Source of the DNA: Rhyacophila brunnea | Taxonomy: Eukaryota; Arthropoda; Insecta; Trichoptera; Rhyacophilidae | NCBI GenBank assembly: GCA_022495005.1 | Contig: JAGYXB010000196.1 | Span: 124,001 to 188,000 of the forward strand | DNA: 64,000 nt | Direction of reading: 5' to 3' | In this document: piece after piece, positions 1 through 64,000 of the stretch | Layout: every line of letters begins with the position of its first letter | How positions within the stretch are numbered: the stretch's first letter is position 1 | The notes under the pieces: generated by a model | Database searches by the model: none | What the model was told of the DNA's origin: nothing | The model's input: only the letters and a program-made list of their open reading frames with translations | Position numbers and translations under genes: made by a program

Positions 1-172
1 GCACTATGCGGGAACCCAAAGTCTCCATACGAGAGGGGTTTCATACTGATGAAGGCGTATAGGAACACAACCAACATGAGAATTGGTGTCACGATTCCCC
101 AACAGTATCGCCAGTAGACGGTCACCTTGCGATTCGTCATGAACTCCAGATCTTCACAGAAGTTTTCCAATC
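1..172 (-). CDS. Transporter exon: IL5 and TM11, runs off window
   Basis: Starts after an acceptor whose AG is at 174-173 and completes a glycine codon left by the upstream exon (phase 1). It reads LENFCEDLEFMTNRKVTVYW, then a hydrophobic segment with WGIVTPILMLVVFLYAF, which is TM11, and then SMKPLSYGDFGFP. No donor is reached, so the exon continues outside the window. The EFMTNRK-type intracellular loop before TM11 is typical of SLC6 proteins. Confidence 0.92.
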
Positions 173-3100
173 CTGAAAATCGAACTGGATATTAAGAACT
201 ACATTCTTTCAAATTGGTAAAAACGGTGACGTCCCTCAGGATAGTTTACCTAGAAATAGATACCTAGAAATAATTCAAAATAAAATTTCGAAATAAAGTT
301 ATATCAAAGGTTGGCGACCAACTTGCAATCCACCGCCCTATCCTCAACATCTTAAGTAGCCAAGTGAATCTCTTTTTACATAAATTATGCTTCTGCTGTT
401 CTATACCTTCCCCTGCATTATGATTTGGAGTAAATTACCCTTCTTAAATTCATAAAATATTTACAAGGGTGGCCCGCCAAATATTTTTGATTTCAAAATT
501 GTCCCTTTGACGAAAAAGTTTGTGAACCCCTGGTTTAGTGTAACTACTGGAAATATTTAATTCTGCTATTAATATTACAGAAAAAAGAAATATTATCATC
601 ATATATAGGGAATCCAATCCCGAGCCAAAATTCTGATCCCTGGATTTCGGGATTACAATTTGACAATCCCGGGATTGGGATTTTTTTCAATTGTTAATAT
701 AAAATTTTTATATTTATAAATAACATTGATAAAATCGGTCAAAAATAAATCTAGTATAATTTATACTATTTAAGACATTTATTGTTAATATTGTATATGT
801 TCAATCTTGGAAATACATAAGTTGAATGGAGTAAATAATATTGTAATATAAATAATAATGTGAATTTAATATGAGATTGCTGTTTCTGATAGTAAAGACT
901 TAATGTATGGGTTAGCGAGATTTAAAATAGTAAAGCAAATCATGGTGTACTTATGGCCTTTCCGCTTCATAAATCTAATTAGTCATATTTTCGCTTTTAT
1001 TTTATTTTCCATAAAAATTGATAAAAAAATCGATCCCCAAAGTTTCGGGATTATGTTTATCAATCCCGGGATTCATAGGTATCGAAAATAGCTCGGGTTC
1101 CCGGGATTGGAATCCCTAATCATATATCACTAATAAACTAAAATATGAAATTGTTGACACAATATAAAAAAATGAATGACCATAATATAATAAAACGAAA
1201 TTACCATATATCCAGAAAACACCAGTGATCTCAGCTATGGCCAATCCGAGGATCAGGAAAGTCCCTCCATACTGGTCAACGAGAGTCAGGATCCACTGTC
1301 CTCCCTACACAATGAAATAAAATATATTACTTTCAAACATTTATCCATATGCCATATAATTATCAGTGGCGAAGGGTGGAGGTAGGCGGTTAAGATAAGC
1401 TATAAATAGTGCACACTAAACTTTGTCTGGCTACGTATTTGTTTTCATTGAAATAAGACTACAATTTACAGACGGTGTTGGGTAGTTTTTAAAATTCATT
1501 GAAATCACGTCAGGAGTCAAGCAACGCTGTGTACTTGCGCCCTTTATTTTCATCATAATGCGTCACCCTGCATCGGTGCTACAAAAGCGATCTACGCGCT
1601 GCAGGTCTGGAATGGCGGGAGGTGCAAGAGTTGGCGATGAATCGAGGGAAGTGGCGCAAACTTATGCTTGCCCTATGCCTCAACGCTTGATCGTGACAGG
1701 GTGAAAGAAGAAGAAGAAACCATGCGAAACCAAGCCATAATAAATAATAGTAAAAATAATTACAAGATAAAAATAACTTTTTATATACAACGTTTTTAAA
1801 TTTTCTGTTGAATCATATAAACTTGACTTGACTAGCTTAAACGATCAAAAAAATTTGTACTTGATACAAATACTGAATAATGAAATGTCATTTCATATTG
1901 ATTTTCATATAACGCACGTATATATTAATAATTTAGTTGCTAGGACCCCAGACCCCTAGCAACCAATAATGGTGTCGAAATGACTTTTCATACAAAACAG
2001 AATTAACTGAAAATGAATTCAATTCTACCTAAAGATAGCTAAAAGTATTAAAACATGCATTGACATCGTGTTCTGATATATTCTAAAAGTTTCAAATGTC
2101 TAGCTAGTCGGGAAGTTAGTTAAAAATTGATTGCAAGATTTGTACCGGACAAATAAGAATACGAGCTAAGAAAAACATCTAAAATTATGAAATTAAATCA
2201 TACATAACTTTGGATATTTTATAGTTAGAATAATTAAGGCAGGGCTTAATGAATTTAAAAAAATTAACCAACACTATGTGCAATATGTATTCTTAGTCCA
2301 ACGAAAACAAATAACTATGAATGAAAAAGTGTGCACATATCTATCGTATCGCCCAAAGTATATCAAAACTATTATAATTTGGTTTAGGCAGGGTTTAATT
2401 GATTTTTAAAAAACTAACCAGCACCTTCGATAAATTGTAGTCTTAGTTCAATAAAAACAAAAACGTATAACTAATAAAGTTTAATGTGCACGATTTATGG
2501 CGGATCTTATCAGCCTACGTCCACCCTTCGCTACTGATATATTATATATTATAGGTATATTATATACACACAGACGATTTCGCTTAAGAGCGTACATAAG
2601 TGAAGCGGCAAATAATTTTCAACTGTATGTAGAACGAAATTACGGCCGCGTTGTCATTTGGAGAGCGATAGTCGAGGCGCCTGCACGTCGATTCGTTTTG
2701 TCATGGCTTCGGATGAAAATATTCTTAAATCGTGTAAAGATGACTAAAAAACTTTACGTATGTACTTAAAAAAGAAAATATGTCAATGAATATACTATTA
2801 TTATTACGAATATAATAATACATAATATAAAAAGGACGCATGTTGAACTTTTATGACAAATTATATTTCGTTCGGCTTCGGTCATTTGCACCCGCGACCC
2901 GCATTCCGCGCATCGCTAGTCGCGATCTTTTTATACCATGCCTCAGCTGAGGTATAGCCACTACCAGAAATCCTCTAAATATTATGTGGACCGCGAATAA
3001 TTCGCGCAATTATTGCGCTTCATTATCGAATTATCGATTGCGTTTTTATTCAATTTGTATGACTGACAAAGTTTAGTGTGCACTATGTATGTCGAATCTT

Positions 3101-6100
3101 AACAGCCTATCTTCGCCCCTCGCCACTTTCTTAGAGCTACATATTATTTTGTTTTTTTATTTGACTTAAAATTTTCGTTTTTCACATAGGTATGTGGGGA
3201 TTGCAATACCGGTATTTTAAAACCGGTATTCAATTATTAATCGATACCGAAATACTGGTTTCAAAAATAAAAAAATACCGGTATATTCGGTATTAAGAAA
3301 GCATGCACGTTTATGTTTTTCGAAAATGAATTTAATGTTATTTTTCACTACTTACCACTATATTGTGTATTGTGTATAATATGTTTTATGCTACCGAGCT
3401 AATATATTGACTGAAATCAGCAAAAGTTAGATAACACTAAAACAAAAACTCTCAAATGTATTTATAGAATTGTCGCGATGAATTAACATATTTCGAAAAA
3501 GGAAACATTTCTGGCAAATATTTCCAATTATTCTTTAACTATTGATCAAACTAGAGATGGGAAAACTGGTCGATTTTGAAGACTAAGTATACTTACTACC
3601 AGTATAAAAAAATACATAGTATAGAAACTTATTCCAAAATACTTACTAGTATTTGGAATACTATATAGAGCGTTTGGCGTGCGTATGCGACAAAAGTTTC
3701 ACACTCAACTGAAACTAAAACCAACTCCATATTAGTATTTGAAATACGTATCGGCTCAGGGAACTCAGACTGCGTTCGGCTTCAATAGAATCGCTAAAAA
3801 TACTCTGAGCTCCGCTTGTCGAAAAGTCCCATTTATTATAAAATTTTAAACACATTTTAAATTTATGAGTTGTTTTTCTGTTAGGTTACAATATTCTTGT
3901 TAACAAATATGAATAACAGTGATTTTTTTTAAATTTTAAACATGTTTTGAGCGGTCGTATAACAAGCCTAAGCCTGTGCGTCATCTCACTACTGTGCTGC
4001 GACACAAAATTTGTGACCTATTATTCAAACATTCAAACGCAATAGACTAATAAATTAAAATATACCTATATTCAAGTGCTATTTTGTTCGCGCGCATTCA
4101 ATGTCAATAGTATTGAAAGTCTACAAACTAGCGAGTGCACAAAACAGCGACTCGCGATGATATCATCACAAGTTTTTTGGAATAAGTTTATTGGGCCACA
4201 CATACTGAGTATGGGTAGTTCCATCCGAAACGTGAGTACACAAACTGATGACAGTATTTCCAACTCACCTCTAGATCAAACGTTTAATTTTAGAGCAATT
4301 TTCCTGTACCCTGACTAGTTTTTTTTTGTAAAAATGAGCAGTTCTAAAATATTATAATCTTTACATATTTATAAAGGTCAATATAATAAATGAATGCGAT
4401 TTAGGTTGCTATAAAACAGTATTTTAATCGGTATATTTATTAATATGTACTTACTACTTTTTTTCTATAATATGTTGTGACGAATACCGGTATTCAATAA
4501 GAAATACCGAAATACCGGTATTGATACATTCATTCTGTTTTGCAATCCCTAGGTGTGAGTCCCGATTTGTTTTTCGTGAAGTCATACAAAAATAGAGTGA
4601 ACACTTTTTTATAGTTATTATGTGACACACTTTCGCGTGTTACTGCAGCTTAAATTGCATGCAATAATAGCGACAAAACTATTTCATAAAACATAATGTT
4701 GACGCAATAGTGGTGGCCTTAATTGGCAGACATTTTACGATTTCGCCGATTTTAAATAATAAAAAAAAACTGTAAAACATGTCTAACGATTTAATTCACG
4801 ACATTAAAATCATCATTCAGAACTACCTACATACGTACTGTTGTTTATTTTGAGTGCTTCACAAGCATAGTGGACCAAGTCCATTCTGGTTATTTTTGAG
4901 TAAGCTAGGTTCAAACGTAATATTTGAGTATTCATCTAACTTATAATAATATATTGATGTGAAAATAATAATCCAAATTAATTAAATGTAATCTAATATA
5001 AGGAATAAAATGTTTATAACTTCTAGTATTGATGTGAAAACTGTAACCAACTCAGTTTTTACTCATATTATGTCACGTGTACTCATTTAAACCTCAAAAA
5101 TAATGATTTGTTGTTATTTTTAGTACATAGTTAACATAATCATTATTATGTTATATTATTAATATTTCTATTTGAAAAAAACTCAGTTTACTGATCGCTT
5201 TTTAATATGTTTTTGATACGGTGACATTGTTTACGTATGTTTTTGTTTTGTTTTAAACTCGCAGTCTATTATTTTATGCTCAATTGTTTGAAAATAATAA
5301 CTACCTACTTCACATCTTTAAGAGTGATGCAAGTTTGTACATTTAATTACAGTCATCCCAAAATTACCTAGGTCACCGTTTCTCAATCTAGTTTAGTCAA
5401 AGAACCCTTATAACATATTTTATATAAGCATTGCAGCATTGGTCCTTACTATTTTCCGACCAATGAACACTTTATCAAGAGAAAATAGCTCAAATATCTA
5501 AAGATGCTGGATTTTTTTAATGTCACGTTAAAAAATATATTTTACAAATATTTTACACTTCAACTTATTATAACGGGTTTTATCATCAAATTAGTATGAA
5601 CTTCTTTAAAAATTATGATTAGAAGAAAACATGGGATAAAAATTATTAAATTATTTCATTTTATACAACGCTCATTCTGTATAGCACGGCAAATTAGAAT
5701 GCGGACGACTTCTCAGAGTGTTATTGAATCCCAGACCCTATACTAAATATCCATTCTGGTTATTTTTGAGTAAGCTAGGTTCAAACCTAATATTTGAGTA
5801 TTACCTTGTCTTTAAGCTTAAGGGTATGATTTCCCTTACATAATAACTTAAATGTACTCAAAATAACACTTCAGAATTGCAATCATACCCTTCTTACATC
5901 ATTAGAAATACTTCTATGTTTGAACCTAGCTTAATCAAAAATAACCAGAATAAACTTGGTTCACTATGCTTGTGAAACACTCATTTATCACTTCTTGCTT
6001 TCTGAAAAGCAAAAATGTCGAGTACATTTTTATCAATTATCATTGACGGTATAAACTTGGTTAAATATCAAATAATTAGTTAAAAATCATAAAATACTTT

Positions 6101-9100
6101 TTTGATATTATGAAATTATTGGAAAACCAATAGTGCCACCCTCGTCGGTCGATTCCGTCAAAAAATATTGTTATTTTTTTTATTTATAGCACCTGTACAC
6201 GTGCATTGATTTACTGGCAACGATAGCGTGTAAATTAAACTATCGCTACAATAACTACGTATAGCGCCTGTACACGTGAATGGATTTACTGGCACCAATA
6301 GCGTGCAAGGTAAATTAATCTATTGCTATAATAACGGTTAACACACAAAAGTTCAAACTGTCTCGCCAATCTCATTCGTTAAGCGAATGCGTTTGTTGTC
6401 GTTGTTGTTGAAAGGTTGTAAAAATTGGTAAACGTCAAAATTCTCTGCGTGGTATTGTTCGTATTTTTCGGCAGGTTCGCCACTATCGTTTTACATATTA
6501 TCGCACACAACTATTATGTGAAAATTCAAAAGCCGTTAAACTTTTATGATCCATACATAAAGTCATTCAACTTGCACGATAATACGTGTTTCCATTTGCA
6601 TTTTACCACGTTATTATTAGCTCGTATTCTTGTTTGTCCGGTACAGATTTTTTCTGGTGCAATACAATTTTTTCTTGTTTGTCCACGATTTTTAACTAAC
6701 TTCCCGACTAGCTAGACATTTGAAACTTTCAGAATATATCAGAACACGGCGACAGTGCATTCTTTTAATACTTTTGACCATTTTTAAGCAGAATTGAATT
6801 CATTTTCAGTTAATTCTGTTTTGTATATTTCGGAAAAAATTCGTTAAAAGTAATATTTACTACTCACAATTTTTGGTTGCTAAGGGGGTCCTAGCAACTA
6901 AATTATTAATATATACGTGCGTTACTATGGAAATCAATATGAAATGTCAAAATGACATTTCTGTATTCTATAATATTAAATGTATTCAGTATTTCTATCA
7001 AGTACAATAAAAAGTTTTTATTAATACATAGAATTGTCAAATTTATATGATTCAACAGAAAATTTAAAAACAAATGTAAGTATATAAAAAGTTCTTTTTA
7101 TCTTGTAATTATTTTTGTTATGGTCGGGAATGTAAACAGACTATCACTTTATTTGAGGACAGAGTTTACTGATATTCATGATATGAACAAAAAATCATAT
7201 TCCTGTAAATGACCGACACTCGACGGTCCACTTACCGGTGTGATGTAGACGAGGCCAACGATGAATCCTGTAAGACAGCACCCGAGGGATATCTGCCAGT
7301 AGCGAATGTTTCTGAACCTGTCAGCCATCACCGTGACGATCGTGCTCTGGAGAGATACAGCGCTTCCAAGTCCAAGAACCAGCAGCATGAGGAAGAATAA
7401 CACGGCAAACAGCTGAAAAAAAAAATTAAGATTCATCAGAAAATAAACAATATTGAGTCACTGAATTTATTTGACAACACATAAAAATAATGACGACAAT
7501 TTAAAGTATTAAATAAACGAGGGCAAAACACGAGATAAATAAAAAAAACAACAACAATTTAACTTAAATTATTTGTCTTATATGTCGTCATAATATAAAT
7601 ACTGCAACAAGGTCACTCCTGTTTTATAAAGATGAAGAATTTCAAATCTATCATTATTGAAGAGGTTCTTTCTTGTGTGCTACTACAGCCTGAGGAGTAC
7701 TTCGACCACCCCAAACATAATCTTATCATCTTCCCAATCATCGGCTCCCTTCCTCGAATCGATCACTAATAGGGCTTACAACTGTTTCTGTAGAAGTCGT
7801 GTTCTTCCCGCACTCCTTTCATCTTCTGGACCATTTAACTTGAGGCGCTTCATCAGTGTTTGATGATGCAAAGTATCAAGTGCCAGGCCCATGGCAAGCG
7901 CATGGTTTTGATACATCTAATGATTCAGGATTATCAATTAATAACTTATGCCGCATTCTCACGATTTTTCCGTTCAACTGTCAAATTTATGTTGAATGTT
8001 TAACAATAATTCGAAAGGAATGATCCACCAGTGGTGTGCGATTCATAGATGCTCATTTTTATTGTGCAAATCGTAGGATAAAATTGTACTTAACTTTACT
8101 TATAAACTATTTCTTTTTATTTAACGAATAATTCAAAAATTTTAAGAATGCACCTTTCTAATTATATAATTCAAAAAGACACCCGGAAGGAACCGGACCC
8201 GCGTCTCTTGGATATCGCGCCCTTCGCATTGCCACTATGGTACGACTGCCATCTTTCCAGCTCTTTTTCTTTTTCAGTTTTTCCTTCAGACCCACGACGA
8301 AGAGCCATGCGTAGGGATTGCAATACCGAATGAAAATGTCAATACCGATTATCGGTATTTTAATACTGAATACCGGAATTAATACCGATATTCGTTAAAA
8401 TATTTAAAAAAGAAGTACTTATCAGTAAATATAACTATTAAAATTATGTTATATCAAAAACCTACCTACTTACATATTATATTATGTAAACATTAAAAAA
8501 AATTAACTAAAGCCTTCAATTTTATTCAAAATTCAAATAAGTCTGGCTGCAGGAAAAGCTTCTTAACTTCAACGCTTATACAATCATGAATAATTTTATT
8601 ATATAACAATTGAACATTTGTCATGGATATTTTCTATTTCGAAATAATATTATGATAATTTATATTTTATATAAATTATTACAATTATATATATATATTG
8701 GATTAATTGTATTTTGTTATTATTTCACCTCTATGCAGTCCATATATTTGCATTTTAGCAGCACATACCTTATAATTCACTATCAACAACGTAAACGAGT
8801 GTGCTTTCTTAATACCGAAAATTCCGATATTCTGGATTTTTAAAACCGGTATTTCGGTATTTATAAATACTGGAATACCGGTTTTAAAATACCAGTATTG
8901 CAATCCCTAGCCATGCGCTCTTTGTTTATAGGTATACAAACGCGAATACTATAGATGCCGAGGAGAATAGGCCGTTTGGCCTTGTTGCCTCATATTATAC
9001 CTATATATAATTGAAATTGTTCGTTGTCAGTATGTGTTTGCCTTTGATGAGTATACACAGCGCCTGAAGAACTAAAGAACTAAACCCGGGTCACGAAAAA

Positions 9101-12100
9101 CGACTCAAATGGAATAGTACAAAAATTAAATCCATTAGAATTGTAATATCATTAAGAGTTTTAGTCAGCTAGACTTGTACGTCAGTTTATACTCGGTTCG
9201 TGCCCCGCTACAATAATCATCCAGGCATCTCAGGAACTCTTTTCTCTCTCCTCCCAGTCAGTCGCAGCGAATCTCTTTGTATCCCTCTTGGTGTTGTACA
9301 TCCATCTACTCTGAGGGCAGCCAAGGGTCCATCGGCCTACTGCGGTTCCTTTGTAAATATTGTCCGCTAATGAACATCAATTAAAATTGTTGTCATGAAA
9401 ATAATCTAAAGTCCAGCTTACCTGTGGTACCCAAGTGAACTTGGAAATGGCATCAGGGTATGAAATGAAAGCAAGACCAGTTCCGCCAGCTCCAATCACT
9501 TTGCCAATGTCAGCTTCCCCCTTCTCGTGAGCGAGGTTACCCAGGATCCCAAAGATTGTGAAACCAGCCAGTAAACTGGTGAAAGTGTCAAGGGTTGTCA
9601 CAATCATGGCGTCCCTAAAGATATTCACATTATTTTATGATTATTGTTTTAAATTTTGTTTAATTACCTATTGATTTTCAAAACTAGCGATAGTACTTAC
9701 ATTGTTATTTAACGAGTTTAATTTAATTATTTACAAAATAATACATATACCTATTAGTAAAAAGGTACTTTACTACTATAAATTTTCATAACTATTTATA
9801 TACATGGGGGTTAATTCTGAAATGGATCAAGTCTACTAAATCAAAATAGCCTGCGTATGGAACAAGTGACTGATAAAAAACATGTCCTGATTTACAACCT
9901 TTACTAAAAACATTTGGTTGAATAATACAAATTTTACCAACCAAAATACGGATCAATATTATCCCATTGTCGATTTATCGTCAAATGTAGTGTTTCAATT
10001 CGTATGCTTTATCAGTGGTGAGGGGTGGAGGTAGATTGTTAAGATCAGGCATACTTAAATAGTGCACACTAAATGAATACGTGTATTAATTAAGGCGCTA
10101 AGTACCAAAAAAATAAAAACTGACATTTTTATAGAAAAATGTTCGACATACCAACGCCAATAACTTCAACTATAGTCAAAGTGCCTCAAGCAAGTCAAAA
10201 AAATACAGCAAAATAATTAAACCTGTCGACATTGTAAGTCCGTTGGCGTGTTTTATTTATAATGGTATAAGTAGCACTGCAGTGGTCAACTGCATTCAAT
10301 ATAAAATAGCTGACGATGGTGTGTTGACACTTGTGAGTTCTTAATACCTAAAATTATAGAAGCTGCCGTGATTGCTTCACACTGTAAAACTACATTTTTC
10401 AAAAGGTCTGCTTCATGAAATTTTACTGCAATGACTCGGTATTTTGTAACTACAGGCAATACTACTTTTTGGTACTTAGAGCCTTATTTAATACACGTAT
10501 TCAAATTTTGTCAGTCATACTTATTTGTTTTCATAATATAACTAAGAACACATTTTGCATATGGTACTGGTTAGTTTTTAAAATTCAATTAAACCCTGCC
10601 GAAATCAAACCATGATAGTTTAGGTATGCTATGGACGATCAGACAAAAATAGTGCACACCTTTTCAGTCATACTTTTTTTCCATTGTAATATTGTAATAT
10701 CTAAAATTATGTATAGTTTAATGTATAATTTTAAATATTTTATAGATAAACGAATATGTTTTTCTATTGTCTATTATGACTTCTATTATGGCATTTCGAA
10801 TGTATCAATATTAAATACAACTTAGTTTGACGTAAACGTCATAAAACGTATTTTTTTTTTGTTTAAATACCAGTTGTTCCAAATTTGAATGAGACATTAG
10901 AATAAAGTTGTGATTATATTAAGCTGCACGACGCATAATGTCACGCTGTCACGGCAACAAATTTAGTCTATGGTTTCGTCATTTTGCAGAATATTTTGAA
11001 CGATCACCATTTCGGTAAATTCAATGATGGAGAGTGCTAACTCTAATGTATTAGTATTTTGAATTATTATTCATTAGTCATGCTAATTTCAACAGTTTCT
11101 ACGTGTACGTGCGTTAAAATCACTTGCGATATTATATCCAAACATAATAATATTTTGAATAGAACCCAACCTGCAGACCATATATAAGACACAATATTTT
11201 TATAGAAAATACATAGTGCCAACCAATGACATTACTATGGACGAAGCATCTGGGAAAAAAAATGACACTCACTTTATTTGTCGGGTCTGCCGAATGACAT
11301 AATCTGTTCTAACGCCATTACAATAAAGGTGATATTGCTATAAATTTCCGAAACTTTTTGTCGGGTCTGCCGAATAGTTCGGTTCGAACAGGTTCGCTCA
11401 AACGAACATTGATACTAGAAACACTGTTCTAACGCCGTTACAATAAAGGTGATATTGCTATAAATTCCCGATGCGTGATATCGCATAATGATACTGCGTG
11501 ATGTCTACCTATACACGTGCGAATGTCACTATGGGCGAATTTACTTGCTAGCTACTGTACTGAATGCGTCGTCCATTAATAATGTCATTGGTGCCAACCG
11601 CTAAAAACAAAAAACACGCGATTCTGACATGAATCTAAAATGTCTAGGTATGTAGAAAATGATAAAAAAAATGTTCATTGAGTCATGCAGGTGCCGATGC
11701 AGTGCAGTACAATGTGAGGTGACTTCATTGTTGTTCTGGTGATTTTGGCAGATTTTGCTACCTCACAATGTTCGTTTAAAGGTTCAAATATGCTACGGGA
11801 TGGGAGCATCAGTCTCATAACATTTTTAATACCAAGAAAAACGACATTACACACTTTTTTCCCCGTAGCGGCAGCTTACTGTGACATCACGTGATAAAAC
11901 ACGAAGTGCATTATAATAATATATTTGACACTTAAAACAATTCTACGAGCACACTGACATCTGCACCGACAACGTTTTTACTATAAGTATATTATAATTA
12001 TACCATTTTTTATTAATATAATATACGAGGTTAATAATATGCACTTTATTTCATCATTTAATAAAATTATAATGTAATCCTCACCTCGCACTACCAACTG

Positions 12101-15100
12101 TGAAGAATAATTGGCTTTCGCAGCGCTATTGCTTGCAACGCAAGTGTATGTCCCGCTGTGCATTGAGCTGTGACTTACTGTGACGTCACGTGATAGTACG
12201 CGACATGCATCTCAATGTAATCACAACTTAATAGTTTGTAATTAATAAATCACAGTTGTAATTAATAATAATAATAAAAATCACGTCTTGACCTATTTCA
12301 GATCTAACACCCCAATATGTATATTTCAAAAATGATTAAAAAATTAAAGTTATTAGATATTCTAATACATTATCCTCAATTTCTAATCTAACTAAGTAAC
12401 ATTTTATGTAGCAGAAAGATCTCTTAGCAATTTTAGTTAGTGCTATAATAATTGCATCATTAATCAAATATAAGCACAGTACATAAAACACATTGTTAAA
12501 ATCACAAATAAAACATATAAAAAATGTAATTTTAGTTACAAAAAGTGTAATTATTGATTGATCTGGCGAAAAACCAACACTAATATAAAACATGCAACGT
12601 GCTTTGTGTGATCGTTTTAAAATATGCTTAGGATATCCTTCATACAACAGTGTATCAACTATTATACGTATCTGTTCTGGCAGAACACACTAACTGGAGA
12701 ATACTAGTTTTGAGTAATTTGACTTTGAAGTTGTTAAAATGTTTGAAATGGTCTATCATGTGAGTTTATTAAGTAATCCTAAAAAGGATTACTTTAAAAT
12801 AAATACTGTTTATTTATTAAGAAGGTTTCCAGACAGTAAAGTTTGAAATAAGGAAAATTTTGGTATAACTAACTCAATATGTCATTTTTTCGAATTAGTG
12901 TCTTCTGCCAGAACAGTGACGATAATATAGTAGTAATAAGATATAAACACAAGAATCTGTGCCTCCTGCATGACATTAAAATACCGCCCTGTATTCTGTT
13001 ATTGACAAAATTAAAGTAAGTACATTGAAACTGTGTGTACAAAAAGACAAAAATATTTTATTGTATCGAATGGCTTTTTCTCAGTTTCTATTATTTTTTC
13101 AAATCATTAAAGTTGTATAACATGACTTTCAAAGGATATTATAAAAAAAAATGTGTTGATTAGGGGATTTGAGGGATAAATATGTCAGTGGCGTGCGCTT
13201 CGTAGATACCGTGGATGCAGCGCACTCCTTAATTATTCCAAGATATAATATTATCCACAAAATCAATAAATAATTTTAATGACATACTACATGTCCGATA
13301 TTGCTTCATACGAGAGCAAATTTGGTGTTATCTCTTTAATGCTATGCAAATAGTTCCCGTCATAATCTGTCAAATTAGAATAGTTGAAGTCACAAAAAAT
13401 AGGTTTATGATTTTGAAAAGCATACCCAATCTCAAGGACATCACACACAATTGAAATATATATTTCTGATTTTCATGAAACCATTTAATAGAAATAACAT
13501 TTATTTTCCACGCGTCCACAATCACTGCGTACCTTTCAATTAATTTTTAATTACCTCATTTAAATAACATGCTAATTGCATCTAATGGCCGTTTAACGGG
13601 GACACGGCAGCCGTGTCGTCCGCGTTGAATGAGTTTTAAGTTGTATGCCATTTTGACTGGATAGTGTCATGTTTGTATAGAATATAGATAAATTCGAGCG
13701 CTAAAACCCAGTATACTCAGGATAAGTTACTAAGATGTAGCAAAGCATTGCCATAAGTGTGTGGAAATCAAAGATATGTAAAATGTAGAAACAGATTAAA
13801 ATGTAGAAGCTCTGCTTCACTTACCTGTAGACATTGTGTGTAAACTGGTTGTATGAAGAAAACATTAAGACAGCGCCCACACAGACGGACAGTGAGAAAA
13901 AAGCTTGAGTAACAGCTGCGTACCATACCTACAAGAAAATCCCAAGTAAATCACACTGGCAGCGGCTTGATAATGAAGCAAACACTTTTCACACTGCAGC
14001 CATCGAAGCAATATAATAAGCCAATATATCTGCTCTGTAGGTATTGTCGTAATATTATAAGTCTCAAATCTCAGAGGAACGAACCCTTAGATGAAAATAT
14101 AGCACATACTGAGGAATCCTTCAATTTTTAACGATATCGTAAAATTAATCACAGAATTGCAACTTTTTAAACGCATATATCCTAAACTACGTGTGCACCT
14201 TTTAATTAAAAGCTTATTTAATTAAAATATTGTCCTATTATAATTAATAAACCAATTATTTTACGCCACACTATATTAAACTAATCTATCAAAATGAAAT
14301 ACAATAAATGTATATCTTTCTAAAGACTTGTTTACACGGACGTAGTATCTACTAATTATTATAACTCACTTATCGCACTAGCCACTAAGCCTATTAAAAC
14401 GAAAATAGTAGTACATTAAGAAATACAAAAAAATACGCTTATTTTTGTCACTAAACAAATTAGGCGGTTTAGATGTTGCGACAAGATGCGAATTCGACTG
14501 GATTTAAGACTTGTTTACACGGGCTTAGTACTAAACATTAGTACTTGCACTAATACCGAGTATATATATGTATATACATTTATATATTTCATAATTCCAC
14601 TCACATTCGCAACGTATCGCAACGTGTAACTAGTGTTAAGTGACAAAAATTAAGAATACAAGCAAAAGTATGCATATTGTGCATTTTCTATTGTGCTACT
14701 AATACGCTTTTACTTATCAACTCATTTAAGCTCTACTCAGCGATTGAAGTAGCTTAGTAGCTAGCGCTACTAGCGAGTACTAATTATTAGTACCAAGACC
14801 GTGCAAACACGCATCTACCGCTGCAGATAGACGGCATTGCAGTGGGCGTGCGTAGACGTGCATCGACACAGGTTTTTATTTGATCCTAATTACATTCGAT
14901 TAGAATCGCCAATTGAATTTGTTTTATCCAATTGGAATCAAATAACACCCTGCGTCGACGCAATTAATATAACGCTCGTAGACTCTATGCTGGGATACGT
15001 ACTGACGATTACATAAATAGGATAGGTCTCTATTCACAAGCACTCACATATTATTAATTTAACCTGTTTACACGTGACGGTATTAGTAAGGGTAGCGAGT

Positions 15101-18100
15101 ACTAATAATTAGTACTAAGCTCGTGTAAGCAAGGCATTAGTTTGAAAAGCGATCAACTTTTATAATATATATATATATATATTGAATCAGCGTAATATTA
15201 TATTATGTAGGTATGTATGTATGTTGTAAATATAAACATTATTAAATTGTTAAATTAAATTAATTTATACAGTGAGATTTCATTGTTTTTAAGAAAATCT
15301 TCTATCTGAAGGCTGTTTTTTTAGAGGTGTAGAACTTTAAAATTAAATAAAATAGATTTGCACCATTTGCAACCGTTGTTCTGGCGTAAGTCTATTCGTG
15401 GTAAAATGGCAAACCAAATTGACCACAAACCAGCTGTCAGTTGTCAAATTGGCTGTCGCTATAAAAAGTGTTGCCAATTTGAAAAACAAACATCTAAAAC
15501 AATACCCGTTACTAGGGATGTCATAAATTATTGATATTTTTCTTTCGATATGTCACCTATACCAATATAAATTTAAATGTTTTTCATATTATCACTGGCA
15601 AAATCTTTTGATATCAATATTTTTTTCCATCTTTTACAATTACTTTAATTACATTTTTCGATTAACAAACCCGATACCTACAAGTATCAATACATTTGTT
15701 TTGATGCCGAAACTAATATGTTTACTGTTCCTTCTTAGTGATTTCGCAAATGAATGCTAATTATATAATTTTTAAAATTCATAGATACGGGTTTCGTTTT
15801 TTCCATAGCTCTGAACGAAATGTCATGTATTAAATAATATCCCAAAAAATTATCATTACTTCGAAACACTATTACTTTAATCCACCAAAGTAATCATTAT
15901 AGAAGCATTTTACCTACAATGTAAACATGTTATTATCATAATGTATTTATAAATACATAAGGTATTTATTTTTCACAGAAAAGTTTTTAAAAAAAATGTT
16001 ACTGGGTGATTTCGTGTTGTAGACAGCAGCCATATAGGAAGAGCTCATTAGTCATCGGTTAATTCTGTATTTCCGTTTTGCTGTGTATAACTCTAAAGTT
16101 ACGCGCCATTATTTTCGAATTAGCAATACAAAAAAAAAACACTCACGTTACGACAGTGAAAAAAATCAATATTAAAATATGACAACACACGAAAATCAAC
16201 AAAAAGTACTTACTCGTCTGGTTTTATATTATCGATATTGTGGGCCTGATCACACTCTCCGAAATTGCGGGAAAACGTTTAGTTTCCTCTGAGCACAATA
16301 AATGTATTAGTATTATATAGACAACGACACGATATTAGTCTTCGACAACTTTAACTAAGAGGACGCAATACTTCGGAGATACTCGCATAGCCCTCCTATA
16401 TATTGTTTCGTTCGACAATAATTAATAATGTAGTGTTGTTTATACGCGTATCGAAAACACTAGAGATTGCAATTTGGGACAGATCTTTTATTACAGACCT
16501 ACAAACTTATCTGAACAATGGGATGGTGGAGCCACTGTCGAAAACTACCCAATCAATACTCGTAACTGGACAAAATCTGTCATTTTCAAAATGGCATCCT
16601 ATGGTAGTTCGTAGTTCCATTTTTGGCCATTCTTTAGATAAGTTTGTAGGTCTGTACTGGGATTCTTATTTTTGAATTCTGAATTGTACAAAATCAAGTG
16701 AGATTTAACAAAAAAAACATACTTACAAGATTTTTTTTACTTTCTTTATCGATAATTTAGTAAAATTTCAATATTTTTATATGCAGAAACTAATCGTTTT
16801 CTCTAAATTAACTAGATAGTTTAGAAGAAAAATAAATTATGTTTTTTTTTTCATAAATCATATCGTCGCCCCAAAAGTAAAAGGGCACTTGTGTAAAAAT
16901 ATTGTTTTGAGAAAAACGCATTTTAAGTGAAAAAAAATCCTGAGGAGGCAATTTTTAATATTTTGAAATGAAATTCAGAGCACATGTGACTTATTACTCA
17001 AAGATTGAAATACATTTTTTTCATATCTTGTGAAGATTCTTGTCACACGGGGCCCTTTTTCTGCAACAAAATCTTTTTTTTGTACAAAGGCCTTTACACA
17101 TTTTAAAATAATTACACATAGTACCTTTTTCTTATACTAATTATTTTTGTAAAAACTGCACATAGACTGTCAAAGTCGTGTACATGTTACGTTTTTATTA
17201 TACGTTAATTGAAAATTAGATTACAAATACACAAGTGACCTTTATTTTCTTTTGTAAATTGCAATTTCATGGATTTAGCTCCATAAATTCAATTTTACCT
17301 ATAATGTAGAGGAAAAAAAACTACATTCATAAGTCAACCATCAAAATGTCACAAGCGCCCTTTTGGTTTTGTGATTATATATTGATCCTTAAATCAAATT
17401 AAAATCGAATCAAAAATCAAATCACATTATTCGAAGCCATTTAATTATACATATTGGTGTAGCATGGGACAGCAGAAACGCATCTCTTTTCCGTTTCCGC
17501 AATTCCGCTCGGAGGTGCCAGACCCTAACAATGGATACGAAAATCATTCACTTTTGAAAATCGTGTGGTCGCCCTAAATTCTAAAACGTTTTATTACCTA
17601 CCTAATAATTCGAAAATTTATATACTTATTGAAAAAACAGCGACATTGTTGGCTCGGAAATTCAGTGTTTAAAAGGGTAATTTTCCGATGATATTTCTTT
17701 AGAAAGTTCATCCATGTGATTACAAACGCACATTAAAAAAACTAAATACAGACCTACAAACTTATCTAAAGAATGGATGGGGAGCCACTGTAGAAAACTA
17801 CCCAATCAAGACTAGCAACTGGATAGAATCTGACATTCGAATGACGTTTTCGAAATGGCGTCCATATGGAGTTCGTAGTTCCATTTTTGACCGTTCTTTA
17901 GATACGTTTGTAGCACTGTATACATATACATATTATGAATTTACCAGACACTACATTCGAACGCGGGCACCAACATTTCAGCATTTTTTTTTAAATTTTA
18001 TAATTCTAAATGACTAATATCATTGTTATGTACATATTATTTAAAGATACGTTGTGTAGGTACACAAGTCAGTTAATTATTGTACCTATATAATTTAAAA

Positions 18101-21100
18101 AAATGTTATTAATATTTCTCTCGAAGGATGTTATTGCTTTGTAGAAAAAAATAGTTACCTTGTCTAATATCAGACTAAAATATAAATAATCTGTTAAAAC
18201 GGCACATACAAGTGGTTAATCCATGGTTTTTTTTTTAAATTCATTTTTATTATTTTAAATACGATTTAATTCTAGACATTAACCGGTTTTGAAATGCTGC
18301 GAAACAACAAAATAATGGTCTTTTTTTCACTTTCAACTTCTAAAAACATCAATATTTAAATTGATTTTGATTTTTTAATTTCAATTTTAGATGACACCAG
18401 TGGCTAAAGGTGGAGGTAAACTTTTAAGAACCAACATAAATAGTGCTCACTAAACTATGCCAGTCAAGCGTATTTCTTTTTATTGAACCAAGGTTACAAT
18501 ATGTATATAAAGTTTATTAGATTTTAAAATTCAATTGAACCCTGCCTATTCCAAGCCATAGTAGATAATGGTCAAAAATATTCATATATCTATAAAATAT
18601 CGAAACCTATGTCATTAAATCATGCATAATTTTGGATAATTTATAGATATAAGAATATTAATTGGTTTAGGCGAGGCTTAGTGAAACTTAAAAAACTAAC
18701 CAATATCATCTGTAATATGAATTCTTAATTCAACGAAAACAAATGAGTATGACTGAAAAGGTGTGCATTATTTTTGTCGGATAGGTCATAGTATAGATAG
18801 GGTCTAGTTGAATTTCAAAAACTAACCAGTAAAATCTGCAAATTGTATTCTTAGTTCAATGAAAACAAATATGTACGACTGACGAAGCTTAGTGTGCACT
18901 ATTTATGTCGAATCTTAACAGCCTACCTCCACCCTTCGCCACTGCACTATATAGGTAAATCTATAGTGAGCTGTAGGAAAACCGATCGAAAATTAAGATG
19001 TGTACCTATTTACAATACGGAATCTTCGATTTTATTAATATCTCAATCATATATTTGTGCCCCTCGGTAGAGTAGTGCTAGAGAACCCGTTTCTGAATTC
19101 GTGGATTCAGGAACAATAAGTTGTATAGTCTGGCAAAATCACAATATGTAGTTTATTAAACGTATATTTGATCTATATCAAAGAGTCAGTGGCTAACAAC
19201 TAGGGATTGCAATACCGGCATTCAATTATTTATCGATACCGAAATACCGGTTTCAAAAATCCAAAATACCGGTATTTTCGGTATTAAGAAAGCATATGTT
19301 AATGAATTTAATGTTATTTTTTCATTACTTACTACTATACTGTATGTTATTAAGTTTTATGTTGCCAGAATGCAAATATACTAAAACCAACAAAAGTTAA
19401 ACAATATTAAAACGAAATCCCTCATATACCTACATATACTATAAAACTGCCGCAATCAATTAATGTATTAAAAAAAAAAAAAAAAAAAAACATCCGTTGC
19501 AAAAATTTCCAATTATTCTAAGTATAACTACTATTGATCCAAAGTTGATAGTACATATGAATTGAAGGTATGGGTTTACGTAGGGTGTTGATTTATACTT
19601 TTCACTTATTAAAAACACTGATTCAGGGACATTAAGTTACGTTAGTATATTTCGCTTGACAAGTAACAATTAATTATTAACAACATTTTTTGTAAACGCA
19701 CGCCTTGGCGTGAAAAAAAGGTAGCAAATCGTATTTAGAGGCGATGTTCAGGGCTCAAGGGTGGTAACCGACTGACCGTACCTGCCCTCGACCCTTCGTC
19801 CGCCCAGAAACAGATAACGGTAACTTTCTTTTTCTTTGTTTAGCTGTGCGTGCATCCTGGTCTAGCTTTGACTCATTTACAGTTACAATAATATCATTAT
19901 ATTCCCAAATCTGTCGATTGGAGGATTTTTGATGAGGGATTTAAGCATTATGATAATATAATAAATATTATTTGGTATCAATATCCAACAAACGTTGAAT
20001 TTCAGAGAGATTTTTCTGTACCCGGACTTTTTTGTAAAAATTAGCAGTTCTAAAATATTATGATCTATACAAATTTACAAAGGTATACATAATAAATGTA
20101 GGTAAGTACTTTATGTTGCTATAAAATAGTATTTCAATAGTTATGTTTTTATTTGACGAATACCGGTATTCAATCATAAATACCGAAATACCGGTATTGA
20201 TATAATATTTATTCGGTATAACAATCCCTACTAAGATCCATTCGTTATGACGTATGTATCGTCACTGTTCTGGCAGAAGACACTAATTCTAAAAAATTAC
20301 ATATTGAGTTAGTTATACCAAAATGTTCCTTATTTCAAACTTAACCTTCTGGAAACCTTCTTAATAAATAAACAGTTTTTATTTAAAAGTCATCCTTTTT
20401 ACGATTACTTAATAAACTCACATGATAGACCATTTCAAACATTTTAACAACTTCAAAGTCAAATTACTCAAAACTAGTATTCTCCAGTTAGTGTGTTCTG
20501 CCAGAACAGATACGTATAATAGTTGATACACGGTTGTATGAAGGCTATCCTAAGCATATTTTAAAACGATCACACAAAGCACGGTATATATAATCACTGT
20601 GTATTTAAATATTTTAACTACGTCTTCTTTTTTCAAAATTATATTTTATAAAACCCAGTAAGCCTTACGGACAATTTATTTGAAAAGCGCTGGTTTTTAC
20701 CCTTTCGTCATCGAGTAAATGAATGAATTATGAATTAAGTTTGATACACCTTGTCTACGAATCATGTGAAAGCCTCTTTAGCAAAACTCCATTTATCCAA
20801 CTTCTAATGTGCAAGGGTGATAAAATGATAAATTTAATATTAGTAACACATAAAGCTTGTTTATCTCCCAGCCAATAAATCATGTCTACATTAAATATAC
20901 ATACCAATTATTTAATAGAAACATAATTCAGCATTATTCGTCTAGAAAGCGGAAGATCTAAAATGCACAAACCAAACAGTAAACAAATCAAACGTAGACC
21001 TGCCTCAGCTCCAACTGACCTGTAAATTTGCCCATTAAAATCGTTGTAGGTGGCGAAAATGAGAATGGGCCCTAGGCAGACACCCAACGAGAAGAAGACC

Positions 21101-24100
21101 TGTGTCACCGCTGCATACCACACCTGCGATTTGTTAGGCAAGTGTTATTTTTGCATTGTATTCCTTAACAATTTTGTTTAGTCATTTAGTCACTTACTCA
21201 GTTTTTGTTCATTTGGAAATTAAAATTACAGCGAGCTAATTTTACATCATAATATAAATAATTATATAATTGAGCACCATCATGCAAACCAGTTGATAAA
21301 TGTAAATCAGCACCTATGCGAACTGTTTGTTAAAATTGTAGTCTGACAAAATATTCAATTCTAAACTATCCTAAACGCCAATTTTTCGAAATGCGTTTTT
21401 TTACATCAATCAATTCTCTATGAAATTTCCAACATTTCTGTATAAACCTAAATGCGTAGGATTATATTGAATTTAAGAAACAAATTATTTTCACGCCACT
21501 TCTTAAATATCCTAAGTGACATTATTTGCCAATGTATTGAATTTTTCACAACTTCGAAATTGGAAAAAAAATCCCCAAAATTAATTGTAATATCTATGAA
21601 ACACAAAAAATGTTTTTTTTTATATTTCGATATTATAAAATCGAATTAAGTTCAGGTTCGTAATTTCTAAATTTCGCTTTAATGCACATTTTATGGTTTG
21701 GCGTTTAGGATACTTTAGAATTGAATAGACGAATACAGTGTGCGAAAAGAAAATGAAGACACATCTAAAAATTAATGAATTATATTATTAAAATCAACGG
21801 GTTAAATTATTGCCGTGCAATTTATTAACCTTTCTTTACAAGAACTAGTGTCTTATTCTGCCTATCCTAATTAAATTTATGTTAGACTTATCTCCCTTTT
21901 CCTTCCACACACAAAATAATCCTTATCACCTAAGGGTCGGTGTATTGAGGAAACATGTGATTAAAACCAATACATAATTGGCAACGAGTTTAAGTGGACA
22001 AGGTTTTATAGATTCTATTTAACTCTTTTTATGTTTTTTCTTTGTATAATATACTTGTATATCGTGGTGTTGCTGACAAAGGTTGGTAAGTCGATAATTT
22101 AAGTATTTAGAGTTAACAACGAATTATGTGTATATTATATTATATTAATATGTATGTTAGAAAAAAATCATTCGATATATAATATTGAATATAAAGCACA
22201 GACAAATTGACATTACGCCTGATTTTAGAGGTCATGTCTAACTTCAAACAATTGCAATTACTCCAGAACATGATTTCGAGACTTACCAACTTTTGGGTGT
22301 AATCCCACGATATATTTATTTATTACACTACTTTCTTTGGGAATGGGACGACTGGCATCTGGACAATTGGACGCCGCACTGTCGTAGACACGTGTAGACG
22401 AGGTATTTTAATCAGTTTCTATCTACTACTTAGTAGTTCGAATTCATTTTACTCCTAACATAATGTATTCTTTATCGCGGACTGAGAATTACCATGCCTA
22501 AGGCTTTATATAACATAAAAAACTCTTTTTTCGTTGGAACTTAAACATATGCACGATTAAATCATTGTTTACGTCTGCATATTTAAATTCTTACCAACTA
22601 TTAAATCATAATAAAATCATTGAAGTATAAATAATAATATTGAATATTTTTTTTAAAAGTACTTATAAGTACCTAACGTCTATTTATTTTCGAATTCCGT
22701 GGCGTCCAGTTGTGAGGTGCCAAATCGTCCTAGACCCCTTTCTTTAAATGTTTATAATACTTATGTGTTATTTGCTTTATTTTGTTTTTCTTTATAACAT
22801 AGAATATTTTAAATAATGTATGAAAACATGCATTCACAAATTAATATCCTATATTAGAAACTTATTATAAAAATATGTGTTATAATTTATAATATTATTA
22901 TGAACAGAAGTAACGCTTTCCAATAGACAGTCAATAGTGAGCTGATTTAACCGGATATGCTCTTATGTCAAAAATATTTTAGAACATAATATAGTTTTAA
23001 GACTATGGATTATTTATTTTTTAATGAATGAAATATGAAGAATAGTATAATCAATGAAAATGCATTTTTTAACCTTAGAATAAATTTCAACCGTAATAGT
23101 AAATCCATAAAGTTTGAATGAAATCTTTATAAATACTAGGTAAGTACCACAACAAAAAATAGTTAGTCTCGACTTTTGAGCTTTGAAAATCGATGTCTCC
23201 GCCGAATCATAGAGGTACATTGATACGACCGCGTTGCAAACACTCAAGTTCGTGAGCAAACATGGCAGCACTCGGTGATTAAAGTAATCACGAAGAGACG
23301 CTTGACGTGTTCACGTATACACGGCACTCCGTACCCTTGTGGCATAACCTCAAAGGCGATGCAGGTCTCACATCATGATTTGAGGCGTGAGACGTGACGA
23401 TGGATCGAGGAATGTGGTGCGACCGTGTGCTTCCCAATACTGGGACGAGCCGTTCGCTACTTGCTCAACCTATTAGATCCAAGCCTATTATCGGCTCAAA
23501 CACAACATGTGAACTTTTGTTGCCAGACCCCGGATTCGAACCCGGGACCCATTATAAGCCAAGAAGTTACCCGCTCGGCTACCGTGGGCGTAAAACATAA
23601 TTAGTGAATTTATAATAATATAATCGTATCATTTAACCCAGGGGTAGTCAACCTGGGCCCCCCCGCCCACTAGTGGGCATTCCAGCTTTCATGGTGGGCG
23701 ATAGGGGTTTTAAAAACATTTTCATTATGTTTTCATCAGATATCCAGTGTTTAGTTTTGCAGCATCAGCCTCAGCGATCTCATTAATAATTTAATTAATT
23801 AAATGTAATTTCATCAGACTTCATGCTTATATGTATGCAACGTATATATAAAAAGATAGATTTAACTGCAGTAAGTTATTTCTATAAAGATTTATTCTGC
23901 CAAACTTAGTGAAAGTCTGACATAAAGTATTTGTTAAGTTATTATTATTACATGCTTTAACTTTCTGTAAATCTGCTTTATAAATTTCATAAAGTAAAGT
24001 TAATTCCCTACTTTATAAATCACCAACACTGTGGAACCGGTGGGCGGTTAGAAAATTTTACTACTAACAGAGATACAAAAGTGGGCGGTAGGTATAAAAA

Positions 24101-27100
24101 GGTTGACTACCATTGATTTAACCTGTTTAATTTTTATAATGTTGTCTGATAGAAGAAGAAGGTTTTTCTTCAACATCTTTGGTAAGTATAAATAATAAAA
24201 TTATATATTATATTATTATATACCCATATAGGTACCCACTTTGTTTTGGCATATCATTAAAAGTAATCGTGCAAATCTATAAATAAAATTCTGTTTCATT
24301 TTTTAAATAGTGCAACCTTCAACTTCTTACTGGATTGCATTTTTTCATCTCAATATTACCCATAACTTTTGTTTTGTACTTCTGGTGTTCTAAGTCAGTA
24401 GTGACAAACCATTGAGACACGTATCATACTGAGATTATACAAGTGTACTTGCAACAACAACTCTATTACTGGAGTTTTAACATTTAATGGTGGATTATCG
24501 CACAAGCTAAATCTCGCAAGGGCGGCATCCATATTACGTGTCCGGAAAATTGTACGTATGCAGTTCGCCGTATCACAGTTCACCGTGAAATGTTGTATAG
24601 GAAATATATGGCCGTATATTAAAGACCGTCCAACCTGTTTGGGTCGTATAGTACTGGCATAAAATTCATATCTTAATAAAACACGGTTCTGGTCGGTTTA
24701 CACTTTACAGGAACCCAGCAGGAAACAACTATGTAAATAGTCGATATTTTATACAGGATAATTTGTTATGTTAGGTTAGGTTTTCATTCTTGAATTCATG
24801 AATTTTGCCAAAATCAGCTATGAAAATTGAATTAATGTTCATATTGAATCTACTAAAATTGGAGACCTTGTAGTATACGGTCATCTATTTCCGATAAGAA
24901 AGCTCACAACGAACTGTGCCACGGTGAAATGTTTTACGTACAATTTACATGTACCTAACCTCCAAATTATGCTTCATAAAATATGAATCAATAATACATG
25001 AATTAGTCACGTGCATGCCTAATTCAACGTTTAAAAAATAATGAAATAACATTAGCTTACAAATTATATAAATATGCTAAGTTTATACATCAATAGTTTT
25101 TACCAAAGATCTTTAAAAATGTTAATTTTATTAACTATCTTTTTTTGATTCAACCAATAATTCACAAGATTTAAGAATCTAACATTTTTTATTGGATAAA
25201 CATAATTTGAAAACACTGAGAAATATATAACCAATACGACACCCAGCAGGATTCGAACCTGCGTCTCTCGGAATTCGCACCCACATGCATTGACCACTAT
25301 GCTATAGGAATCTTATCTAATTGCGATCATTTTAACTAATGGTTCTTACAATACTCTCTGAATACTCAATAACTCGATTTATAAAGCGCTTGAAGTGTTT
25401 TCAAATTGATCAAATTTCAATTCTATTTTTTGCGACACACACAAATCAGTTCTAGCGACCCGGGTTGTATCTAACTTCCGGCATTTTCATGTTCTGCCTA
25501 TGGTAAATATACAACTGAGAATGATTATATGTATTATGTTCTTACTTATAGGTAATTTAAAATATTGTTATTATGAAATCATTCCCAAGTATAGTATTTT
25601 CACAGCCAATGAAAATTTTATCGCTAAAAGCGATTTCTATCAAATAAAACAAACTAGAATAAAATTTGATTGGTTTAATTGGTTATAAATGAGTTTCAAA
25701 ATCAGTCAGGGCCTGAGGAATTCGTGAATCTTAAATAGCTACTGGTTATCATGAATGTATCCAGTATAGCTGAAAATTTAATTTAGCCCTAATTAAAAGT
25801 TACATAATAATGAATAGGTCTGTACTAAATAAATCTTCATCTGTGAGTGCTTTCTCTTGGTGAGCTTGACTATCATTAAACTTTTGATTGAAATGTTAGT
25901 AGTGACTTTATTGCACGATAACCATAAGTTCGGTATCGCTGTATGTTAGAGCTAATGTCTCTCCATTCGTTGCTAATTACAAATTTCGGAAGAAATCTTA
26001 CAAGGACGTGTGTAATAATAACATACAAAATATGTATTTGAAACATAATACCTGAGTCGTAAAAAACTAATTGCTAACTGTTGGAAAGAGTATAAAAAAC
26101 TTTAAATACTTAGAAGCGAGTTGTTTTTGCAGCTACAAAATATAACAAAAGTTTTGCACTAATGACTAAGTCATCAAAGTTTTAAATTAAATTATTTTTA
26201 TTACTCGATATTATGACATAAGTGTTTTTGCTAAAGAAATTCCTAATATTGCTAGCACTACGCCAATAAATGAAATCATGTAAAGTAAGTTAATAATTTA
26301 ACCGTTGATTTGATTCGATATGTCAAAAAGACCCAAACTCCAACCCCAAAAATTATTAAAAAATACATAACTAAACTAATGTGTACCGCAAAATTAAAAT
26401 TTTAGATACTTTCATTGATACTTTTATTCGATACAATACTGATACTAAGTATCTATACTTTGTCTTCCGATATGACGGCAATATGAACGCAATCTAAGTC
26501 GACTGCTTAATCTGCAAACCAGCTAACTCCACTTTTGACCAAAAATGAAAATTTGATGGCATATTATTATAAAGCATGTTTTCTATGCTTACACAAAATT
26601 TCAAACTCCTAAACCTATAAATAAATGCGTTATCGTTCTTCACACAAAACAGCCAACTGCAGATGACAAATTTCCAATATCGTAAATGGAACAATTCCGC
26701 TATTTATATAAATTTTCTTTATAATATATAAAAGGAAAGTTAAAATAGTGTTTTAGTTCAAAGTGCAGCTTATTTGTAAAAAGAAATCCAAGTGTACTTT
26801 TCAAATTGTTAAATTCCGCTCGATAGTCAAATTATTATGTTTTTTCTCCTTCCTGTCAATTTTCCCAAATGGAGTTAGCCGGTTTGCAGATTAGGTAAGT
26901 AATCGAAATGCGGTTTTCTACATCTGGATTAATTTCACGCGAAGAGACATTTAAAAGTCATGGGAGCAAGCTGATTTTGATTCTCGTAAACATTTTTTAT
27001 TGTCTTAAAAATCTATACCCATCTAACATGACCTTAATTCGAAATACATAAAAATAGTCCACCTGGATAATTGAAAAAAACAAAGTTTCAAAAGCGTGTT

Positions 27101-30100
27101 CAAAAAATCTATTATCGTCCAATTATTGTGATATATGAGAATATCATTATTATCACTATGAGTTGTATTGACCACTTTTTTTTACTAAAAGTAGTTTCTT
27201 TGAAATTTTTTCATTATTCAAGTTTACAGTCAATTGAATAAGTTACAACAACTATCTAATCCTGAATATTACACCAAACAAAATGTAAACAAAAACAGTA
27301 AAAACCCGTAGTTGTTCGTCTGTACTAAATTGTTGGAATTCTAATATATCACTTAACTCTAAAATCAATAAAAAAAAAAATGATAAATATGTTATGTCGT
27401 ATTCAGACAGTTAATTATCCCGGGATGTTAACTGTCAGGTGTAATGTTTTTTAACGCGGCCGGTCATAACCGCAATAACAGCGAGCTGTCAAATGTCGTT
27501 AAACAGAACAGTTAACACGTCTTACTTGATTCCAATCAGATGCATTTGGAATCAAATACGACGCAGTGCCGTGTGTTAACAATTATTAACTATTTGGAAT
27601 ACTGCCGAAGTCACTTTATGTTTAACTACAAAGCTACTTTCTGAACCTTTAGTATAAACCACCATTGCCTGCACACGACCCCAAATATTAAATACTACCT
27701 TATTTGCTAAGGATATATTATTTTAATTTATTTACCTGAGGATTGTACAACTCTTCCCATTTAGGAGTGATGAAAAATTTGATCCCTTCAATGGCTCCCT
27801 CCAGAGTGACTGCCCTGTAAAATAGCGTTATATTTCACATACATGGTATGTCACATAAAATATTATAGTGTGGTATAGTTACTAAAATACACGGTCGACA
27901 AAAGAGTAACCAACACTAATCTCACCGAACGACGATTTTTCCACTAGAAAACAAATTAACAACCTCCTCACGGCGAAATATAACTTAGTTACAATAATTG
28001 GTTAATTAGAATATTTATAATGGCTAACTTTCATAGTTCTGAATTGTCGTAGGTAGTTCGGTTTATCGCTGTTCTGTTTTGTCTCCGTTCTGTTTCTTCA
28101 TGTTCTGATATAATATCATGATCTCTTTTGTCCGGTTACCTACTTAATCATAGACAGTCGTTTACTGTTTGTAGCCTTGATAATAGTGTTTCAACCGAAC
28201 TAGCTATCGACTTAAAAAAACATCTGTAGAATTTAATATACGAGTAGCTTGGCTATTATCATTTTACGTTGATTATTTTTTTAATAACTGAATGAGTAAT
28301 AATGGTAGATAAGAAGGTTAGATGAGTTATCTCATTCACTGCGGACCTGTTAATTACTATTTAATTACCACATTTAATTAACATGCTAATAGTATCTAAT
28401 GGCCAACTAATTGAAATTAATTAATGAAAAATCGCATACAATCATAATATTTTGTTTCGGTTACCTGATGAGCAAGGCAAACATGACGACGTACGGGAAG
28501 AGGGCCAAGAAGTAGGAAGCCTTGCCTGAACTCTTCACTCCTCGCAGCATCACGAGAAAGACTCCAGTCCATGCCGCTAGCAAGCAAAGGGTTAGCCTCC
28601 AGTCAGGTGATCCTATTAACAGTGCACATACATGATTAATCAATTAATTAATTTTAACTTAATAGTCTGTGTAAAATGTAAGTCCGAGGTAAAACTGCGC
28701 GTGTATACATAGGGATTGCAATACCGGTATTTCAAAGCCGGTATTCCAGTATTTATCAATACCGAAAAACCGGTTTTAAAAATCCAAAATACCGTAATTT
28801 TTGGTATTAAGAAAGCACACTCGTTTACGTTTTTTAAAATGAATTTAATATTATTTATCCATTACTTTGTACTGTTTTGTCCATAAAATTGATTACCTAC
28901 CTATGTTATGCTGCTAAAATGAAAATATATTGACTAAATCGAGGTGATATAATAATAAAACAAAATCCATCAAATATACCTACGTATAAAATTGTCTTGA
29001 TGAACTAGCCTTTTGGAGGGCTTTAATTGAAATTACCAATATATTCAAATTATTTGTAAAAATCACCAGTTCTACAATATTATGATCAATGCATATTTTA
29101 AAATGTCAACTTAATAAGTCTAGGTAAGTAGGTAGGTTCTTGCTATATAATAATGCTTTAAAGAGATTTTAATAGCTATAATATGTACTGATAAATAATT
29201 CTGCTTTTTTTATATTGTAACGAATACTGGTATTCAAGAATAAATACCGAAAAACCGGTATTGATATTTTTATTCGGTATTGCAATCCCTATGTATACAC
29301 TAAAAATTGAGTCTCGTAAAGTAATAATAAGATTAAAAGTGTACTTGGTTTTTCATAATAATTAAACTATATAATTGTGAATAATATTTTATATAAAATT
29401 GTAATTACCTATTCCGTCGTCAATGGATGATTCCTTCTGTCTCAATACCTCCCTCCTGAAAAAAAATAATTATAAATGAGTTCAATATTGCTACAGTAAT
29501 TATAATTTGAATCAAAAACGTTATTTATAAACCAATAAATATTCTTCATTTTAAAGGCGTATCAGCTAAGCTTTCTGTCCCAGTGTGCATTTTCCATTGA
29601 TGAGTGGGCATAGTAGCGTCTGCAGAATTGTGACGCTACATTTCAAACTCAGCCATGTCCATAATGGATGAAAAGGAGAAAAACAGCTTTTTTGTTTCTT
29701 CGTGTACACGGTCATGAAGATGAAAGTTTATATTATTGCGATTATAGAATGTTTTAAATTAATAAGATCCACATTATTAGTTTTCATGTAATTTTCATAG
29801 ATTCTTCAAAAAATGGATTTTTTATATGGACATGGCTTAGTTTGTCACAAAATAAGCCAAGTCAACGCGGACTTGGCTTATTTTGATATTTACGTGGCAG
29901 CCATTTTACTAGCTATGATTGTGTCATTCTTCTGGGCTGGACTTAGGAAATGAAAAAGGGCGAAATTATAAATAAATGTTGATGATAACATAAATTTATT
30001 TTTAGAAAATTTTCTCTATATAATATTATTAACTTAAGAGGCGTATGCATAGAACAGCAAACTATATTTAAGGGTATACTTCAGTTGAGGCATGGTCCAA

Positions 30101-33100
30101 AAAATCGTGGCTAGGCGATGCGCGGATTGTGTAAATGACGAGCGCCGAACGAAATATAATTCGTTGTAAAAATCCAACATGCGTCCATTTAATGTTATGT
30201 TTATTGTTATATTACTAATAATAATAGTATATTCACTGACATGTTTTCTTTTTTAAGTATACACGTAAAGTTTTTTAGTCATCTCTACACGATTTAAGAA
30301 TATTTTCATCCGACCCTATGACAAAACAAATCGACGTGCGGACACCTCGACTGTCCGTCTCCGATTGGCGACTAGTGAGAAATTTCGTCGCACCTACTGT
30401 TGAAAATTATTTGCCGTTTCACTGAAGTACGCTCTTAAATAAACATGCACGAATAATTATTATTAAAATCTTTAAATTAATTAAAGAGTAGGTACGATGT
30501 GTGTGTTTTTTAAAGAAGTACAAAGGGTTCTATAAGTCTCATAAATTAGAATTGTATAAAACCAAATTTATATTCTCAGTACTTATGACTAAAAATGTCA
30601 AATGCGACCCTGCTTGACACCGGACGCTTTTTAGGATGCAGGTTAGACAGAATAAAACTTTCCGATTTTCCCTATCTTTGGCGCGTTTTGTCGATTCTGC
30701 CTTAATTATTCGTTTTCTCGCCTTAGCGGGGGTCACTTCTGATATTTGAAACATTATTTTTATTAATTATTTCTATTAAAAAATGTCAAAAAAGACACTA
30801 TTGACACTCACTCACTCAATGGTTTGTAAACTACCGACGGCCATGTTGTTGTAAACGCCATCACTGATTGGCCTGAATGGACATGGTTGAGTGTGATAAA
30901 ATGACTTCAGTGGACATGGGTGAGTTTGAAAAAACTGTTCATCTTTGGCTTCCATTTATTTATTATACAGACGGATTTGGATGGTTTTGATAATGTAGAA
31001 ATGTTAGAAAGCATTAGTTCTTCCGCAAATCACAAAAAAGTCAAAAATATCTAAAGGTGGACTTGGCTGGTTTTGAAATGTAGCGACACAGATATCGAAA
31101 GGCGAAACACCAATCGCAAAAAAATACTAAAATGAAAAAGTACTGGTTGGGCCAAATATGCTAGCCATCGTCCTTTCTTCCCACCTACCCACAAATCCTT
31201 ATTTATTATTGTCGCCATACCAGGGCGACTAAGTGATTACGGGTCATCAGGCGACCGTGATTGAATAACATTCAGTTAGCTCACGACAACTTGTGCGAGT
31301 AGGCCTGTTACCGCTAAGCCACAGTTTATTGATTAATCCAATTAAACAGAAACATCAAGAAATCGGTCGCGTTCCGGGCTTTTGATAGTCTAGCCGTCGT
31401 TAACTACCAAGTGACTCAACAAGCATATGTTCGATCTTCGTAATAAATTAGATATGGTTTGAGCGAACGTCGCGTCTATCATCAATCCTGAACTTATCAT
31501 CATCATTCATCAACCTCATATATTATCATCCATCAAAAGTGTACCGTCCGTTTACCAGTGCGTGAGTGCGCGAACACCGAACCGGCCCCACCGCGCGCCA
31601 GTCCTCTCAACATAAAGGTAAGTGTCTGGCATCCTGTGTAAACTCCCCCGATCCATAATCCACCAATCCATCATCACCTTCAAACTACAGTCCACTGCTA
31701 AAAGCGTCACCAAGTACAAAACTTAATTCAATTATTAGAATTAAAATTCAATAATTATGTTACGATATTACGTGTCCTCGACGTCAAACAGCTGTTCTAA
31801 CAAGAATAATATAAAGAAACGCGTGACATGTTCTTCCTTTCGTCCAATTGAGCGTTATAGAAGAATAATTTAGCATGTTTTTCTCACAGGTCGCCGAAAT
31901 TGGCTTCTTAAAGTTAGGCGCGTATCTTAGAGCTTGTCCAGACGACGCGTGCCTCACCGCGATAAGTCGCGAGTGCATGTGGACGGCTCAATGAGGTCAC
32001 ATGTAGCTCGACCGAGCGCGAGAAGTGACATGCGGCGATTACACGCGGACGGCTCAATGAGGTCACATATACCTGGAATGCGCATTAGTTTTTGCGCGCA
32101 GTTAAATCGCGCCATCTGGACAAGGCCTTACGCGCCAAAGTATGGTTCTGTATCGCGCTCTGAGATATTAAATTATTCTTATAATGAAAATGAAAATACA
32201 TTTTGTAATTTCAAAATTAACGTTGTAATCTTCTTCTTCCTGAGAGACTGTTATTGGTAGGGCCTAGGGGCGGCAGGTTATATGAAAGTATGGTGAAGCA
32301 GGCTGGTATGGTGAAAAAGTATGGTGAGGCGGGCTGGTAATCAAGTTGCGGCAAAATTTCCACGTTAACATTATATTATATGGTACGTTATAATGACCAA
32401 AGTAAATCCTCCGTGATGCCCTCAATTTTTTTTATCAAGTCCCTATTTATCGTAAGTTGTCGCTATTGTTGGCCTGCTTCATTCAGTTGTATGAGAAAAC
32501 TGATTACTTGCCCCTCTTTTTATTTAATACCTCTATGGGTAGGGCACAGAAAAATATTTAAACCTGTAAAAAAATACTTATATAGTATAGTGTGCGTACA
32601 AAACTACTTAATATTGGAAAGGAGCGCGGACACACGGCATTGCAGTCGATGTGCGTAGACGTGCATCGACGCATGTCTTATTTGATTCCAATCGGATGCA
32701 ATTGGAATCAAATAAGACCCTGAGATGACGCACGTCTATGCACGTCCACTGCAGTGCCGTGTGTCTGCAGCGTTATTCGTCTTAAGGGCCCGCTGAAGAG
32801 CCCGCCGTTCAAATATAATTCAGAATAAAAAGGACCTCGGCGTCGTAACTACGTCAATTTAAATCGATCTTTTCGCAAAAATCACTAATCATCGGAGATT
32901 TTATTTCAAGAAATATTATTATTATTACTGATAATTTCTGCCGCGCGGAGAATTATTATTATTTTATGAACACCTGCGAGATGAAGCCGATCAGAAAACA
33001 GGGCTGTTAAAATAATATTAAGCATTCATATTTTTTAAATGTTAATTTCATCATGGTTCTTAATCAAACCTGTGCAAGTACGTACTGATAACTTGGGTGG

Positions 33101-35651
33101 ATTTTGTAGCAAACATACTATTGATATATATACGGGTATATTATTATTATAACCCAATTCAAATTGAACATAGGTTGATACTCAAATACTATTATAGTAT
33201 GTTTATGATTTCGAGAAAATAATACGATGGTATAATTAATCCATATCAATTATTTGAAAACATTACATTCGCACTTTGCAACAAAATTACAAACACATTC
33301 GAAGTTTGCCGCACACGTACAGACCACGTGATATTTGTTTACGCAAAATCGTCGCTTTTCAAAATGGCGAATTTGATTACCAGATTTTACTGCGATGAAT
33401 CAGTATGTTCCTTTTGTCTTTTTTTTATTCGTAGGTTTGTTTACTATGTACACCGAGAAATTTCCATTTATAAACTCGGAAACGATTTTTACAGAAGAGT
33501 TTTGGAATATAATGCAACCAAAACTGGAAAAATTCTATCATGGGTGTTGACTTCCTGAATTAGCTAACCCCAGGTCCATGCCACTACGTGAACCACAGTG
33601 GATATTAAGCCATTTTCACACTGGCAACAAGTTGCTGGCAACCTCATTAAATTTTACGATACTTACCATAATTGCTTAAGAAATTTTACAATAATTATCG
33701 TAAAATCTAACGAGGTTGCCAGCAAATTAACTTGTTGCCAGTGTGGACCCGGCATTAGATGCACAAAACTTAAATAATATATATTATAAATAAAAATTTT
33801 AAATTATAAATATATATTATGATTTATGTCTTCGACAGCCCTGATGAAATAAATGTGAAATATGAGTCGGATCAGTCACAGAGCAAATTTATTAACACAA
33901 ACAACTTTGACACGACCTTTTTATATTAACTAGTAGACCAGATATTATGGACCACATGTTAATAAATCATATTTTCAATTCTCAAGGCCAATTCTGTAGA
34001 ACGTCCTCTTAAGACTGAAATTTAATGAGTCGTCATGTACTATCTATAAGTATACGATAAAATAAACAAAGTGTGTAAGTGTAATGAATATTATAGGCAA
34101 TTAATAAAGCAAACAATAAAATTAAAAACGAATTAGTAGCTGAATTTTTTTTTCAGTTTATTACGAAATGCGCGTGAGATTGAGTACTTACTGTTGTCAT
34201 ACAATAAAATATACTTTCATTTATTATTGCCCGTTTTATTTTTATATACCTACGTTTAATGATGTTTTATAACTACTCTTAAAAATAGGATTATACTGCT
34301 TAGTTTCTGAATAAACTTGCTAATTATTCAATCAAATATTATGTAAGTATGTGACAAAAATAATTTTACATGATTATAAATTATAATATTATTATTAATT
34401 ATACATCATCATCGAGAAGTATATTTGCATTTAGGTACCTATCGCAATGTGACCCATTTCTTATTACGATTTCAATAATTATTATTAATATGAAACACTA
34501 AGTGTGACATACATAGATTGATAGTTAAGTACATTAATTTATAAGTGGTAAATACTAATCGACCTACTTAATAACTTTTCTGTTTAATTAATTATAAGTA
34601 CCTATCAAGTTTCAAATATTATAGACGAAAACATACTTCATCTACTGCGGAGATTCCCAACCTTTTTGTGTTTGGCGAAACCCTTGAGACAATTTTGAAA
34701 ATGTTGCAGAACCTCTACCTACCTGACAAAAAAAATACTATCAAAATTTGTTTTATTTGTACATTAATTATCCACCCCATAGCAACGCATGACTTGTCTA
34801 ATCGCACGCAATGTCACAGCTAGGGGGGCTAGTAAACTACACTAAATAATTAAGGTGAATACTCCACCTTCCAGAGGTATACAGCGGAAAATACGGAGCT
34901 TGTTCAAATTTGTTAAATAATCAGAGGTGCATGCTGGGCATAACGCGAAAGGACAAAAGAGGAATGAGTGGATAAGGGAGCAGACAAGGGTTTGCGATGT
35001 GATTGAGTTCATTAAAAGCCTCAAATGGAGATGGGCTGGACACATTGCTAGAAGAAGAGACAATCGTTGGACGAATTTAGTCATCCAGTGGTATCCAAGA
35101 GGTACAAAACGTCCGCAAGGTAGTCCTAGAGGCCGCTGGATCGATGAAATGATAAAGTTCTGCGGAAGTACGTGGCAACGCAACGCACAGGACCGAGAGA
35201 AGTGGAAGCAGCTTGAAGAGGCCTTCATCCAGCAGTGGATAGATTCAGGCTGATGATGATGATTATATTATGATTATTATTTTTCACTGATTTTTTTTTT
35301 AATATTCAAAAGTTTTGATACCAGGTTTCGAAATGGACCGGAGCGTACCGAAGAGCCGTTCCGGTTCATAAAATCCTCAAGATTATCGCTTCGTCTAGTG
35401 GAAATATTTATTTAACAGTCTGAGCTAGATATGTCATTTATAATAAAAAATCGAACATTATTCTTATAAAATACACAATTAGATAAATGTGTTAGTATTT
35501 TCGTAAAATGATCAAGCGTTCCGGTTCGTAAAATTTTCAATGTCAAGCGCTGGTTGATAGGATACCGATGCCAAGTATCGGTTCTTTTACCTTCGATATG
35601 GCATCCTTATTTGATTATGATGCTATACTGTACATGTATTTGGTAAATATA

Positions 35652-35682
<31 letters not shown>

Positions 35683-38600
35683 CACGTCTAGGTCATAATA
35701 TTAGCATATTAAATGGATGGTTTTAAAAAGGTTGTTTTCGCATTAGTAAAATAAATGCTAAATAGTTTACCCTCAATAAAAATGGATGATTTCTTATATT
35801 ATTATCATTAAACACTTTGCAGACGACATGTATCTAAATTAATTTATTGAATTTTTACATCTATTTACAGATTAAAAAATGCAGTTATACTGATAAATGC
35901 ATTAAACTCCTTGATCTAAAAGTTCACCTACCTGACCCATTATCGCTTATCTACTGTGTCAACATTTACGTTTACAATCAATTATTAATAATTAAGATAA
36001 TGTGCATTAATAATTAATAACACATTGTGTATTCTGTTTCGTTTATTAATTATTCACAATTTGACAGTTCGATGTATTCAGTCACTGATAAATATTCCAC
36101 AAAATGGCTAAATCTTATATATCAGTTCCTCCCAAGTATTTTCTTGTCACAACCATGGCCCCCACATCCTGAAGTGGGCCCCCAGACTAGGATTTTTGGC
36201 GGGCCCCCCTACCTATCGCTAAGGATAAAGGCATTGTGACGCTCCACAGTAGCGTTTTCCAAATGGTGTACTAAATTAATTAATGTGTATATTTTAATAT
36301 TTTAATCCATTTGAAATATGGAATTGTCGAGATACACAAATAAAAATTGTATCGGCCATTCGGGATTTCGGCTTTCGGGATTTCGGCTTTCGGGATTTCG
36401 GCATTCGGGATTTCGGCATTCGGGATTTCGTCATTTGGGATTTCGGCTTTCGGGATTTCGGCCTTTCGGGATTTCGGCCATTCGGAGTTTTGGCATTCGG
36501 GATTTTAGCCTTCGGGATTTCGGCCTTCGGGATTTCGACCCAAACCCGGCTGGACGCGCTACAAGAGATTTAAGAATGCTCAGTCAATGCAACTGGAGAG
36601 TATCAGCACATGGATCGTTAAGGGTTGTAATGCCATATAAATGATAATAATATGTATCCATAAATAAATTTAAAAAATGGCTTGTTTAAATCTTTGCTCC
36701 ATCGATAATAAAATATTATTACCTTTCGACAGTTATAAATAAAACATCGACGTTACCTTGAAATTTGAAGCTCAATACACACAATGTTTCTAAAAAATAT
36801 ATATAAAAGATTTAAAGCCGTTGACTTCAGTATCAATTGGAATATTAAATTATTCAAAAAAAAATTAACCCTTTAGCAGCTACGATGTTTTTTTTAAATT
36901 CCCAGTGAGAAATGCTACACTTTATAATAATTATTGTTGCTAAACAAAATTGTAGTATCATTTTATCTTACTTTTTTATTGATTTTATGACATCAGAATA
37001 TTAACACATTGCGACTGATAGTAACATCACTAGCAATAAGGTTATAAATATTATATATTACATTTATAAATGTTTTATTAATATGGTTTTAATAAAACAC
37101 ACTTGGGAATATTTCAGCCCAATTTTTTGATATCACTAATGCCTCGCGCGCGTAATTAAGTTTATCGTTTTATTGACAATTAGAAGTTTTATAATGAGGT
37201 AGGCACCTACGTAGACGTTCATATCTATCAGTGGCGAAGGGTGGAGGTAGGCTGTTAAGATTCGCTATAAATAGTGCACACTAAACTTTTTTAGTCATAT
37301 GTATTTGTTTTTATTGAACTAAGACTACAATTTACAGATGGTGCTAGTTAGTTTTTAAAAATCAATTAAACCATGCCTAAACGAAACCATAATAGTTTTG
37401 GTCTAATTTGGGGAATACGACAAAATTGTGGGTACTTTTTCATTCATAGTTATTTGTTTTCGTTGGATTAAATATACATATTACACATATTGTTGGTTAA
37501 TTTTTTAATTCATTAAGCCCTGACTAAACCAAACTATAATAAATAAAAAATATTATTCTATTTATAAAATATTCAAAGTTATGTATGATTTAATTGTATA
37601 ATTTTAGATATTTTATAGATACACATGTATTTTTTGGACTATTATCTATTATGGCTTGGTTTCTCAGGGTTTAATTGAATTTTAAAAACTAACCAACACT
37701 ATCTGTAAATTGTAGTCTTAGTTCAATGAAAACAAATATGTATGTCTGAAAAAGTTTAATGTGCACTATTTATGGCGGATCTTAACAGCCTACCTCCACC
37801 CTTCGCCACTGATATCTATAAATCATCTAACCCATAAAAGAATTGTTAAAAATTAATTAATTGTGCAAAACAAACAGAATAAAATTCGGTTTAATAATGG
37901 GGCAGTAGGAAAGTATTGAAATAAATTATCATTGCAAGAATCAGGACGTCAACAACGATCGTTGTTAGCTTTGTTATTATGAGCAACGGTATATCGTTTT
38001 TTTGCATTCAACGGGTTAAGGTCAATGTCATCACACCAAATGCAATGAATCACGCAGTTTTGGGTAGATTCTAGTAGAACTTTGTACGAGACGTGGCGTG
38101 TGATGGAGAGAAACCATGTTGTGTGCCATACTCACAAAGCATTGGGTTGGATAGCGTCTTTTTGATAAGACTCTTTTGATGGAACTAATAAATACATAAT
38201 TTATTAAAACATGACTTACAGAAAGAAGTGCTCAGAGCTACTGGTCTTATTAGTAGAATCCTCTGAGTTGTTTGACGTAGAGTAGCAGTTCGGTCCCCAC
38301 TCTGGTTTGCAGGATGCCCAGGGAAGCTCCGCCTGGAAGGACTGGATCAGGTAGAAGAGAGTCAGCGCCATCAAGGAAACATAATATGTCACTATGCACG
38401 TCGTCCCGATGACTTGGCCCACTCCGACTCCTGTTGATGGAAATTATAGAATACATTTTAATAAAACGTCACTCTAAGTACTTAGTTTATTTGGTGATAC
38501 TGCAATAATGAGAATCCAACTATTTATTGACCGAAACGGGTGTGAAGATCACCATCTTAAGACGATACATCAGTGAAACGACAAATAATTTTCAACTATA

Positions 38601-41600
38601 GGCGCGACGAAATTTTGGACTCGCTGGCATTCGGAGAGAGAACGTTGAGCTGGGAACACGTCAATTTGTTTCGTGATGGCAACGGGGGTATTAATTCTTA
38701 CATCGTGTAAAGATTACTAAAAACGTTACCCATTTACTTGAAAAAGAAAACATGTCAATGAATATATTATTATTGTTCCTAATAGAACAATAAACAGAAC
38801 ATTAAATGTACGCATGTTGGATTTATATGACAAATTATACTTCGTTCGGCATGAGTCATTTGCATCCGCGACCCCCAATCCGCGCATCGCCTAGCCACGA
38901 TCTTTTTAGACCATGCCTCAACTGAGGTATAGCCTTAATACAGAATAATTACCAAAAGTTTGTTTATATTTACATAGCTTGTAAAAAAAGTCAGAAATAT
39001 ACATAAACATCCAAGACAAATTGTAGGGCGTAATGGTAAGGGTAATGGACCGGAGCGCACCGAAGCGCTGTTCAGGTTCATAAAACCCCAAATTTATCGC
39101 TCGTCTTGTGGAAAAAGTAATTTGCCCGTCCTAGCTAGGATAGGCTATATAACAAAAAATTAACACACTGTTTTTTTTATAAATACACATAAAATTAGAT
39201 AACTATGTATTTATATGTTTATCTATGTAAATATTTTCGTAAAATTATCGGGCACTCCTGTTCGTAAATGTTTCCATTCCGAGCGCTGACAAATTTTGAA
39301 TATAGAGTGATCCCTATTTCATAGATTGAATCCAATAAAATGGAAATGGTACAAACAATAAAAATAAAAGAACCATCAAAATTAAAACTAATACCCATTC
39401 GCTGCGGACCTTTTAATTAATATTTAATTACCACATTTAAATAACATGCTAATTATATGTAATGGCCACCCGATGGGCAACGCACCAGTAAATATACTTA
39501 TATAGGTATACATATTCTTTTTAAGACTACAACAGTCCCAGAGGCCCAATGACAGTAGTGTAGTTTAACAACAGTGTATTTAGTAATATAAGTGAAATAA
39601 TCACAGAAAATCGCATATATATAAGTATATATATATACATTCTGTGTCCTCGTCGGGAATCGAACCCGGAGCTCCCAGATGAAAGACCAGCGCCTTACGT
39701 ACTGTACCACGAGAGCCGCACGAGACTGATATTACGAGTACTATAGAATTACACTATACATTACATACCATAATTACACTATACATTATATACCATAATT
39801 ATATAAACTGTTATTAAAATGGAAATATATACCTACCTATATTATAATATAATATGAATAATACGTACATGTTAAAAATATTAAATTGCAAACCTTTTAA
39901 TCCAGGTGTGATGGCCCACATCCTGATGGAATTTCTCCCTGAGAACTGTCCAAGTGCCATCTCCATGTAGTACATCGGTTTCCCCACTACGAACAAGACT
40001 ATGATGTATGGGATCAGGAACGCACCACCACCGTTTTCATATGCTGTGAACGGAAACCTCCATATGTTTCCGAGGCCCACTGACATAGCGATGCAGGACA
40101 TGAGGAATTCGACGCCATTAGACCAGGTTGGTCTTTCTTGGACACCTTTTTTCTAGAAAAAAAACCGATATTATAATACTATATCTTGTAAAATAGAGCG
40201 CCTAATTATTACTCTAATTAGTATCTACCAGTGACAAAGGGTGGAGTTAGGCTGTGGAGATCCGACATAATAGTGCACAGTAAACATTATCAGTCATATA
40301 TATTTGATTTTATTGACCTAAGAATACAAATTACAGATGGTGTTGGACCAGTGGCGAAGGGTGGAGGTAGGCTGTTAAGATTCGACATACATATATAAGA
40401 TCTTGGCAGTCTGATGTCGTAAATTTTCTAAATGCAACAAAATTGGCACAACACACATACAAATTACAGATGGTGTGGGACCAGCGGCGAAGTTTGGAGG
40501 TAGGTTTTTAAGATCCGCCATAAAAAGTGCACATAAAACTTTGTCATATATTCTTTTTTCATTGAAATAAGACTAAGTACACTTTACAGATGGTGTTTTG
40601 GCAACAGAACACTTAATAATTTACTGTATACCTGTACCTATGCTGTCTTAATACCGAAATTACCGGTATTATGGATTTTTTAAACCGGTATTTCGGTATC
40701 GATAAATAATTAAATGCCGGTATTGCAATCCCTAGTTGTTAGCCGTTTGACTCTTTGATATAGATCAAATATACGTTTAATAAACTACATATTGTGATTT
40801 TTGCCAGACTATACAATTTATTGAGCCTGCATCCACGATTTCAGAAACGGGTTCTCTAACACTACTCTACCGTGGGGCACAAATAGATGATTGAGATATT
40901 AATAAAATTGAAGATTCCGTATTGTAAATAAGTACACATCTTAATTTTCGATCGGTTTTCCTACAGTTCACTACATATTTACCTATATAGTGCAGTGGCG
41001 AAGGGTGGAGGTAGGCTGTTAAGATTCGACATAAATAGTGCACACTAAAGTTTGTCAGTCATATATATTTGATTTTATTGACCTAAGAACACAAATTACA
41101 GATGGTGTTGGACCAGTGGCGAAGGGTGGAGGTAAACTGTTAAGATCCGCCATAAAAAGTGCACATTAAACTATGTCATATTTTTTTTTCATTGAAATAA
41201 GACTAAGTACACTTTACAGATGGTGTTAGTTAAAAATTCAAGCCATAATAGATAATGTCAAAAAATACTCGTCTATCTATAAAATAAGTATCTAAAATTA
41301 TGCAATTACATTTTCAAATCTTGTGTCTTATTCGTTGAATAAAAATAAATAGTTTTTTTTGTGATTTTACCGAGGCTTTGACTATGACTCGCTGTCATAT
41401 CGCCTCTTCTCTTCTAGAAGGGGATCCGCCGATCAGGCCCTCGCTCTAATTCTGTTAAAGGACTTTACAATTTGGCCTAGCTCTTCCATCTTACCCACCG
41501 CCAGGGCACCTTTCAATTCGTCGACATTCTCATATATATCCGCAATTCGCAGCTGTACTCCATGAAGTTCATATTTAGGGCATTGTAGTGCTTTATGTAC

Positions 41601-44600
41601 AATGTCCTCTAAAACATGACATTCATCGCAGAGCTGCGATTCGCTTCTTCCCATGAGGACATCAAATCTTTTTCCCATTGTGTGCCCTGTTCTTAGCCTC
41701 AGTGTAACTTAAGCTCGTTCCTCGTCAAACGAGACTCTACAAACCAGGGCACGAACCGTGATGATGGTAGAATAGAGTTACCCCATTTCCCCTTTTCTAA
41801 TGATACCCTATGGTGAAAATCTATCCTCGTACTTTGGCACATTTCCTTTATAGCCTCATTCCAGTCCAGGTTTTCTGGTATCACTGCTTCGAGATAATTA
41901 ATTATATCTATTGCACGACCAAAAATCATCTCGTGGTAAAGAGGTCATATATGAAAAAACGGGAATGGGAGGACTGGCCTCCGGACAATTGGACGCCGCA
42001 CTGTCGTAGACACGTGTAGACGAGTTATTTTAATCAGTTTCTATCTACTACTTAGTAGTTTGAATTCATTTTACTCTTAAAATAATGTATTATTTATCGC
42101 GGAATACCATTACCATGCCTAAGGCTTTATATTAAATAAAAAACTCTTTTTTCGTTAGAACTTAAACATATGCACGATTAAATCATTGTTTACGTCTGCA
42201 TATTTACATTCTTACCAACTATTAAATCATAATATAATCATTGAAGTATAAATAATAATATTGAATATTTTTTTTAAAAGTACCTATAAGTACCTAACGT
42301 CTATTTATTTTCGAATTCCGTGGCGTCCAGTTGTCCGGTGCCAAATCGTCAAAACATATTTTTAAAACTTGTGCCTTATGTTATGGTTAATTATATTATT
42401 AATATGACTTATTTTACAAGTCCCGAATAACAAAAATTTTAGAACCCGTGTGTTGTGTTATGTATAAGATCTATTATGACGTAAATAAAATATTTTCCTC
42501 TGATAATTGGAACATCCGTGTAAGTTGTAAGGAAACTGTCCGATTATTTCAACAAACGACCAACTCGAATTGAAATATCATTATTTTCATTACAATTATT
42601 GTGTGTGAAAAAAACTCCCATAATTTTCCAACTAATGACATCACTGGTTTATTTTTTAAATCACGATTTAAGTGATAGGTAGACACGTTCGTGTAAACAT
42701 AATCAATGTCTTTAAAACCGATTTAAATCCTCATATTATTTTACGATGTCAGCAAAAATCAAGTTTTAATAACCACATATGACTTATTACTTATTATAGC
42801 GTACTATAAATAAAATTATGCGCACCTCACACAGGTATTAATACCCTGTTTACACGTGCATGGATTAACTGCTGCGTATCGCGATCGCGGCCATAACAAT
42901 AAAATGTGCGTGTAAACATGCATTATCCTGCAGTTGCAAGATTGCATGCATGAATCAAAAATGTTCGGAAGCTTCTGAATCTTCATGCGACAGTAGGGAT
43001 TTTTCGATGTGCGCCTGCGCAGTAGAACGATAGTAGCGAACCTGCCGGCAAAATAAACGAACTATCCTCATTTTGAGGTTAAGCGATTTTTACGACCTGT
43101 CAAATAGTACCTTAAATGAAAACATTGCGTCTCGCTTACTCTTGACGAATAAGATTGGAGAGACAGTCAGCACTTTTACGTGTAAACAGTTATTGTCACG
43201 ACAGTTTAAAATACACACTATTGTTGCCAGTAAATCCACGCACGTGTACAGGCGCTATTAAGTGTTTACCTCAAAAATACCACTGCCTATGACTCAGAAC
43301 AGAAGTAATTAATTTATATATAAATATATTATATTATTTTTGATGTTTTCGAATTGTAAAAAAAACATTTTATTATGATAATATAGAAATTAGAACGAAT
43401 ATGTTTTTGAAACCCCACCTTTCTTACAGAAAACTCCATGCATAAAAGTCAAACCCAACAATGGCGAATCATTTAATGCTTACGTTCCAAAATCTTCGTA
43501 ATAATAGATAGTGGCGTGCCAATGACTAATATTTAGGGTAAATTATAAATTAGGAACCGCATTATGTGTCTATTAAGTATAAGTAGTATTAATAATTATT
43601 ATAAGTTTACTGAAATATATTTTTTTTATTTCCGCCTTGCCGTCTCCATAAAATGACATTTTTTTTAAACGCAAACAAACAACAAACTGGTTACAGGGAT
43701 TAGTTTGAACAGAAATACATAAAAACTACGCAATATAAGGAGTTGGAGCACTTCCTCCAGCATCGGGCTGCATAAATCCAAAACACGACTTTTGTTCATA
43801 CCAAAGAGGTTTATTACATTTCATCTTAAATATGACAAATATTAAGTGAGCTTATATCGAGTTAAGTCCGCTGATATTAAAACAGTATGTTTTAACACTG
43901 GCCGAGTCTGATTCATCCAGTAGTATATCAATGCCTGTATAATATACCAACAAAACAAATTATAGCTTTTAAACTGAAAAATATTATATTTTAAATCTTA
44001 AGAAAAATACTATTATTATTGTCAATTTATTAGCTACAAATAGTAAAATTGCTAGATTAATATACCTAATAATATGTTATCTTTATCAGGAATAATACTG
44101 ACAGAAGTTATTATTAGGTAAGTATAAAAAATTACATTTGAGCAAAGCAACATACCAACCTAATAACGATTAACAATATCTTTTCAATGCTCTCCGTTGT
44201 CAGTCAGTTTGATGATGAATTGATGAATAAGAAGGTGTCTCAATTGATATAAATTACTCACTCAAATTAGTTTTAGATTGATGGTCAGTCAGAACCACTA
44301 AACATGAATCATAGACTAATAATATACTATATTATACTAACATGAATCATATATTCTAGATATGAAAAGAAAGATTAAAAGTGAATGTTGACTGTGTCAT
44401 AAATATATAAAAACACGTATATTGTTGTCACCCTCTCTAGGGATACTTGTATTAACGGATGTGGGTAAATGCAGGAAAAAAAATAATAGGATGAGTCTCC
44501 AGTTCTCTCCACCTGATGAGTGAATCAAGTTAAGAGTGATCCATGATAAATTATCACCACAGCTTCTATCTCTGATTTCGTGTTTGTGGGCTCGAATTCT

Positions 44601-47600
44601 ACGTTTGGCAAATACCTATAACAATATTGTTCCGTGTGTTTGATCCAGACTAAGGACTTTAATTATAGGCTGGACGAATGGCAAAAAAACAATCCTCAAA
44701 TAAATGTCTGATAATTTACTCTTTGCGGACAGTCAGCTCGCTTTATGCCCCTTGATTTTATTCACAAAATAATAAAACAGACCCTTATTCAAAACGCCCC
44801 TTTTGGTAACCCAGTTTCCATTAATTGTACGTTGTCAGGATCTCAATAAATAACTAAAGCGTGCATTTGGTTTGTCGAGATAGTACCATACCTAGACTGA
44901 ATTAACATTCGCCCGCATACCTGATTCTTTTGTTAGTTTCTTGTCCCAATTTTTTAGTCTAATTTACGATTTATAACTTTGGGTTAATTAATCGGGAAGG
45001 AAGATTTAATCCAAAAAGAGTAGGTACGATGCTGAATTTTATAAGTTATTGGGGTGCAAGTCTGTTTACTGGAAGCCAGGGCGCGGGAACGGTTACATGT
45101 ACATTGTACGTAAAACATTTCACCGTAACACAGTTCGCCGTGAGCTTTCTTATAGGAAAAAGATGACCGTATAGTCATAGTGTATACTATACGGTCTCCA
45201 ATTTTATTAGATTCAATATGAACATTAATTCAATTTTCATAACTGATTTTGGCCAAAATTCATGAGTTCAAGAATGAAAACTTAACCTAACCTGACAAAT
45301 AATCCAGTAAGTATATCGGGTGTTTTCAAAATTTGTTTGCTGCTGGCTTCTTGTAAAGTGTAAACCGACAAGATCCGTGTTTTATGTAGTATTTAGACAT
45401 GAATTTTATGTCAGTAAGTACTATACGACCCAAAGACGTTGGGCGGTCTTCAATATACGGCCATTGGACTATCATGCCGTGGGTCCCAGGTTCGAATCCT
45501 GGGTCTGGCAAGTACACATACTGTTTTTCAATATGTGTGTGAGTCAGGGTATGGACCTAATAAGTTGAGCAAGTGGCTGACATCCATTTCTCTTAAAAAC
45601 AAAATCTGTTAATACAAACCTCTACTCTGTGGAGGCCCATATGATCCTATTAGGATCGGACATGGTCGAAGATATATTTCATATACAATATTTCACGGTG
45701 AAGTGTGATACGGCGAACTGTATACGTACAAGTTTCCGGACACGGGCTGGAACAGCGGCAATTTTCATAGTCGATTTCGGCAAACTTCATGAATTCAAGG
45801 ATGATACTTAACATAACCTAACCTAAAAAAAAGTGAAGGTGAAGAAAGAAAGCATGGAGCAGGACTACAATGATTAGATATAAACACTAATTCATAACCC
45901 CAGTTAACTTAATTTGTACATTTCTTCTTTCTTTCTTTCGACCATGTCCGATCCTAATAGAATCATATGGGCCACAACAGAGTAGAGGTTTGTATTAACA
46001 GATTTTGTTTTTTACGAGAAATGGATGTCAGCCACTTGCTCAACCTATTAGGTCCATACCCTGACAGACACAAATTGAAAAACAATATGTGTATACTTGC
46101 CAGACCCAGGATACGAACCTGGGACCCACGGCGTTATAGTCCAACGCTTAAGCCGCGCGGCCACAGTGGGTGTGTACATTTAATGGTAAGTAATTTCTAA
46201 TAATTTGTAATCGTAAATTGTAAATGTAACTACTCGCCTTGTACGAGTACATAACAAGCAATGCCTAACATCAAATATAGGAAATGCAAGCGATATAAAT
46301 ATGTGAAATAAAATATAATATATCCAATGATGTACCTAAGCTACAAAAAAAAACAAAAATCTTGAATAAACACATTAAAAAACCCTAACCTAACAAATAA
46401 TCCAGTAGGTATATCGGCAATATTAGACAAGAACCGTTATTGATTATAGGTTATAATATTGATCAGATAAGACTAAACTTGTTAGGTGAATAGAGGAAAA
46501 CTACACAGATTTGATAATTCAAAAAGTCATTTTTCAGATAATACATTTAGATTTAAAATTTACGATGTTCAATAAATTTTATTCATGGATTACGATTGCA
46601 AATCGTCAATTAAATTATGACTTTGATTTATATTAATGAAATCCTCCGATAATAATATTGATTGACGTTAATACTAAATTAGTAAATAGATATATTTATA
46701 ATCCATTGTCTTCATTATTCATCATAATCATCAGCCATCACTGTTTTGATATATTCTTGTTTATTTATATGTATCAATCAAAATTATTTAGGTATATTTA
46801 TCAAAATGGCAAGCGTCACAAACATGACTAAACAAAAGTTTAATCATAAGAACATTGTTTCTGGGATTTTCATATATTAGGGATTACTATATCGAAGGTT
46901 CTTCAACTATTTAAATACATTTATTTATTTAATAAATATGTTTTATAATTTTAGCCTAACTAGACAAATATATTAGTCTCTTGAAGCCTAGATGCAGTGG
47001 CGACCTTAGAGACTTGGAGGCTCAAGGCTCTAATTTATTTTCAGGCCCCATATGATTAAATAAAATATAACATATATACGTAAATTCTAACTACCAACGT
47101 ACCTAGTAAAATATCAACGTATCTCTTCCCTAGTGACCAGGAACACAGAATTAATGTAAACTGAAATATCTAACGGGTATGGAGTAACAGGCAACCGAAG
47201 TCGAGTGTGGAAGAATATGGGATAAACGTAAACAAGTATCAAGAATCACGTCATTTTAAGCAGGTCCTTCGTTCTGACAACTACTCTCGGTTTATGCACT
47301 GACGCTCATTCAATATTGGTAATTTTGAAGGTTGCAACACACACCATTGCACATCTATAATGTGTGTTTCATTTTCTTAGGACACTCACACATTCAAAAT
47401 GTAGTGTATTGGGGTACCTATGGCCTATCTGAATTATATTTATTAATCTGTTCTGTGCTAGTGACACAATATAGTAATATAAGTGATTTTTTTGTATACA
47501 ATTAAGTAAGTACCTATCTATTTTAGTGGTCGTAGGTTTTTTTTAAGTCAGTTATCTACCTATTATAGTACCTATCTATTATTTTACACGCAATTTATAT

Positions 47601-49459: not shown

Positions 49460-49926
49460 CTGAAAAAGAGGAAAAATATAATATAATAATTATCTTTTAT
49501 ACATATATATTACCATCAACATTCCCCCTTTAGCCGGCTCGCACATCTAAACTCGTGTCGACTGCAACACGTCGAATATGTCGATGTGATTTTGTTGGCA
49601 TTCCCAAAATACATGTAACTAAATCTACCGCCGCATAGGTACCGCAAGATTTTAGTGTGACGTTACTGTCCTCGCACTGTCTTGCTTATACGCACATAGT
49701 AAAGTTGAATGTTGTGCTTAGTTTTGATTTATGACTAAATCCCAGTCGAGACGATTTTCGATGTGCGACTGGGCTAAGGTGTGCGCATGTGTATGCAAAG
49801 TAGAATGCGATACCAGACTTTCGGTTTGCCTAAATAGACTAAATAATGACCAACATTTTACTGTGATAATAATTTGACGAGTTCATTTATCTAATTATCT
49901 AATCTAGGTAGATGGTGGATATTAAC

Positions 49927-50469
49927 AGGTGCCGGACGAAATCCCGAAGGCCGAAATCCCGAAGGCCAAAATCCCGAATGCTGAAATCCCGAATGGCCGA
50001 AATCCCGAAAGCCTAAATGCCGAAAGCCGAAAGCCGAAATCCGAATGCTGAAATCCCGAATGGCCGAAATCCCGAATGGCCGGAATCCCGAAGGCCAAAT
50101 CCCGAAAAATAAAAAAATACAAACGCCAATAATTGCGCAATCTTGAATTGCACAATTTTTACAAGAGAGACGAAAAACCATTATTTGTAGAACAAATGGG
50201 TTTTTGCCTCTCCTGCAAAAAATTGCGCAATCTTAACACTTGTCTTGAATTGCGCAATTTTCTCAAGAGAGATTAAAACCCATTTTCCACAAAAAATGGG
50301 GTTTGTCTCTCTTTCTCGCAATTATGAATTGCCCAATTATTTGTGTTTTTATTTTTCGGGATTTCGGCCTTCGGGATTCCGGCCTTTCGGGAGTTGGCCT
50401 TTCGGGATTTCAGCATTCGAGATTTCGGCCTTCGGGATTCTGGCCTTCGGGATTTCGACCCAAACCCGA
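49927..50469. mobile_element. Foldback element with minisatellite inverted arms
   Basis: The left arm (49935-50105) is a tandem array of CCCGAAGGCCGAAAT-type units, and the right arm (50355-50460) the complementary TTCGGGATTTCGGCC units. The 50110-50340 core is itself inverted (AATTGCGCAATCTTGAATTG, ACAAGAGAGACGAAAAACC, mirrored by TCTCAAGAGAGATTAAAACC). Ends are GTGCCGGACGAAATCCC and GATTTCGACCCAAACCCG. Tandem repeats inside long inverted termini recall Drosophila FB elements. The ORFs over it are low-complexity artefacts. Confidence 0.78.
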
Positions 50470-50512
50470 TATTAACGTACATAATTTTCTGTACAAGATT
50501 AACTAATCAGAT

Positions 50513-50944
50513 GAGTTTACGATCTGCACACATAATAGAAAAAAATAAAAGCAACGCTGATCACCATGTTGGGGCATCAGCAACAAGTCTACAAACACTG
50601 TTGATATTCGGAAGAATGATCCTGAAACCAATATTTATAGCCAAGAGTGAAGATGGAGTATGGCGTAATTATCACACCCATGAAGACGTCTACGATTACT
50701 TTGGTGAGCCCATTGAACTCAACTAAACCAGCAAAGATTCCTGACAGAAATACGCTGATCAGTGGTCATATTCAACGAATAAGGCTTGGGCCGACTCACC
50801 CGGAAAGTTTTTGATACGAAGCCGTCTTTGCGAAGAATTGGTGGGAAGTGTGAGAACCCCAAATTTTGTTGGTTGACCCAGGTTTTTGCGCCATATGCAA
50901 TATTGTGTGTGATGTGATATTAAAACCCTAGTACAAGGGAGGCT
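50513..50944. other. Unassigned low-copy stretch
   Basis: Slightly higher GC than its flanks. A short open frame on plus encodes RMILKPIFIAKSEDGVWRN followed by YHTHEDVYDYFGEPIEL and a stop at 50724. I recognise no domain and see no start, splice sites or frame continuation. It may be part of a degraded transposon next to the LINE tail. Confidence 0.3.
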
Positions 50945-51640
50945 ATTCAATTCAATTCAATTTATTTTTTAACATATTGTGGACATTACAAATAAGTTTA
51001 AGAAGAAGAAAATAATAGAAGCGATAAAAATGAAAATATAATAAGAGAACATAATATAAACATAGAAAAGCAGTAAAAATACATTTATAATTCTATAGAA
51101 GTTCAAAGACGCACACCGAGTTTGCTAAGGAGACCCTATTTTAAGAATTTACAAAACAGCGTCCACCTAAACTCACCCTCACGCAAGTTGAATAATAATA
51201 TCAACACCCGAAGCAATTTGGTTGAACATAGTTATCGCCCTCCCAATTAGCATTACCAGTGGCAGGTTGGTTCTGCACCTTGGTTGAATAAAACAACTGC
51301 TGCTCTCTATTTCTAAGATAGTTTATCAGGGATTTAAAGGTCAATACTGCCCAGAATGGCAGAGTTCTCATTTATACCTCGTATAAGTCGAAAATACGTA
51401 AACTAAATAAAGATCTCTTCTATTGCAGACTGCAGTATGTAAGCATACCTAAGAGAAAGTCAGTTGGAATAAATTCACGGATAATATCCATACAACCTCA
51501 AGTAACGGAGTCTCAAGAATTTCTTCTGAACCCTCTCGACCAAAAGGCCATACTCAACTGGAGATGATCTGAATAGACTCACTCAAACAATGGACCATAT
51601 CCAAGTATCCAGAGCAGTCACAGTGTAAAGAACATATTCA
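50945..51640 (-). pseudogene. LINE 3' end with (TTGAA)n tail (Jockey/CR1-like)
   Basis: On the minus strand SSPVEYGLLVERVQKKFLR (about 51567-51510) matches the post-RT region of Jockey/CR1-type LINEs (LEYG...RVQKKFLR). Degraded sequence follows: RIFSTYTRYK, then CRTNLPLVMLIGRAITMFN. The tail AATTGAATTGAATTGAAT lies at 50945-50962. Stops and small deletions throughout; 5' truncated. Confidence 0.65.
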
Positions 51641-52387
51641 TTCACAGAACAATCATTCATTATGAAAAAGGATTTTACTAGATGAAGAAAAGATGTGTTC
51701 TCGAAAATCTGAGAAACCATGGTACTTATATTATATCGATATCATAATATAAACATACGCAGTATCTAAAGGCATCTAAAATTGGGGCAAAACTACGTTC
51801 CAAGGGATAGATTCGACACTTTAAATGCATCTTGTACAAAACACAAATGTGGACGGGTTGTAGGTAGTGCCAGGTAAAAAGATTAATGACTTATTTTTTA
51901 TATATTTTAAAACAATAAAACCATCACCTTTTAATTCACCTTGTACATTTTAATATAAAATATAATCTGTATATAAATTAGCTTAATAATTATAAGCGAC
52001 AACTTTGGTGTGATTTCGAAATATCTTGTGAATAAATATATTGCGAAAATGTAGACCAGATAAACTCTCTGTCAGTCATAATATACTATTATCTTATCAC
52101 CGCATATGACAATAATAATACGACGATAACTGTGGTGTATCCTTTGTGGATTTAACTTAGTCATTTATGACTGTTGGATTAGCGATGTCAACGCGTTTAA
52201 CTTAGAAATATATTATTTCCACGTTTAGGAAACGGCGAACAGATTAATAATTAATGGATGCTGAGATAATAAAATTCTCGTACAATATAAATACCAACTT
52301 CCCAAATAAACATAGTGTCGGAAAATGTCGGGGTGTCTGGCAACACAATCTTCGGACGCACTTTCGGAAAAGTGTACATGTTATAAC

Positions 52388-53254
52388 CAGTGGCGGTTAG
52401 TGGATATTATATCTGGGGGTGCTGCGGTTGATTAAAAATAAAAATAAATGATTATTTGGATTATGTGGTGATTATACACGTGAAAGTGGGGCGACTTCGT
52501 TGGCAGGTCACGTCTCAAGGATGGAAGACACAACCACCAAAGAGGCTTCTCTTCAACAGAGCAGAAGGGAAAAGGAGGGTTGGAAGATCTAGACTGCGGT
52601 GACTGGACTGTATAGAAAGAGACACAGCATCCCAGAGACTAAAGCGGTGGAGGGAGCTTGCGGCAGACAGAAGGAAGTGGAGACGTTTCCTGGAGACGGC
52701 CAAGACCCACATTGGGTTGTAGTGCCGATGATGATGATTTGGAATTTGGATTATATTTTACTATGAACATCAGAATTATTAAAATTAAATATTACAAGTG
52801 TTTTTATTTCATTATAAAATTGATTGTTCTGTATTTTTTCCTTGAAAGAAGGTCTTCATCTTTTGGTTGCTCTCGACATCTGTCGCGACTCGCGCCGCGC
52901 ATCGCTACTAGTTCAGAGCCGCTGTCCCGACAACGTTCGCAACACGAAATTACTGTCTAAGCGGCAGTACCAGACTAATCTCTGAGCGGCGAACCCCGCT
53001 CCCCGAGCCCCTCCTTCGCTTATTCGAGCATATTCTATCGAAAATGTTACAGCATGAAATCATGCGATTCATCACTTTCATCGCGGTTATAATAATTATT
53101 ATTGGATGTATCGGTGCGCGGGCAAGCTAAACACGCTTAAATAATATTGATATTTTCATATATACATAAATTTATGTATATTATAATATTACATTTTTCT
53201 CGATTTGCTTGGGGGTGCTGCAGTTCCGTAGCGCATATGGACGAGCTGTCACTG
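52388..53254. mobile_element. Probable hAT-h element with LINE tail inside
   Basis: Left CAGTGGCGGTTAGTGG, right GAGCTGTCACTG, with GGGGGTGCTGC just inside both ends in the same orientation. A GC-rich block (GTCGCGACTCGCGCCGCGC) is at 52880. The flanking 8-mers do not match, so the boundaries are tentative. The LINE tail at 52488 lies within. Confidence 0.5.
52488..52741 (+). pseudogene. RTE-like LINE C-terminal tail with (TGA)n end
   Basis: LAGHVSRMEDTTTKEA, then after a frameshift KRRVGRSRLR, a stop where W is expected (TGG to TGA), LDCIERDTAS, RWRELAADRRKWRRFLETAK, THIGL and a stop, followed by CCGATGATGATGATT. It is a different subfamily from 34915-35275 but has the same RTE-style architecture and tail. 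Confidence 0.7.
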
Positions 53255-53442
53255 CATAATATAATATAACTGTTTTTAATTTAAATAGTAACTTTATAGC
53301 AGGTGATAATTATTAATTTACCTTCCATTTTTACATAGCCTGGCGCTAGTCAAGAGGAAAATAACAAACTCATTTTGTATTTTGACGTCAAAAAGAGCGG
53401 GATAAACTCTCACACACTTGCATCTACTGTTTAGCTAGGCAG

Positions 53443-53654
53443 TGGCGTACATAGACAAAGTGCTACCCTTAGGCAGAATTATAATGCTACCCTTTTTCAT
53501 TTAAAACCCAAATTGTATGGGAAAATTGTTAGGTAGCTACCTACATAGCTATTTTAAACAGACTAGTGCAACAATATATATATATATCGTTGGGGCACTC
53601 ACCGGTTTGGAGGCCCCCTTGCAAAAAAATTGCCTATGCGATAAACCGCCAATG
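53443..53654. mobile_element. Probable hAT-i MITE, TSD decayed
   Basis: Left CAGTGGCGTACATAGAC, right GCCTATGCGATAAACCGCCA followed by ATG, roughly inverted. TTGGAGGCCCCCTTGC sits inside the right end. The flanking bases do not match. Confidence 0.42.
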
Positions 53655-53699
53655 AGTATTACAATACCAAAATAAGATGTTTACAGGACTTTTCACGCT

Positions 53700-54095
53700 T
53701 CCATTATTCTTTTAATTAAGTATCGTAATTTAAAATATCGCGATAATAACTGTTTTCACGTAAAAGTGCTGACTGTCTCTCCAATCTCATTCTTCATGCG
53801 TAAGCGAGATACGATGTTATCATTCTATACTATAGTCTATTTGACAGGTTCGTAGATAATCGTCAACGTCAAAATATTATATGCGGCGTAGTTCGTATTT
53901 CTTCCGGCAGGTTCGCCACATCGTAAAATCCCAATTGTCGCGTAAAAATTCAGCAGCTTCCGAACTTTTTTGATTCATGCATGCAATCTGCAACTTGCAC
54001 GATAGTACATTTTTACACGTGTATTTTCTTGGTATTTTCACGATAATACGTATCAGCAGAAAATCCATACACGTGTAAACCTGGTATAATTATTC
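53700..54095. mobile_element. TTAA-2 MITE copy 3
   Basis: Right end CCATACACGTGTAAACCTGG (54065-54084) and body segments GCTGACTGTCTCTCCAATCT, ATTTGACAGGTTCGTAG, CCGGCAGGTTCGCC and GATTCATGCATGCAATCTGC match 42842-43257 in the opposite order. The left end is unclear. Confidence 0.6.
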
Positions 54096-54307
54096 AGCGA
54101 TGGATTTTTTACTATCGTGTTTTTCATAATTTTATATAAAAAATATGTACTTTTAATTTATGTAGGTATATCTGTAAATGATAATAATTATTTTATTCTT
54201 TGTAAATCCATATTAATTTTATTCGTTTTATTATTCATTGTGTAATAATATGGTAAATACATTTTATTCAACTCTTTTCCTTTTCGTTTTAAATATCTTT
54301 GTAAATA

Positions 54308-54870
54308 CAGTCGAACTTGGTTATTACGAGGAAGACGGGACTGACTGAATTTGCTCGTTATAAGCATTACTCGTTATATCGTTATATAACATTTTTCGCG
54401 CCACGTTCTATTTAAGCATAGAACATAAAAAGTCTGAAAACCTTCGTAAAAATCCCTGAAACAAGCATGGCATTCATAAACTAAAAAAGAAGTTGTTGTG
54501 AAGTACCGACTTCACAAAGCTTGGATTTTTTACATGTAATTTCAACCATATGCGTGGATACTTTTTCAATGTTGTCGGCGAAAACACCAATTAGGTACCT
54601 ACTTAGACACTTAACTAGTGTCATAAACGTAATCCGATCCTGGCGGCATCGGTCTAGTTAACTGCCCGGTCGGATTTTTTGCTTAGGGTAGAAAATGTTG
54701 TTTTTAAATGATCGAAACATTAACAGTTTTGCTCGATATAGCCGAGAAGTAGCTCGTTATAAAAGTGAATAAATGTATGGAGAAAATCATAAACCAAAAT
54801 GTCAACGAATGTTTCCTCATTATATCAGAGATCTCGCTATTTCCGTGATCGTAATAACCGAGTTCGACTC
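54308..54870. mobile_element. pogo/Tigger-like MITE, TSD TA
   Basis: 563 bp, CAGTCGAACTTGGTTATTAC to TCGTAATAACCGAGTTCGAC followed by TC, flanked by TA (54306-54307, 54871-54872). GCTCGTTATA repeats lie inside the left end and near 54750. The (C)GAACyyGGTTATTACGA motif is characteristic of pogo/Tigger-type Tc1/mariner ends. No transposase. Confidence 0.8.
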
Positions 54871-55026
54871 TATCATTTATATATTTCTGGTTATGTGTAG
54901 TGTCATAATAATTATATTTCTAACTTGATTTTGATTGGCATATGAGTGGAGAATCACCTGTGGGGAGTGGGAGTTTAGCGTTTTGGAAATATCTTAACAA
55001 TGATTATATAATGCACCATGTAAATA

Positions 55027-56115
55027 CAGTGTTTCCCAAACTCTCGACATCTGAGTAACCCTTCTATAATTTTCGTAACACCGATTACCCCTCGTCAAAA
55101 CAAAAATGCATATTCTTTAATAACAATCAAATATAAATAAAAGAAATAAAAGTTGTATTATAAAATTACAAGATAAAAAGAATTTTTTATATACAACGTT
55201 TTTAATTTTCTGTTGAATTATTATGCTCAATATGCTCAAACTTGTACTGAAAGTAAATAAAAAAAACAAACAATTATAGAATACTGAAATGTACTTTTGA
55301 TTTCCATAGTAACGCACGTCTATATTAATAATTTAGTTGCTAGAATCACCGCCTTAGCAACCAATAATAGTCTTTTACTTTTTACGGATTTTTCTGAAAT
55401 AACTTTCCATACAAAACAGAATTAACTGAAAATGAATTCAATTCTGCTTAAAGATGGCTAAAAGTATTAAAAGAATGCATCGGCATCGTGTTCTGATATA
55501 TTCTAAAAGTTTCAAATGTCTAGCTAGTCGGGAAGTTAGTTAAAAATCGATTGCAAGATTTGTATTGGACAAACAACCACCGGACAAACAAGAATACGAG
55601 CTAATAAAAACGTTGTAATAACATTCATTCTAATTAATGAAAAGGATGAAATTATTTATGTTAGACACATCATCATATTTTGGTTACCTGGTTGTTAATT
55701 TTAATCTGAGATGCTCTTCCACATCCAAAAACCTGTTCTTTTTTTTACGTAATGTCTACAAATGCTGAAAAACCAACTTCACATAGATATGAAGTTGGAA
55801 AAGGCAAGATGTATTTCATGACCTTCCCTGTTAAAACTGAATACACATGTTGCATTTGCAACCAGAATGATGTTAAATTACATTCCTTATATTTATTTTC
55901 AAGAATCCGTCTGAAGCTAATTCCAATAATTTCTCTTCTTCCGCATGCGATAAACCTTCTATTGGATGGATGGATGGATGATCTATGGATGTTGTATTGA
56001 TGTCGTATTAATGCTTGTTGCACCAGGCGCAGCCAAAAAGCCCGGTGCAGCGCGTACCCCCACCATACTCTTCCCGTACCCCATGGGTGCGAGTACCACA
56101 CTTTGGGAAACACTG
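55027..56115. mobile_element. hAT-g element enclosing REP1 copy 3
   Basis: Left CAGTGTTTCCCAAACTCTCG, right CACACTTTGGGAAACACTG. Flanks ATGTAAAT and ATGTAAAA agree at 7 of 8 with a one-base offset. CAGTGTTTCCCAAA is a standard hAT-type end. REP1 copy 3 occupies 55145-55620. The ORFs at 55745-56113 fall inside and show no transposase motif. Confidence 0.72.
55145..55620 (+). repeat. REP1 copy 3
   Basis: Landmarks in order: TTACAAGATAAAAAG, TTTATATACAACG, GTTGCTAGAATCACC, CAGAATTAACTGAAAATG, CATCGTGTTCTGATATATTC, CTAGCTAGTCGGGAAGTTAG, CAAGAATACGAGCTAA. All three copies abut or lie inside other transposons. Confidence 0.72.
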
Positions 56116-57026
56116 ATGTAAAAAATCGAAAAATATTGAAAGCAAGTAGTGTCCACGGTTAGCATTCAAATGCTTTTTCCTGACACTTCTGTTTCTTCGA
56201 AATATAAGATTTAAATATTATTCTCTTATTGTTTAAGTCCATAATTGGTAAGCGAATTAACATCGTTAAAAATGTCAGAGAACAACTTCATTCTTATCTG
56301 CAATAAAAATAATATGTCGAATGCAAACATTTTATAGCCATAATAAAACCAGTTTAAACATTCTTGAAATTTATGCAACATGTTGGAATAACGTTATGTG
56401 TCATCTTGGTATTAAATGTAGAGATCTAAATAATTATGTACTATATGTGTAGTGTATGTGAAGTAGATATACTCATCTCTACATATTATAAAAAACTAAC
56501 AATCGATATTAACATCACAACTTTTTCCTTGACTGGAATATATAGGTACATACCCACTGATCTATATTCATTGTTTACCAATAAATATAATTATATTGTA
56601 GCGGTCAATAAATACACAATTTTTTATTTAAATATTTGGTAGTTGTTTTAAAAACAATATACCTACAAACAGAATGATCATTCTTGATCTCTATTTTGTA
56701 ATTCATAACGAAATAAATATTATGTAAAACGGGGTGAGAATAGACCATTGGTATTTACTTACTTTCCCGCCAAAAACTAAAACACGCGATCTAAACTTTT
56801 GATAACAATGTCATACTTACAATAATTATTACTGGATACCTAGCAAGACGTAACCTAAATAAACCAGTACCGCGTGACCCAAAATATCAGTCGTTATTCA
56901 TTGTCACACCCTTTCCTATACCTTCCCACTTGACTAGGGAAACAATCCCGAGCCAAAATTTTGATCCCGGGATCGGAATTTTTTCGATAGTCAATATTAT
57001 TTCTTTATAATATATAAAAATAGCAT

Positions 57027-58313
57027 CAGTGACGTCTCGTGGGGGTTGGCAGATTGAGCATCGCTTGAGGGCGGCAGTCACTCGAAGGGCGGCAAATCGT
57101 GGAGAATCATTTGCTATAATATAATATAGAAATAGGCACCTAAACTTAGCAATAACGAAAACATCTTTCCACTAAAAAAGCAGCTCAGTGGTTGCCAACA
57201 AAATGTATTAATTAACATAAAAGGTGTAACAGTTGTCAGGTGTATCTTTTAAGGACCTCAGACCCTGGTGATTTGTTTAAGTGTCTAACTTAGTTATATT
57301 ATATTTATGCGCGTTTTATATCTAAATTTAATTTTGTATGTTTAGTGGTATTATTTTGTTAGTAATGTATATGTTACGCCGAATGTGCAAAATTGAATAT
57401 TACATGAAATGGGCAAAATTTTGCCTAAATCATGAAAAATGCAAGCCCGTTGCCTTATTCATGAATTAGCCAAAATATCTGGAGAGTGCGTGAATTCGGC
57501 AGTAATTTTTCTGCCTAGTTCTTGTATTGGACAAATTAGATAGTAGCGCTACGGTGGTATTTTTTGCAACTAAACTAAATGTATCAAATGCTCATGCAAT
57601 GGTCAAAATGTACAAATATTATCTATGGTCAAAATAGATGATCGCGCTCCGGTGGTGTTTTTTGCAACTAATCAAACTAAACAAATGTGTCAAATGTCAT
57701 TGATTATAACATAAAAATATACCAATCAATAACTACAATGACGTTCATATCCATTTACTATCCGCAAAAAAAATCTAGAACTGTAATATGATAACGGAAG
57801 AATTTTATTGAAAAGTATTTTCGCGATTTGATTCGTGCTTGGGTATCAAACGTGCAATGGTCGATTGAATGTTTGTGATAGTTTGTTGACACTTGATAGC
57901 TAACCTCAAAATGGACATTCAGTTGAATAATTTAATTCAGAATTACAAAACCTAACATAATAATAATAATATTATATTATGTCCAATTATAACTAATAAA
58001 ACCATCCGTATTAATTTACTTTTTCCTCTGTCATGTTGACAGTTCAAGAATTCCATACCCTGGTGAATTCATGTACTCAGCAGAAAATTTACCTAATTCA
58101 TGAATAAGGCAACAGGCTTGACTATTACATGAATTTGCCAAAATTTTGCCCATTTCATGTAATAGTCAATTTCGCACATTCGGTGTAACATATACATACA
58201 ACACATTTTTTAGATATTGGAGTCATGAAAGTATGGTAAAAAATACTCCATAAAAAAATGGGACGGAATTTTGGCGCTGCCTAGGGGCGGCGTTTTGTCT
58301 AGGGACGTCGCTG
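57027..58313. mobile_element. hAT-d MITE, TSD AATAGCAT, inside hAT-c
   Basis: 1287 bp, CAGTGACGTCTCGTGGGGG to TCTAGGGACGTCGCTG, with exact 8-bp duplications AATAGCAT (57019-57026 and 58314-58321). GGGCGGCA/GCCTAGGGGCGGC motifs lie inside both ends. A shorter copy is at 61095-61459. It carries its own foldback insertion. Confidence 0.9.
57373..58189. mobile_element. Foldback element nested in hAT-d
   Basis: GTTACGCCGAATGTGCAAAA, then TTGAATATTACATGAAATGG and GCAAAATTTTGCC, are mirrored by GGCAAATTTTG-type sequence, CCATTTCATGTAATAGTCAA and TTTCGCACATTCGGTGTAAC: inverted arms over 100 bp. The symmetry extends a few bases outward (ATGTATAT and ATATACAT), so the TSD is uncertain. It is absent from the hAT-d copy at 61095, supporting a later insertion. 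Confidence 0.78.
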
Positions 58314-58454
58314 AATAGCATTGATAAAATCGGTCAAAAATGTCAAGTATAATTTATACTATGTAAGACATTTATTGTTAATATTGTATTCGTTCAATGT
58401 TGGAAATATATAGATAAATAATATTGTAATGTAAAAGTAAAACAGTTTTATTTA

Positions 58455-58560
58455 TTTACCAGGGGGTCCTCTTTATCCGAGGGTAATTATTAGTACCGAA
58501 AAATTACCTCTTAAAATGAATCCGCGTAAAACGGGGATCAAAATTACCCAGTAAGTGGTT
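58455..58560. repeat. Possible transposon end, unassigned
   Basis: CCAGGGGGTCCTCTTTATCC, then GAGGGTAATTATTAGTACCG, resemble the start of Tigger-like elements (CAGTxxxCCTC...TTATCCGAGG). No matching right end found. Confidence 0.3.
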
Positions 58561-59124
58561 TTAAGGCGATGTCTTTACCTACCAGAGGCACCTACAGAAA
58601 AAAATACGAAGCTTGTAATTTGAGACATTTTTTTTGATAATTTACAATTTCAACTGTGTTAATTAATAAATATGTATCTGAAAACATTAAAAAGAAAAAA
58701 ATATATTTAAGTCAAAGATAAACTTATAATTATTGTAAAAAAAATGTGAATCTGTTGCAGGACCCCATCTTATTATTACATATATTTTATGGTCATATTT
58801 ATAATTACAATTTAGTTTATTACGATTTCTAAGCATCGCCTAAGAGATTTTTCACTAATTCATAGTTTTAATATTTTTTTTATATTAATTAAAACATTGA
58901 TTTTTATAAAAAAATATAAATGTGTATAACTTGAAATCCTTTTATTTCTTTTATAACAAATTTTATTAAGGTACGGTCCCAATATTGAAGCTCGATTGTT
59001 AATTAATTACGTAGAAAGATAATAAGTATAATGTCCCCTTGGGGCGGACGAAACCGGTGCAAATTTATTAAATAATAAAAGTGGAATATTATTTTTAAAA
59101 AATCGGTGTGTGTACTTATGTACA

Positions 59125-59635
59125 CGCGTCAGAAGTTATACTTCTTTGGCGTAACAAAACAAAAACAAAACTTGTGATAACCAAGATTCCTCGACTAGCT
59201 CTTAATTATCTTGTTAAATTACGCACTCAAGAAAAAAGACCGCTTATTGGAACGCCGTTGGTTTATTTCTATACACTTTAACTTATATTACTAAATTATT
59301 TATATAATTATTTATCGTTGTTTTTATTTTTAAAGTAACAACTGCCACTATGACGTTTAATAGTTTTTTTACGTAAGGGATTGCAAATGGTCGACAATTT
59401 CGCTGCCTAGGCAACGGAACAATTCTAAACTTTAATATTATACTGTATAATCGTCACGATTGGAGTATCATACTGTGGCGTAAAGGAAGTGCGTTCGGCT
59501 GATAACCGAACAATCCGTGGTTCGAATCGGTTTATTTTTGTGTGAAAAAATAAAGTATGTGTTACATGTCACACGCCAAAAATACACTCTCTGATCTCTG
59601 ATTTTCCAAATACGCCCAAAGAAGTATAACTTAAA
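59125..59635. mobile_element. Foldback element around a tRNA-like sequence
   Basis: GCGTCAGAAGTTATACTTCT, then TTGGCGTAAC, at 59127 is mirrored by ACGCCCAAAGAAGTATAACT at about 59610; the AGAAGTTATACTTCT end is itself palindromic. The interior includes a tRNA-like segment (59470-59530). Confidence 0.5.
59470..59530 (+). other. tRNA-like segment with Ile(GAT)-type anticodon arm
   Basis: TGGCGTAAAGGAAGTGCG (A-box-like), TTCGGCTGATAACCGAA (a perfect 5-bp stem with loop CTGATAA, anticodon GAT) and CCGTGGTTCGAATCGG (B box). The T stem pairs poorly and no acceptor stem closes it, so a decayed tRNA or SINE head is more likely than a working tRNA gene. Confidence 0.4.
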
Positions 59636-60424
59636 AAAATGCGTTTTATTAAAGTAACTATACTTACTTATGTTACCAAACCTTTATCTAGGATCGTATT
59701 TAATATATTACGGGTCTACTAGAAATTATACCCAGCTCATTTCACGGGATAGTCCGATGACTAAACCAGACAAAAAATCAAATGATTCATTCAAAATTTT
59801 AGAATTATTTATGTAATAATATGCATAATTTGCCTGACCTACATTACCTACGTCGTTGGAGATTTACATTTTTGCACGACCATAAGTTGCCAGTGTAGAA
59901 ATCGTTTTTTACTCTCGGTAAAAAAAACTGGCGGTTTTTTGTAAGTTTTTTCCTCGTGCGATGGTTTTATTGGTAGGAAATCCCCTCTAATAAAAATATA
60001 TCACAAGCATTATGACGTAGTTATCTACGTATTCGATTCCCTCCATAAAACAATAATTGGATATCAAAAACCCAGGTGAGTAAAAGATAACATGTTGTAA
60101 AAAAATTATTATCTACTATCTCGGCTTGGCACTACCAGATCAAGGCTTCAGCACGTTTCATTTATGAATGTGTTGAATAAACGCTGACTTGATGCCGCCA
60201 ACAACTGGACGACGGACATCTAAGTGCTGTTATATATTAATAAAATGCGTAAAGAAATTCGCGTACGTTACGAAATATATGAGCAGGTTTAAGGCTTAAT
60301 GTTTAACTTCCAAAAATACTCCAACTTCTCCATTTTTGAACTTTTCATGCCATATGTGCAATTAACACAACAACCTATAGTATAATAAAACGTAGTAGGA
60401 TCACAGAAAAGATAATAAATAGAA

Positions 60425-60790
60425 TTCCGATAGGCTATATGCAAAATGAACCACGCATTATAGACGCGCAATGTTGTGTTGCAACCTTCAAATATACCAA
60501 TATTAAACGAGCGTCAATGCATAAACCGAGAGCAGTTGTAAGTATTCGACGTATGACGTATTATTGACACGTGATTAAATTTATCCCGTATTCTTCCTTA
60601 CTCGAGATCGGTTGCCTGCTTCTCCTTACCCATTAGGTATTTCAGTTCCCGTATTACACACACTATTGCACGTGCATAATTCGTGTCTCACTATCGTAGG
60701 ACACTCACACATTCAAAACCCTGCATCAAAATATAGTGTATGAGTATAGGCTATCGGAATTCTATTTATTAATCTGTTCTGTGGTGTCAC
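60425..60790. repeat. Repeat P copy 2, foldback form
   Basis: 60425-60480 and 60656-60710 are inverted relative to each other (GAACCACGCATTATAGACG against CGTGCATAATTCGTGTCTC). The middle part is the reverse complement of 47146-47340. It is probably a foldback element, of which the 47-kb copy is one half. Confidence 0.55.
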
Positions 60791-61013
60791 ACAAATTTTA
60801 CAGTATTTTTCAACTAAATAATAATTCTAGCATAATTTGCTGGTTATCTACTCGTTTTGACGAATTGTCTTTTCAAACGTCTGGCAAATTGTTAAATAAA
60901 AATGTCATATCAGTAGTTTGAACTTCTCTGCAAATAAATTTGGAATGCGAAGTTACTTGTAGCTAATTTCATAGTTGGACCAGTGATTCCTTTTTTGATT
61001 CAATTTCATACAT

Positions 61014-62953
61014 TAAGGCATAAAGCCCACCAAAGCGGCGCTCGGTGCGCTCAATACGAAATAGGCCCCCTCCCACCCGCGCATTACCCTTCTCCATTGA
61101 CGTCCCTAGACAAAATACCGCCCCTGGGCAGCGCCAAAATGCCACCCCATTTTTTTATACAGTATTTTTATCATCCGTGTCGATTATGTTCACAATGGAC
61201 GTCGAAGGGCGACGGACGTGAACTAGACGTCGCGAACCCGACAAAAAAATACAGTCTTGTTAAACCTTTTATGTTAATTAATACGTCATTTTGTTTCCAA
61301 CTAATGAGTTGAATTTTTAATGGAAAGATATTTTCGTTATTACTATGTTTAGGTAGCTATTTCTCTATGTACCAAATGATTCTTCTCGATTTGCCGCCCT
61401 TCGAACTACTGCCGCCCCCAAGCGACGCTCAATCTGCCTACCCCCACGGGACGTCACTGCCCTTCTCACCTATGTAATAAGAGGCACAAGAAGCATAAAA
61501 TAATTATTATTATCAGCGTCTCTCATAACAAAGCAATAAAAATATTATTAAATTTCTCGGGGCTTGTAATTAATATTCACGATGACATCATTCTACCAGC
61601 GAAATATCGGACACGCAGCAACTAAACAATGAGTTCACTGTTATTAAATAATGCCTACTCGCCCGTCTATCGACGACGCTTCCAGAGCGTGATTTTGCTT
61701 GCCGTGTTCAATGAATGGGCTACGTTGTATTTTCATTAATTCGTCCCGCTGAGAAGCCAAACAACGGTGAATCATGGGGCGGGCGGGCGCAATGCGTCGC
61801 AAATCCAGTGTGCTCTGGCGTATTTGATTACGTTGTATTTTCGATGATTTTAACGCCACTTGTGAAATTTTGCGCGAGTGCCCCACTCGCTGCGTTAAGT
61901 GGGTTTTACGCCTACATAAAGTCCACTAAGGCATAAAGCCCACCAAAAAGCGCTCGATGCGCTCACTACTGAGTAGGCCCCTTCCCACCCGCGCATTACC
62001 CTTCACCTATGTAATAAGGGGCCCAAGAAGCACAAAATAATTATTATTATAAGCGTCTCTCATAACAAAGCAATAAAAATATTATATTATTTCGGGGCTT
62101 GTAATTAATATTCACGATGACATTATTCTACCAGCGAAATATTGGACACGCAATAAAATTAAACAATGAGTTCTCTGTTATTAAATAATGGCTTCTCGCC
62201 AGTCGATCGACGACGCTTCCAGAGCGTGATTTTGCTCGCCGCGTTCAATGAATGGACTACGTTGTATTTTCCTTCATTCGTATCGCCGAGAAGCCAAAAA
62301 ACGATGACTCGTGGGGCGGGCGCGCATAATGCGTCGTCAAATCCAGTGTGCGCTGGCGTATTTGATTACGTTGTATTTTCGATGATTTACGCGCCACTTG
62401 TGAAATTTTGCGCGAGAGCCCCACTTGCTGCGTTAAGTGGGTTTTACGCCTAAAGCGGACTTGCGGGGCGCTCGCGCATATTCTATGTGAATCATCGAAA
62501 ATACAACGTAATCAAATGCGCCAGCGCACACTGGATTTGACGACGCATTGTGCCCGCGTGCCCCATGATTCATCGTTTTTTGGCTTCTCAGCGATACGAA
62601 TTAACGAAAGTACAACGTAGTCTATTCTTGAACACGGCAAGCAAAATCACGCTCCTGGAAGCGTCGTCGATAGACGGGCGAGAAATCATTATTTAATAAC
62701 AGTGAACCCATTGTTTAGTTTGCTGCGTGTGCAATATTTCGCTGGTAGAATGATGTCATCGTGAATATTAATAACAAGCCCCGAGAAATAATATAATATT
62801 TTTATTGCTTTGTTATGAGAGACGCTGATAATAATAATTATTTTGTGCTTCTTGGGCCCCTTATTACATAGGTGAAGGGTAATGCGCGGGTGGGAGGAGG
62901 CCTACTCAGTAGTGAGCGCACCGAGCGCTTTTTTGGTGGGTTTTACGCCTAAG
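61014..62953. mobile_element. Three-unit TAA-type MITE array, interrupted by hAT-d
   Basis: Unit 1 (61014-61914), unit 2 (61927-62453) and inverted unit 3 (62454-62953). Units begin TAAGGCATAAAGCCCACCA and end GTGGGTTTTACGCCTAA. Shared interior landmarks include AATTATTATTAT, GTCTCTCATAACAAAGCAAT, CGACGACGCTTCCAGAGCG and TGATTACGTTGTATTTTCG. TAA at the outer edges suggests a PIF/Harbinger-like 3-bp target. Unit 1 carries hAT-d at 61095-61459. It is GC-richer than its surroundings; the ORFs in it repeat between units and lack domains. Confidence 0.78.
61095..61459. mobile_element. hAT-d MITE copy 2, TSD CCCTTCTC
   Basis: 365 bp, CATTGACGTCCCTAGAC to CCCACGGGACGTCACTG, inverted relative to 57027-58313, with exact 8-bp duplications CCCTTCTC (61087-61094 and 61460-61467). 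It is inserted in unit 1 of the MITE array at ATTACCCTTC/ACCTATG, where unit 2 reads continuously. Confidence 0.92.
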
Positions 62954-63782
62954 GATCAATCTCTATACAAGACGGTTTTTGCACCATCTATGGGTTTAGT
63001 AAAAACTAATTTCGTAAAATCATAAAATTTTCGATTCAATTATGTACGTAGATAGGTACCTAAAATACAATATAATTCGATATGTTAGGTATTAATTTAA
63101 TATTGTGTTATTATTTCTCTCTATATAATTTATTAAAAATCACATTACCACTTAAAAATTATTTAATGATTTTATAATAATAATTATTGTACATTGTAGT
63201 TGAATTTATTAGAACCAATTATTATTTTATTTTTATTCACAATTACTGAGTGGAGAGGTACTTATCTGAAATATTCTAAATATGTACAACTGTGTCAATA
63301 TAATCATTATGCATTATTTCGCTAGTCGTATTTTGAGTTTGCACGTAATAAACATTCAATTAAAAAATGCGATGTTATATTGAATTGTGGCATTTTATTG
63401 CAAATCATTCGATAGTAATAAATAATACTACAAAATTTACTTTATAATAGTCTTTTGCTGATTTTATTATTCTGGTTGTCGTTTATTCCGCAAGTAGGTA
63501 TACTGAGATTCATAAATCCCTCACCGTTAGATTATTCCCGGCACTAAAACCTCACTGCCTTGATCACTTTTTTCTTCTTCTTCTTCTTAGTAAATGTACC
63601 TATACTCTTCGTGTGGAACTAGTGCTTGTAAGTTCTCGATTTTTTTTATATTCTTGAGAATCAAAAATTGGACAATAATGTAATGACTTTATTTAGAGTA
63701 CTGTCCAGGGAACCTAATTGAAAATTGCGATGACAACGCTAGTTATTGATTGTCTTCGAATGCGATACGGCAAAGTTTTCTC

Positions 63783-63970
63783 TTACCGTCGCGCAGTAGG
63801 CTCTTTGCACAGTAGGAGAATAGTTTGACGATAATCTGCGTGTAATTCAATTCACTATATTTAGGTCGCGAAACGTAACTGTACATTTTGGTGGTAGTGC
63901 TTGTTATTGCTGAACTTTGAATGCAATAATCAAAAATGATCAATTGCAAATTTCGTTCAAATTATTACCA
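63783..63970. repeat. Direct repeat shared with 47875-48090
   Basis: CTTACCGTCGCGCAGTAGGC, TCTTTGCACAGTAGGAGAAT, CACTATATTTAGGTCGCG and GGTGGTAGTGCTTGTTATTG, ending TTTCGTTCAAATTATTA. Same orientation as the 47-kb copy. Confidence 0.65.
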
Positions 63971-64000
63971 TTTATATCAATCATCATTTTATATAAACAG

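Follow-up and report, generated by a model that had tools for sequence, protein, structure and literature searches.

A nutrient amino acid transporter 1 (NAAT1) gene of a caddisfly carries two tandem exons, here called A and B, that encode the same TM6 segment. The two probably form a mutually exclusive pair in which B would be the default, A would be regulated, and exchange of one for the other would switch substrate selectivity. We favor mutually exclusive splicing because the substitutions separating the exons are of the coding type, the splice sites of both are intact, and a mayfly gene model contains a duplication of the matching unit. By choosing between A and B, the caddisfly may be able to change which amino acids it transports.

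Identity and exon map of the gene

The window, the whole stretch of DNA analyzed here, is 64 kb long. Its sequence identifies the locus as an insect NAAT1 gene of the SLC6 family, lying on the minus strand. When an Arctopsyche (caddisfly) protein, P0006, was used as a tblastn query against the window, exons were located that form part of a single model of 13 coding exon positions, with TM6 alone doubled (Table 1). All 12 junctions were fitted as GT-AG in a search that admitted GT-AG sites only. The Pfam profile SNF (PF00209) is covered from position 1 to 522 of 524 by both assembled isoforms, with scores of 533.6 bits for A (E = 6.9e-160) and 535.9 bits for B (E = 1.4e-160). Among the best 120 of 1072 protein matches, those that are named are mostly NAAT1. 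In a tree of 37 rows (the NAAT1 gene, one paralog, and 35 proteins picked from 152), the gene clusters with P0006 and the paralog (support, 100/99), and Lepidoptera adjoin this group (93/92). A Pfam search of the long read-throughs 1-9421 and 27815-37814 returned no family; this search is insensitive, as tblastn located exons in both. Two further NAAT1 exons lie beyond the window, after the exon at its edge.

Table 1. Coding exons of the NAAT1 gene in the window, in order of transcription. TM labels outside the A/B pair are approximate and follow what we take to be the SLC6 topology.
Feature	Position	Strand	Evidence and remarks
N-terminal coding exon, putative	49328..49459	-	tblastn E = 0.013 (weak); 5' edge set by eye at CAG; no assigned start codon
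Exon, TM1-TM2	39894..40152	-	tblastn E = 3.7e-43; carries NIWRFP; junctions fit
Exon, TM3 region	38220..38430	-	tblastn E = 2.9e-20; junctions fit
Small exon	29409..29455	-	weak match, E = 3.1 (P0006) and 0.14 (P0008); junctions fit
Exon, TM4-TM5 region	28465..28612	-	tblastn E = 1.5e-20; junctions fit
Exon upstream of the A/B pair	27736..27814	-	ends in phase 0
Exon A, alternative TM6 exon	21020..21123	-	104 nt; VWYAAVTQVFFSLGVCLGPILIFATYNDFNGQIY + AG of Arg codon
Exon B, TM6 exon, the family's common type	13825..13928	-	104 nt; VWYAAVTQAFFSLSVCVGAVLMFSSYNQFTHNVY + AG of Arg codon
Exon downstream of the A/B pair	9422..9614	-	first base finishes the Arg codon
Exon, TM8 region	7236..7412	-	tblastn E = 3.3e-12; junctions fit
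Exon, TM9 region	1205..1304	-	tblastn E = 2.9e-11; junctions fit
Exon, TM10-TM11 region	1..172	-	tblastn E = 4.4e-20; extends 5 nt past the window

Exons A and B are interchangeable in frame

The initial annotation described a tandem duplication of the TM6 exon in an SLC6 gene, and translation, Pfam, and tblastn all bear this out. P0006 matches both exons within the window (E = 3.7e-10 for A and 7.9e-16 for B), and A together with its two neighbors scores 136.5 bits against SNF, so the likeness of A and B is not due to chance. They are identical at 63 of 104 nucleotides and 21 of 34 amino acids, with no indel between them. The details given for the pair also held: each exon enters in phase 0, leaves in phase 2, is preceded by AG and followed by GT, and is free of stops. 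Both end in TAC AG, and the codon is completed as AGG (Arg) across the junction. Either exon alone leaves the frame open between its neighbors, and A followed by B, B followed by A, and neither exon each run into a stop in the coding frame. The pair thus combines homology, adjacency, matched length and phase, and intact splice sites, as expected of mutually exclusive exons.

Length and phase had in addition been read as the signature of mutually exclusive splicing. That joint use and joint skipping break the frame stands, but the shape itself is inherited: two paralogs in the same genome each have a single TM6 exon of 104 nt running from phase 0 to phase 2. The shape is therefore not in itself such a signature; the frame bars joint use and says nothing on whether A is used. 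Within the stretches examined, a second TM6 exon is absent from both paralogs. One candidate in the neighboring paralog (C1078:92986-93177, matching P0006 288-352) proved to be the preceding exon alone.

Splice sites and introns around the pair

Among the 24 splice sites of each type that were scored, the acceptor of A is the weakest, at -0.17 versus 2.58 to 13.76 for the other 23. The donor of A, gtcagt, ranks 10th of 24, and that of B is the strongest of the set. The intron between A and B measures 7,091 nt, a length that makes steric exclusion unlikely as the device keeping them apart. Pairing within introns was also considered as such a device. An inverted pair of 327 nt and 96% identity (12598-12924 and 20257-20583) brackets B only; it is one among 42 inverted pairs of at least 100 nt in the window.

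Possible coding constraint on exon A

The differences between A and B at codon positions 1, 2, and 3 number 12, 4, and 25 of 34, and those between A and B2 number 11, 4, and 21. This pattern favors divergence under coding constraint, with third-position divergence between A and B saturating. When B1 or B2 was allowed to drift neutrally to the distance of A, 21 of 34 residues were retained in none of 20,000 runs for either, in a simulation that loads all change onto the branch of A and so overstates constraint. Under a codon model with saturated branch lengths, two of them at the allowed bound, omega for A was 0.108, and a value of 1 was not rejected at the 5% level (P = 0.065). With the same saturation, omega for A exceeded that for the B exons (0.039; P = 0.036). 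Eleven positions are near invariant, holding one residue in at least 130 of 135 distinct insect segments, and A alters a single one of them (Ser to Thr). Elsewhere A is unusual: I22, T25, G31, and Q32 occur in 0 of the 135 segments, and L17 occurs in 1.

What exon A might be

The explanation we propose is that the 104-nt TM6 exon of a NAAT1-type symporter gene was duplicated in tandem long ago and that each mature mRNA would now hold A or B, one only. With its strong sites, B would be the default exon. A, with its very weak acceptor, would be used where a splicing factor assists or where B is held back. Inclusion or skipping of both shifts the frame and brings an early stop, which would make such transcripts likely targets of nonsense-mediated decay. 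Exchange would replace the TM6 segment, within which lies a residue shaping the central substrate site (Gly in A, Ser in B). Weighing against the proposal are the very weak acceptor of A, the failure of the codon model to reject neutrality at the 5% level, the higher omega and five unusual residues of A, the lone TM6 exon in the stretches examined of both paralogs, and the B-like TM6 segments of the proteins compared below.

It is also conceivable, if rather unlikely, that A survives as a relic of an ancient duplication, once used but by this time skipped always or almost always, which would leave B as the sole working TM6 exon. The weak acceptor would fit this, as would the higher omega of A, the unrejected neutrality, and the five unusual residues. 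Yet A has acquired neither a stop nor an indel relative to B, both of its splice dinucleotides are intact, and its differences from B keep a coding-type distribution despite the saturating third position. The weak acceptor would equally suit regulated inclusion of a poison exon. Here inclusion of A beside B would shift the frame, trigger decay, and tune the amount of transporter, and the protein encoded by A would matter little. The stop in the A-plus-B transcript does fall within B, with six junctions downstream in the gene model. However, a poison exon needs no conserved protein, and the retention by A of 21 of 34 residues and 10 of the 11 near-invariant ones makes this account improbable. 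We give almost no credence to A belonging to a separate transcription unit, namely a second transporter gene that arose by partial duplication or lies nested here. NAAT genes do form clusters, and the contig of this gene holds a paralog as well, but A sits on the same strand as its neighbors, in order and with matching phase. Moreover, TM6 is the sole exon with a second significant match to P0006 in the window, and a whole-gene or multi-exon duplication was rejected on this ground too.

TM6 segments in other insects

Proteins of the A type did not emerge from the comparison: all 38 of 38 proteins were nearer to B in TM6, in a set clustered at 90% in which caddisfly proteins are nearly absent. 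Likewise, no TM6 segment closer to A appeared among the best 120 of 310 matches, again with 90% clustering and few caddisfly sequences, which makes both negative results weak. In a gene model of the mayfly Cloeon dipterum, P0007, the TM6 exon unit occurs twice, with edges as in the caddisfly exon and 38 amino acids between the copies. The first copy has SLG (Gly) and the second has SLS (Ser). That the predicted protein includes both is probably a model error. Copy 1 is identical to A at 17 of 36 residues and to B at 21 of 36; being no closer to A than to B, it leaves a shared origin of the two duplications unsupported. We suggest, tentatively, that insects might switch NAAT selectivity by exon choice (Gly or Ser at the central TM6 site), an arrangement that would have arisen or been kept in lineages as distant as caddisflies and mayflies.

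The Gly/Ser residue and comparison with known systems

The residue that is Gly in A and Ser in B aligns with Ser479 of GlyT2 (human numbering) and corresponds by numbering to Ser308 of KAAT1, two serines reported to govern substrate choice. GlyT1 has Gly at this position, and the S479G substitution in GlyT2 gains sarcosine transport (PMC8602798). In KAAT1, S308T abolishes L-leucine transport (PMC4759042). From these effects in GlyT1/GlyT2 and KAAT1/CAATCH1, the Gly/Ser difference would be expected to alter the set of amino acids transported or the affinity for them.

Elsewhere the choice of Gly or Ser at the central TM6 site is made through separate genes. GlyT1 and GlyT2, whose substrate range is attributed to this same aligned residue (PMC8602798, PMC6166138), differ from A and B in this respect. 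KAAT1 and CAATCH1 of Manduca, with Ser/Thr, belong to the same insect NAAT family, and their TM6 difference alters leucine transport (PMC8310414, PMC4759042), but they too are duplicated genes rather than exons. For this pair alternative splicing was an early idea, and gene duplication is now accepted (PMC8310414). If A is used, one gene would yield two transporters identical except in their substrate-holding segment. It would also provide a natural segment swap for probing how TM6 controls SLC6 selectivity, and exon duplication would be doing the job that falls to gene duplication in moths and vertebrates.

A parallel in exon arrangement is NKCC2 (SLC12A1), in which homologous adjacent exons 4B, 4A, and 4F likewise offer a choice of one, which covers one TM helix region and sets the ion affinity of this secondary transporter (PMC7818487). 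NKCC2 differs in being a cation-chloride cotransporter, and its three variants cover TMD2 and a loop and are known from transcripts and kinetics, whereas the two TM6 variants of NAAT1 are predicted from DNA. Tandem duplicated exon substitution events similarly involve homologous adjacent exons with mostly conservative changes and are enriched in transmembrane ion transport genes (PMC9741552); the main text of that paper does not mention SLC6. In passages from the literature matches listed, we found no account of a duplicated TM6 exon in NAAT1 or of mutually exclusive exons in this gene. In a burying beetle, alternative splicing is reported at 9 of 23 SNF loci, with the exons unnamed (PMC12599511).

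Gene identity and extent

The product that joins exon A or exon B to their shared neighbours matches the Pfam SLC6 profile (SNF, PF00209) with either exon. With B, it matches SLC6 structures, of which the best named is glycine transporter 2 (GlyT2; the top chain is labelled just "Transporter"), and a protein search returned 1,072 matches. Among the 120 listed, most are insect sodium-dependent nutrient amino acid transporter 1 (NAAT1), and the top identity, 85%, is to P0006 of the caddisfly Arctopsyche grandis. With P0006 as tblastn query and with fitted junctions, 13 coding exon positions could be placed, running from 49459 past the low end of the window; two are weak by tblastn and were placed by order, phase and sites. 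The assembled product has 644 residues, an open 5' end without an assigned start codon, and first three residues that are probably intronic; both isoforms cover SNF positions 1 to 522 of 524. In a tree of the window gene, one paralog and 35 proteins chosen out of 152, the window gene groups with P0006 and the paralog, adjoining Lepidoptera, as expected of a caddisfly.

Features of the NAAT1-type gene and its surroundings (window coordinates unless prefixed C1078, the contig)
Feature	Position	Strand	Remark
Window	C1078:124001-188000	forward	assembly of 1.087 Gb
Weak exon	49328-49459
Weak exon	29409-29455
Upstream exon	27814-27736	minus
tRNA-Arg (GCG) match	25238-25311	minus	in intron upstream of A
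Exon A	21123-21020	minus	104 nt; AG before, GT after
Exon B	13928-13825	minus	104 nt; AG before, GT after
Downstream exon	9614-9422	minus
Inverted repeat around B	12598-12924 / 20257-20583		327 nt, 96% alike
Adjoining repeat blocks	61466-62875		~390-450 nt; direct (90%) and inverted (92%)
Paralogous NAAT gene	C1078:82855-109841	plus	stretches L033-L035, outside window; tail to tail with window gene
TM6 exon of that paralog	C1078:94870-94973		one found

The exon pair and its reading frame

Exons A and B share 63 of 104 bases and 21 of 34 residues. Both enter in phase 0 and end in AG, which gives AGG with the first base of the downstream exon. As the initial annotation held, each copy is stop-free, has GT/AG sites and joins the same neighbours in an open frame. 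Its claim that including or skipping both exons breaks the frame was confirmed: stops are met by the A+B, B+A and neither-exon joins, lying within B when A and B are included together and in the next exon when both are skipped. Given these stops, misspliced products would lack function and probably be degraded.

The doubling is limited to TM6: no other exon had a second significant P0006 match by tblastn in the 64-kb window. Searched against the R. brunnea assembly, P0006 gave at least 68 matches, with scores for 67 of 98 candidates. The matches limited to TM6 were A, B, one in the plus-strand paralog that shares the contig, and another in a gene on contig C786. Searches of 38 kb and 20 kb with A and B found one TM6 exon per paralogous gene, of 104 nt between AG and GT, so the asymmetric exon shape is inherited. 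Once an exon of this shape has been duplicated, either the two copies become mutually exclusive or one of them is dead. The frame, which had been read as the signature of mutual exclusion, does exclude joint use but cannot decide between these two outcomes. In the tree, P0006 groups with the C1078 paralog rather than with the window gene (support 99/95).

Is exon A alive?

A and B differ at 12, 4 and 25 of 34 codons by codon position, B and the TM6 exon of the C1078 paralog (B2) at 4, 2 and 23, and A and B2 at 11, 4 and 21. Third positions separate A from B as widely as B from B2, which suggests that the exon duplication is of roughly the same age as the gene duplication, or earlier, although third positions are saturated. 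When neutral drift of B (B1) or B2 to A's distance was simulated, 21 of 34 residues were kept in 0 of 20,000 runs each, although loading all change onto A's branch overstates the case for constraint; the absence of stops by itself had probabilities of 0.18 and 0.20. Under a codon model fitted to a star tree of four sequences with saturated branch lengths, omega was 0.108 for exon A and 0.039 for B exons; equality was rejected (p=0.036), but an omega of 1 for A was not at 5% (p=0.065). We collected 187 TM6 segments, 135 distinct, from 181 of 272 fetched proteins. At 11 positions, one residue occurs in at least 130 of the 135; A departs at one (Ser to Thr), and the chance of so few changes is 0.017. 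Counting against A, four of its residues occur in none of the 135 and one in a single segment. In a splice-site matrix built from the window gene and its paralog, the acceptor of A scores -0.17, against 2.58 to 13.76 for 23 others (B, 7.32), and its donor scores 8.67, 10th of 24 (B, 12.45). The weak acceptor and unusual residues are compatible with either a minor, regulated exon or one that is decaying. On balance, the evidence leans somewhat toward exon A being alive and alternatively used.

TM6 is closer to B than to A in all 38 proteins from one search, and no segment closer to A was found among the 120 proteins listed of 310 in another, in a database clustered at 90% that would hide an isoform differing in TM6 alone behind its partner. 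The mayfly model P0007 (Cloeon dipterum) matches P0006 up to residue 354 and restarts at 319. Its duplicated unit has the edges of the caddisfly TM6 exon, with the copies, SLG in the first and SLS in the second, within residues 307-414 of one predicted protein. The first copy shares 17 of 36 residues with A versus 21 with B; therefore, an independent mayfly duplication is no less likely than common descent with the caddisfly pair.

Possible means of exclusion

The A-B intron, at 7,091 nt, is too long for steric exclusion. The 327-nt inverted repeat lies on either side of B only and might cause B to be looped out, but it is among 42 inverted pairs of at least 100 nt in this repeat-rich window. 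Each copy holds a shorter inverted pair, which suggests that the element is probably mobile. The tRNA-Arg match may be a repeat derived from a tRNA and not a functional tRNA gene.

Predicted effect on the substrate site

Mutually exclusive exons are a well-known kind. Among transporters, NKCC2 exon 4 offers a close precedent (PMC7818487). Literature searches gave no report of a TM6 pair in NAAT1 among the matches listed; the pair gains interest from the substrate site that it hits.

TM6 of SLC6 proteins is unwound in mid-helix and lines the central substrate site, as established for LeuT. The motif reads FFSL-G-VCL-G in A and FFSL-S-VCV-G in B; the second difference, Leu/Val three residues further, presumably aligns with LeuT Phe259. 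Gly309 of the assembled A isoform, and the B residue in the same column, align with Ser479 of the 797-residue GlyT2 chain. According to the cited sources, GlyT2 Ser479 is Gly in GlyT1 and S479G gives GlyT2 sarcosine transport (PMC8602798); Ser308 of KAAT1, a Manduca NAAT, lies in the non-helix region of TMD6 and is Thr in CAATCH1, a finding compared with GlyT1/2 (PMC8310414); and S308T in KAAT1 abolishes L-leucine transport (PMC4759042). The SL-S residue is numbered 308 in two lepidopteran relatives (634 and 632 residues) and 310 or 314 in three others, and by this numbering the Gly/Ser site is likely that of KAAT1 Ser308. Because A and B differ at substrate-site residues, the choice between them would be predicted to alter substrate range. 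Across the 135 distinct insect segments, the Gly/Ser site varies, holding Ser in 96, Asn in 15, Ala in 12, Thr in 6, Gly in 5 and Cys in 1.
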